From NCBI RefSeq assembly GCF_041146795.1, contig NC_135172.1, positions 34,643,623-34,707,622 of the forward strand: a DNA stretch of 64,000 nucleotides, given 5' to 3'. The position numbers were made by a program, and so were the translations under genes. Below the pieces are notes generated by a model. That model was not told the origin of the DNA. It saw nothing but the letters and a program-made list of their open reading frames with translations, and ran no database searches. Source of the stretch: Maylandia zebra (Eukaryota; Chordata; Actinopteri; Cichliformes; Cichlidae). Below are positions 1-64,000 of this stretch, piece by piece. Each line of letters starts with the position of its first letter. Position 1 is the first letter of the stretch.

Positions 1-640
1 CAGATAAGGCAAACTTTACTCAACTCACTCTTCTTGCTTCCTCTACTTCCGTACCATTGATTCATTAATGTTGCATTCTCTGGCAGCTGCTCTATACTCA
101 TGGTCTGGACCTGAAAACAGGGTTTGATCTTTGGTTTCATTCCATAATACTGGACTTATTTTTCTATGAAAATTTGAAGTTTGAGAGTGTTTAAACAAGA
201 AAAGTGTGAAAATGTTCATGCCTGTCTTAGAAAACTGTCTAAAGTGTGGTTTTACAGCCTTAAAACATCTATGATAATTGTAAAAAAATAAAGCTGGCTA
301 CTTTGCGGATTTAACCTATTGCGGGTTATTTTTAGAACGCAACTCCCGTGATAAACGAGGGACCACTGGACTTGCTTTTATAACATGGCTGCACATGACA
401 TATGACAGCCTGGATCGATCTTTATTAAGATCCCATAAAGGGAATGAACTGCACATATAAATAGGAAACAGTAATAACCACACATAAAACTAATGGATAG
501 GGTGATGGCTGAGTGCACAAATGTCTGTGAAGGAAAGTTATTACTTTAAACATACAATAAACAATAGGCTCAATATGAAATATTATACCTCTCCTCTGTG
601 GTTATAACACATTTTCTACTGCAATTTATGTTTTTGACAG
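1..640. other. Intron sequence 5' of gene 1 Ig exon
   Basis: No exon is visible here. The last part (about 570-600) shares short words with the intron upstream of the second Ig exon in gene 4 (for example ctcaatatgaaat). This suggests it is the intron between the first and second Ig domains of gene 1, and that the signal-peptide exon and first Ig domain lie left of the window. Confidence 0.5.
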
Positions 641-1620
641 ACAGCTGCTGTAACACTGTGACCATAATCCAAAGTTATGAGGGATATTCAGGGGACATCA
701 TTTGTTCGTATGAGCCTCGGTACCAGAACTACTTCAAGTACATCTGCAGAGGAAAGCGGTCCTCCACGTGTCTGCAACAGGCACTAATCACCTCTGACAA
801 CAAACAAAATGGTAGAATCAAATTTAATGATGATAAGAGGTCAGGAAAATTCACAATGACCATCACCAGTTTGGCCCAAAGTGATTCAGGAACATACCTC
901 TGTGGTGTCCAAAAAAACTCTGTCCTGGATGTTTTTTCTGCTGTTGAACTGAACGTCAAAGGTGAGAGGTCATAGTCATATCTCATATGTCATTGTTTTG
1001 TTTTTGTTTTTTTAAAGGACTCTTTTATATGGTTTGATATTTGATCATCCTTTAATATTTTTTTGTTTTCCAATCTGACAGAGTGGTGCTGTGTCAAGTC
1101 AAAAACAACAAGTGGGACTGCAGGATATCCACTAACATTTCAGTGCCCTTATCCTTCACAACATCATGATAATAGCAAGTTTCTCTGCAAAGGAGACCAC
1201 CGCAACAATTGTACAAATGTGACGAGTCAAAGCAGGTTCACAGTGCAAGATGATGGTTTTTCCCACTTTTTCTTGGTGATGATCGCAGAGCTGGAAACAG
1301 CTGATGCTGGGACATACTGGTGTGGGTCAGACTCACAGTGGAGAGTTGAAAACTACACTAAGGTTGAGCTGTCAGTGGGTAAGGTGAACAACCATTTACA
1401 TGACAGCAAAATTAATAGAGCTGAAAGTTCCATCTTTGTTTGGACCCCACTAAACATGGGACTGTGGTTTATGGTTTAGTTATCTGACATGATCAAATAA
1501 TTGCAAAACCAGCAGCACCATGCATCACACAATTTGCAAGCAATCTGCCAAAATTAGGACTACTGAGAACACCACTTACTTATACTTAGACATATCACTT
1601 CCCAAATCTTTTGCTGGCTT

Positions 1621-1700
<80 letters not shown>

Positions 1701-4098
1701 ATGTGTTAAATTTTCTCTTTTTTCAGACGATTCTCTATTTCCCCTAAAAATGGTTATGCCTATCCAAAAACCATGACATTGGTCACTTAAATCACACCTT
1801 TGCACTTCAGCTGGTTGTCTTACCTATACTCACGTATCTAAAAGCACTGAGTTGCTGTTATGTGACTACAACAAAAATTTAGTTATTTTTAGGGGATGTG
1901 TGTAGTTTCATGTTTACAATGTAGATAATTCCCCCTGGGATTAAACCAAGTCAATCCGGTCTTTAAGTGATGACATAATGAACCCTGCTTCCAGGACCAA
2001 ACTACTCTGCATTTATTAAGGCTGTTTTTTTAAACATGTTTTAATGCTTTATATCTTGTTATAGTTAATCTGAACAAGCCCCTAAAAAAAGGTAGTGATC
2101 ACTGTTGGCCTCTCTCATTTTTTATTACTACTATTCATTTTAGAGCTTTTAGCTTTAAAAGCTCTAAAGCTCTCTCTGAAAAGCCTTTAGTTAATCCAAA
2201 ATGCTGCAGCAAGAGTATTGACAGGGACTAGAAAGAGAGAGCATATTTCTCCTATATAGGCTTCCCTTCATTGTCTCCCTGTTAAATCCAGAACTGAATT
2301 CAAAATCCTGCCCCTGTAATACAAGGTTTTAAATAATCAGGCCCCATCTTATCGTAATGACCTTATAGTACCATATCACCCTATTAGAGCACTTCGCTCT
2401 CGCACTGCAGGCTTACTTGTTGTTCCTAGAGTATTTAAAAGTAGAATGGGAGGGAGACCCTTCAGTTTTCAGGCCCCTCTTCTGTGGAACCAGCTTCCAG
2501 TTTGGATTTGGGAGACAGACACTATTTCTACTTCTAAGATTAGGCTTAAAACTTTTCTTTTTTGCTAAAGCATATAGTTAGGGCTTGATCAGGTGACCCT
2601 GAATCCTCCTTTAATTATGCTACAATAGACGTAGGCTGCTGGGGGATTTCCATGATACATTAAGCGTTTCCTTTTCAGTCACCTTTCTCACTCAACATGT
2701 GTTAATAGACCTCTCTGCTGATTCACACTTGTTATTAATCTCTGTCTCTCTTCCACAGCATGTCTTTATCCTGTCTTCCTCCTCTCACCCCAACCGGTGG
2801 CAGCAGATGCCCCCCCCCCTCTAGCCTGGTTCTACTGGAGGTTTCTTCCTGTTAAAAGGGAGTTTTTCCTTCCCACTGTCGCCAAAGTGCTCATAGGGTG
2901 TCATATGATTGTTGGTTTTTTTTCTTTGTATCTATTATTGTAGGGTCTAACTTACAATATAAAGCGCCTTGAGGCGACTGTTGTTGTGATTTGGCGCTAT
3001 ATAAATAAAATTGAATTGAATTAAGCTCTTATACCTTACCTTACGTAACTACAGCCCAGCCCATGCAGCAGTATATTAATGACTAACCTCATATTGTGGA
3101 TGGATTATCTCAGTTGTTCTCCTGACTGAAGTTTGGTCCGTTTACAGCATCCTGCCATGTGATTGCATTTGTCCCTAACCATCGGGAACCCTCATGCTAA
3201 CGGTTACCGAATGGAAAAAAGTTAGCGTTAATCCTCCAGCTTCACTGTGCTACTGTGTTTATATTATGCTAACCATAGCTGCGTAGCTAGCCACCACGTA
3301 GCACATCATTATATACCAGGTAACCTAACTTCAGTAACCCTACAAACGTCAGTACGGTTTAATGTTTTTTTCTTCATTTATAATGGAAGTGATAGCAGAG
3401 CTGTACGTTTTAAATCCCTCGGTCAGAGCATTATATATTATGCTTGGGTGGAAACTAGCGAGCTAAATCCCTGCTAATTTCAAACTCCATATAACTTCAT
3501 AAATTGTGTTTTTATGAATGCCTGGACGTTAAACTGAATTGTTACACCTGGTAGAGCAGCCACACTGATCATTTTATTAAAGATGGAAGATTTAGACAGT
3601 TATTAACTCTCAGTGATGTCCCAGCGTTCCTTAAACCTTGTGACCTGAAGCAGAGTTTGGACCCAGAAACCACTAATAGAATCAGACTTAAAGACCGGAT
3701 ATGCTCTTAAGTGTCAAAACAGCTGTGGAAGTGTGCACCTGTGATCAACAGTTATGTTAAAATACATATTACTTTAATTAAAAAAGGAACTTTCTATTCT
3801 GTTCTGCTGTTTCTGTTTTTCAGAAGCGGTGCACTACGCAGTTTACGCTGTTGTCCCTGTGGTTTTACTAATATGTGTCCTAGTTATTATTTATAAGTAC
3901 AAATGTTACAACGTGAGAGGTATGCTATAGTTTATATTTACACACATATTCAGACAAAATACTCAAATGTGCATGCAAAAAGAGCTTAAAAAATTCTTAC
4001 ACTGAGTTTTCAGAAACTGAAGCTGTCATGAACAGAAATACACCGAAAGCAGAAGATGTGGTAGATGCAGAAGAAGGCGAAGTAAGTCCAAAGCATGA

Positions 4099-4147
<49 letters not shown>

Positions 4148-4977
4148 TTTTATAGAGTGACACAACTTAAATTTTTTGAATGTTATATTTTATATTCTTG
4201 TCACAGTGAACACAGTAGCAAGCTGATGTTTGAATAGCTAAAACTGGAATTGGAAATTGTGTTCATTTCTTTGAAAATATGTCTGAAATCTTTAAGCAGT
4301 CTGAACTTTCGAACAAGATTATTGGTATTAAACTGAGACATCGACCAGCTAACTGGTTATTAGTCTAATTTGGTTTGGACTAATAAACTTGTTATCTCAG
4401 GGACGCCTGAGGAGAGCTTGCACAGAAGGAGTCTTTTAAACTGAAAATGACTTAGTGATCAAAATAAATGTTATAGAGTGGTGTCGACGACTGTGATGTT
4501 TAGAACAGAAAAGTGAAAATTTAACAGAAAAGCTCACTCAGCCTGTTTTATGCTTCTTTAGCATAATGTGGCAATAACTGCAAATTAATGGATTTTATAG
4601 TCGTGCTGATGTGTGGGAGTCATCCAGTTTTACAATTTGTAACTTCTGTAGTTCAGTCAATATTTGTCATATGTAAAACATCTGCATTTAAAATATTTTT
4701 ATTATAATTGTTGTAATAAAAGTAGATATTATTATATGAGCCTGTGTATAACCATATACAGCAACCAGATTCTCTGCAGCGTGTGTGGTTCCTTAGTCTC
4801 TGATTATTTTCCTTGATTCTTTAGATTTATGGAAATCAAGAATTTGTGGTGACCTTCAAACAGCAAAGCGCCTTGAACCACTTTGATGATCCAGGCGGAG
4901 ATGAACCAGATTACAAAAATTTTACAACTGAAGAACTATACAGCAATGAAAATTACCATAAAGCTAACAAAAGATAA
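641..4977 (+). CDS. CD300/CMRF35-like (pIgR-like) receptor gene 1, 3' part
   Basis: Five exons can be chained in frame: 641-961 and 1082-1378 (Ig V-type domains, both phase 1-1), 3824-3919 (transmembrane), 4014-4081 and 4825-4977 (cytoplasmic, stop TAA at 4975). Each Ig domain has the extra cysteine pair typical of the pIgR/CD300 family (KYIC and STC in the first, KFLC and NNC in the second) and ends in DSGTYLCG or DAGTYWCG. The helix is followed by YKYK. The tail has three YxN motifs (YGN, YKN, YSN), which in other proteins bind Grb2-family SH2 domains when phosphorylated. The signal peptide and at least one Ig domain are missing because the gene runs off the left edge. No stalk exon was found between the second Ig exon and the membrane exon. 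The function is inferred to be a surface immune receptor; the ligand is unknown. Confidence 0.8.
1624..1700. repeat. (TG)n microsatellite
   Basis: About 38 uninterrupted TG units in the intron after the membrane-proximal Ig exon of gene 1. The open frames across it on both strands are artefacts of the repeat. Confidence 0.95.
2187..3022 (+). mobile_element. LINE 3' end (L2/CR1-like clade)
   Basis: Broken frames translate to reverse-transcriptase C-terminal words such as LHWLPVK..FKI and APLLWNQLP. A 3' UTR with the words cttgaggcgactgttg and ggcgctatataaata follows and ends in an attgaattgaatt tail. It lies in the sense direction within the long gene 1 intron. A shorter fragment of the same 3' UTR family is at about 49.8 kb. 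The clade is from memory of fish repeats, not a search. Confidence 0.65.
4101..4144. repeat. (AC)n microsatellite
   Basis: About 22 AC units just after the first cytoplasmic exon of gene 1, in the intron. Confidence 0.95.
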
Positions 4978-7064
4978 ATATGCACATGTACTTAAACTGT
5001 GGGTCTTAAGTGAATACAGATTATCCTGTTTGATTCATCTTTAACACAACATTCACATCAATGTACCGCTGTTGCTCAACATTTTCACTGTCTTGTGATC
5101 CAGACTTCTTTATTATTGTTTACACAAAAAAATACTTTGTGCATATTTATTGATTAAAAAATAGAATTAAATGTTTGTTTGTTTTTTGTTATTTTCTTAT
5201 ATTTTTTTCATATATATATAAAATTGATTTAAATAACCAAGTAAGAATAGTGTTGTTGTTTTTGTCCCCCCCGACACACACACACAAACTCCTTTGCCTT
5301 ATGAAACAATAAAATACAGAGTGTGAACATATTTCAACATGACATGTAGTGTAATGTGACATGTATATTTAGTGATTTGGGTCAGTTTTAGACTTTCAGG
5401 TGTGCTTTTAGTTAGTCCCCTTTTTGTGTTGGATTATGTGCCAGGCTGATAAGTTGATAATAAATCTGTCACGTTAAGGTGATCGCACTCTACTATGTGA
5501 CTGCATGAATGAGGAAATACAGACAGCTGCTTCAGGTGAAGCAGGAGGGCAGGAGTCATAGAGAGTCAAGAGTCTGTTACCCCAATAACTGAATCAGAGT
5601 TATTGAAATAACAGATTCTTTCTGTAATTGAAAACCCTCATCTCTGGGTTAACAAACTCAGAATTTGCACTACATTGTCTTTCTAAAACAGCTCTCTGGT
5701 CACCGATTCAAACCGGACTACCTGTTTCTAATTTCCAGTAAACTGAAAGTTAGTTTACTGAAAGTAAGAGTTGAAAAAAGGAAAACACTCCTTTCAGTGT
5801 CACTCGTTATCTCACACTGAGCCCTCTGCTGGAGATGTTTCAGTGTAACACTGAATTCTGCTGGAGTTTTTCAAATAAATATGTTGGACAAACGATGAGA
5901 ATGCATCCACTACTAATGGGTATTAATACATTTATAAATGCAGGGTTGTAAATCTTTAGTTTATATGTTACTTGATTTTTTATTTTTGTGTCATCAAATA
6001 TTTGACTTTAACAAGCTTTTCATAATAACTAATGACCTGACAGGATTGTGTGTGTGTGTGTGTGTGTGTGCTTTCCCCTTGGTCTTTGTTAGTTTGTCTG
6101 CGTGTCATCATTCTTATTTGTCCAGCTTTTTTTTTTTGCATATTTGTTTTTCCCTTCTGTTCTGCTTGTTCCAGATTTTTGTTTTTCTTGCACTTTAGTT
6201 GAACATTTTCTTGATCTGCACAGAGAGAACAATGATTTAAAAATGCATTCTTATGATTCTGTAGGGAGTGTCTTCAGGATAAGGTCATCTGATTGTTGGA
6301 GTTTTCTCTTTATTATAGTATTTATTGAAAATTTAAATGTAATTAAGAAATTATCAAACAAAAAGAGATCTCAGGTTTCTGTACTACATGTCAGAACAAA
6401 ATCCAAAGTGTCATTAAAGGATAAAAGTGGTGGGTATGTTGTAACAGTGGTAGTAATAAATTAAAAGCAATGTTGAGTCTGTTTTTTTCAGCATCTACAT
6501 CAATGTTCAAATAAGCCACTATGATAATTTTATCTCAACTAAACGCTAAAGCACATTAAAGTCTGCAGATATAAATTCTCTCTGTCATGGCTCTCACCAT
6601 GGTTTTCTAAAACCTTAAAAATTTCTTTCTAACCCTTTCCAGACTTATGGATGTCAGTTACTGTGTTTCTAACTGTTTCATTAGAATGAAAATTAAAATT
6701 CCATTAAAGTCAACAGAATTAAAGGGACTTCACATCTGCGGTGATCTATACATTTACTCTCATGTTTATTACTTACTGTTCATAAAAATATCTGCTCTGC
6801 TTTTAAAACATTGTGAAAAAACTAAATTATATTTTTAAATATTGCACAAAAATGTAGCAGCAGATTTTATTTTTTATATTTACTTTTATATTAATGAATG
6901 AGTAATAATAATAACATCTAAAACTCCCATGGGTCATGTTTCTGCTCTGAAAGATTGAACTTACAATTCTTTGAGTACAGTTTCCTAAATATACTTAAAT
7001 ACTTTTACTCACCCTTTTACTACAAAACTTTTAATTATATGCTGTGCTGTTTATGCAAAGCTTC
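4978..7064. other. 3' flank of gene 1, no gene seen
   Basis: AT-rich sequence with a short (TG)n at about 6047-6069. At 5785-5860 it holds a block (cactcctttcagtgtcact, then a run ending gccctctgctggagatg) that recurs about 0.3-1.1 kb behind the last exons of genes 2 and 3, and again at 56.5 kb. It behaves as a marker of the downstream flank of each receptor copy. Open frames here have no family resemblance that I recognise. Confidence 0.6.
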
Positions 7065-7275
7065 TAAAAACGTCTTTCACCACTAGATGGCATGTTTCAG
7101 CTATTTTATAAATATAAAAAAACCAATGTTTTTATTGGAAGGGCCATCTAAGAATGGGCCATCCCCTCTGTGGTTATAGTTAAGCTATGACTTGGGTTTC
7201 ACATTGCTATGACATGAAATAGCCCGTAATTCTTGCATAATTTTTTTCAGTACTGAAAATATTTTTCCCTCTGAT
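7065..7275 (+). promoter_or_regulatory. Displaced conserved receptor promoter block
   Basis: The segment containing ccactagatggcat, then agctatttt, catctaagaatg and ttcacattgctatgac aligns with 50955-51115, directly upstream of the gene 4 start exon, and in part with 41327-41470 upstream of gene 3. No start exon follows it here. Gene 2 lacks this block next to its start and has only the last ~50 bp of the homologous promoter (33540-33589). I infer that this is the distal part of the gene 2 promoter, cut off by later insertions; a lost extra gene copy is the alternative. Confidence 0.6.
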
Positions 7276-7436
7276 CTCCATATCTTCATTCTATGGATGC
7301 TGGAAATTAGTTTTTTCTTTATTCAGTTTAAATAAATCGGCAAAATTCAATTTTACATAGAAAGTGAGCAATTCATGAAGACAAAAGTTGAAATTAAAAA
7401 ATTGACTTTCACTGAAAATGTATATAAATTCCCCTC

Positions 7437-8135
7437 TTGCCTCTGCAGATGGTCTATCCTGCAAACTTGAATCCTCTACTAGAGGCCTGGGAGCTTGAGT
7501 GTCCTGCGCAATTATCTTTGTCCTGGAACTGCACTCTTCTAGACAAAGATCTCTTATGTTGTTCCTGGGATCTGCTGGAGCCACTCACCTCGCTTGGGGG
7601 TAACTGCACCGAGTGCTTTAATTACCACTGTGAACACTGTTAACTTCACCCACCACATGTTCTCGAGCACAGGATCTTAGCTTGTCCATTCTCCACCACC
7701 CTAGGTGGTGTCCAAGCTAAGATCCTGTGGGACTCCCAGATACAGTTGGACAATATGGTGGCGACTAACTAACCGAATATAGTGGTGGTAGACAAGTAGA
7801 AGAAGACGTCCGTAGTGATAGATGTAGAGATATTGAATGATAGCAACATCAGGTAGAAGGAACACGAAAAGAAGTACTTGAGAAGTACTAAGGGATTAGA
7901 GAAGAGCTGGAAATGATGTGGAGGGTGAAGGTAACAGTGGTCCCAGTTGTAATCGGAGCACTAGGTGCAGTGACTCCCAAGCTAGGCAAGTGGCTCCAGC
8001 AGATCCCAGGAATAACATCCAAGATCTCTGTCCACAAGACCACAGTCCTTGGAACAGCTAAGATACTGCGCAGGACCCTCCAGCTCCCAGGCCTCTGGTA
8101 GAGGACCCGAGCTTAAAGGATAGACTGCCCACAGG
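7437..8135. mobile_element. Head-to-head pair of R4/Dong-like LINE 3' ends
   Basis: 7437-7690 matches the minus-strand 3' end of the LINE at 52.9-55.3 kb; 7705-8135 is the same end in plus orientation (frame 7913-8101 reads WRVKVTVVPVVIGALG). They meet in a hairpin: 7670-7684 and 7713-7727 are a perfect 15-bp inverted repeat around a smaller inner palindrome. The encoded part is the C-terminal region behind the restriction-like endonuclease. Both copies are non-coding relicts. Relative to the 53-kb copy the left arm lacks about 170 bp just before the hairpin. Confidence 0.7.
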
Positions 8136-8139
8136 TGTG

Positions 8140-8215
8140 AAATCAGCTGGATAGCATAGTGGTGACACTACACGCTTTCAGGTCGGTTCGATTCCCGACC
8201 ACTGCATCTGTATTC
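8140..8215 (+). mobile_element. tRNA-derived SINE head fragment
   Basis: Contains ggatagcatagtggtgacac followed by a B-box-like ggttcgattcccgacc, the order and spacing of a tRNA-type pol III promoter. It is a fragment with no acceptor-stem pairing visible, so a SINE head rather than a tRNA gene. Confidence 0.5.
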
Positions 8216-8379
8216 ATTAGGGGGTATAGGCTATAATAGGGTGCTAACAGAGAAACTGTGGTACTGCATGAGGAAATCAGGAGTGGCAGAGACGTATGTG
8301 CACATGGTTGAAGACGTGTGAGGACAGTGAAACAGTGGTGGGGTTTGCAGTAGCAGTGACATTGGGAGTGGGATCACAT

Positions 8380-8740
8380 TAGCGGTTGGCTCTGAGCCCC
8401 GTCTTGTTTGCAATGGTGATGAACAGGATGACAGATGAGGTCAGGCAGGAATATCTGTGGACTAAGATGTTTGCAGATGACTTTGTGATCTGTAATGAAA
8501 GCAGGGAGCCAACGGAAGACAGTCTGCAAAAGTCAAGGCAGGCTCCCGAAAAAAGACAAATGAAAGACAGTCGAAGCAAAACAGGATGTGTGTGAAAACA
8601 AGAGTGAGAGAGTTGTAACAGTGGAGCTGCAAGGACCAGAGGTAGTGTGGGTAGATGAATTTAAATACCTGCAATCAACCATCCAAAGCAAAGGACAGTC
8701 CACAGGAGAGGTGACGGGGAGAGTTCAGACAGGGTCGAGT
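8380..8740 (+). mobile_element. LINE reverse-transcriptase relict (RTE-like)
   Basis: The frame starting at 8386 reads ALSPVLFAMVMNRMTDEVRQ and then MFADDFVIC, the FADD catalytic box of a non-LTR reverse transcriptase. It continues with RSKTGCV and, in another frame, a FKYLQST-like block. Frameshifts and stops make it non-functional. RTE clade placement is from memory. Confidence 0.6.
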
Positions 8741-8929
8741 TGGGGGACATGAATGTTAGTGATATGATACATGCAAACAACTATAGACAACATGTAAATG
8801 CCAGTGCAGTTTCTCACTTTTCACAGCATTACAATATCATTAAAGCAACAACACATTTACCACTATACTAGCACCATATCTGTGTTCTGTGATCTGACAT
8901 TTGATAAACAATAACGAAACTGCCTAGCA

Positions 8930-9715
8930 TTCACACTTAGCATTTCAGCTCGGCTTTCAATACCATCATCCCAGACATTCTTATAACCTAGCTGGTAAAC
9001 TTGGACTTCTCCCCCCCGCCACATGTGCATGGATCAAAAACTTTCTCACAAGCCGTTCACAATCAGTCAAGGTTGTGATCATCCACCCTGTCAATCAGCA
9101 CTGGCTCACCTCAGAGATGTGTGCTGACTCCACTCCTATACACCATCTGCAGTGACTGCACCCCCTCGCATCCCTGCAACACCATCATCAAATTTGAAAA
9201 AGGTTCAGATCCATCAGGTGCAAAACCAATAGACTAAAAACAGCTTCTTCGTGTGGGCTGTCAGAACTCTTAATGCAAACTAAGAGTGTGAACAGACTTC
9301 TTCCATACAATCAAATACAACACTGCTATTGATTAACAATGTTGCTGCCATCCCATGTGCCATTTCTGTCTTTCCTTGTTCTGTGCAATATTTTGGTCTT
9401 TGTGCAGTCTTCTTGTCTCAGTGGAATTACCATTCCCATCCGAAATGACCATAGCCCCCCACCCTTATTCATTTATTATATTATATAACTGCCCTTCTAT
9501 ACAGCCCCACAATGTTACTGTTTCAATGTTTCTACATATACATCATGTATATAGTTTACTCACATACATGTATGTATATACACATATTTATTGCTTTTTC
9601 TTTTTTTATATTGTTTGCTTTACTTTTGCACCTTTGTGGTCCTGCTATCCAATTTCACTGTGCAAGAAACTGCACAAAGTTTTAAGTTCTAAGATGTACC
9701 CAAAATAAGAGTTCT
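8930..9715 (+). mobile_element. L2/CR1-type LINE relict
   Basis: 8948-9170 translates in pieces to SAFNTIIPDIL and CAWIKNFLT, standard words of fish L2-type reverse transcriptase. 9200-9290 and 9600-9710 are the 3' end and tail (gcacctttgtggtcctgct). The tail recurs at 10766-10853 and the adjoining segment at 10140-10255, so this 3' end is present at least twice in direct orientation. Confidence 0.65.
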
Positions 9716-9801
9716 GCTAACTGCAACACATTTGCTGCTAACTGCAACACATTTGCTGCCAACTGCGACACATTTCCTGCAAATTGCAACACATTTTGCA
9801 T
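9716..9801. repeat. 21-bp minisatellite, about 4 units
   Basis: Four imperfect copies of gctaactgcaacacatttgct, the last two diverged. Short array between LINE fragments. Confidence 0.8.
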
Positions 9802-10036
9802 TTATGCTTGACTTTATGCTATGCTTCCTCTGGAACTCTGCCATATTATAATCACTCTTTTATATATTCTGCTGCGTTTTGTAGCTTTTTTTATCTTGTA
9901 TTTTGCCTATTTGTTAGATTATCTAGGTTTATCTGGAAATGCAAAAAATTCAGACTTGACAGTAAAATTCAAATAAGTTATGGAACACCTTGTCTTTGTA
10001 GTTTCTGGTACTGATGGGTCAACTTAGGTTTGTCAG

Positions 10037-10260
10037 AAAGATGCTATGAGTCAAGCCTATGATTTGACCAGGTCAAAGTTTGATCAGATTTTCAGAGAGC
10101 CAAGGCAATTATAAAAGACCACCTCCACCCTAACCACCACCTCTTCAACATCCTGCCCTCTGGAAAAAGGTTCAGATCCATCAGGTGCAAAACCAATAGA
10201 CTAAAAAACAGCTTCTTCATGTGGGCTGTCAGAACTCTTAATGCAAACTAAGACTATGTT
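10037..10260. repeat. Dispersed repeat plus L2 3' fragment
   Basis: 10037-10095 (cagaaagatgctatgagtca and onward) is about 90% identical to 30682-30740 on the other side of the 18-kb element, same orientation. 10140-10255 repeats the L2 3' segment at 9200-9290. After this, 10262-10560 is AT-rich, holds a block starting tttatatagcgctttt, and shows no gene. Confidence 0.6.
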
Positions 10261-10853
10261 CACACTACAAGTCTAAAAATAAATAAATAAATAATAATAA
10301 TAATAGATTATATTTATATAGCGCTTTTCGAGACCCTCAAAGCACTTTACAATGCTTAATGCTTGATCAAATCTGATTTTTTTGTCTGCTCTTTCACACT
10401 ACAAATAAAATGTGACAGCAAACGCGCTAGTGTGAACGCTCAAAGAGGCCCGCATGCGCAAAAGAAGACGTCACACACAACGCGCTCGGTTTAGACCCAG
10501 ACCAAACAGTAATGTTTGACTGATGGCCCTTAATATAAAGACTTGTTTCGGACTTTACGTTTCCCAATTTTGCTTTAAGTTATAAAGTTATTTTGTTATT
10601 TACATATGGCCTAATAATTATACTTATTGCTGTTTTAGAGAGGAGCGGTGCTTCAAAGGATAGTTGCAGATTTCTGTCAGAATCTGCAGATTATACAGTA
10701 CAAATAAAATGTTCACGTTTCTCCAACGTTGTCTTCCCAACAGTTTCACTAACATCTACACTGGATGGCTTTACTTTTGCACCTTTGTGGTCCTGCTACC
10801 CAATTTTGCTGTGCAAGAAAGTGCACAATGCCAATAAAAGTTCTAAATTTTAA

Positions 10854-11553
10854 CCCTCCTGCCATCCTTTAAAAAACTCACACCCATCACCCTAGGGACC
10901 ATTCTCAGCCACGCCATAAAAAGACCATATATCCATATTTTATTCTACTTTAAATTAGCCAACCTTGTAAAACTACTTCTCCCTGAAATATTCATGTAAA
11001 GTTTTAATTATATTTTCGTTGTTTTAACCCTTCAAATCCCAGTGTTATTACATGAGCGCCCTGTGTTATAAGCCCCAAAAACCAAAAAACGAAACTAAAT
11101 ATTTCCACAAAAAACCAGTTGAAGTAATATGTGATTGTCATTATAAGTAGGCCTTTAGATGGACCAAAGATTGGCACCAACATACATTTTGACCTGCCAT
11201 TATTTTTTTTGCATTTTTTTTGCAATTTAAAAATTAAAACTTCAAGGCCCTGAGTCTTCATTGACATCCAAGAAAAGAAGAAAAAATAAAATCATATGAT
11301 GATAATTTGGGGTTGAAAAATAGCGTTTATAATGGAAGTCAATGGGCAGAAAATGGTCCCCAGGGTGATGGGTGTGGGGATTTCTGCTGCTCAGCCATTT
11401 TAGGCTGATTTAAGGAATTCACACTGGAATATTAACATTGACAGGTAAAAACTATCCTGTGGCAAGTTTGGCTATATTCCACTGAACACAGTGGAAATGG
11501 CAGCCATTTAACACATAGCAGTGGCACAAAAAGGTCCCAAGAAGGCAGGAAGG
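10854..11553. mobile_element. piggyBac-type MITE, 700 bp
   Basis: Bounded by TTAA on both sides (10850-10853, 11554-11557), the piggyBac target. Ends are CCCTCCTGCC and GGCAGGAAGG (imperfect inverted repeat). No transposase frame. The flanking LINE tail has an uninterrupted paralogue at 9676-9710 (agttttaagttctaagatg) which acts as an empty site and shows clean insertion at the TTAA. Confidence 0.8.
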
Positions 11554-11579
11554 TTAAGTTCTAAGATGTACCCAAAATA

Positions 11580-12000
11580 AGGCTACGTCCACACTAATTC
11601 GTTTCTGTTTGAAAACACATAGATTTCTCTCCGTTTTGGCCTCCCGTCCACACTGAGACGCCGTTTTCCTCAAGGAAAAACGCAACGTTTTGAAAACAGT
11701 CCCGAAAACGCATACATTTCAAAACGATGACGCATTTTAGTCATGTGATGTAGTCATGTGACCAATTAAACAAAGATAGCGGAGTGCATTATACAGTAGT
11801 TGTTTTGATTGCTCTCAATTTTGACATACCTAAAAAAGATTAATATCAGTTTGTACATGCTCCAGATAGTTTTTCTTCCAATTTTTAAACTCTCACTTGC
11901 TTTTGCGCATGCGCAGTACTGAACGTAAGCGTTTTTGGCTCTTTCAATGTGGACGCACAACTCTGTGAAAACGACTGAAAACACTAGTGTGGATGCGGAG
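11580..12000. mobile_element. MITE with fold-back termini (first)
   Basis: Starts ggctacgtccacactaattc and ends near actagtgtggatgcggagc, an imperfect inverted repeat. The inside is rich in gaaaacgc and cgttttg motifs, as in abundant fish non-autonomous elements. No coding frame. Superfamily not determined. Confidence 0.65.
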
Positions 12001-12027
12001 CGTTTTCAGACAAAAACGCTGTTTCCA

Positions 12028-12449
12028 AATCTACGTTCACATGTACCCAGGTATTTTTGAAAACGCAGATTTTTCTATGCGTTTGCACCTTTCGTCCACA
12101 CGTAAACTGCGTTTTCAGTCACTGAAAACAGAGATTTTTAAAAACGCCTGCCAGGGTGGATATTTGATCACTGATGTGTTTAAATGCTTACATATACACA
12201 CACAGTTACTGTCCCTTCACACAGGACTCCTTTCTGCTCCTATGCGCCTATGTTTACGCTTTCCCACCCAGGCTTCTAGACTTCTGATTGGCCAACATTT
12301 CTACACGGTTAGGAATATATCGCCACCTGTTGCTTTGGCATGTTCCTAGCAGCGTTTTCCTTCATTTTTGCGTTTACATGTGGACGGGATTTTTTTCAAA
12401 AACAAAACGGAAAATCTCCTTTTTCAAAAATACCCGTGTACGTGTGGAC
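12028..12449. mobile_element. MITE with fold-back termini (second)
   Basis: Starts ctacgttcacatgtaccc and ends acccgtgtacgtgtggaca, inverted repeats of each other with few mismatches. Related in composition to the preceding MITE. It abuts a ~118-bp GC-rich segment (12450-12567) that leads into the 18-kb element and is partly repeated, inverted, at 30586-30645. Confidence 0.65.
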
Positions 12450-12629
12450 ACCGAACGCGATAGAGGCGGCCAGAGCGTCAGGTTTACATGTAAAGTCAAT
12501 GGAAAGGCGCGATGACCCGCGATTGCGGCTCCCGCGAAAATTCGGAAGCAGATTTGCGTCGCAAAAATATGGCAAGCCATTAGTGCCAAAATTCGCCACT
12601 TTCCTAACCCGTTTGGTTAAGAAATGGCG

Positions 12630-12880
12630 TAAAAAACGCCGTTTAATTTTTCAAAACGCCGAAAAAAACGGCGTTCTGTTCCGACAAACGCCGCTTTTTC
12701 CGCCGCTCGGATGGCGCCCTGAACGCACCATCCGAGTGACGTAAAAAGCGGCGTTCAAAGACAGACGGAAACGCCGTTTTTTACGCTACTCGGCACAAAA
12801 CGCCGTTTTTATGCATCTTTGAACGGCGTTTTTTACGGCGTTCTCTGCCAGCTGTAACGGCGTTTAAAACGGCGTTTTAT
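12630..12880. promoter_or_regulatory. Subterminal array of AACGCCGTT motifs (left arm)
   Basis: About eleven copies of AACGCCG/CGGCGTT occur in both orientations within 250 bp, several paired as stem-loops (for example gtaaaaagcggcgtt against aacgccgttttttac). Dense subterminal motif arrays are common transposase-binding sites in long-TIR transposons; binding here is inferred. Confidence 0.6.
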
Positions 12881-13158
12881 TGAAATTATGCAGGGCACGC
12901 CCCATGGTTCCCTCATCCAATTACTTTCAACTCATTTCACCCAATCAAAGAAGAGGAAGTGCAGACCACACTAATGCATCACCGATTCACCTTGCTGCTA
13001 AGTGATTGCCTATTCAGTACCAGTGCTTGTCACAGTATTCACTTGTATTATAATCCCACTATGCATTTTGATGTGTTTAAGGCATGATCGAGCAAACAAA
13101 CGACAGAATACTTTTTCTGAAACCTTAACTGTGTTACCTGTTATGGCAGCTAACAGGT

Positions 13159-13184
13159 AATGAGCAGAGCTAGCTCTGCTCATT
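13159..13184. repeat. 26-bp perfect palindrome in left arm
   Basis: aatgagcagagct followed by its exact reverse complement, no spacer. The mirrored copy is at 29969-29994. It could extrude a cruciform or bind a dimeric protein. Confidence 0.85.
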
Positions 13185-13209
13185 TCTGAGCTTCTTTCTT
13201 ATTTTCCTC

Positions 13210-14100
13210 TTTACTTCTCTTAACCTTTAACTTATGTTTTAGCAATCAGATCCTGCCATCTTGCATTACCGCTTCGTGCTAGTTATGTTGACTTTTCTCT
13301 TCTTTTGTCTCCACTTTTTTCACCCGTGTTTGGACACTCGGCGCATGGCTCCTTTGTTTACATTAGGGATCAGCTGTTAGCGCTGCGCCCTGCAGCTGCG
13401 CTACCGGCAGACAGACCCTACATCCCCAGTGAGGGAAGAAACGGGGGTGATGTCTCCCGAGGACACCTCACACACCATCTCTCCTTCCTGTAATCACTTT
13501 AAATGTGAGATCGCTCCCTGATATGATTGAGGAGCTAATGACGCTAACCCGGTCACAGTGGCAGTATCCCGGCACTGCCCGGTACTCCCTCTGTGAGTAG
13601 GCTGCCCGGCTTCCAGCTGCTGCGGGCGGACAAGACGAGAGACAGCGGTGAGAGGAAAGGAGGGGGGCTGGCAGTGTTTGTTAAAGACGGTTGTGGTATC
13701 TCTGGGCACATCGCTGTGAAAGAACAACTCTGCAACACAGACATTGCGCTATTAGCCGTTAGCATCCGTGGAGGTAGCCTGTGACTCTCTGTGGTCCGCA
13801 GACTGCAAACGCAATCTCCGAGAGCTCTTCTTCTAATATCAGGGGACTTTAATCATGTCTCGCTGGACTCCACACTGCCCACCTTCACCCAGTATGTGAC
13901 CTGCCCCCACCGTAGGCAATAAAACATTGTACTTAATGTATGCCAATGAAAAAGTGGCATACAGTTCATCACCTCCCCCTCCCCCAGGGAAGATCCGATC
14001 GTAACCGAGTGCGTCTTGTCCCTGTGTGTGCAGCCCTTACTGTGCAGGGAGCCACTAATCACCCACGCAGTGCAGAGATGGTCCGCGGAGGGCATATAAA
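13210..14100 (+). mobile_element. Captured L2-type LINE endonuclease fragment (left arm)
   Basis: Frame 13593-13784 reads GFQLLRADKTRDSGERKGGG, and the next frames give LLISGDFNHV and TFTQYV, motifs of the APE-type endonuclease of L2-clade LINEs. Frame 13305-13493 matches the segment upstream of that domain (LLALRPA). Frames are broken. The identical piece sits in the right arm in inverted orientation, so it entered before the arms became identical. Confidence 0.7.
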
Positions 14101-15756
14101 TAAATAATAAAAGCAAGTAAATGACAGTATGCTCTTTCTGAAACAAACGGAGACCTTAACTTTTATCAAAATACCGTTTTACTCAGTTTAAAGTAATACC
14201 ACTTTTTTCTTTTCGAAATAAGTGGAGACATTAACTTTGATCAAAATTCTTTCCCCCGCCATCTCCCTCCTAAGTGGTTAAACTGTCACACTGCTAGACT
14301 GCAACTGCACTCTTTGGTATCAACTTCTGTAATCCTGTAATTTCTGTGTAAAAGAATTAGATTGTGTATTATATTGTTAGTTTATACACCTGTGTGCGTG
14401 TGTATTTATGTATGTCCATACACATATATGGATTGTGTTTTACTTTTTTGTGCTTGAAAGACGCCCTCAAATGGAACCAAATTCCTTGTATGTGTTTGCG
14501 CATATACTTTTCCAATAAATGCGATTCTGATTGAGATATTTCCCTCTGTATGGCACACACGAGTAAATTAAGTAGAAAAAATGTCATGTGTATAGCCTCT
14601 TTTAAAATTGTTTTTAGGCTTGTAGAGATGACAGTAGGCAAGCAGACAAGTTTCCTGAGGTTGGGCTGAATGAACCTATAACACAGAGATAAACCTAAAC
14701 AAGCAGAAGGAACTTTAGCTAAATATATTTTCATGTACAGCCAAATGACTGTAATAAAGTAGGTAAGCCGTGACCATAGAAAAAGCAAAGCAATCACTGG
14801 ATATACTGTCCAAATTGCTACACACTTTTTAAGCATCGTTCACCAACAAACTGAGTCTAACAAATCATTTTCTTTACTTTGGTAATTACAGTTATTGCCT
14901 TATGTATAAAATATAATTTTAATACCAGTGTTCATTATCTTGACGTGATTCTTTTTTTTTTTTACAAAAAAGCTTTACAGCCTCTTACATAATTCTACCA
15001 CAATTACATAATTGATTTTTAACCAGGTTATAGTGAAAGGCCAGGTGTCAATCTCAGAGTTAACGCCGGAGCTTAAAGTCAGTTTGTTAAAACTGCTTTG
15101 TTCTCGAAACCAGTAAAATTAATTCGTAACTTTTAATTCTGAGTTGAGATTGATTCTTCAGTTCTTGGTTTGAGAACAGATGAGGGTAAATTCATTTAAC
15201 CTTTTACCTTGACTTAAGCACATAATTGTACTACATAGCCCTCGTCAATGGAACCCAATACCAGTATTTGACAGTAACAGGTAAGCCTCAAATTTAATTT
15301 TTAAATAGACAAGACACCATGAGAACTGACATTACAATATTTTATTTTACAAAAGTCAGTGTCTTTTAGTTCAAAGTTTGTCTGGCATCTCTTGTACATC
15401 TTGAAAATAAAAAACAAAAACCACTCTATGCAGTGTACTATAATTGAACATAAACAACAATATTTCAAAAGAATATTTCTAGATGAATTGTCATTTGAAC
15501 TATTTCCTGGAAACTTTCTGAACACCACTTATTTTGCATAGCTTGATGCATGAATACCCTAGTTGTCTTAACTGGACTATAAATATAACTATATACACAA
15601 TGAACAGTCATTTGTAAAAACACTTTTAAAATGTAAAATCTTTAAGAAGCCTGAGTGCCAGGAGCAATCCCCTTTAAGAACATTTACAATAAGAACTTCA
15701 TCCCAAAAGCCCACATGTTTTAACCACAGCTTCCCAGCATCAGTTCATGTATGCAG

Positions 15757-18700
15757 CTACACCTTTCCAAATCCCAGGGATCCTTTTAAGGCATCATTCA
15801 TAAGATCTTTGAATTGATCTTCATCTGCAACACCTCTTGGGAGATACAGGGATAAGCTGCACGTTGATGTGTACGGGATACGCCGCATCCCTGACTCCTG
15901 ATCGTAGAAGTCGATGTTGCAGGACTGTGGGAACCCCAGTGGTGGAAGTAAGTCAGCCCCAGTTATAAAGACGAGGAGCTCTTCAAATGTGTGGTCCACC
16001 TCTCGCTCTGTTAAAATACATACAAGTGTTAAATAAGGTGCAATGTGTAGATTTATAATCAGTTACACTGACTGCATAGTAGAACAGTTGCGTTAATGAC
16101 TATTTTGGAGTCAAAAACAGGTTGTTAGGCAAAACAATTATTGCAAAGCATTGCATTAAAAATAAAAAATAAAAATTACTCAAAGCAATCCTGCCCTGCT
16201 AAGACAGGAAATTAATTTTGTCCTCCGAGTCAGACCTATATGTCAAGGACTGTTTATGCAATGTGTATTTTTTTTTTTAAAGAAGTTATTCATTCTGTCC
16301 TTGCAAGAGTACATTGGCTTTCTAGTGATGTCACATTTGCGTGGGTGTTGTCATTGCACCACTCGATTACTCTAAGACACTAATATACAGGAGGTTTCGT
16401 TATAGTCAACGTAATACCTGAAGGTTCTAGTTAGGCAGTGCATCTAATTAACAAATGACCTTTGTCTCAAAGGGAGACAAGTTTCAAATTGTGTTATTCT
16501 ATCTTAAACACTGCAAAAACACTGGGGGTGATCGTGGCTCAAGAGTCTTGAGTCTTGTAATCGGAAGGTTGCCGGTTCGAGCCCCGGCTCGGACAGTCTC
16601 GGTCGTTGTGTCCTTGGGCGAGACACTTCACCCGTTGCCTACTGGTGGTGGTCAGAGGGCCCGGTGGCGCCAGTGCCCGGCAGCCTCACCTCTGTCAGTG
16701 TGGCTGTGGCTACAATGTAGCTGCCATCACCAGTGTGTGAATGTGTGGATGACTGCTTTAGTAAAGCGCTATACAAATACAGGCCATTTACCATTTACTT
16801 AATTCTCAGATGTGCTAATACAATTGAATCATAAATTTTACCATATTTTAAATACAAGTATGTAATATAACTATTTAATATTTTAGTGTTAGAAGTTTTC
16901 GGTCATGTAATAAAATTAATGTTTTACCAGAAATCACAATGAAAATCAAATTACATCCTATCAGTCTAAACAAGCAAGATCTGGTAGAGATGACAGAGGA
17001 TAAAAGAAATAATCTTCCAAAAATATTTGTTGTAGGTGGTTTCCTTTCAAATACCTCACCTAAAAAGGTAAAATAATCAAAAACTTCCTCATATGCTCTA
17101 AGAAGGGGTGGATTTTGCAAAGTTCTAAGGTTTTATTGCACCCAAGTGTTGTTTCGATTTAGTTGTCTGTATTTTGTATTGTGGACACTGTATTTAACAT
17201 GAAATGCCTGAAGCAATTCAAACAGAAACAAGACATGTGTTGTATTCTATGTACTCACCCTGAATGGCCATAAGCCACCATTCCCACTGAAAGATGGTTG
17301 CTTCCTCTTCTTCACGTCTGTTACTTCCAGCTGGACTCCATCCAATGGTGAAGAGATCCTGGAAGCTGTTCCTTGTAAGTTTATTTCCTGCATTTGTAAA
17401 TACAGGAAGGAACTGCTTCCAGCATCTCTTCACCATTTGCCAGAACCGACCACATGAGTCCATACCGGCAACAAACTGCTGAATCATGCTGGCAACCCTG
17501 TTGACCACAGATTGTACTCTCAATTCATACAACATAGCAAAATTGTGAAACAAAACAAAAAGTTTTGTCAATTTAAACACCACCTTAACTGCAATACAGA
17601 TATAAACTCAGCAGATTGATGATTTGTTTAAGTGTTAACTATTAGGGGGGAACACAATGGGAAGACGAGCACTGACCAGGAAAGTACTTTGTAATTTTCT
17701 AACAAATTCTCACCTGTGAAACGCAAAATGAGATACAATCTCGCCCCTTATCCTCTTAACATCAAGTAGTGTGGCAGTGTAGATGTCAGGGATACCACAG
17801 CCTGCAATCCAGTCCCCAAGGTGACTTTTCAAGTCTGCCAGGTCTTCTGGGGTGCTGCAGCTGGAAACCTTGAAAATTAGGCACCTCCATAAATACATAC
17901 GTTTAAAGCATTCACTAAGTGTACTTACATTTTGAGACGTTCCACTGATGAGTTAAGCTATGCATTGTGTTTCACTGAATTTAATTACACCTCAGCATGC
18001 ACACAGTTTTACCTTTTCTATGTTCTGTTTGACGTCTTCGTCCATGAAGACCTCTACATCGAAGTCATCAAGAGATGTCTTCTGGCCACACATCATACAG
18101 AACAGGTGTCTGTTGATACACCGTGGCCCTGGCCCATTGTGTGCTATCGACCAAGCAATCAGTTTACCAGCCGTATAAAACTTGTTGCTTGACAGCAACT
18201 GCTGGCTATAGCTGAACAACAGACTGCCAGGCTTCCCCTCAAAAATCCCTAGGGAATTCTGAGTTTCGACCATAAGTAATCTGCAGGAAAAGATAGTAAA
18301 AAATAAAAAAAAAATTGAGTCAAATTGTGATTTCATCTTTGCAACAAAAAAAAAAACAAAAAAAAACACATTCATGCATTCTATTATTGTGTGGGAGAGA
18401 TGGGAATGGGTTACCGAAAAAATTCCCGCCTTGGGCCTCCATAATCATCGGCCATTTCACCAACAAATTCAATATTTGGCAATTTATGCCAGGCAAAATA
18501 TGACTTGGAAAGTGCCATGCAGGCACTATGTAGGATTTTCCTACGTCGGGCTATTATTGCACAATAATTGCTGGTGTCAAGATGCGTTTCCTGGAAATCT
18601 TTCATCACAGTCGCAAGGTCCATCTCGTCCTGAAGAGGGGGGGGGGGGGGGGGGGGGGGGGGGAAGAGAGAGAAGGGTCATGACTACATGAAACACATAC

Positions 18701-21700
18701 ACAGCAGTTCTGGCAGTGTTGTTCATGAGACATACATGCGAGTCATTTTGTTCAGGGGAAGCCAGGACAGCCTCATCCAGGTCTGATACTTCTGACTCTG
18801 CAGAGTCGATGTAAAACTCTTCCCTAAACAGAACAAATGCATTTGATTTTTTTAATATCATGTATACATACTGAAATGGAATGACTCATCTGATAAAAGA
18901 ATCTGATTTCACATTATTTGGTCCTTGATTGCATCTGTTGGAGCCATTTGGATTTAAACAAATTTCAAAATATTAAAATATAAAGTTTGTTGTTAGTTTA
19001 CTTCCATTTCTGGGTTAATCATTTTTTTATTTGTAGGTTAATGCTCACTTCATTGTTTTGTTGTTTATCTTATCAAGTCAGCCAGGAAGAATTTCAGGGC
19101 TATTTTTGATAACTTAAGAGACTGGTATAAGACCAGCATGCACTGAGATGGGCCTTTTGTTTTGTTTGTTTTTTAATTTGAGAGACAAGCAGCATGAAGG
19201 AACAAAAATGGATCTTGTTATTGGTTGCCAAAATGGATCAATAAACTATAAAATGCAACTTTCAAGTTTTGACAGTGCAGTTTTCCTGCGCACAAAAGAT
19301 TATCACAGGCCAGCAGTGTCTTCTTTTCCTTTTTTTGTGAAACATAAGGAACTGCCCATTTACTGGGAATAGTTTGGGTGATTTGTAGTTCCAAGTGTCT
19401 GAATGGTCAGGCTGACTAAAGTGTTATCGATGCATTTTCAGCAATTAAAAATACCTATATCATGACATCAACAAATCTGAAAAACATGAAAAAGCAAAAC
19501 AGAAACCGAATGAGGCAATTAAACCATTGGTCTATATTCAGAGCACATAAATGTTATCAGTTCAATACATGCAACCTTTCAAATTTTAATATTCGCTGGT
19601 CTCACCCCGTATATTGTACTTATTGAGTGTCTATTTACCTATAGTGTGTGCTTTATAAGTTCCAGTTTACACTTAAGTTTTGGCATGTTATTCAACAACT
19701 ACCACTTGCCTGTTAACCTCTGGTTCCTGGAGACCATGCCTACTAGAATGAGCTGTATGTGTCATGGTCTACGGTGGGTGGCTGGAGTTTCCATTAGGCT
19801 CCTGAACTGACCTGGGATCCGCCCCTGGGCAGGGCCAACTCCAGCTCCTGCACACCTGGAGCCTATTGCAGGCTATCAAGCCAGAGGGATTTAAACCACA
19901 CATCGATGTTCACTCACTGCCAGTTCGTCATCAACCCATGTTGGTAACAGGTCTTGTGTTTCAAGTTCTCGCTGTGCTTCATCTTACTAACTAAGACTCT
20001 TTTGTGCTACAGTCGCTGTACCCACCCTGGCTCACTCCACCTCCGGACTCGGAATACCTAGTGATCATTTTGGAAATCACTCTGTGCCTCACCTGCCTGC
20101 CCTCCTGCCATCACACTCCATCTGGAGCCCCGGATCTCAGGTCAGCCTTTCCACGCCACTCAGCCTCCCCTGGATCTTCATCATCCCCCTCTCAAACACT
20201 CCAGGTCCCTAACTGCAAAGTAAGAATTGCTGCTCTTATACTGGCCACTTCTGAGCTGCCTTCACTACCTGCCTAACTTCTATATCCTCTCCCCTCAGTG
20301 TGACTGTTCCCCACTCAGCTCCGTTCCACTTCTCAGGCCTCGTTCCCTCGCCCTAGCCACGTTCCCCTGGGCACGCCACACCAAGGCTCCACGTCTCGTC
20401 ATTTTCTGTCTTTGCCACGTTTCCCTTTTTTTTGTTCCCCTTGCACTTAACCGTAATAAACTATTAAATCATCTACCGTCTCCGCTCTGGGTTCCTGCAC
20501 CTGGGTCCTATTCAGTACCGGCCATCCGTCGCCGTGACAGTATGGTTTTCATGCAGACCACTGCAAAGGAATAGCAGAAATATTTCATAGCAGGAAGAGG
20601 ACCCCAATGCAGATATTTATTGATCTAGACTACACAAAATGATCCAAGTTATAATAATGATATAATTAGTTTGTACCAAACTAGTTTTTACCAAAAAAAA
20701 TAAATGAAATTGTGCAATAGTTTAAGATTAAAATTCCAACTCATAAACAAACAGAGTGCCATTTACCTGATAACCTCTGGCTCCTGTACATTGTGCCTGC
20801 TATGGTCAGGTGTCTCGGTGTCATGCAGCACACTGCAATATGGTAAATATTGTTGATGAGAGGGTGTAATGCATTTACAGTGCTACAGTCCAAAGGCAGT
20901 TGTCAAAGACTTACATTGCCATCTCAGACTGCACAACTTCTCCACCAGTTGAGTCCTCATTGGCCTCTGTAATCTAAAACACCAGATTATTAAAATATAA
21001 AAGAAATGGAACAACAAATGACAAACAAGAACAGAGGACAACGCGCCAACTGGCAGGGAAACACACAAGGCTTAAATACATACTGAGGTGATTAGGGAAT
21101 GTGAAACAGGAGGAGAGCACAGCTGGGACTCATCAGACATGACGAGGCAAAACTCAACACATTGACATAGTACACAGACTTTCAAAGTAAAACAGGAAAC
21201 TGAACAGACGTGGACTAACCTAGGGGATACGGTGACAGAACAAGAGACACACTGACAGAGACGACTGTATACTAACAGAACACAGAACCACGACCTAAGA
21301 AGGAGAACACAAGAAATGCCCAGGACCTAGGAAGTTAGGAATACTAGCGACAGAAATCAAACCCAAGAGAATCAAAACACATCATGAAATCAAAGCTAAC
21401 TAATACAAACAGAAAAACACCGAGTCCACAGACTCAGGACCGTGACACTTTGGGTAGGTAGAACTTAGGATAACTGAGGGGGAAAAAAATAAATAAATAA
21501 ATAAAGGTTAAGGACATTAACAAAAAACAATGAAAAAGCCAGAACCCAGGAAACTAAGATTACAAGAACAAAATGACCCTAACATACTGTTAGACCACAG
21601 TTGAAGCTTGCTCTACTGCATTTCTGTTATTAACAGTGAATCAATTGGCGGGGCATTATTTAAGCATAGCCATCTGGCATAGTGATCAGATGAATGTCTC

Positions 21701-22997
21701 AAATCCTTTGGGGAAAATCACAGCATTTATTATTCTGAGCAGTAACATGTTAAAGATGTCTTATACAATACTAGGGTGACTGGAGCGCCACTGAGTTACA
21801 GTAATAGTGACAATTATGCCATATCAGCCACCCGAGTGGAACATTTGAATACCTTTGGACGGATATAAAGATTGGAGCGACCCAGTAGGTTTCTTGCTCT
21901 AATTTCTTGGGGCGTCTCCTCTTCAAGAGGAAGAATGAGCCGCTGTCCATTCACTTTGCATAGATCGAACTGCAAGGGTATGTCTGCAATATTGTCCCGT
22001 AGTGCCTGCCTGAATTCAGCTGCATTTAGGTTTACAGGAACGACCACACGAGTAGCAGGAGTGGCATCTGTAATCAAATTTAAACCAAATTAGCTTTCCC
22101 TAAAAACGGAAAAGGGTAAATTGTCACATTGTAGTGTCTCAACATCAACTTATTGGTGCAAGGAAATAAAGATTACAAAGGTGCTAAAAATCTAATGCCA
22201 AATTCTACAATTTGTAAACAACTGACACCATGATGTAATTCTCATTTTTCAAACCCATCACTCCAAATAATTAATATTAATATAAATATTGATTACCCCT
22301 ATGAGATCGGTAGTGTGTCAGTGTGGGATTCCTTAGTACTGACACCTTAAACGTTAACTGGCGATGTCTGGTTCTCCCGCCTCTTGGTCTGCGCACTGGC
22401 CCACCTCCGTGCTGTTGGCGGAAAACTCCAAAGCTATCATTAGACCATGAGATAATTTTAGTGAAACTAATCACACAGAGACACCCCCCCCCCCCCCCAA
22501 GAAAAAAAAGAAAAGAAAAAAAAACCACCCAACACACTCAGAGTAAGGAATGAGTGTTCAATCGGTGTTTATTGCATGCATTTTTCGATTGTCTCGCAAA
22601 TTAAATGCTCCCTGAAAATATGGGATATGCTACATTTATAAACTAAAATCTTTATGCATAAATGCACATAACAGGGATTAAAATGACTGTCATTTGAAGT
22701 CGTCAATCTAGGATAGACATTTATGATTACAGAATTTGTTGTTGAATTGTAACAGATAATTAGTAAACGAGCCATTTATTATTTAAAAATGTAAAAGTTA
22801 TTTCCTTTTGCAAAAACAAAAAAGGCGCAAAGCTAAAAGCTTGCCAATAGAGTAACCACCACCAAAGCATTTCACCTTTGTAGAAGAGATGTCCCCTCTT
22901 CACTGTCATCTTGATTCAGTAGCCGGTTAAATTGGGCATTCATTCTGTCTCTGATATCAGTGACTCTCCGTCGAAATGCAGCGCTCCGTTCGGACAT
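15757..22997 (-). CDS. HECT-type E3 ubiquitin ligase carried by the transposon
   Basis: Twelve minus-strand exons join in frame: 22876-22997 (starts MSERSAAFRRR), 22297-22466, 21853-22067, 20915-20973, 20767-20832, 19710-19759 plus 20545-20560 (split by a solo LTR), 18736-18823, 18415-18629, 18013-18280, 17714-17868, 17259-17497 and 15757-16007. The sum is 637 aa, or 615 if the LTR-split exon is skipped. The C-terminal ~310 residues form a HECT domain: FVGEMADDYGGPRREFFR, YTAGKLIAWS, GPGPR, then LLVFITGADLLPPLGF and the catalytic cysteine in YTSTCSLSLYLP (codon 15859-15861, 33 residues from the end). HECT enzymes pass ubiquitin through this cysteine. It resembles G2/M-specific (G2E3-like) HECT proteins found beside integrase genes in animal genomes. 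The N-terminal half is low-complexity and acidic, with no domain I recognise. Exon 6 uses a GC donor. Confidence 0.8.
16524..16797 (+). mobile_element. tRNA-derived SINE in HECT intron
   Basis: Head with gtggctcaag and a B box ggttcgagccccgg, a conserved body, and a tail atttaccatttac. About 270 bp, between the last two HECT exons, antisense to the gene. The B box belongs to the SINE, not to a tRNA gene. Confidence 0.75.
18637..18662. repeat. Poly-G tract
   Basis: About 25 G residues; on the minus strand this is the C-rich tract just upstream of the HECT exon 8 acceptor. Confidence 0.9.
19760..20539. mobile_element. Solo LTR, 780 bp, inserted in a HECT exon
   Basis: Starts TGTCATGG and ends CCGTGACA (TG...CA with a short inverted repeat TGTCA/TGACA), flanked by an exact 5-bp duplication GTATG (19755-19759 and 20540-20544). 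An AATAAA-like taataaactatt lies near the 3' end. No internal retroelement genes adjoin it. Removing the LTR and one GTATG restores a 66-nt exon equal in length and phase to its neighbour at 20767-20832. Confidence 0.9.
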
Positions 22998-24554
22998 GAC
23001 TGTTCCCAAAAAGTCCGCCAAAAGGCTGGGCAGAAATATATATATAGCATCCCTAAAATTCAAAGTACGGCGGGAGAAGGTACATTGTTTATGATTGGAT
23101 AAGCAAGACTGAAGGTTGTGTTTTTTTTTTAATCCACCCCTTACCACAACCTGTGATCAGAATTTGTGTTAACCAATCACAGTCAACCTCATATTTGTGT
23201 TGTCTCAATCAAGCTATGTGCGACAAACTACATACAGATGAATGCATGCGAAATCTCTGCGCCAACAAAAAACACCGTAAGTACCCTAGTTAATCTCAAT
23301 TATTGTTCGTCTTTGCTAACTAAAAGCTAAGCGATGATTCAAAAACATTGCTTTGTCCTTTTAAGCACATGTTATATGTTAGCTTTGTATTGTAGTAAGC
23401 GAAAAAAAAGTCATGCTGAGAACCTTCACAGACAAGTCATGCTAACCTTTGTCCGTTAGGAATGTTGCCAACATGCCATTTTAGGTGAGGCATGTTAATA
23501 AGGTCTTTAATATGGTACTCCGTTTAGCCACTTTATATTATTTAAAATACGGTTTTATATCACTTGTTACATTAGCCGGATTAGGCTACACGGTACTGCA
23601 CTGCCATCCCAGATAGCAAGACGACATTGAATTGATGTTGATTTTTTTTCTATAAAGTACCGGAGAAAGTAGATTGAATGTTCTTTTGTTATCACTGATT
23701 TATGGTCTAGTTACAGTTCACTAGCTATGTCGACGTGCAATTTAGGTATATCTGACCGGTAAATTAAAGCAGCGATCACCTGGACTGTTCCGTATCACCC
23801 CTCTCACAGTGGTACATCCCTCCAGGTAACCATTCACAAGTCTTGTACAGTAGAGCGGGAATTAATCTCAGCGGAATTGAGAGGAGAAAGTGGATGCAAG
23901 CTGCCGTTAAACTTGACTGAAGAAGAAGAAGAGAGGAGAAAGTAAAGAAATGAATAAAGAACAGTCAGTATATGCAGAAAATAAATAATAAAGTTAAAAG
24001 ACAGCATGGTCTTCATGAACCCAGGGTACAATACAAAAATGTCGTTTTATTTAAGTGAGCAAAACAATGTAGACCATGTTCATTTTGGTAATTAGTTGGA
24101 AAAAAAAAACTAATGACAGCATTTAAAATAAACAAAGATGAATAACATGGATGGGAACATTTGACAATGGAATCGGAACATTATCAAAAATGATTTTTCA
24201 GATATGCTGAGTAGAAGATGCGGAGATTCAAATTTTTAACTTGGGTGTGTGTTTGAAATATGAAAATATTGGTTGACATCGTTGACATACTGCTATTAAA
24301 GATAGGAATATGTATGAAACGTAGATTCAAAAGCTCTATTAACAGAACTATAACCTGTTAGAATGTGACATTTATTTCAGATGCATTCTGTAACTGTTCA
24401 CAGTCCCAATACTTAGTGATGACAGAGTGTTTCCAAAAGTGCTCAGTCACAATTTTCAGAAGACTAACATGAAATTTTTTGATTTATTTAAATATATAAA
24501 CCTGTTGAAAGCAATAATTTAAATTTTTGTCTTTGTAGAATCACAGTACAAAGT
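22998..24554. other. Divergent intergenic region between HECT and integrase genes
   Basis: About 1.5 kb with no recognisable coding frame. It must hold the promoters of both genes and a 5' UTR exon of the integrase gene. I could not identify a clear TATA box for either. Confidence 0.5.
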
Positions 24555-26823
24555 ATGGCCTGGAGGATTTTCATCTCAAGGTGCAAGAACATTCATAATG
24601 ACTGTACATGGCGGCTGCTGATGGACGATGTTGGGCCAGATGTGCTACAGTTAGCGTTAAGGAGGTATGATGAAAGCATGATGGAAAACATTTAACATTT
24701 TAACTTGCATAAAATGTTTAAGGGGAATATGGCCTGAAAATATAACATGAATTAAGAAGTAATTTTTTGATGTCTTTGAGGTTGGAGACAATGCAGAGAA
24801 GCCTTCGGTGGGCAAGAGGAAGACTGATCAGTGTAACTGCAGCAGATCAACTTCTGCGTGACTTGGCTGAATTGATTCAGGAGGTCGAACTGTCTACTCA
24901 GCATGGCCAACAAGGTAAGCACATATTGTGTCGATTCCTTGACTGATCAAAAGTGTGAAATAAATTATGACTCTGTCTTAACCTATTTTCCAAATACACC
25001 AAACGCTTATATATTTTCAGGCTCTTTTGGATACCAGGCACCAGTGGTTTTCAACAGAGGTAGAGGCAGATCCCTTTACCTTATCACTCGGGAACAGCTT
25101 TCATTCCTGAAGTCATGTGGATTCACTGCACCTCAGATGGCTGATATTTTGAATGTTTCACTTCGTACAATTCGAAGACGTCTGCGGTCAGTGACTTTTG
25201 AAACCAGTGTGACTTTCAGTTCTTTTGTGACACACACCCACTGTTTATTCAAATTAAATGGTATTGTGAAATTGTAAAAATTAGTATATTTGAATGTGCA
25301 CTAACTAGTCAAGTAATGATGTGTGTTGTTATGGCAGTGATAAAATACTCGTGTTCTTTTTGTCTGATTTCAGACAGTATAATTTCACCCGTGCATCAAT
25401 GTATGCGGAACTGACTGACAGTGCGCTGGATGAACATGTGCAGGACATTGTCGCTGGCAATGAACAAATTGGTCCTGAGGCTGTCAGAGCCTCCCTGCAA
25501 GTACGTGGACTACGTGTACAGCGAAGGAGGGTTCGAGCAAGCATGCTACGGATAAATCCTGGAGCAGCTGCCATAAGAGCAGTTTTGCGGAGACCAGAAC
25601 GAAGAACATATCAGGTTGCAGGTCCAAACTCATTGTGGCACATTGATGGAAATCACAAGCTGATAAGGTAACCAAGCACACTGATTTGTTGAACACCTAT
25701 TTTGACCAAAGTGAAATTCAGCATTACATCAAATATAACTGTTGAACAGTAAGGCACATCCAATAGAGCCAGGCCCTGTGATGGGCAGTCCTCTAACACA
25801 ACTGGTTATGTTTAAAGGGGAAAATGAGAGAACACAGACATCGCAAGCAACGTACAGACAAACTTGACATGCAATAGTGCCATGTAAATCAATTAAGAGT
25901 GTGTGTTTCCATTGTTTCAATAACAAAGCAGAAATAAGATTTTTCTTCTTATGGACCACTGTTTTAGGTGGAGGATAGTCATTCATGGGGCTATTGATGG
26001 ATACAGTCGTCTTGTGGTCTTCCTTCATGCCTCAAACAACAACCGTAGCAGTACTGTTTTATCAAGTTTCATCAGAGCCGTGGTATCCTATGGTGTACCC
26101 TCGAGGGTCCGGACAGACAGAGGAGGGGAAAACAATGCTGTCTGCCTGATGATGAACATTTTCAGAGGCTTTGATCGTGGAAGTGCCCTAAGAGGAAGGA
26201 GTACCCATAATCAGAGAATTGAGAGGCTCTGGGGTGATCTGTGGCGAGGAATGACCAATGTGTACTGTGATTTATTTCACCACCTGGAGGAGGAAGGCAT
26301 CATTGACATTGACAATGAAATGCACCTTTGGGCTCTCCATTACATCTATCTCCCAAGGATCAATAGAGATTTGAAAGACTTCACTCAACAGTGGAACAAT
26401 CATGGCTTGCGGACAGAGAGACACTTGAGCCCATTACAGATTTTTGTCCGAGGCAGCCTCCAGCAACAGGGCCGAGCCTCAACTGCCATGCAGGACATCT
26501 TTCAGACCAGAGCAGCTGCTGCTGATGGGACTATTGGTGGGACAGCTGATGGTGGTGTGACAGCCACTGAGAGTGAGACGACTGCTGCTCAGGGCTCAGG
26601 TGCAGATTCTGGTGGTGGTGCTGCTGCTCATGGTACAGATGAGCTGGGATTGCTGGTCGACTGGCCTGAGAGGATTACTGTGCCAGACATTGAATTTACT
26701 CTGGACGGAATGGTGATGGAGCAAGTGGTAGAACTGTTTAATCCACTAAGTGGCACCAGAGGGAGTCATGGTATTGAGCTCATCACTGGCTTAATATACT
26801 TTCTGGACTCCACATATCACTGA
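24555..26823 (+). CDS. DDE integrase-type transposase of the 18-kb element
   Basis: Five exons: 24555-24664, 24781-24914, 25021-25186, 25374-25667 and 25968-26823, summing to 519 aa. The acceptor just upstream (about 24540) implies a 5' UTR exon. A helix-turn-helix lies at about residues 105-137 (FTAPQMADILNVSLRTIRRR). The rve/RNase H-fold core follows: D228 in LWHIDGNHK, D285 in RVRTDRGGEN and E320 in HNQRIERLW, giving 34 residues between the last two (DD34E), plus the family word IDGYSR. A C-terminal Gly/Ala/Thr-rich stretch (about 410-450) is unassigned. All three acidic residues and every splice site are intact. It would cut and join the element ends. The family is widespread in fish and cnidarian genomes as uncharacterised integrase-core proteins. 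Confidence 0.85.
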
Positions 26824-27059
26824 GACAGTTCAATTAATGACTGAAACATAATAGCAGCAAGTGGAAAGACTTCAAAATATCTAGGTGACTGGATACATAT
26901 AATGTGAAAAGTTATGATACGTGTTTACTATGTACCATTGAGTAGTGGTGTAAATGCTGTTAAAATGTTCTGTGTGGATTTCATGATGTAGATGACTGAT
27001 TTATAATAAGTTACATAATATCATGAATATATATATAGTTTGTGTTGAAATGTCTTTAT

Positions 27060-28050
27060 TTGAAATGTACATGTGTAAGAGCTAGTGTCTCGTGAGAATA
27101 CCCTTAACGAGAGTACACGAGACTTTGCATGGACTGCGAGGGAGCAGATGTCTCTCATGAAGCGATTTTAAGTTAAAAGTTTACTAAAAGAAAAAGCAAC
27201 ACAAGGACTTAAGGACCTCTTTTCAGGACAAGCAGCCAACGAGGTATTTGTCATTTGAGAAATGTTGTTATTTGTGTTTGGACTTAATATGTGTACTCTA
27301 AAGTTGCTAATTGATTTGTACTGTTCGCTTGTGACCAGTTCTCATGGTGTATCGGCGTACTGGTGATGGTGAAGCCAAGGAGAGAAGGCCCAAGTAATAA
27401 ACGCCCGTTTCAAAGAACCGACCTGTGTCTGTGTTGTTGTGAATTCTGTCATGGAAATCAGTGCATTTCCTGAAAGAAATCTCTCCTTCCGGGTCATCCG
27501 TGGATCGAGTTTCCTTCGAGATGTGGGCAGCGATAAGCAGAGTTTTGTATAAGATTAATTATTCAAAGTAAGCTCAGGTATGCCGTTCAGCGGGTTAGTT
27601 ACAGCGCCGGGAGTAGCCTGGGAGAACAAAATGATACAGAGACTGCTTCAGGTTGCTTTCCCAAAATCAACTCAAAGTTTATTCTTCTGTGCAGGGTTTT
27701 TATAGGCAGAAGGGTAAAAGTGTGTCAACAAGTTTCAAGTTACAAGTTACAACCATATAAGGAAGTTCCCCCTAGCTCTGAAAGGGGCCTTCTATAATCT
27801 CAACATACAGGTCCATTAAACACTAGACAGTTAGAATCCTTTAGTGATATAAGTTTGCACATGGTAGAATACTGCATGTAGTTATTTGCATTAGGAAATT
27901 TTTAACCATATATACCTAAAGGCACATAATCAATGGTGTGTGATCTTTAGCAGGCTGCAAACTTGATGTGCACTCGAGGAATGCACTGTCCCACTATACC
28001 ACAGCAGGATCAACGCAGCTATGTCTGTTCCAGTTTAAGTGCCTTCTTTA
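27060..28050. mobile_element. LTR-like segments, relict
   Basis: On the minus strand, 27560-27720 contains a TATA-like ctataaaaac followed within about 30 bp by an AATAAA, the order of a retroelement LTR promoter and poly(A) site. On the plus strand 27360-27440 has taataaacgcccg followed by a T/G-rich tail. No TG...CA boundaries or duplications were found, so extent and identity are uncertain. No retroviral genes are present. Confidence 0.3.
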
Positions 28051-28261
28051 CATATAGATGAACTGTTGGATTTTCCAGACCAGCAGGCCAAAGGAAGTTG
28101 CCCGTGGGGTCGCAGCAAGAGGAGATGAAGTTCAAACAAAGGGCATTGCAGAAACAGGGTCCTTTGTATAATATCATCAAAAAAGGTATTCAGTACATGC
28201 TCCCAAAATACTAAAATATCTAACATTTCCTGTATCCTTTGGGGCAACAGACCTGAGTCAC

Positions 28262-28560
28262 ACTTTTAGAGAAGTACCTGGTGAGGTGGATTGAGAGGAA
28301 TATCCATGATGCATGGCAGTTTGTTCACTCACTTCCTCTCCACCACAGCTTCCGAAGTGCAGCCAATCACAGAGCTTGCTCTCCTGATCCAAGAAGAACA
28401 CATCAAAGTGCGCTGCACAAGCTTGCTCACAAAAAATAGCCTGCCCATACACTGCTTGTGTACAGCTTCTGTTTTGATCTTCCAGTTCAGCAAATGTATA
28501 TATGTGGGTGTCCAGGTATTTGTGCTCCTCCACCACATCATATCAGTGGGTTCAGTATCT
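28262..28560 (-). mobile_element. CR1/L2-type LINE 3' relict
   Basis: Minus-strand frames give EEHKYLDTHIY and, after a frameshift, LLNWKIKTEAVHKQCMGRLF, the region behind the reverse transcriptase active site in CR1/L2 LINEs. Frameshifted and partial; it lies inside the 18-kb element near its right arm. Confidence 0.6.
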
Positions 28561-28949
28561 TATACTTTTGTCAAGATAATGCACACTGCAGCCGACAGTT
28601 ATCAGAAAGAAGCCATTACCAAGTTACATGGATTCTTTTTTTTTTTTTATAACTTCATGTCATATAAACTAGTTATGTTATGTGCAACACTGTCATGTGC
28701 CACTCTGGTTTTATGTTTCAAATTCGTGTAAGACATCCACAGTACTCTGATGACATTGACAAGGACATCTCCAGTTTACGTGGGAAACTATTATTTCAGG
28801 TTCTTGAGATTACTTATTTACGTCAATTTTGAGAAAACGTACATACAGGTCTGATTCAAAACTGTATATCTATTTTTTTAATGCATGTTGAAAGGGCAAA
28901 AATATTCCTGAGATACTGTTAACATTATTAAATTTGAAGGCTATTATAC

Positions 28950-30585
28950 AGTGGTATTACTTTAAACTGAGTAAAACGGTATTTTGATAAAAGTTAAGGT
29001 CTCCGTTTGTTTCAGAAAGAGCATACTGTCATTTACTTGCTTTTATTATTTATTTATATGCCCTCCGCGGACCATCTCTGCACTGCGTGGGTGATTAGTG
29101 GCTCCCTGCACAGTAAGGGCTGCACACACAGGGACAAGACGCACTCGGTTACGATCGGATCTTCCCTGGGGGAGGGGGAGGTGATGAACTGTATGCCACT
29201 TTTTCATTGGCATACATTAAGTACAATGTTTTATTGCCTACGGTGGGGGCAGGTCACATACTGGGTGAAGGTGGGCAGTGTGGAGTCCAGCGAGACATGA
29301 TTAAAGTCCCCTGGTATTAGAAGAAGAGCTCTCGGAGATTGCGTTTGCAGTCTGCGGACCACAGAGAGTCACAGGCTACCTCCACGGATGCTAACGGCTA
29401 ATAGCGCAATGTCTGTGTTGCAGAGTTGTTCTTTCACAGCGATGTGCCCAGAGATACCACAACCGTCTTTAACAAACACTGCCAGCCCCCCTCCTTTCCT
29501 CTCACCGCTGTCTCTCGTCTTGTCCGCCCGCAGCAGCTGGAAGCCGGGCAGCCTACTCACAGAGGGAGTACCGGGCAGTGCCGGGATACTGCCACTGTGA
29601 CCGGGTTAGCGTCATTAGCTCCTCAATCATATCAGGGAGCGATCTCACATTTAAAGTGATTACAGGAAGGAGAGATGGTGTGTGAGGTGTCCTCGGGAGA
29701 CATCACCCCCGTTTCTTCCCTCACTGGGGATGTAGGGTCTGTCTGCCGGTAGCGCAGCTGCAGGGCGCAGCGCTAACAGCTGATCCCTAATGTAAACAAA
29801 GGAGCCATGCGCCGAGTGTCCAAACACGGGTGAAAAAAGTGGAGACAAAAGAAGAGAAAAGTCAACATAACTAGCACGAAGCGGTAATGCAAGATGGCAG
29901 GATCTGATTGCTAAAACATAAGTTAAAGGTTAAGAGAAGTAAAGAGGAAAATAAGAAAGAAGCTCAGAAATGAGCAGAGCTAGCTCTGCTCATTACCTGT
30001 TAGCTGCCATAACAGGTAACACAGTTAAGGTTTCAGAAAAAGTATTCTGTCGTTTGTTTGCTCGATCATGCCTTAAACACATCAAAATGCATAGTGGGAT
30101 TATAATACAAGTGAATACTGTGACAAGCACTGGTACTGAATAGGCAATCACTTAGCAGCAAGGTGAATCGGTGATGCATTAGTGTGGTCTGCACTTCCTC
30201 TTCTTTGATTGGGTGAAATGAGTTGAAAGTAATTGGATGAGGGAACCATGGGGCGTGCCCTGCATAATTTCAATAAAACGCCGTTTTAAACGCCGTTACA
30301 GCTGGCAGAGAACGCCGTAAAAAACGCCGTTCAAAGATGCATAAAAACGGCGTTTTGTGCCGAGTAGCGTAAAAAACGGCGTTTCCGTCTGTCTTTGAAC
30401 GCCGCTTTTTACGTCACTCGGATGGTGCGTTCAGGGCGCCATCCGAGCGGCGGAAAAAGCGGCGTTTGTCGGAACAGAACGCCGTTTTTTTCGGCGTTTT
30501 GAAAAATTAAACGGCGTTTTTTACGCCATTTCTTAACCAAACGGGTTAGGAAAGTGGCGAATTTTGGCACTAATGGCTTGCCATA
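28950..30585 (-). repeat. Right terminal inverted arm (1636 bp)
   Basis: Reverse-complement copy of 12568-14203, including the LINE endonuclease fragment (29053-29943), the 26-bp palindrome (29969-29994) and the AACGCCGTT array (30273-30523). Equal length and near identity point to recent formation or homogenisation. Confidence 0.9.
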
Positions 30586-30645
30586 CTTTCCATTGACTTT
30601 ACATGTAAACCTGACGCTCCGCCTGCCTCTATCGCGTTCGGTGTG
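30586..30645. repeat. Inverted flank repeat outside the right arm
   Basis: Reverse complement is about 90% identical to 12449-12506, which lies outside the left arm; the left side has an extra 61 bp (12507-12567) before TATGG. It is either the two arms of a small palindromic element that was the target, or part of the transposon arms with a deletion on the right. Confidence 0.6.
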
Positions 30646-30896
30646 AACACAAGAGTCCTGAGAGCAAAATGTGTTGCTGCTATCAGAAAGATGCTATGAG
30701 TCAGGCCTATGATTTGACCAAGTCAAGGTTTGATCAGATTTCCAGATAAGCACAGTGTGAGTGCAGGTCAGCAGGGAAGTGGTTATTTTCATGCTCAGGT
30801 GTGAAATAAGGTAGCAGGACATAGTGTGAGTACGGCCTTAAAGTCATATACTGTTACACACAATTTGGAGAATGATCCTGCAGATATATAACATGT

Positions 30897-31690
30897 TTAT
30901 CTTGTGTGTCTCATTAATTGAAATCCTGCAGCTAGGATAGCTAGGAAACAACTATTATAATACAGGTTAAAGGCATCCAGCTCATTTGGGGGAAGACAGA
31001 GACATTCCCAGCCAGTCAAGATATAATGTCTCCAGTGAATCTTGGGTGTGCTCTGGGGCCTCCATCCTGTAGGACAAGCCCAAAACAATTTGCCTAGAAG
31101 GCGTCCTTTAGGCATCCTAACCACATGCCCCAAATACCTCATCTAATAAGGCATGGAGGAGCAGTGGCTGTTCTCCAAATCCCTCTCAAATGAGCAAACT
31201 CCTCACCCTTTCTCTAAAGGAGAGCCCATCCACCCTTTAAAGAAAACTAATCTGCATTCCTTGTGTCTAAAACACATACAAAAGTAGATTGAACATAAAT
31301 TGAACATAAATTGGCAGCTTTGCTTTTACATTCAACTATCTGGTTACCACAACAGATATGTACAATGTCTGCCCTCCTCTTTCTATCTCACGCTCCTCCT
31401 CCGCTTGGGCCAGTAACTCGCCCCTGACTCAGAAAGAGCACTCCACCCTTTTCCAGCAAAAATATGTAATCTCCATCTTGGAAGTTCTGATTCTCATTCC
31501 TGCTTCACGCTGCTCCAGTGCAAGGAGGTCATGACCTAATGAATCCAACAGAAGCACATCATCTACAGAAAGCAAAGATGAAATCCTGAGGCCACCTCTG
31601 TGAATCACCACCTTATAACATCGGAGGGGTTTGTGATTATAAGAGATGTGTTGTCTCTCAATATGCTCAAGGTAGGTTCTCCCAAGGCAA
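30897..31690 (-). mobile_element. LINE reverse-transcriptase relict
   Basis: Minus-strand frames read GLRISSLLSVDDVLLLDS (a degraded FADD box), AGMRIRTSKMEI and VECSF, then MRYLGHVVRMPKGRLLGKLF and ACPTGWRP, the C-terminal order of a common fish non-LTR element. The catalytic box is mutated (SVDD) and frames are broken. Clade not settled (I/Nimb-like by memory). Confidence 0.6.
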
Positions 31691-32044
31691 ACCGGTCCTG
31701 GGCAAAAGACCAGACAAATTCTGACAACCCCTATGACAACAACACACACAAAAAACAAATCAAAGGTCCATTTCATTTCCATTTCCCTGACTCCTGGCAT
31801 TTGGCCTGCATTCCTGTCATGGCTGGTGATGACCACAGCCTGTCATTAAGCAATTTGGTTTCTAGCAGGTTGGACCCCAGAAAACAGTTTTTCCCTCTGT
31901 TGTTACAAGCCGACCCTGCTGCTGTCTTGTTGTTATCTTGTTGCTGTTTTGTCGACTTGTATTGTTTGGTTATTCTTTGTGGTTTACATTGTCTTGTGCT
32001 GCCTTGTTTCGTGTTAACTTTTTGTTTTATTTTAATCGTGCCGC

Positions 32045-32046
<2 letters not shown>

Positions 32047-32097
<51 letters not shown>

Positions 32098-32102
32098 CAT
32101 GC

Positions 32103-32135
<33 letters not shown>
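32047..32135. repeat. (TG)n microsatellite, interrupted
   Basis: Two TG tracts separated by gcgtgcatgcttg. The reading frames over it, including one of 221 codons at 31600-32265, are repeat artefacts. Confidence 0.95.
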
Positions 32136-32549
32136 CACTCCTTTTTTTGTTTTTGTTTTTTGTATATTATTTACAGAGTTGTTACTTGTTCCTTATTGCT
32201 TCATTTATATGTTTATTTTGCTCTGTCTTGTGAATAATGAGCCTGTGTGCCTTTGTAACTGTTAAAACATTTGCACATATTTCCTGAAGTGTAACTCCAC
32301 CCCTGGTGGTGTAATCAGTACCATTTAGTTAGAAAATATATGTGTCAGTGTAAAAAATAGCAAGAAAATAAAATACTATATTAAATTTACCAACTAAATT
32401 ACTAGGAACTCTTTTTAGTTTAAACATCAGAATGATGGGTACGCTCAATTCATCATAAAAAAAAACAATTTCTTCAGTACCAGCCTAATAAATTTTAATG
32501 ACCTTAAAGATATAATTTCTATATTGAAAATACAAATATGCAAAATTAA

Positions 32550-33458
32550 CCCTTTAAAGCCGGTCGGAGTGGACACGCTCCATTTTGCGTAACTATTTTT
32601 AAATCCCAGTAGCACTGCAACCACGTAAGCTAGCGCAATAATTTTTTTTGCATATGAAACCGGAGGAGTTGTACTTACATCTTATGCCATCAGCTTGTCC
32701 TCGGTCACAGTTTCCTTCCACATATAGCTTTGCAAAAACTGCATAAAAAGCACTTGCAGCAACAAAAACATAATATTCCAGAAACACGCTTTGCCGATCC
32801 GATCAGCTGTTTGTAACACTTCCTACGTCCATCAGCGTGAACTGTCGCATGTCCGCCATGACCTGCCCGAAACCGGAAGTGACGTAATTTTGCGGAAATG
32901 TAGTTTTTTACGATTGGGGCCTTATGAGCCTACACTTGTGTTTTTAAAAGTTATGTTTGAGTTTATGATTTTCTGTGTTGTTTCTGGGATGCTTACGACT
33001 CATATTGCACTGCTGGAAATAGTTTATTTTGATGCATATGCTGTTATTTTGCATATTTGCACTATAATATTTATTTTCGTTTTTCCTGCAGTGTATGAAA
33101 ATTGGTGTATTTCAAAAATAAAACTATGAAGACACTTAAAATAAATTTCTTGTGGTGGGAAACTAGTTTGTCCAACTTTTTTGTATTTACAGTTTTGAGG
33201 GATAAGCCTCTTAAATTTCTCTAACTAGAAATATATGTTAAAAAAACAAAAACGATTTTCAATATTTTTGTAGTTTATTGCACTTTTTTGCAATTTATGT
33301 AATTACAATGCACCTAATGCAGACATATTATTAAAGTTTGGGCTATAATGGTTGTATTGATGTATAGCAACTTGAAATGCTCCCAAAAATGGCTCCACAG
33401 CATGTAAAAATATAATATAAGCTCTGGCGAACTTGGTTCTATGGTAGGTCTTAAAGGG
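32550..33458. mobile_element. piggyBac-type MITE, 909 bp, next to gene 2
   Basis: Flanked by TTAA (32546-32549, 33459-33462) with ends CCCTTTAAAG and CTTAAAGGG. No transposase frame. Its right end is 131 bp upstream of the gene 2 start codon. Confidence 0.85.
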
Positions 33459-33589
33459 TTAAATGAATTGTGATCTAAATGCAGAAGTAAAAGGCTTAAA
33501 CATTACCTAGATGTGAATATACAAATTGTGGGCGTCACATTTTCAGTTTATTTCCTGTCAAATTTCTACTTCTACGAAGCAAAGCAAAG

Positions 33590-36500
33590 ATGTGGAGCCT
33601 TCAAAACCTGCTGTTTACCATCTGTAGTAAGTTGTTTTAATGACTAAATAAGTAAATAGATGAAGATTAAAGGTAAATCTAGATTAAACGTATAACTATT
33701 TATTTGCAGTGCCACACCTTTTGTTGATTTTGGTATTTTCATTAGTAATAGCAATGCTAGTATGAGTGCTGAAATGACAAAATAAATGAAATATTTTTTA
33801 TACTGTCTTTTCTTTACAGTTGCTCTGAGATGTGTGCCCAGTGCAGAAGAGGTGATCCATGTGACTGGATATGTGGGGAGAGAGGTTAACGTTTCCTGCT
33901 CCTATGATGAGGGTTACGAGTCTTATGAGAAGTATCTGTGTAAGAACGATTGTGGCAGCGATGATGATGTTCTTATTAAAACATCTGAATCACGGAAAAA
34001 CAAATACAGGATCAGTGATGAGAAAACAGCACGAATCGTCACAGCAACCATCTATGATCTTCGTTCTGTGGATGCTGGGAAATACTGGTGTGGCGTGAGC
34101 AGAACTGGAATAGATAGCTACACCGAAGTCGAGCTGAAATTAGTCCAAGGTAAATAAACCTTTCCCAATATTGAATTATATGTTGAATTGAGGTAAAATC
34201 ATATGTATAAACCCGTTGTTATTGTATAGGTTACAATGTAACAACAGACAAAAACATAACTGATAAAACATTACTTAAATTAAATGCTATAAATATGACC
34301 TGCACCTCAGTTTTAGCCATTATAAATGTTTCAGTTTAGTTCAGGTTTTCTTAAGATCCATTACATATAATTTTGTTACAGCAAGCTAAATAAATAAAAC
34401 GTCATATCTCTATTCTATGACTGTAGCGTGTCTTCTAATGCTGTTGATCTTTTTGACAGACAGCTGCTGTAACAGTGTGACAAAAATTGAAAGTTATGCA
34501 GGATATTCAGTGTCCTTCAGTTGTCCGTATCAGTCCCAGTACCAGAACAACCTGAAGTACATCTGCAGAGGAACACGGCCCTCCATGTGTCTGCAACAGG
34601 CGCTAATCACCTCTAAAAAAAAAAAAATTGGACGATTCAGTATGTTAACACAATTCACAACAAAGATTAGCAGTTTGACCCAAAGTGATTCAGGGCGTTA
34701 CCTTTGTGGTATCCAAAGAAACTCTGACCTGCATCTTTTCTATGCTTTTGAGCTGAAAGTTAAAGGTGAGCATTCATAGTAACGTCTCATTATATCAGCT
34801 GACAGAAAACACTGCTTTCTGTAAAATTAATACATTTGTCTTTTTGACAGACCGCTGCTGTGATACTGTGACCAATATTGAAAGTTATGAGGGATACTCT
34901 GAGTCCATCAATTGTCCTTATGAGAATCAGTACCAGAACAGCCTGAAGTACATCTGCAGAGGAAACCAGCCCTCCACATGTCTGCAGGATGCACTAATCA
35001 CCTCTAACAACACAGAAAATGGTCACTTCAGACTTAATGATGTAAAAATGTCAAGAATATTCACAGTGACAATTAGCAGCTTGACTCAAAGTGATTCAGG
35101 GCATTACCTTTGTGGTGTTCAAACAAACTCTGACCATGATGTTTTCTCTGCTGTTGAGCTAAGAGTCAAAGGTGAGAGGTCATAGTAATATCTCATTATA
35201 CCAACCAGAGGAAAACAGCTTCTGCTAAAAGACTCTTTAAAAAAGTTGAATATTTTATGAGTCTTTAATAGTTTTTCTCTTTCATTCTGACAGTGTGGTG
35301 CTGTGTCACATCAACTGAAATAACAGGTACTGTGGGACAGCCACTAACTCTGCAGTGCCCTTATCCTTCACAACATCGGGATAACAGGAAGTTCCTCTGT
35401 AAGGGAGACTACCGCAACAGCTGCAGAGACATGGTGACGAGTAAAAGCAGATTCGCACTACAAGGCGGTATTTATTCCAACTCTTTCTCAGTGACGATCA
35501 CAAAGTTAGAAGAAGAAGATGCTGGGACATACTGGTGTGGGTCAGACTCACAGTGGAGAGTTGGAAACTACACCAAGATTCAGCTGTCAGTCGGTGAGAT
35601 GAACACATTTAAATTAAGGAAAAATGGACAGAGCTATGAGTTACTACTATTTAAGCATAACTACAGCTGGTGATTCAGTTATTTCTAGTGTGATAGAATT
35701 ATAACAACTCTGCCTTCATAGTGTTTCACACAAAGCACATAATATATGCCAAACAGAACTAGAGGCCAGTTTTTTGTGGGGGTTTTTTTTTTTACATCTT
35801 CTTTACTGGCTGGTTTTTCTACATTAATTAAGTAATTAATTAATTAACAGTTTAATTTCAGTTGTGTGAATAATTTAAGATTCTTGGGGTATCAGTCAGG
35901 ACCCTCTGCACTAGTCATTCTACTAAAATGTGATTCTTGTGTTAAAATAAAGTTTCTAAGAGAACTAAGAGGGTTTTTTTTTCCTCCAACAGTCTTTCTG
36001 CAGCATACCAGCACTGTACCTTCTACAGTAAAAACTCCTGGAAAAACTGTACCTTCTACAGTAAAAACTCCTGGAAAAACTGTACCTTCTACAGTAGAAA
36101 GTCTTGTAAAAACTTCTACAATGAAAACTCTTGGAAAAGCTCAAACACAAACTCCTGGTCAACCTGTTAAAGGTACAGTATATACAATATGTGTTTTTCA
36201 TTTCATTAATGTTGTGAGGTCAAGTATGTTATCACTCCATAAGCTTTGGTTACTTTTGTTTTTTCATGGCTACAGTTACAGTAAGTCCCTTGGGGGTGAA
36301 TGTACGTCACACCAAAATGACCCTAAGTGCAAAAACAGCTATGGTTGTGTGCACCAGTAGTCAACAGCTGCAACTATTAATAAAATATAATCTAAACCCA
36401 CAGTTCTGCTAAGTGTCTTTAAGAAAACCATAAAAAGGAAGTTTGTATTTTTACTGCATTCTGCTTTTCAGATTCAGCACTTTATGTTCCTTTCACCGTT

Positions 36501-38780
36501 CCCCTTGTGCTGCTGCTATTGATGGGCATCTTTGTGGTTGTAGTTTACAAGTGGAAACATTACAAAGTAAAAGGTATATTTTACATTCATACACATGCAG
36601 AAAGTCATCCACTCAAATGTGCATGCGAAAAGAGTATAACCGTGTTTTCTGCTGTGTGTTTTCAGAAGATGAAGCCCCTGTGGACAGAAATGCACCCAAG
36701 GCAGAAGGTTTAGAGGAAGTGATTGGTGCAATGGAAAATGATGTAAGAAAACTAAAGTACAAATTGTGTCATATCTATAACATGTCTCACCATAAACTTA
36801 CAGGATAAAACGAATTGATTCTTAGTTGTGTTTAATACAATACAGTGCAAAAGTCTCGAGTCATTTTGTTTAAAAAGGCCCAGACTTGTAATTTTTTAAA
36901 ATTGCCCTTAAGCCACAGTTCTCCGGGAATTCTGAAGGTCTTTCAGAGTTATTCATTGGGTGTGTTTTTTTTTTCCATTCAGTTTCAGTCCGGTCCTTGT
37001 GTCTGACGTATTCTAACTCAAGATGTTTGGTTCTGAAGCAAAGTATTGAACAGAGGCATTGATAACTGTCAGTCCATTTTGTTTATGGGTTTTCTCTCTA
37101 ACCTCATTATTCTTGAGAGCATTATATCTCAGAGATCCCTGGAGGAAATTACCTACAGAATCTTAGCTAAATGCTCCCAAAACCGTTCAACAACCACCAA
37201 ACACAGTCAAGACAGCAAAAGATGTAAACACAAAGCACGGATTGTTCAACATACACAGATATGCTGTTAAGTGCTGAAAGCAGACATCTCAAAGATTCCG
37301 AAACTGTAACTGCCCAACCAAAATTCACTGAAGCAGCAGCAAAAGACCAAAACTACACTTCACATTTGGAAAAACATTGTAATGAATTCCCTGTAACTTT
37401 TGGTATGTTTCTTCAACCACGATAGAATCGCACTTGCTGCAGAGCTCTCTGTGTAGTTCGAGAACAGTTTCCCATCAAAAGTCTCTATTTTGTGCCTTTT
37501 CCCTTGCTTATTACATACCAATCTACTGTTATGTACAATGTTGTCGGTTGCGGATTTTTAATTATTTTAATTAAATGACCTCTGACAAAGCCTTATTTCT
37601 GCTATTCAATGCTGAAGAAATTAAAACTTTCACAGATTAGGCCAAATTCTGCCAAACTACAAAACCTTCAGCTATGTCCCTAATAAAACCTCTGTAACTC
37701 TGATATTGCTGAGGTGAAGCAGAGCAATCTTTGCCCAGGTAATGTCCATATATTGATTTGTGGGTTCCTTCAGTTTTTAATCTACTGCAGCATATTTTTA
37801 GCGGGTTATATGCTATAGAAGACCAGGCCAGGAAAAACTTCTGTATAGTTTTTACCTTTCTTTTGATACCAAGATTGTTTACAGAGTTTGTATTTGCAGA
37901 GAAATGGTCAATTCACCATTGGAATGTGATTTTTAAACAGGAACCTCAGAAACATCCCTGGGGCTTAACAGACTAACTCAAGAATAAAAAACTCTAATTA
38001 TGTGAATAGTCAACCAAAATAATGGAAAAACCTTTAAAATTAAAGACAAATTAAAATCAGTGAGCACTGACATATCATATGCCATAAAACTTTTCTAACC
38101 ATTTCTCAATACCGTAAATCAAGAACAAGTGAAACCACTTTTAGTCAGTCATTTAAACTTATTTAAATCAGTGACTGCAACACTGGGTAGTGACTGAAAG
38201 AATGACATCACAAGTAAATGTGGTGGAAAATGAAGTCTTGCAGCCTTCTCCTTTAGAGGTATGTGCGGAGTTCAGTAATTCGAGTTGGGCTCGGAGCAAT
38301 CCTGCTACACCTCAACAATGAAAAATGTCTGGCACCATGCAACTTATTTGCACTAATTTCAATTCAGTTTATTATAAAACAAAATCACAAAAGTAGTCAC
38401 ACCTCAAGGCACTTGAGTAAATGTAAGTTGAGATTTATAAGCTTGCCTGTGTGTGTGTAATCATGAGCGTATAGCCATTGTTATACTCATTGGTGGAAAC
38501 TTGCATTAAAAAGGCAACTTTAGTTTGAATGCAGGAAAATACTTTTTAAAATCTTTGCTTCATAATAGATTCCAAAATACATAACTAACATTGCGTGTGT
38601 TAATTGGTGTCTGAATAGATTTATGGAAACCAAGAAGTTGTGATGTACTCGAAGAAGCAGACCTCCAAACAACAGAGTGCCTGTGCCCAATATGAAGATG
38701 AAGAACAAGACTATGAAAACTTCACAATATCTGAAGACATCTACTGTAATGAAAATTTCCACAAAGCCAATAGAAAATAA
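33590..38780 (+). CDS. CD300/CMRF35-like (pIgR-like) receptor gene 2, four Ig domains
   Basis: Exons: 33590-33626 (signal peptide start MWSLQNLLFTIC), 33820-34149, 34460-34765, 34851-35171, 35294-35593 (four Ig V-type domains), 35993-36172 (Thr/Pro stalk), 36472-36573 (transmembrane), 36666-36742 and 38619-38780 (tail). All internal joins are phase 1 until the last (phase 0); total 604 aa. Domain ends read DAGKYWCGV, DSGRYLCG, DSGHYLCG and DAGTYWCG, and each domain has the extra pIgR/CD300 cysteine pair. The second and third domains are tandem duplicates, so this copy has one more domain than genes 3 and 4. The tail has YGN, YEN and YCN, potential Grb2-type SH2 sites, and no canonical ITIM. 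The transmembrane helix has no charged residue. It is inferred to be a surface receptor of immune cells; ligand unknown. Confidence 0.85.
36013..36111 (+). repeat. 33-bp tandem repeat in gene 2 stalk exon
   Basis: Two exact and one diverged 33-bp units encoding TVPSTVKTPGK. Thr/Pro-rich repeats of this kind usually form an O-glycosylated stalk and change length between alleles by unit gain or loss. Confidence 0.9.
36743..38618. other. Last intron of gene 2
   Basis: About 1.9 kb with no exon. Starting at about 36842 the words acagtgcaaaagtct resemble a Tc1-type terminus, but no partner end or transposase frame is clear. Otherwise AT-rich and unremarkable. Confidence 0.4.
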
Positions 38781-41489
38781 ACAGTCTAAGGAGTTTGGAA
38801 AGAAACATGTCTGGACTTTAGAGAATTCCACCAATTGCTCTTAGAACTGAAGACGCTTCTCGGATGAGAGATAAAACATGTTCAAGAAACTTCCAGATGC
38901 TTTTCTTTCCAGCTCCTTAGACTGCGAAGACCTGGATGAACCTTCACAGACATAAAATAAACAGAGTGTTAATTTGAGGTCAAACCGTTGGTCTTACCTG
39001 TATAGAGATTAATCTACTTGATTGATCATTAACAGTTACACAACAAATCTTAACATACAGTGATCCAGCCGTCTTATTTTCTCAGTGAAACTTTGTTGTG
39101 TTTTCTGTTTTATTATCACTTCTTACTCTTTTGCTATTAGCTTTAACTTTTATTGCTTAGTGTTAACAGCAATCTGCAGTCTTTTCATGAAATTGAACTC
39201 AAATGCAAACGACTAACACAAGTGCAAAGTAAATAAATAAGCAAAGCAAAATGAATTCCAATGTTGGACCATTTAGTAATACATTTTATAGCACAGTCAT
39301 TTTTAAATCTTTTGTTTATTTTTGCCCTATTTTAATGTAAATTGCTACATTGTCAGAGTCCTTCAGTTCCAGATATTTGGGCAGAAATCGAGCAGTGAAA
39401 TGTTATGTTTACTAATTGCAATTTTCATGTAATTTTTTTTTCTGTTTGTTGCAACTGAAAATTACCAGGTGCAGTGCTTTTATTTCATTAACATGGTAAT
39501 GCTGTATTTAGCTTAAATTTATAATAACATTATTATATTTTTATTATTATTGTACATTTATTATTACTTCATATCATTAGTTGACATAAATTAGCCTTTT
39601 GCCTTAGTAAACAAGAGCATAGCACTATATTCCCGAGATATGTAAAGTAAAAATAAAATACACTGAAAGAAAAGGAACAGAAAAATCCACAAAACTCTTG
39701 ACCTGATCAGTTACTCAAACTAATCCAACCTTTTCAGATTTGTAGAGAATTTGTTGCTGCTTGACTAACATCATGAACTTTATTTTTTTCCACCTCCTCT
39801 GAAGAAAATTAAACATTTTTTTTCAAAAGTTACACTTTCAGTGTCACTTGTTAATGTGTCACTGTGAGCACTGTGCTGGTGCTGTTTTATCACTTCAAAT
39901 ACCCTCTTCTCTTGGATATTAGCATATATCACTGGTGAGACTGCTTAAATCTATTTGTGAGTGAAGAAGTAATCTCTGAATTTGTGGAAATGTTGACACA
40001 AGTTGTTGTAGCATTCAGTCCTTCACTCTGACAAGTTATCAGCCAACATTAACGAGTTTGCTCAGCATACTACATCCCAAAACTGCAAGGTTGCAGCTCA
40101 CAGTCACACCTACCTGCTAATCACAGAGTAAAAAATGTTTAATTTTACTCAACAGACCTTGAGTACAGACGTCTTGTACTAGTTGTGCTACATAGCAAAA
40201 TGTGCTGAAGAGGTCTGTTTTGAAAGAAACAGCTGATGAATTGTCAAAAAAAAAGTCTGAAAAAATATGTAGAAAAGTTACCAAAAGTTACTTTCTGTGT
40301 GGAGTTTGAATGCTGTTTCCAACCTTGTATGGGTTCTCTCTGGATTCTTCCCACAGTTCAAAGACACGCTATGGTTTACCCTGCCCTTTGGCCTATGACA
40401 TCTAGGATACATTCCAGACCCTGAACTGGATAAGAAAATGGATGGATGGATTTTTTCCCCCTAGTTATTTAAAGACTATGGCACTACATGGTGAGGAGCT
40501 AATGAGCTTTAAACTATGTAAACTGGCAAACTCTGATAACACTAACAATAATGAACCTGATCCTGGCTAGATATAGTTCAGCTCATTTCAACACACAGCT
40601 TGAGCTCTTGAACCAGTCTCTAGGAGAGGGCCTGAATTCTGTTCAAATCTGGAGTTGCCCTTTGTGAGAGGCGGCAGGCAACAGCTGACAGTTCAGAATA
40701 CCCAGACCTCTTGAATTTACTTTGTGTGGGGACTCTGTCATCTTACAAGGAGACATTAACTCTCACATGAACAATTAAGAAAACCTGGAGGGGCATGAAA
40801 GAGACAGACTCCCTGATCTAAACCTGAGCAGTGTGCTGTTATTGGACTTCTGTGCAATAAATAAAAGTTAGCTGAAACCATATTTTTCCTATAACTAATT
40901 TCATGCTGAAAACATAAGAGTGTCCACAAGTGCATGTGGAACGAGTAAAACCTAGGCTGCAAGTCGACCTGAATTTACAAAACTTTGGAATACAAGGTAT
41001 GTTTTTTGTTTTTTCACAGAGAGTTTTACAGACAAGAAGCTTGCCTTAAAAAATAAATGCACTGAAAAGGAGACAAATGGAAGTGAGTAGAGGCAAGAGA
41101 GAACGCGTGAATGATAATGAGACAGGTGTAATGGTCACTTTTAAGACTGTTTTCTGAATATTAACAAACCAGGAAATTAATGAACTGAGAACACAGCACA
41201 ATAATCTTCAAACACAAATGTTTCTCAGATATACAAAATTAATTTCATGCAATGTAGCTGTTTCACTTTTTTTAACAGTGATGTTTATGTAAAACGTTTG
41301 AATACTTCCTCTACCATAAGAGGATATGTGTCAGCTGTTTCAAAAATGACTGCTACTTACTTTTAGGGAAAGCCCAAGTAAGAATGCTCTACCTCCTCTG
41401 TGTTAAAGGTCGAATTCCACCCCTCCTTTCAAACTCCTGTGGCAAGAAGGGACTCCTATTGTGTGCATAATATTGTGTGCAACGCAAAG
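38781..41489. other. Intergenic region between genes 2 and 3
   Basis: Contains the receptor 3' flank markers (39355-39410 and 39835-39900), a fragment of an L2/SINE-like repeat at about 40310-40455 ending in ggatggatgg, and at 41327-41470 the promoter block of gene 3. No coding gene seen. Confidence 0.6.
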
Positions 41490-44400
41490 ATGTGGAGCCT
41501 TCAAAACCTGCTTTTCATCCTCTGCAGTAAGTCCTTTAAATGAGTAAATATATAAAGATTAACAACAGATGTAGTTTGAATGGTACATTTTACTTTTTTA
41601 GTATTGAGGAGCTGTATGACACACCCGGTATTGTTCTTGGTAATGTCTTTATACAACAATAGCATTGCTATCACGACAGCTGACATGACAAAATTTAAAT
41701 TATTTTTTTGTTTTCACATTATCTTTCTAGTTTCTCTGAGATGTGCGACCAGTGCAGTAGGGGTGCTCAATGTCACTGGATATCTGAGAAGAGAGGTTAA
41801 CATTTCCTGCTCTTATGATCCGGGTTATGAATCATATGAGAAGTACCTCTGTAAGAACAGTTGTGGCAGGGGTGATGTTCTTATTACAACAACAAACCCA
41901 GTGAAATATAAATACATGATACATGATGACAAAATAGCACGAATCTTCACAACGACCATCTCTGATCTTCGTTCCATGGATGCCGGGAAATACTGGTGTG
42001 GAGTGAAAAGATTTTTGAAAGATGTCTACACTGAAGTCGAGCTGAAACTAGTAAAAGGTAAACAAAAACTTGGTCAAATTCTGTTGCACACTGAAAGCGA
42101 GTTACAGGGATTCAGGAGTTACAGTTAAAGATAAGGAATTCATAGATAGTTTCTGTTTGTTCAGCATTATCTGTTTCTCTGCTGTAAAATTTAAACCACT
42201 ATATGAGCATCAAATGATGGAAAGCAGTCACAAGTTTAGAAATATAAACTTCCGCATTGAGTTGAATATAAAATCCTTAAGTTTTATATACAGCTGTTTG
42301 TGTAACATGTCTTCTGATGCTTTTACCCCTGTTGACAGACCGCTGCTGTGATACTATGACCAAAATTCTGAATTATCAGGGATATTCAGAATCCATTAGT
42401 TGTCCGTATGAGCGTCAGTACCAGAACAGCCTGAAGTACATCTGCAGAGGAAACCGGCCCTCCACATGTCTTCAGCAGGCACTAATCACCTCTTACAACA
42501 AGGAAAATGGACGATTCAGACTTGATGATGATAAAATGTTAAAAGAATTTACAGTGAACATCACCAGTTTGAGCCAAGAGGATTCAGGGTATTACCTTTG
42601 TGGTGTCCAAAGAAACTTTGACTTGGATGTTTTCTCTGCAGTTCTGTTGGAAGTTGAGGGTGAGCAGTCAAAGCTTCTGTGCATTTAATTACATCAGTTG
42701 AATATTTGATAATTCTGAAATAATCTTTTTCTTTCATTTATACAGAGTTCTGCTGTGTCAAATCAACTAAACTAAATGGTACTGTGGGGCAGCCACTAAC
42801 TTTGCAGTGTCCTTATTCTCCACAACACCGGGATAACAGGAAGTTCCTCTGTAAGGGAGATCAGCACAACAGCTGCATGGACATGACCAATCAAAGCAGG
42901 TTCACTGTCCATGATAATGTTTCTTCCAGCTCTTTCTTGGTGATGATTGCAGAGCTGGAAGCAGCTGACGCTGGGACATACTGGTGTGGGTCAGATTCAC
43001 AGTGGAAAATTGGAAACTACACCAAGATGGAGCTATCGGGTGAGTTGGACACTTTTATATGGGATAATGTAATGAATAGATTTGTATGCTATGTTCTTAC
43101 TTGAGATCAGTTCAGTTGTCGAACCACAAACTTACCGCTGCTGGTAAATCACTCTGAAATAATAATTGTTGGAACAGGTATTCACTGCCACTTGTGAATT
43201 AAATTCTTTGCATGTAAATTCAAAATCAGTGCTAAGAACTCAGCAACCATGCATGCAAGAAGTCATCTGTTTGCAGATTCACACAGTTGCAGGTAACTCT
43301 GCTTTTGAAGCTGAATCCTGGCTTCTCCAATCAGCTAGCTTTATATAGTTTGAAGAGTGGAGGCCAAAGTATGAGGGATCCTAGTGTGAATGGTCACTTT
43401 CAAAGTAGTGATGCCACAGACTCTGTGATGTACTGATTAAGGTTACTGTTCTAAACCCTATGGCAACAACATAAGCGCTGTTTTAAACCATATTTGTTTA
43501 CAATTACAGAAAATTAGTTTTGCTGAATTAACTATTAACACTTATATTGTTTGCTCTTTAGCAGTCAATTCCTATTCCATATGTTCAAAATTGTAAGTCA
43601 TTTTTGCTAGTCGTTCATGTCTTTATACAATGAAAAGGCTATCATTGCACTTTTTTTGCCTTTTAATAGCCTTATTTCTTCGTCATTTATAAACTCTCAT
43701 AACATCTTGAGTACAATCGACAGCTACATTAAATTCACAAGATCACACAAGATTTCAAACTGCAGGAAAATCACTGGAGTTATGAAAGACAGAAAACTAC
43801 ACACACACCACGTGTATGCTATCGCTATGTATTATGGTTTAACCTGTCAAGGACAATAGTGTACAGAAAATTCTGCATCAAGCCTTGTAATTCATAGCTT
43901 TCCTACTTTTGTTAAGCCTCAATTGACAGCTTGTGGCATGATGGTTAGTGCTGTTGCCTCAAGCAAGAAGGTTCTGGGTTCAAATCCACAATCTTGCTAG
44001 TGTGCAGTTGGTTCCCACTGGGTATTCTGGTTTCCTCCCACAGTTAAAAGTCATGCAGTTATTAGAGATAGATTAATTGGTGATTCTAAATAATCCATAA
44101 GCGTGAATGTGAGTGCAAATGATTGTTTGTCTCCATGTGATAGACTAGCAAACTCTCCAGAGTTTACCCTGCCTCTTACCCTATCACTTCCAGGTTATGG
44201 CCCAGCCCCCCTGCAATCCAGATAAAGGAAGATAGAAGTTGTTGTAAACCCATTAAATTTTTATGTTAACCAGACTCTAGACTTTGTTGAACATTATGTA
44301 ATATGAAGACAACATGTAGTATTTAAGTGACCAAGTGAAAATTAATGAATGGGGTGAAAGTTATTGAATAGTGTTGGAATAAAGTGACAAAATTGTGAAA

Positions 44401-45565
44401 GATTAAAAAATTCCAAGAGCTCAACTTACTTCATCTAAACATGTGTCAGTCATGTTTTATCAACACAATATGCACAGGTTTATTGAATATGAATAAGTTG
44501 TGTTGAAAACTGTGTCAACTTTGAGGGTCATATCACTGTGTACTGTACACTTCCTGTACACTTCTCTTTGCTACAGTATCAGGAAAACAATTGTGAAGGA
44601 CTTTTTGGCACCATGAAATCTAGAACAAAACCTTTGATCTCAGCATCTAGGAGTATAGCAAGGAACCAAAGACGGTATTTCTGGTTGCGTTGCAACAGTA
44701 GTGCTGATCTAGACAGTGGTTGTGCCTTTTTCCTATATTTTAATTTTTAGTTCGATTCAGTTGACTGGAACAACAGTTTGGGATTCTTGTAGGATTCAAA
44801 ATATCCCTTCAGTCGTGCCATGTTGGCATCAACATCATAGGCTGAAACATAGAACAGAGCAATCCCACAGATGTGTGAGTTGCCGTGGTCATTTTTTTTA
44901 ATTGTTGAAATAAAGTTGCTTTCTCCTACAGTTTTTCTGCAGCACACTCTGGGAACTCTGGAAACAAATAACCCAGGTAAAGCTAAAGATACAGTATATG
45001 TGTCTGTTAGTTAGCTGCTAAATGCTATGACAACAGTAATAGCAAAATAAGTACATTTCCACAATATAATTAGGGTTAACATGTGGTTTTGAGTGCATGC
45101 TGGGCCTAATTCAAGCTAATGTGAAAAAAAAAATTCTAATTCAAATTAAAAATCAAATGGATGTGTGCATCAATGCAACACTTAAGTTAAAATACACATA
45201 ACTTTTAATAAAAAGATAACGAAACCATTATGTAAACTAAGCCCACAGTTCTGCTGTTATGCCTGTGAAAATTGAATGCTTTGGAAAATGCTTGCTTTAA
45301 AAATGCTTTTACAGTGTTCTGTTTTATTTTTTTTTCCAGCACTCTATGTGGTTTACATTGTAACCCCTGTGCTCCTACTGATGTGTGTCCTGTTTATTCT
45401 TTATAAGTACAGACGTTCCACAGTTAAAGGTATCATTTACATTCATATACACAGAGAGATCCTTACATTCAAATATGGAAAAGCACGCAAAAAAGTGTAA
45501 CCAAATCTAATGCTCTGTTTTTAGGTGATGAAGCCACAAGCAGAAATACCCAAAATAAGCTATAG
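41490..45565 (+). CDS. CD300/CMRF35-like (pIgR-like) receptor gene 3, truncated tail
   Basis: Exons: 41490-41526 (MWSLQNLLFILC), 41731-42057, 42339-42659, 42746-43039 (three Ig V-type domains ending DAGKYWCGV, DSGYYLCGV and DAGTYWCGS), 44932-44976 (15-aa stalk), 45340-45429 (transmembrane, then YKYRRS), 45525-45565. The chain is 384 aa. In the tail exon the frame hits TAG at 45563-45565 after RNTQNKL. Sequence beyond still reads SSEEAMGAAESG and keeps a splice donor (gtaaga), so the stop is a recent loss relative to gene 2. All tyrosine motifs are therefore absent. The product would be a membrane receptor without its own signalling tail, which could act as a decoy or pair with an adaptor; no charged residue is seen in the helix to support adaptor pairing. 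Confidence 0.75.
43928..44245 (+). mobile_element. SINE with tRNA-like head, degraded
   Basis: Head gcatgatggttagtgctgtt and B-box-like ggttctgggttcaaatcc, then a body with ggtttcctcccacagtt and gattaattggtgattctaa, typical of widespread fish SINE/LINE 3' sequence. Lies in gene 3's long intron before the stalk exon. Confidence 0.7.
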
Positions 45566-46409
45566 AGCTCAGAGGAAGCGATGGGGGCAGCAGAAAGTGG
45601 AGTAAGAGAAGTTTAAAGCCTTAATAGAGTTTTGTTTCTTTAATACACTTAATTATAAATATAGGGCATAAAATAAATGACAGATTTTTATTTTTAGTTG
45701 CATTTAATATGTAAAATGTATTTGTAATGTAGCACAACTGGAATTTCATGAAGTCTCCCATTTGGAGTCATTGCCCATACATTTTTATTTTTGATGCTGA
45801 GAAAATAGCAAAGTGATGTATGAATGTTGATGAAGTCCACACTATAGCATGGGTTCAGTCTCGTTCTGTGACAGTGGGCAAACAGCTGAAAGTCACAAAG
45901 GTCAGTATAATTGCAATTGGAAACTTGAATTATGTATTCAAGAAAATAACTTATGTACAAGAGAAGTGCTTCCCTGGCCTTGTTTAAGTTCTATGTGGGT
46001 TTCTGACATTAATTGTTGATGAATGAGTATATCATAGTGCAGTCTTTTATTGTGACACATAGGGGAGGCTATCGGCCAGCAGCCTGCACTTACACTAGAG
46101 AACCATGGATACATAATTTATGTGCTGCTGTTTTGATAATTTCAGTCTTTGTGTTTTAGATTCTGTATTTAAAGAAGTATCAACTGTTTGTACTTTCTTC
46201 AGTTTTCTTTAAATATATTACAATTCTGGAGAGACATACGTGTATCTTCCCTCAGTAGTGGAGGTATACACTTGTATGCAATGACATACAATGACAAACA
46301 TTCTACACTGGCTGTAGTGCTACAATAAAACATTCAAAAATGTTTCCATGAAATCCCAAGTGTCTGTAATACATGTCACTCATAGTTCTGTTTATTGTGT
46401 TGTTGTTGT

Positions 46410-46553
46410 TTTTAATGGAACTCAAGAAGCTGAGATGACTGGTAGCCACTATGAGGATATCGGTGGAGATGAAGTATCTATCAAAACTTTACTAGAAAAA
46501 AAAATCTACCGTGATACAAAATTTCAGCAGAAGACTGTTTTGTTTTTTGCTTG
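46410..46553 (+). pseudogene. Decayed last exon of gene 3
   Basis: Aligns with the last exons of genes 1 and 2: NGTQEAEM at the position of YGNQEFV, then GGDE as in gene 1, then KIYRDTKFQQ where the others have IYCNENFHKA. The acceptor AG is gone (tttttaatgg in place of tttagattta), the middle tyrosine motif is replaced by VSIKTL, and the frame runs past the family stop. This fits loss of constraint after the stop at 45563. Confidence 0.7.
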
Positions 46554-47129
46554 ATTTTCATAACAAAATCTGCTGTTTTTATAAAATTGTAGAAAAACCA
46601 GAATATAAATTATCAACATGAGTGTAAAGAGAATTAATAAGCAAAGCAAAAAAAAGTGCATGGAATTAATTTTAAGTTTAACAGTAGAATTATTTTTGTT
46701 TAGCTTAGTATTATATTTTACTGATGCATTCAAAGAAAAAAGAAAGAAAATAAAACACATGTCCACAAAACTGTTTAACTGGTCAGTTTTTCAAAGCACC
46801 TCCAGCCCGTTGCAGACGGACATCCTTCAGAGGAGCCAGGAAATTAAACTTCCTTCCTTAGCTTTCAATGTCACTGCTATTGTGTAGCAGTGAATACAGT
46901 TATTGTGGTGGAGTATTTAAATAAGTGTATTGGAAAAGAATCCTGTTACTCATGAACTGTTATCAGATTCTCTTCATGTGTGTTAATTTTAAAAGCTAAC
47001 TTTATAAAATTAATAATAATAACTCCCATTTTAGAGATAGAACATAAATTGCTATTTAGAGAGTAAGTTGTTTAAAATAGTAGGTTTGATTTTCCTGACT
47101 AACTATCATGGACTTTCCAGATGACAGAA

Positions 47130-47130
<1 letters not shown>

Positions 47131-47206
<76 letters not shown>
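47131..47206. repeat. (TG)n microsatellite
   Basis: About 37 TG units between gene 3 and the lone decayed exon. Confidence 0.95.
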
Positions 47207-47208
<2 letters not shown>

Positions 47209-47519
47209 CTCCTGGAGAAGCGGGGTAAAGGTAGCTAAGGTAGTGTGTCAGAGAGGAGGATGCTGGAAAAAAAACTCCTCAGCTTCGGGGACAGTCCATC
47301 TCACCGTCTCACCTCATGCATTAATTTTATTCACTGTGTCACTTTCTGCCTATTTGCACTGTGATAGCTTAGTTGGTGTAAAGTGAATCCTGTGACTTTA
47401 TTTTTAATTGCACTGACTATATAAAAGGCACACCAATTTCCTTTTGGATTAAAAAAGTTCTAATCAAATATTTGATTTACTCTGCTTCTTAAGTGTGTGA
47501 ATTCAATAGTTTTACAATA

Positions 47520-47770
47520 CATTTGATAAGGATTATGAGAAGTACCTTGAGAGAAATACCTGTGTAAGAATCACTGTGGCAGTGATTATGATTTTATTAT
47601 AACAGCAAATCTAGTGAAAAACAAATATGCAATTCATCATAACATAACAGTGTCTTCAAAACTCCCACCCCTGATCTTCATTCTACCGATGCTTAGAAAT
47701 ACTGGTGTGGGGTGACCAGAGCTTTGAAAACTATCTACACTGAAATAAAGCTGAAATTGGTACCAGGTAA
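47520..47770 (+). pseudogene. Relict first-Ig-domain exon
   Basis: Pieces read YEKYL, CGSDYDFIITANLVKNKY and, in another frame, RNTGVG (from KYWCGV), followed by a preserved donor (ggtaaata) and ~60 bp of intron sequence matching the intron after domain 1 in the other copies. Frameshifts, an internal duplication near 47545 and stops rule out function. It marks a lost receptor copy between genes 3 and 4. Confidence 0.75.
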
Positions 47771-49795
47771 ATAAAAGCAAACTGAAATTCAATTGTACAT
47801 TGAAAGTGAGTAAAATGAGAAAATACATATGTTGGTTCAGTTGGCTGGAGTGTGATCAGAAGAAAATGACATATTCATTGTTTAACACTAAGAACAGAAC
47901 AGAATAGGAGCTAAAATGTACTAGAGAAGCGAAATCAGTTGTTGGTCTCTGTTGACCTTCTTGCATAAGGTTATTTGTGTTGTTGCTTATGTTACACACA
48001 CTGTTCTATGTGATGTCTTCAAATGTCCACTGTGTTTATGAATTAGGAAGAAACAGAACTTGATGCATTGAACTACAATTATCATCATATTCATGTTATT
48101 CTTTGAATACACAGATACGCATATCTTTGAATAACAAAACAGCTTGTAAATGGGGGAAATTCTTTGCACATTTGGGTAATGTGCAAAGATCATTGGGATT
48201 ATTAATGGGAATCATGAGAGTTGCATCATGACAAAGAATGTCTCTCTGTAAACATGTTTACTAACTGAATAGGAGAGCGACCATGCTGCTGTTGACCTGT
48301 GACATTACTCTGAACAGAATGCAAGATTTCATGTTTATACAGTAAAGTTAATAACTTCATTAAAACTGTGAAATTATTTTTCAGTTTCGCAAGAAAACCG
48401 ATGTGTGAGACAGAGTGAGAGGTGTGTGAATCTCTGACTCTGGGTGTGATGGCAGCCCTAACTTCAAACAACACACATGTTAGACAGATGGAGACCCTCA
48501 GTTTCAAGAAGTGTGAACCTAAATTTCTATGTGAGGCTGTATCTTGTATGTGCTTATATTTCCCTATTTAGTTATGGTTATTGTTAAATAGTGTATAATT
48601 TGATAGTTTCTTATTTGTAATGCCTCATGTTTAGTTTACTTCCCCTCCTGATTCACCGTCTAAAATTACTGTTATCTTCTTGTGTCCACTTTCCCTAGTG
48701 ACCTTGACCTGCTTGTCCTTTGTCTTTGTTTTCCCAGTGTTATTAATGTCCTCTCTGTGTTTCCAGCCAGTTTTAGATCCTGTTTACTCTTCTGTTTATG
48801 GATTTTTTTACCACCCAAAATGAAGGCTCATTTGCATTAGATTTCCATGTGTCTGTATTTGGGTTCTAAACTCTGCAGTGTACATTAGCATTTTATGTAA
48901 TCAATATCACTCTAGAAACAGAACTGACTGATTCCAGAGACATATGAGTTTGACCATTTAAAGAGTAGCAGTGGGTTTAGCATGTGATAGCTGTTGGTTT
49001 GTCGCAAACTGCCTCAGGCTGAAGGTGTTTAAGTATTCCATAGATTTAGTCACATAGGCAAGAGGCAATTTTCCACAGCCTTTAACTCTAAACCATAATG
49101 GTATCCAAATAGAAGAAATGTGGGATGAATTACAAAAAAAGGACAACTGTTACTGTATGAGAAAAATGATATAGGCAAAATGACAAATCACTCAAAAACA
49201 TCCTCTGAAAAATAACAGGGTTTGTCATATAAACAACATAACATCTCAACAAACAGAACAGCAAGTCAACACAAAGCAAAGGGACCCTGGGGTGTAGAGC
49301 CTTACGCATATGTATATGTGGAAGACAAAGTGCCAGAGAGGAAAAAAAGAGGAAAAAAGAGAAAAGAAGACAAAAAGAAAACAGAGGGGGAAAAAAAGCT
49401 GAAAAAAGATTGACAGAGTAAGAAAGAGCGAGAGCCCTCCTGAACCCTCACTTATGTTGACTGAGGTTCCTTGTACCTTTCCTCCTCCATGAAGTACAAC
49501 CCATGAATCACATAACTTTCTGGGCATTCTACACAGACCTTATCCACCTTAGTTACAGTCATCTTTGACAGGTTTATGACCAAGGTTATGCCAGCCTTAC
49601 ATACGTGTGTAGGATGTAATTAATTCTACTTGACAAGTTTTTATTAAAAATGGCTTACAACGCCAAAATAAACCATAAATCTAACTAGTTAGGCATTTTT
49701 ACAACTTTGAACATTTTGTGGTGTCAATTTTATTATTATAAATTATGGCTCTTTTGAGACATAATTTATAACAGTGCCAGTGCTATTAACAGTGC
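47771..49795. other. No gene seen
   Basis: About 2 kb. Apart from the intron-like sequence directly after the relict exon and a purine-rich stretch at 49320-49400, I see no exon, repeat boundary or RNA gene. Confidence 0.5.
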
Positions 49796-50720
49796 CATTT
49801 ATTGTGTGTCTTGTGCATTTGTCTTGTCTTCCTCCTCTCACCCCAACCAGTCGCAGTAGGTGGCTGCCTGAATCTGGTTCTACAGAAGGTTTGTTCCTGT
49901 TAAAAGGAAGGTTTTCCTTCCTACTATCTGCAAGTGCTTACTCATAGTCTCAGTCTGTCTGCTCTTCCTGGACTACAGCTTGACATTCAACACCATAATG
50001 CAGGGGTGTCAAACTCAAATACACAGTGGGCCAAAATTCAAAACTGGAACAAAGTCGCGGGCTAACATTAATATTTATTGAAATATATTTATTCCTCCAG
50101 ATATAAGAATGAATCTTTTCTTATGAACTCAAACACGTTTTGCTGAAAAACTGAATATGGAACAAGCAAAGCTTAATACTAAACAATATATATATTAGCT
50201 GTATAATACCAGTAGGCCAGCTCTAATAGTAATTTGGTATGGCTTCGCGGGCCAAATGTAATTAGGCTGCGGGCCAAATTTGGCCCACGGGCCAGAGTTT
50301 GACACCTATGCCATAATGCCAAACTGGACCACCCTCAGATTCTCCCTGTGAAATTCTCCTGGATCAAAGACTTGCTCACCAACTGGCATCAATCAGTCCG
50401 ATTCAGTGTGCTCTCCTACTCCCTGTGTGTTTGGCACGCAGGGGCCACAACTGAGAACAGGAAGGCACCAGGGGTGGCTGCCCTCTGCCACCCCTGGAGG
50501 CCATCACCAACTCCTCCTGTCTCAGGAAAACCAGGACCATCACAGGTGACCCCTTGCAACCTGCATACCACCTGTTTGACCCCCTGCCCTCTGGTTGGAG
50601 CTTCAGGTAAATCAGGTCCTACACCTCCAGCTTCTTTGTGCAGCACGCATATGTCAACCAGCATGCAGCCTGTTTCAGTTGCTCCTGCTTTTTTCTTCAT
50701 ACTTTAACTTTTATTAATTT
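49796..50720 (+). mobile_element. LINE fragments (3' UTR piece and L2-type relict)
   Basis: 49800-49955 matches the LINE 3' UTR at 2760-2900 (cttcctcctctcaccccaac). 49960-50700 contains degraded L2-type words (ctacagcttgacattcaaca, then ggatcaaagacttgctcacc). The L2 piece is split by the hAT MITE at 50001-50310. Confidence 0.6.
50001..50310. mobile_element. hAT-type MITE, 310 bp
   Basis: Ends CAGGGGTGTCAAACTC and GAGTTTGACACCTATG, with an exact 8-bp target duplication ccataatg (49993-50000 and 50311-50318), the hAT hallmark. It sits inside an L2 relict. Confidence 0.9.
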
Positions 50721-50875
50721 TTGTCTCTGTCTTTTACTTAGCAATAGAGTGGTAGTTTGTTTTAATAGCTTTCTCTTTAAAAAGGGATTCCTGCTGTCTA
50801 CTATTTATTTTTTATTCCGGCAGGTGTGGAACACACACACAATTTCATTGTACATGTGCAATGACAATACAGGGC

Positions 50876-50932
50876 TATTCTATTCTATTCTATTCTATTC
50901 TATTCTATTCTATTCTATTCTATTCTATGCTA
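50876..50932. repeat. (TATTC)n microsatellite
   Basis: About eleven pentamer units, at the 3' end of a LINE fragment and just upstream of the gene 4 promoter block. Confidence 0.9.
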
Positions 50933-50944
50933 TTATGGAAAGCT

Positions 50945-51147
50945 TGTGAAAACTTCTTTAACCACTAGATGGCATATGTCAGCTATTTCAGAAACCCATC
51001 TAAGAATGCTCCATCTGTGTTGATGGTCCAGCTCTACCCCTCCCTTCACATTATTATGGCATTAAATAACGCCTATTGTTCCCATCATTTTTTTTAAACC
51101 TGAGAAAATTTCCTGTCAAGACTCTATTTGGACAAACTAAAGCAAAG
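50945..51147 (+). promoter_or_regulatory. Conserved promoter block of gene 4
   Basis: Includes ccactagatggcat, agctatttcag, catctaagaatgctcc and, nearer the start, aatttcctgtcaag and aaagcaaagatg. The distal part is shared with 7065-7275 and gene 3, the proximal part with gene 2 (33540-33589). Confidence 0.6.
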
Positions 51148-54100
51148 ATGAGGAGACTTCAAAACCTGCTGTTCACCTTTTGCAGTAAGTTGTTTAAACT
51201 GGTAAATAACTAAAATATAAAGATCAAAGGCTGATGTAGACCAAGTAGTACATCTATCTCTTCTAGTAATTTAGAAGAACAGTAGGCCAAATGCTTTTTC
51301 AGTCTTGGTAATTTCGTTATACAGCATTAACATTGTTAGTATGAAATCTTGCATGATGACCACAAAGAAAATACACACACAAAAACGTTTCACATTCTTT
51401 TTCCAGTTGCTCTGAGGTGTGTGACCAGTGCAGTAGGGGTGATCCATGTAACTGGATATGTGGGGAGTGCGGTTAAAGTTTCCTGCTCCTATGATCAGGG
51501 TTACGAGTCTTATGAGAAGTACCTGTGTAAGAATGACTGTGGCAGCAATGATGATGTTCTTATTACAACATCAAATCCAGTGACAAGCAAATACAGGATC
51601 CATGATGACAAAACAGCACGAATCTTCACAACGAGCATCTCTGACCTTCGTTCTGTGGATACTGGGAAATACTGGTGTGGCGTGAGCAGAACTGGAAAAG
51701 ATATTTACACTGAAGTCGAGCTGAAATTAGTAAAAGGTAAATAAAGACTTCTTTTGCACACTGAAAGTGAGTTACAGTTAAAGATAAGGAATTCATAGAT
51801 AGTATCTGTTTGTTCAGCATTATCTGTTTCTCTGCTGTAAAATTTAAACTACTATATGAGCATCAAATGATGGAAAGCAGTCACAAGTTTAGAAATATAA
51901 ACTTGAGCTCAATATGAAATCCTTAAGTTATATATACAGCTGTTTAATGGGTGTAACATGTCTTCTGATGCTTTTACCCCTGTTGACAGACCACTGCTGT
52001 GATACTGTGACCAAAATTCTGAATTATCAGGGATATTCAGAATCCATTAGTTGTCCGTATGAGCATCAGTACCAGAACAGCCTGAAGTACATCTGCAGAG
52101 GAAACCGGCCCTCCACATGTCTTCAGCAGGCATTAATCACCTCTGACAACAAGGAAAATGGACGATTCAGACTTGATGATGATAAAATGTTAAAAAAATT
52201 TACAGTGAACATCACCAGTTTGAGCCAAGAGGATTCAGGGTATTACCTTTGTGGTGTCCGAAGAAACTTTGCCCATAATGTTTTCTCTGCAGTTCTGTTG
52301 GAAGTTGAGGGTGAGCAGTCAAAGCTACAGTGTATTTAATTACATCCGTTGAATATCTGATGATTCTGAAATAACCTTTTTCTTTCATTCATACAGAGTT
52401 CTGCTGTGTCAAATCAACTAAAATAAATGGTACTGTGGGACATCCACTAACTTTGCAGTGTCCTTATCCTTCACCACACCGGGATAACAGGAAGTTCCTC
52501 TGCAAAGGAGACCAGCACAACAGCTGCACAGATATGCTGAAGAATCAAAGCAGATTCACACTACAAGATGCTTCTTCCAGCACTTTCATTGTGATAATCT
52601 CAAAGCTGGAGGCAGCTGATGCTGGGACATACTGGTGTGGATCAGACTCACAGTGGAGAGTTGGAAACTACACCAAGATTCAGTTGTCAGGTATGTTATA
52701 CACTTTTGTACACACTATGATAATACAATAAATATATTTGTAGGATATGTGTTTGTTTGAGCTCCATTATGGAAATAGAGAGTAGGTGATCATTCAATTG
52801 TCTGAGGTTTGATCTAATAAAAACGGTTAGTCCAGTGCTCCCCACCCAAAGAATAAAATAAATAAATAAACAAAAACAAAAAAACAACAACAACTGAGCC
52901 TTACTACTGCTGGTAAATCACTACCAAAACTTTTTGCTGCCTCAGGACTGCGCTCTTCTGGACAGAGATCTCCGATGTTATTCCCGGGATCTGCTGGAGC
53001 CACTCGCCTAGCTTGGGAGTCACCACACCTAGGGCTCCGATTACCACGGGGACCACCGTTACCTTCACCCTCCACATCCTCTCGAGCTCTTCTCTGAGCC
53101 CTTTGTATTTCTCCAGCTTCTCGTGTTCCTTCTTCCTGATATTGCTGTCATTCGGGACCGCTACATCAATCACTACGGCCGTCTTCTTCTGTTTGTCTAC
53201 CACCACTATGTCCGGTTGGTTAGCCACCACCATTTTGTCCATCTGTATCTGGAAGTCCCACAGGATCTTAGCTCGGTCATTCTCCACCACCCTTGGGGGC
53301 ATCATTCGTTGTCTCATCCTGGACTGTGGTGCTGACACTCACCAGTCCCCGGCCCCCTTCCTTCCGCTTAGCGTACAGCCTCAGGGTGCTGGACTTGGGG
53401 TGAAACCCTCCATGCATGGTAAGGAGCTTTCTTGTCTTTATGTCAGTGGCTTCTATCTCCTCCTTTGGCCAGCCTATTACCCCAGCAGGGTACCTGATCA
53501 CAGGCAGGGCGTACGTGTTGATGGCCCGGATCTTGTTCTTACCATTCAGCTGACTCCTCAGGACTTGCCTGACCCTCTGCAGGTACTTGGTGGTTGCAGC
53601 TTTTCTAGCGGCCTCTTCATGGTTCCCATTCGCCTGCGGGATCCCCAGGTACTTGTAACTGTCCTCTATGTCTGCAATGTTGCCTTCTGGTAGTTCAATC
53701 TCCTCAGTTCTGACTACCTTCCCTCTCTTTGTTACCATCCGACTACACTTCTCCAGTCCGAACGACATTCCAATGTCATTGCTGTATATCCTGGTAGTGT
53801 GGATCAGTGAATCGATGTCTCGTTCACTCTTGACATACAGCTTGATGTCATCCATGTACAGGAAGTGGCTGACAACTGCTCCGTTCCGTAGTCGGTATCC
53901 GTAGCCAGTCTTGTTAATGATCTCACTGAGGGGGTTCAGGCCTATGCAGAACAGCAGTGGGGACAGAGCATCTCCTTGGTAGATCCCGCACTTGATGGTG
54001 ACTTGTGCTATGGGCTTGGAGTTGGCCTCTAGTGTTGTGCGCCACATCCCCATTGAGTTCCTGATGAAGGCTCTTAGGGTCCCATTGATCTTGTACAATT

Positions 54101-57100
54101 CTAGGCATTCCAGTATCCAGCTGTGGGGCATTGAGTCATAGGCCTTCTTGTAATCAATCCAGGCAGTGCACAGGTTGGTCAGTCTGGTCTTGCAGTCTCG
54201 GCTGACTGTTCTGTCTACCAGTAGCTGGTGTTTTGCGCCTCTGGTATTCTTGCCAATTCCTTTCTGTGCCCCGCCCATGTATTGACCCATGTGCCTGTTC
54301 ATCTTAGCCGATATGATGCCTGACAGGAGCTTCCATGTGGTACTGAGGCAGGTTATTGGTCGGTAGTTGGAGGGGACCGGTCCCTTCTTGGGGTCCTTGG
54401 GGATCAGGACCGTCCGACCTTCGGTTAGCCATTCCGGGTGTCTCTCGTTAACTAGCAGCTGGTTCATTTGTGCTGCCAGACGCTCATGGAGTGCAGTCAG
54501 CTTCTTTAGCCAGTAGGTGTGAACCATGTCGGGCCCTGGTGCTGTCCAACTCTTCATACTGGAGACCCTTTCTTGGATATCTGCCACTGTGATGGTTACT
54601 GGACCCTGTTCAGGGAGGTCGCTATGGTCTGCCCTCAGATCCACTAGCCACTGGGTTGCGTCCTTCTCCCATATGCTCTTCCAGTATTGCTCCGTCTCCA
54701 GCCTTGGTGGTGCTGTTCTCTTATTATTATTGTTCCCTTGCCACTGAGAGTACACCTTTGCTGGTTCTGTGGAGAACAGCTGGTTTATTCTCCTGCCTTC
54801 TATCTCTCTGGTGTACCTCCTCAAGCGGCTGGCCAAGGCTGTGAGTCTTATGCACCTTCTTTGTCGCACCTTTCTGCAACTCCATTAGTTGGCTAACCTC
54901 CCTCCGTGCTACTTTGATCTTGCTTTCTAGCCTCCTTCTCCATGGAGGGTACGGCCCCTTGTGGCTGTTCAACTTGTAGCCAAGCATCTCACTGATCACT
55001 GCTGCCGTATTGTAGATCAGCTTGTTAGTGTCGGTAATCGTGGTTGTAGGTATTGTCCGTAGTGCTGCATTAACATCATCTAGCAGACCTTCTGAGGGTA
55101 CTTCACGTAATCTTGGTAACCGGCTGTGGGGGATCCAGGTTTTAAGCTTGGCCATGATCCTATTTTTCAGGTCAGTTCCTCTGGCACTCAACGATCCTTC
55201 TCCTATCGCACTTGGGGCTATGTACCCACTCTCGGGTGGGGGTGATGATATCTCCCCCCCTGACCTGGCGTCCTGACTCCTCCTGTCGCAAAACAGTTGT
55301 CAAGCTCTAAAAAGTACTGAAATAGTTCAGCTGATGCCATTTTGTAAAGGCAGAGAATTCAGAAACACATCATCTCTAAAAATGAGGTTCATACATTCTA
55401 TAAATTCAAGTTTCATTCTATATATTCAAGTTTCACTCTATATATTCAAGTTTCATTCTATATATACAAGTTTCATTCTATATATTCAACAGATCATTCT
55501 ATATATTCAAGTTTCATTCTATATATTCAACAGATCATTCTATATATTCAAGTTTCATTCTATATATTCAAGTTTCATTCTATATATTCAAGTTTCATTC
55601 TATATATTCAAGTTTCATTCTATATATTCAACAGATCATTCTATATATTCAAGTTTCATTCTATATATTCAAGTTTCATTCTATATATTCAAGTTTCATT
55701 CTATATATTCAAAAGATCATTCTATATATTCAAGTTTCATTCTATATATTCAAGTTTCATTCTATATATTCAAAAGATCATTCTATATATTCAAGTTTCA
55801 TTCTATATATTCAAGTTTCATTCTATATATTCAACAGATCATTCTATATATTCAAGTTTCATTCTATATATTCAACAGATCATTCTATATATTCAAGTTT
55901 CATTGTATATATTCAAGTTTCATTGTATATATTCAAGTTTCATTCTATATATTCAAAAGATCATTGTATATATTCAAGTTTCATTGTATATATTCAAGTT
56001 TCATTCTATATATTCAAGTTTCATTGTATATATTCAAGTTTCATTCTATATATTCAAAAGATCATTCTATATATTCAAGTTTCATTCTATATATTCAAGT
56101 TTCATTCTATATATTCAACAGATCATTCTATATATTCAAGTTTCATTCTATATATTCAACAGATCATTCTATATATTCAAGTTTCATTGTATATATTCAA
56201 GTTTCATTGTATATATTCAAGTTTCATTCTATATATTCAAAAGATCATTGTATATATTCAAGTTTCATTGTATATATTCAAGTTTCATTCTATATATGCA
56301 GAAGATCATTCTATATATTCAGACTTTGGTTGGAATATATATATATAATATTTTCCTAAAGGGCATTCCATTATATATACTTTGTTAGAGTGTCAGTTTA
56401 GGACATTTGGATTGAAAAATAGAGCAGTGAAAAGTAAAAGGGCCATAATACACAGATATGTGTAATGTGTAAACAGCCAAGCACTCGCCTTTGACGGATA
56501 TCCTTCAGAGAAGCCAAGAAAATCAATTTCCTTCCCTTACCTGCAGTATTGCTGGATAGTCTGTCACAGTGAGCCCCCTGCTGGTGATGTATTAGTGTAA
56601 CATTGATTATAAGAGTAGGACTAGAAGGTTATCCACATTGTGGTTATTTCCTAACAAACTGTCAGTCACAGGTTGTAAATAAATGAGTGCTCAGAGTCCT
56701 TGTTTGCATAAGTAGTTCCTTTGTGTATCTGGTTTAAAAACACCTACATGGCAAAAAACCCTGTGTGATTGGACTTTTTATAGTTTTGTACTACTCTCGC
56801 TAAAAAAAATCATGGTAATGACACCATTCACCTCTATGTAGCTGTGTTTTTAAGCAGTTATGCTGAACTGTTAATCAACTAATTAGTGCAGAGGTTGTTC
56901 TGTACAATAAGTTTCTTTGACAAACTGCTTTCATTGTATGGGCTTGGTTGGCTCAATAATTGATAGTTTCTGTTTACAGTTTTTCCCAAATGCTAAAACA
57001 CATTTCACAAACGTTACCACCATGTTCCCCAATGTCCAAACACAACACCCTTCTCTAAAGCTACATAAACACAACCACACCTTCCCACTGCAAAACTCAA

Positions 57101-60100
57101 ACTCCCACACCAAGAGAGCAGCTCGAAGCTGTCAAAACTGTAAACACTATACACAGCATTACACACTACAGCAAAACAATTGAAAACACAATGCTCAATT
57201 TGTGAGAAGGTTCTTTGTTTCATAACTGCCAATGCATATTTTAGAAACTATACAGTAACAGATCGTCGTAGATCTCTGCAGAGGATTAGGCATTTAGATT
57301 TGTGAGTTTCATATGAGTAGTATAAATCTATAGAAAATCCTGCATGTACGTACACTACTGTAACACAACTCAATGCAAAAACAGAATCTAATGCACACAA
57401 CAGTAATCTTGAAAACATGAACAGGGTGTGAAGTTTTTTTATTTACGTTATTCACACCACACACACACCACAATCACTGTGCGGCATCATGTCGCTGAGC
57501 TGTTGCTCGCATCTCGTCCGTAATGATGGTGCGAGGTTGTCTTGCTCTCCCTCCTGGACCTTCTCCTCTCCCATGTTGGCCTTCTCCTCTTCCTCGTTGG
57601 TCGCTCCTCTTCCTCCTCTCATTTGAACTCCTCTTCCTCATTGGCCTGCTCCTCTTCTTCCAGGGCCAGCTCTTCTCCCTCCTCTGCATCAAATTCCTCT
57701 TCCCCTGACTCTGCCTTCATCCATTGTGTTTGTTTGGAATCTTCAGCATACTGTGCACTCTGAACTTGCTTTTACATGTGGGTACAGCATTAGCAACAAG
57801 TGTCTTCAATTTTGAGTCATTGTGTGTAGTGACTGACGCCAGGTGTGTTCCCTGTGTTCAAAGATTGGTGACTGTGGCAAGCATTTTGCATCACATGGGC
57901 TTTCATTTGAGAATATGAGCAGAGTTGTTTTGCAACATGTGTTTTAGCAAGGAAAAATGTGTTTAGATTTATGAGTACAGAGGGTTGTGTTTTGTGAATT
58001 GTGTCTTCATGTGACATGTGTTTATGGTACTGGAATATGGTGGCTACATTTAGTAAATGTGTTTAGACTACTGGTCATTTGGGTTACAGGATTGGCTTTT
58101 GTGTTTTAGCATTTGAGAAAAACTGTAATGATGAGTAAAGAAAGGTGGCATCAAAAGTAATGAAAAATAGAGTATTTACACCAACAGGATTTGCAAGGTT
58201 TTGGGTTATTTATTTATTTACTTTAAACTGTGAGCGAAAAATGTTGCAGACTTCTTTTGCAGTCATTGCTTTTATCCTCACAAGGGCATGTATCTAGTAA
58301 GGGTCCCCAGGCTAGATCCCCACATGCTACCTAAGCTTACCTCGGAATATGACACAATTGAATCCATATCCCAAAAAGTTGATTCTGTTCATTTGGATAT
58401 TGCAGAGGATCAAATAATTATTTTCCCCACTCTATATTTCACATGTTATAAGTAGATTTGACCTGCTACATACTAAAGATAATAATGAAATTCTTTCTAC
58501 ATAATGAGACAGGAAGGAAAGAGTGAGCGGCACGTGATACATTTTTAGTTTATCATCTCCTGCCATTGTATTAAAGTCTGTGTTAAAACAAAGTTGCTAA
58601 GAGCACTTATAGTTATTTTCTCTTGCAGTCTTTCCACAGAGCACTCTGGGGAAAAAAAACACAGGTAAATAACTTAAAGATATATTATATATGTATGACT
58701 GTCAATGTGTACTTCTGTGTTATGAGAACAATAGTTTTTTGTTTGTTTGTTTTTCAGCACTCTATGTGATACCCCCTGTACTGCTTTTGATATGTATCCT
58801 CGTTCTTGTTTATAAGTACAGACGTTCCAGGATTGAAGGTATCTTTTATATTCATATGCACAGAGAGACCCTTACACTCAAATGTGCATGCAAATACAGC
58901 ATAACCATATTTAATGCTGTGTGTTTTCAGAAGCTGTTCTCTCCCTGCGGAGAAATGCATCTAGGAAAAAGAGTTCAAAGAAGGTGATTGGTGCAGCACA
59001 AAGTGAAGTAAGAAAACTAAAGTGTAAAGTCTTAATAGAGAAGTATGTTTGTCTCACACTCAATTATGAATATTTAGGATTAAAAAAATAACTGATTTTT
59101 TACTGTTTGTTAGGTTTAATATGCAAGATTAGTTTGGAATGTGGGACAATTGGAATTTAATTGGATCTCCCATTTGGATTTGTTATGTCTACATTCATTT
59201 ACAGATGAGGACACAATTATTAGCCCCACCCTATGAAAATGAATGTTTTTGTAAAATATTTTCACAGGTGTTTTTTTTTTTTTTTTTTAAACAGAACAAG
59301 TGATTTTCAACACAGCATTTCTAAACAAACTAATTTGCACACTTTCACAGAAACATTTGGGGGAAATAATACCAGAATCAATGCAGTGTTTCTGATGTTT
59401 ATAAGACAACTATAGTGGCAGCCTAACAGAAACTTTCCTGACTTCAGCCAATGTGACCATTGAATTGCTTCTCTGTTCATTATTTATTGTCCCTCTAGTG
59501 TCCACTGGGTGGCGACATTTTTCCACACAAGACAGCACCTGTGACTATCACAGTCAGTATAATAAGCCCTATTAAAACTGACCTTTTTCATTCAGCCACA
59601 GCACTGCTGCTATGCAAGGATGTGGTTAAAACTTTGGGTTATGTTCCAGTTTACAAACAGTTCAAAAACTTCAGCAAATCTGTTTAAACTTGAGAAAAAT
59701 ACTTTTAGATGTAGAAAGTTATTACAGGATTTTAAAATGTCAAGAACTGGAGTGAAATCAGTAAATTCAATGAAAGTGACACATTATGGAACAAGCCTGG
59801 GAGAGGTAGGAAAGAAACAATCTCAAGGACAGACGTGTACATAGGGCTGGGTATCGTCACTGATTTCTAGAATCGATTCGATTCCAATTCCTAAGGTCCT
59901 TATTTGATTTGATCCAAGATTCGATTTGAACCACGACTCGATTCGATGGGAAATTTTGCCTCAGACAGTCAGACATATACATATACAATATACAATATAC
60001 AATAGACATATGCAAATTTTATTTTTATATCTATAAAAATATGGATAAGTGATCACACTTATCCATATTTTTATATCTATAAAAATAAAATTGACACTTG

Positions 60101-61357
60101 TGAAACTTTATCAAAGGTGTAAGCATCACAGCAGATGCCATATGTGTCAAAGTAACTGAGGATAAAACACAGAAAACCTTGAAGGAGATTTTCCTGGCCT
60201 GGCTTTTTATAGCAGATAACCTTAAAAATATTCTGCAGTAGAACAAAAACTGAAGAAAACCATGACTCAACATATGAACATTACCTGATGCTGCTGAAGT
60301 GAAGCAGAGCAAAGTTACAGAGGCTCTATTAGAGACACAGCTAAGTATTTTTCAATTTTGCATAATTTGATAAAGTTTACATTTCTTCAGTATTGACCAC
60401 CAGAAGTGAGGCTTTTTTGTCAGAAGTAATTTAGAAAAATAAATAAATAAAAAAACAGCAGCCGACAGCACTGTACACAACGGTGGGTAATTAGCAAGCA
60501 AATAATGCAAAAAGCAGATATTTGAGATGGGAAACTGTTCTTGAAATATACTGAGAGAGAGAGAGAGAGAGCTGTGCTTGAAGTGTGATTTTATCGTGGT
60601 GGAGACAAAGTAAGAGGGAATTCATGACGTTCATGTGAAGCGAAAATCTGAAGCCAGTTTGCATCTTGTTTTGCTCCTGGTTCCGTCAATTTTGGTTGGA
60701 GAGAGACAAAAACCTGCAGTTTCAGAATGTAGCACAAAAAAAGACATAAACACAAAGCGCAGACCCGACGCATCGGAATCAGTGAGCTGTCGGCTTTCAG
60801 CAGCATGTACGTGCCATCGGGTGAGAAAGCCGACATCTCACTGATTCTGATGCGTCGGCGGGTCCTTAACGTCTTTGTGCAGAATCTGTGTACCTGCTCT
60901 CATTTACTGTTTTAGCTGTTTGGTGGTTGTCGAAATTTTTCTGAGGTTCAACCTGAGATTCTGGCGTTTCGGGCAAAATAAATTTATACTTAAAAATTGA
61001 TTCAGGATTTTAATGAATCAATATCGCCTTATTCAAGCTAGAATCGACTTTAATTGGAAAAATTATAATCAAAACCCACCCCTACGTCTACACTACAACT
61101 TGACTCACTGTTAAGGTGTACAACCATAAGGAAATACTTCTACTGGCTTTAGTGTAATTGTAGAACATTTCTAAATGTGTCCACAACTCATTTCTCTGCA
61201 ACACGTGTCATTCATTTGTTCTGTTTAATGTGTCTTGATTCTTTTTTAGATTTATAAAAATCAAGGTGTGGTGACCTCCAATGACCAAAGCACCAGTAAC
61301 GTCTATGAAGAAGTAGATGTAGAAGTACACTACGAAAACTTGACCGCAAGTGAATAA
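51148..61357 (+). CDS. CD300/CMRF35-like (pIgR-like) receptor gene 4, possibly chimeric
   Basis: Exons: 51148-51184 (MRRLQNLLFTFC), 51407-51736, 51990-52310, 52397-52690 (three Ig V-type domains), then 58629-58664 (12-aa stalk), 58758-58838 (transmembrane), 58931-59007 and 61250-61357 (tail). Phases match throughout and give 427 aa. The first two Ig exons are very close to those of gene 3. The tail has YKN and HYENL; VHYENL fits the ITIM pattern (V-x-Y-x-x-L), unlike genes 1 and 2. A TAA at 61355 stops the protein just before a conserved IYCNENFHKPN, which remains as 3' UTR. The 5.9-kb gap between the third Ig exon and the stalk holds a LINE, a minisatellite, a gene-end-like flank (56.4-56.6 kb) and a Tc1-type element. 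Two halves from different copies is therefore a real alternative to one intact gene. Confidence 0.65.
52855..55280 (-). mobile_element. R4/Dong-like LINE with restriction-like endonuclease
   Basis: Minus-strand frames 55191-54727, 54869-53277 and 53338-52904 cover one protein with frameshifts. The 530-codon middle frame has the reverse-transcriptase boxes APGPDMVHTYWLKKL, NYRPITCLSTTWKLL, DALSPLLFCIGLNPL and YMDD in FLYMDDIKLYV, then KYLGIPQANGNHEEAA. The C-terminal frame has a PD-(D/E)xK-type nuclease motif in NQPDIVVVDKQ...VIDVAVP. That combination marks site-selective LINEs of the R2/R4 group. The N-terminus and true 5' end are not resolved. It interrupts gene 4 and lies antisense to it. 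Confidence 0.8.
55388..56330. repeat. 20/21-bp minisatellite, about 46 units
   Basis: Units attcaagtttcattctatat (20 bp), interspersed with a 21-bp variant that has attcaacagatc or attcaaaagatc, and single-base ctat/gtat variants. Neither unit has a stop in any plus frame, so all three frames stay open for about 1 kb (up to 341 codons). These are not genes. It begins about 110 bp after the LINE. Confidence 0.95.
56375..56610 (+). repeat. Receptor-gene 3' flank copy inside gene 4
   Basis: ctttgttagagtgtcagttt to gtgaaaagtaaaa (56378-56440) matches 62905-62970, behind the gene 4 tail exons; 56490-56600 (ccttcagagaagccaagaaa, ccccctgctggtgatg) matches flanks behind genes 1, 2 and 3. In the other copies this block follows the last exon. 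Confidence 0.7.
56977..58125 (-). mobile_element. Tc1/mariner (IS630)-type element, internally deleted
   Basis: Ends cagtttttcccaaatgctaa and ttagcatttgagaaaaactg are inverted repeats, flanked by TA on both sides (56975-56976, 58126-58127). Minus-strand frame 57692-57474 reads RARQPRTIITDEMRAT behind an Arg/Gly/Glu-rich stretch, the N-terminal part of a fish transposase family. The catalytic part is absent, so the copy cannot move by itself. Confidence 0.75.
60016..60091. repeat. AT-rich 36-bp-arm palindrome
   Basis: Arms 60016-60051 and 60056-60091 are inverted repeats with about three mismatches in the middle of each arm; the centre is gtgatcac. Confidence 0.85.
60762..60864. repeat. GC-rich hairpin with ~38-bp arms
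   Basis: gacccgacgcatcggaatca onward to ggctttc (60798) pairs with gaaagccgac (60824) to gcgggtcc (60864), with small internal differences and a 25-nt loop. Part of the hAT-type element. Confidence 0.8.
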
Positions 61358-61398
61358 ATCTACTGCAATGAAAATTTCCATAAACCCAACAGAAGATA

Positions 61399-62150
61399 CA
61401 GTTCAGTCCACAAATATTTGGACAGAGACAACTATTTTCTCATTTTGGTTCTTCAAATGAAACAACTCAGATGCAGCTGAAGAGACTCAAAAGTAATTGG
61501 ACAAATTAAATAGGTGAAAATAAAATGTTAATTTCTAATACATGATTGAAACCCTTTGCTGGCAATTACACCCCCAAGTCTTGAACTCATGGACATCACC
61601 AGGTGCTGGGTTTCCTTCTTTTAGTCTTTAACAAATAAAATGCACGCCCACTTGGGTTAAGATCAGGTCACCCACTTGGCCATTCAAAAATATTCCACAT
61701 CTTTGGTTTAATAAACTCCTGGGTTGCTTTGTCTGTATGTTTTGGGTCATTGTCCATTTGTACAAGTCCATCTGCCCAATCAATTTGACTGCATTTGGCC
61801 TGATTTGAGCAGACAGTATGTCTGAACACCTCAGAATTCATTTGGCTGCTTCTGTCCTGTGTCACATCATTAATAAACACTAGTGTCCCAGTGCCACTGG
61901 CAGTCATGCACGCCCAAGCACACTGCCTCTGCCGTGTTTTACAGAAGATGTGGAATGCTTTGGATCATAAGCCATTCCACGCCAGCGTAGACTTGGATAT
62001 CGATACACCTACATCCTGGAGAGTGCTGTCACTTGGTTGGCTGTTGTAAAAGGGTTTCTCTTCACCATGAAATGATTCTGCGATCATCTACCAAAGTTGT
62101 CTTCCATGGACATCCAGGTCTTCTTGCGTTGCTGAGTTTACCAGCGCTTG

Positions 62151-62208
<58 letters not shown>

Positions 62209-62635
62209 CAGGATGTACCAAACTGTAGATATTATCATTTCAAACATTGAAGCAATTTCTCAGATGGGTTTTTCTGTTTTCTCAGCTTAAGGATGGCTTT
62301 TTTCACCTGCATGGAGAACTCCTTTGGATGCATGTTGTTTGTTCACAGCAAAATATTCCAAATGCAAGCATGACACATCAAATCAACTCCAGGCCCTTTA
62401 TCTGCTTAATTAAGAATGACATAATACAGGAAGTGCCCACACGTGCCCATGAAACAGCCTTTGAGTTGTCCAGTTACTTCTGGTCCCTTTATAAAGCGGT
62501 TGGCACATGTTAAGAAGCTGAAACTCCAAAACTCTTTATTCAATTTGACTGTGGATACCCTCAAATGAAAGCTGAGAGTCTACGCATTATGTTCATGTCC
62601 ACTGTATAACTATAATTAGAATATGTTCTGGCAAA
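61399..62635 (-). mobile_element. Tc1-like transposon relict
   Basis: Starts cagttcagtccacaaatatt. Minus-strand frame 61907-61668 reads VFINDVTQDRSSQMNSEVF and DNDPKHTDKATQEFIK, the DDE-domain word of Tc1 transposases. Deletions remove several hundred bases of the gene, and a (CTTT)n array (62147-62209) lies inside. The right terminal repeat is not recognisable. It starts about 40 bp after the gene 4 stop. Confidence 0.75.
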
Positions 62636-62904
62636 GAGGTATAAAAACAATTATAAACTGGAAGTAGCGCTCGCATCTGTAGTAGCTTTGATTTTAATTG
62701 CTTAGTGTTCATAAAAATATCTGCTGTTTTTTTAATGTGAAAATCTAATAATGCAAAATCTCACATGATTTTTAAGTGAACAAATACAAAAGTGGAACAC
62801 AATCAAATTTGTTTGCATACAGTAATAAAACATTACCTTTTATTCTATTTTATATATTAGTTTTTGGTTTGCTTTATTGTTTTGAACTATTTAAAGAAGT
62901 CCCC

Positions 62905-62961
62905 ACTTTGTTAGAGTGTCAGTTTTAGACATTTGGAGTCAAAAATACAGCAGTGAAAAGT

Positions 62962-63040
<79 letters not shown>
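62905..63040. repeat. Receptor 3' flank, then (AC)n and (AT)n microsatellites
   Basis: 62905-62965 matches 56378-56440; it is followed by about 14 AC units and about 23 AT units. Confidence 0.85.
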
Positions 63041-63234
63041 GTGTGTGTATATATGTATATAGCATTTTTCAAATCTACTAAATGCATTTTATATGTTTAA
63101 TAAAAATTGCAGTATATTATATAAAATTGCCTCATGATTTCTCAGGATAACAATCTGAGAAAATGTATTATCTGTGTTTGTTATTAATTAAAAATGTACA
63201 AAAACAAATAGCTTACTGTAAAGAACTGTGTAAC

Positions 63235-63405
63235 ATTAAAAACCACCAGGTTCCTGCTTCCTTCCTTGTCATCATCAGGGGAACAGATTTTGAGGTGGTT
63301 GAGTACTACAGACACCCAAGATAATAACGATGAAGGTGTTTTTAAAAAGGGCCAGAGCTGCCTTTGCCTATATCTAATGAGAATTATCATTGTTACGGCC
63401 TTTGC
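63235..63405 (+). mobile_element. CR1/L2-type LINE relict
   Basis: Plus frame gives RGTDFEVVEYYRHPR and then FKKGQSCLCLYLM, a decayed form of the region behind the reverse-transcriptase active site. Confidence 0.55.
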
Positions 63406-63739
63406 AGGTTATCCTGTGAAACAACAACAACACAATAACAACAAACCTCTCTGCTAGGAGCTAGTTAGGAATTAAATCTTTTGCTAGCGAACTGCCATTT
63501 ATGCATAACCTCATTTTAACAGAAGCAGAAAAAACTGCTGATAAGTCATCAAATACACTCATGGCTAAACACAGACATAACTGAGTGAAATACAACATCA
63601 AATTTACGGTCTTATAATCGCACTGTCAGTTGTTCGGCGGCTGTTTTACTCTGAGCTGAAGCTGCGGACATGCACACCTACGGTGCATTCAGTGGTGCAT
63701 GGGAAATCCCATACACACCCTACCCTTTTGGACATTAAA

Positions 63740-64000
63740 GAGAGATTGGGCAAAATTCCATTGTATATTGAAAGTTAGTAAAATTAAAAAATATATTTAG
63801 TTAAAGACAAAGACTTCAGTTTGCATGTCTTTAAACAGTGGTATAAGATTATCTGTTCTTTCTGCTGCAGAATCAAATAACCGTTTAACTCTAATTTTGA
63901 GCTAATTAATAATGGAATAACTGGTTCGTCTTAGTTCAGTCTTTATTAAAGTATCTGTGCAGGCCCCAAGTTGAAGACGATTTTTTTTTTTAACTTGTCG
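63740..64000 (+). pseudogene. Intron relict of another receptor copy at right edge
   Basis: gcaaaattccattgtatatt, gaaagttagta, cagttaaagac-like and attatctgttctttctgctg line up in order with the introns after the first Ig exon of genes 3 and 4 (42060-42200, 51745-51850). No first-domain exon precedes it, so the copy is either broken or continues to the right of the window with its second Ig domain. Confidence 0.55.

Follow-up and report, generated by a model that had tools for sequence, protein, structure and literature searches.

The element at positions 12568..30585 of the window (the whole analysed stretch of Maylandia zebra DNA, 64,000 nucleotides) is 18 kb in size, and its 1636-bp inverted arms enclose an integrase gene and a HECT ubiquitin-ligase gene. 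The new result is that the HECT partner is not private to this element: all six of the other integrase families studied in the genome have one, although in one family it was seen weakly. According to the favoured explanation, to which a probability of about 0.8 is assigned, the element is one copy of a cut-and-paste family in the IS3EU/GingerRoot superfamily; HECT is the regular second gene of these elements in this genome and is likely an active E3 ligase working on a host protein. A DD34E integrase-like transposase would act on the TATGG..CCATA ends, and insertion would proceed through a 6-bp staggered cut, as the 6-bp duplications in sister copies suggest. The HECT product would most likely be an E3 with catalytic activity that attaches ubiquitin to a host protein, and this target may be one that restricts transposition or controls repair or cell-cycle progression. 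The preliminary description had suggested host restriction factors, the cell cycle or the transposase itself as possible targets.

Structure of the element and of its two genes

The features are listed below by position in the window, strand and description.

12442..12506, +, outer flank, end of the GC-rich repeat hosting the insertion
12568..14203, +, left terminal inverted repeat (TIR), starts TATGGCAAGCC; complementary to the right arm at 1635 of 1636 positions
15757..22997, −, HECT E3 ubiquitin ligase gene, 604 aa, 11 exons, ten GT..AG introns
22997-22876, 22433-22297, 22067-21853, 20973-20915, 20832-20767, 18823-18736, −, HECT exons 1-6
18629-18415, 18280-18013, 17868-17714, 17497-17259, 16007-15757, −, HECT exons 7-11
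15859-15861, −, HECT catalytic C571
19712..19759 (bounds approximate), −, remnant of a HECT exon (...HTAHSSRHGLQEPEVNR) that is optional and forms part of gene model P0121; interrupted in this copy
19760..20539, no strand, private 780-bp insertion, missing from the five other near-full-length copies
24555..26823, +, integrase-type transposase gene, 519 aa, five exons, HTH and PF24764 core
24555-24664, 24781-24914, 25021-25186, 25374-25667, 25968-26823, +, integrase exons, four GT..AG introns
25645-25647 (D228), 26116-26118 (D285), 26221-26223 (E320), +, integrase catalytic residues
27473..28223, no strand, 751-bp segment, also in four other near-full-length copies and missing from C33:4.30M and C3:5.14M
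28950..30585, −, right terminal inverted repeat, finishes GGCTTGCCATA; pairs with the left arm
30586..30650, −, outer flank, corresponding end, in inverted orientation, of a GC-rich repeat like the one at the left flank

The co-linear pairing of the arms claimed in the preliminary description (x pairs with 43153-x across 1636 bp) was reproduced, the sole mismatch being at 13839. The ends of the element are TATGG..CCATA both in the window copy and in most genomic copies, and in this family the element measures 16.5-18 kb with arms of 1.6 kb. The window copy has no target-site duplication (TSD), its flanks being CAAAAA and CTTTCC; a TA dinucleotide TSD, the first reading from the window alone, was ruled out by other copies, which show the TATGG end and 6-bp TSDs. 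Other copies of the repeat serve as empty sites. The reading frame within the arm (13548-13781) gave no Pfam match.

Both gene models were built from homologous gene models and splice sites (for the HECT exons, P0121-P0123) and are predictions without transcript support. The two multi-exon genes that had been proposed were recovered on opposite strands, with five exons for the integrase (+) and 11 for HECT (−) and GT..AG introns, and the integrase residues D228, D285 and E320 were found at exactly the numbers given. The transposase has an rve-type D-D-E core; it matched PF24764 at 3.8e-93, and PF00665 at 4.4e-7, yet under that profile's cut-off, while Pfam revealed an HTH and no HHCC motif. 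Among 27 relatives of the integrase, D285 was invariant, and D228 and E320 were present in at least 90%. The structure model of the integrase homologue P0002 had a mean pLDDT of 57.7 and was set aside. Neither viral contigs, scanned with the integrase, nor contigs of prokaryote genomes, scanned with a single HECT exon, yielded any relatives; both scans reach close relatives only.

The HECT domain exceeded its profile threshold (PF00632, 40.4 bits vs a cut-off of 23.9), and its catalytic Cys was invariant among 36 aligned homologues. As in known HECT E3 ligases (Rsp5/NEDD4, SMURF1/2, AREL1, HUWE1), the whole domain can be aligned, with that of Rsp5 through to the catalytic Cys, which is in register, and the predicted fold also matches; unlike them, the protein is transposon-encoded and has 14-19% identity to the 50 solved chains listed. 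In the structure model of homologue P0121, pLDDT was at least 90 at 287 of 497 residues, and Foldseek with this model retrieved HECT domains (best E 4.1e-13) with modest TM-scores (0.34-0.49 by query length) and an rmsd of 6.6-16.6, the latter because the lobes are positioned differently or the fit is loose. Judging from this homologue model, the gene product has a HECT fold; a 99-residue N-terminal stretch had no match among solved structures. It should be noted that the description of the HECT gene as intact was upheld for the principal splice form and for the catalytic domain with C571, whereas the optional exon is broken in the window copy by the private 780-bp insertion; in both further copies inspected (C1:38.14M and C22:6.98M) the peptide of this exon is whole.

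Copies of the element in the genome

A 637-base piece of the arm gave 83 matches in the genome, and six near-full-length copies on six contigs held both genes between the same arms; chance is excluded because of these matches and of the same content in the six copies. The near-perfect arms and the missing TSD of the window copy might be taken to mean that unrelated neighbours were trapped between palindrome arms, or that the locus is an assembly artefact; the probability of this is practically negligible, since the content recurs on six contigs, exact 6-bp TSDs occur elsewhere, repeat copies provide empty sites and a second family contains both genes; the first and the last of these findings refute it. 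Exact 6-bp target duplications were found in seven of 14 two-ended copies, duplications shifted or one base off in three, and none in four, including the window copy. Exact TSDs also flank short derivatives that lack both genes; consequently, HECT is dispensable in cis.

The HECT gene was open in all six near-full-length copies and the integrase gene fully open in three of them. Variant codons of HECT among copies comprised 13 synonymous and six non-synonymous ones (P 2e-5 by a simple neutral count), which shows, on small numbers, that the gene is under selective constraint. The variation of the integrase was compatible with neutrality, and the two genes differed in constraint only at P 0.08.

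Pairing of HECT and integrase in other families and fishes

Six diverged integrase families (A to F) were examined in the genome, and in all of them HECT exons lay on the strand opposite to the integrase, the signal being weak in one family. The first HECT search revealed the gene in families A, B, C and E; families D and F were chosen because this search showed nothing there, and HECT was later found in both, in family F through a single match to the C-lobe (E 5.5e-4), located right at the border of a stretch. The residues TC occupied the catalytic position in all six families, and with the window family included the catalytic Cys was kept in seven of seven. Family B could be delimited, with both genes inside perfect ends, which agree without mismatch over 152 bp or more, and with the exact TSD GTAACC. 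The arms shared in six copies and in family B uphold the proposal of the preliminary description that the HECT gene belongs to an rve-fold transposon, and are the opposite of what it had named as refuting, two genes never sharing the same arms. The ends of families A and B begin with TATGAGG; a pattern search for TIRs within the sequence retrieved for families A, C, D and E gave nothing convincing, the left end of family A was set by comparing two copies, and paired ends were also obtained.

Of 45 HECT clusters, 29 had an integrase cluster no more than 20 kb away (0.24 expected), and all 29 were on the strand opposite to the integrase. HECT is the regular second gene in this genome's elements, and its presence beside the transposase in six of six other families (one weakly) makes the pair look like a stable partnership. 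Some of the 16 HECT clusters with no integrase cluster within 20 kb are truncated copies, and some may be host genes. In Coilia, HECT and integrase have consecutive locus tags, and fused HECT-integrase gene models were found in Odontesthes and Triplophysa (three among 120 models listed); by adjacency and fused models, HECT appears to be the second gene in some other fishes as well.

HECT and integrase identities correlated over eight pairs (r 0.58, 0/20000 permutations). This correlation, as well as the pairing kept in each family examined, would be expected of interacting partners, and HECT could accordingly ubiquitinate the element's own transposase, limiting or timing transposition. Such self-regulation is possible but rather unlikely, because shared inheritance within one element also yields a correlation of identities and some pairs are discordant: 0.51 for HECT and 0.34 for integrase between the window and Triplophysa, and 0.43-0.44 and 0.27-0.29, respectively, between family E and families A-C, which suggests that partners may have been exchanged. 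In addition, HECT is still open in copies C4:16.09M and C22:6.98M, where the integrase is frameshifted early; these copies are nearly identical, so this state spread recently. It could also be supposed that HECT is a passenger, acquired from the host in a single event and of no use to the element, as related HECT genes form groups that follow the host tree and elements with neither gene transpose. This origin is improbable, given that HECT occurs in the window family and six others despite integrase identities of 27-70% among the five families compared, that the catalytic Cys is retained in all seven and that HECT is constrained among copies; moreover, gene order differs among the 29 pairs (nine divergent, 20 convergent), so the pairing outlived rearrangement.

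Relation to known systems

According to the available text of PMC10045372, IS3EU/GingerRoot elements have TA..TA termini, usually 6-bp TSDs, TIRs and an rve-like transposase without an HHCC motif. The present family resembles them in all these respects: its ends are TATGG..CCATA, 6-bp TSDs are found at the family level and not in the window copy, and the TIRs measure 1636 bp in the window, those of family B being no shorter than 152 bp (fungal families, >30 bp). In contrast to that description, it has a HECT gene, 1.6-kb arms and a length of 16.5-18 kb; the words HECT and ubiquitin are absent from the main text of that article, which counts 17 autonomous IS3EU entries in Repbase as of May 2022. 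By comparison with published descriptions, the element fits the IS3EU/GingerRoot superfamily in its ends, TSD length and transposase domain (PF24764 core). It therefore represents no new class of transposon, and the earlier suggestion of an under-described lineage is not supported if such a class is meant.

Fungal TET+ IS3EU elements, as presented in the available text of PMC12730594, have TAYGG..CCRTA ends, a 6-bp TSD and an alpha-kinase gene opposite to the transposase. The ends, the TSD and a second protein-modifying enzyme opposite to the transposase are shared with the present family; the second gene is here a HECT ubiquitin ligase, whereas the fungal elements have the alpha-kinase plus a TET/JBP dioxygenase. 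No description of HECT in IS3EU was found in the literature, Repbase being outside the comparison. A candidate precedent mentioning 'HECT' and 'integrase core domain' (PMC4255032) was rejected as a retrovirus paper in whose main text HECT was not found.

In a broader reading, held tentatively and at slightly less than even odds, HECT would be a general component of animal IS3EU and, by analogy, the counterpart of the alpha-kinase in fungal IS3EU, many fish genes annotated as G2/M phase-specific E3 ligase-like would be these transposon genes, and some host HECTs (such as the Neuralized-HECT group) would have been domesticated from them. A transposon superfamily keeping a ubiquitin ligase implies an interface for host or self-control via protein ubiquitination, and a single Cys mutant makes the handling of host proteins by a transposon testable. 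The closest named homologues are fish 'G2/M phase-specific E3 ubiquitin-protein ligase-like' models (e.g., P0122, P0127, P0128 and P0133), and some of these are, by this evidence, transposon genes. Fish genes now annotated as E3 ligases would in part be re-labelled as transposon genes, which bears on gene-family and selection studies. Two groups, one Neuralized-HECT and one percomorph, have the appearance of host genes.

Structure of the element and its copies in the genome

The preliminary description had claimed perfectly co-linear 1636-bp inverted arms around two divergent genes, an intact D228/D285/E320 core and an intact HECT catalytic cysteine, all of which were borne out in the window. 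Two genes in head-to-head orientation, one of integrase type (plus strand), the other HECT (minus strand), are enclosed by the following arms:

12568-14203 and 28950-30585, inverted copies of each other, identical at 1635 of 1636 positions

In the exon models, which were guided by homologous fish proteins and splice sites, all introns are GT..AG and both frames are open through to the stop codon. The integrase comprises 519 aa with D228, D285 and E320 (34 residues separate the last two), and the HECT protein 604 aa, residue 571 being the catalytic cysteine. The integrase matched Pfam PF24764 at 3.8e-93 and an HTH domain just at the Pfam cut-off; among 27 fish and echinoderm relatives, D285 was invariant and D228 and E320 were conserved in at least 90%. 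The HECT domain scored above the Pfam cut-off (40.4 vs 23.9 bits), and its residues 256-603 aligned to the Rsp5 HECT domain with the catalytic cysteine in register. A structure model of the homologous protein P0121 (96% identical over 408 columns) matched the HECT domains of HUWE1, SMURF1/2, NEDD4 and AREL1 (E-values from 4e-13 to 1e-11) with modest TM-scores.

Other loci with both genes between the same arms, proposed earlier as a check, were found in the genome that contains the window (962 Mb, 63 contigs). The 637-base outer end of the left arm gave at least 83 matches, and 29 stretches around arm matches were taken for comparison. Both genes were present inside the same arms in six near-full-length copies, namely, the window element (18.0 kb) and five copies of 16.5-17.2 kb. 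An 11.7-kb copy kept the integrase region and only part of HECT, and eight further copies of 2-8.6 kb lacked a large part of the central region. Six of these eight, four of them about 4.2 kb long, had the junction 13520/27356 in common and look like a non-autonomous subfamily.

The window copy also carries a private 780-bp insertion (19760-20539) inside an optional HECT exon, a run of 27 G beside the acceptor of a HECT exon (18637-18663) and a 751-bp segment (27473-28223) absent from copies C33:4.30M and C3:5.14M (named by contig and Mb position), which is perhaps a nested insertion marking a subfamily. Reading frames at 13494-13852 and their right-arm mirror presumably resemble a piece of a fish LINE endonuclease; a Pfam search with the arm reading frame 13548-13781 gave no match.

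Pairing of integrase and HECT genes

The integrase exon query gave 132 genome matches, mostly 35-57% identical and thus belonging to other families, and the HECT query gave 87; these formed 126 integrase and 45 HECT clusters. An integrase cluster lay within 20 kb of 29 of the 45 HECT clusters (uniform chance expectation 0.24), on the opposite strand in every case (9 divergent, 20 convergent). The remaining 16 HECT clusters had no integrase cluster within this distance. Five HECT C-terminal clusters within 0.3 Mb (C21:2969903-3283541), with no integrase cluster near, are perhaps a local gene family.

Since copies are not independent, families were preferred to clusters as the unit of comparison. 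Six diverged integrase families of the same genome were analyzed: A, B, C and E, chosen for a HECT match nearby in the first HECT search, and D and F, chosen for none there. Several HECT exons were found in each of A, B, C and E. With a richer profile, HECT was clear in family D (two exons, 1.9e-23 and 3.9e-19), and family F gave a weak match (5.5e-4) that was confined to the C-lobe and lay at the stretch's edge. HECT lay on the strand opposite to the integrase in all six families, each with TC at the catalytic place. Both ends were delimited in sequence for family B alone: this 10406-bp element contains both genes, its ends (TATGAGGTGCC..) are identical for 152 bp or more, and it is flanked on each side by the target-site duplication (TSD) GTAACC. 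Within this genome, these elements regularly have, as a second gene, a HECT ligase with its catalytic cysteine.

In Coilia grayii, the locus tags of HECT P0126 and integrase P0045 follow directly on one another (ACEWY4_001485 and _001486). Among the 120 proteins listed of 2528 matched, three were single gene models combining the two Pfam domains: P0086 (Odontesthes) and P0132 and P0229 (Triplophysa tibetana). In the latter two, a single predicted transcript has integrase ahead of HECT; unless this is a prediction error, it would be a third gene arrangement, with both on the same strand. Both trees were quick trees with flagged long branches. In the 52-row HECT tree, one set of 14 rows (SH-aLRT 99) united the window with Coilia, Odontesthes and the two Triplophysa fusions. 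Two groups that look like host genes, one Neuralized-HECT from otophysan fishes and one percomorph, stood apart from this set. In the integrase tree (41 rows), Coilia and Odontesthes formed a group with Merluccius (98); both fusions from Triplophysa made up a separate deep set. Across eight pairs, some with short alignments, HECT and integrase identities were correlated (r = 0.58, reached by none of 20000 permutations). Discordant values between the window and Triplophysa (HECT 0.51, integrase 0.34) and between family E and families A-C (HECT 0.43-0.44, integrase 0.27-0.29) suggest that elements may sometimes have swapped partners.

Gene integrity and the possible role of the HECT ligase

Each of the six near-full-length copies had an open HECT frame (a 3-base in-frame deletion was common to two), and the integrase was fully open in three (window, C33:4.30M and C1:38.14M). 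A common 2-base deletion caused an early integrase frameshift in C4:16.09M and C22:6.98M, and a 5-base deletion in C19:10.34M altered only the last residues. Outside arms and exons, the two frameshifted copies differed at 4 of 10527 sites; a broken-integrase copy thus spread recently, presumably in trans.

According to a simple neutral count over variant codons of these six related copies, small in number, HECT was constrained (13 synonymous, 6 non-synonymous; P = 2e-5), and the integrase gave 5 synonymous and 10 non-synonymous codons (P = 0.27); the difference between the genes reached only P = 0.08. We infer that the ligase benefits the element. It could act on the element's own transposase; however, HECT stays open where the integrase is broken, so a host protein (a restriction, repair or cell-cycle factor) is a somewhat more likely target.

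Transposon class and insertion sites

According to PMC10045372, every complete IS3EU family has TA..TA termini, and TSDs of 6 bp are usual; the paper treats IS3EU and GingerRoot as one lineage and counts 45 Repbase families (17 autonomous) for May 2022. PMC12730594 describes fungal IS3EU elements with TAYGG..CCRTA ends, 6-bp TSDs and an alpha-kinase gene whose orientation is opposite to that of the transposase. The window family fits IS3EU on each point compared, the comparison being with published descriptions rather than a tree with Repbase entries. The words "HECT" and "ubiquitin" were absent from the main text of both papers. Literature searches linking either HECT or ubiquitin to transposons, to integrase or to IS3EU, whose scope left out most subscription journals and Repbase Reports, found no such element; PMC8195603 and PMC4255032, among the matches, did not concern a HECT-bearing transposon in the parts consulted.

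An exact 6-bp TSD was found in 7 of 14 two-ended copies (TGTAGA, GATTTG, CCTCTC, CCTGCG, TTGACG, GCTTCA and GGCAGC). In our reading, it was shifted or one base off in three (C22:6.98M, C1:38.14M and C21:5.97M), and it was absent in four (window, C4:16.09M, C19:10.34M and C4:0.88M). C3:5.14M (stretch ending before the right flank), C13:31.5M (one end not found) and the eight loci L030-L037, each covered at one end only, lay outside this count. Half of the 12 insertions examined were inside, or touched on one side, one and the same GC-rich repeat, and their positions in it varied:

12442-12567 and 30586-30650, GC-rich repeat with inverted ends, also in the stretches around other copies L009/L010, L017/L018, L021, L024 and L016

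Such frequent insertion may reflect target preference or plain abundance. Because the positions differ, other repeat copies represent the unoccupied (empty) site; after removal of one duplication from each, the sites of C19:9.28M and C4:14.58M aligned unbroken (96.9% over 355 bp). Three near-full-length copies lacking a TSD abut the CTTT..ACATGTAAACC end of the repeat on one side (window, 30586; L010, 8503; L016, 8508); a deletion, recombination of one arm with the other or an atypical insertion may account for this. Elsewhere in the window, at 52904-56388, long reading frames of up to 535 aa overlap on both strands.
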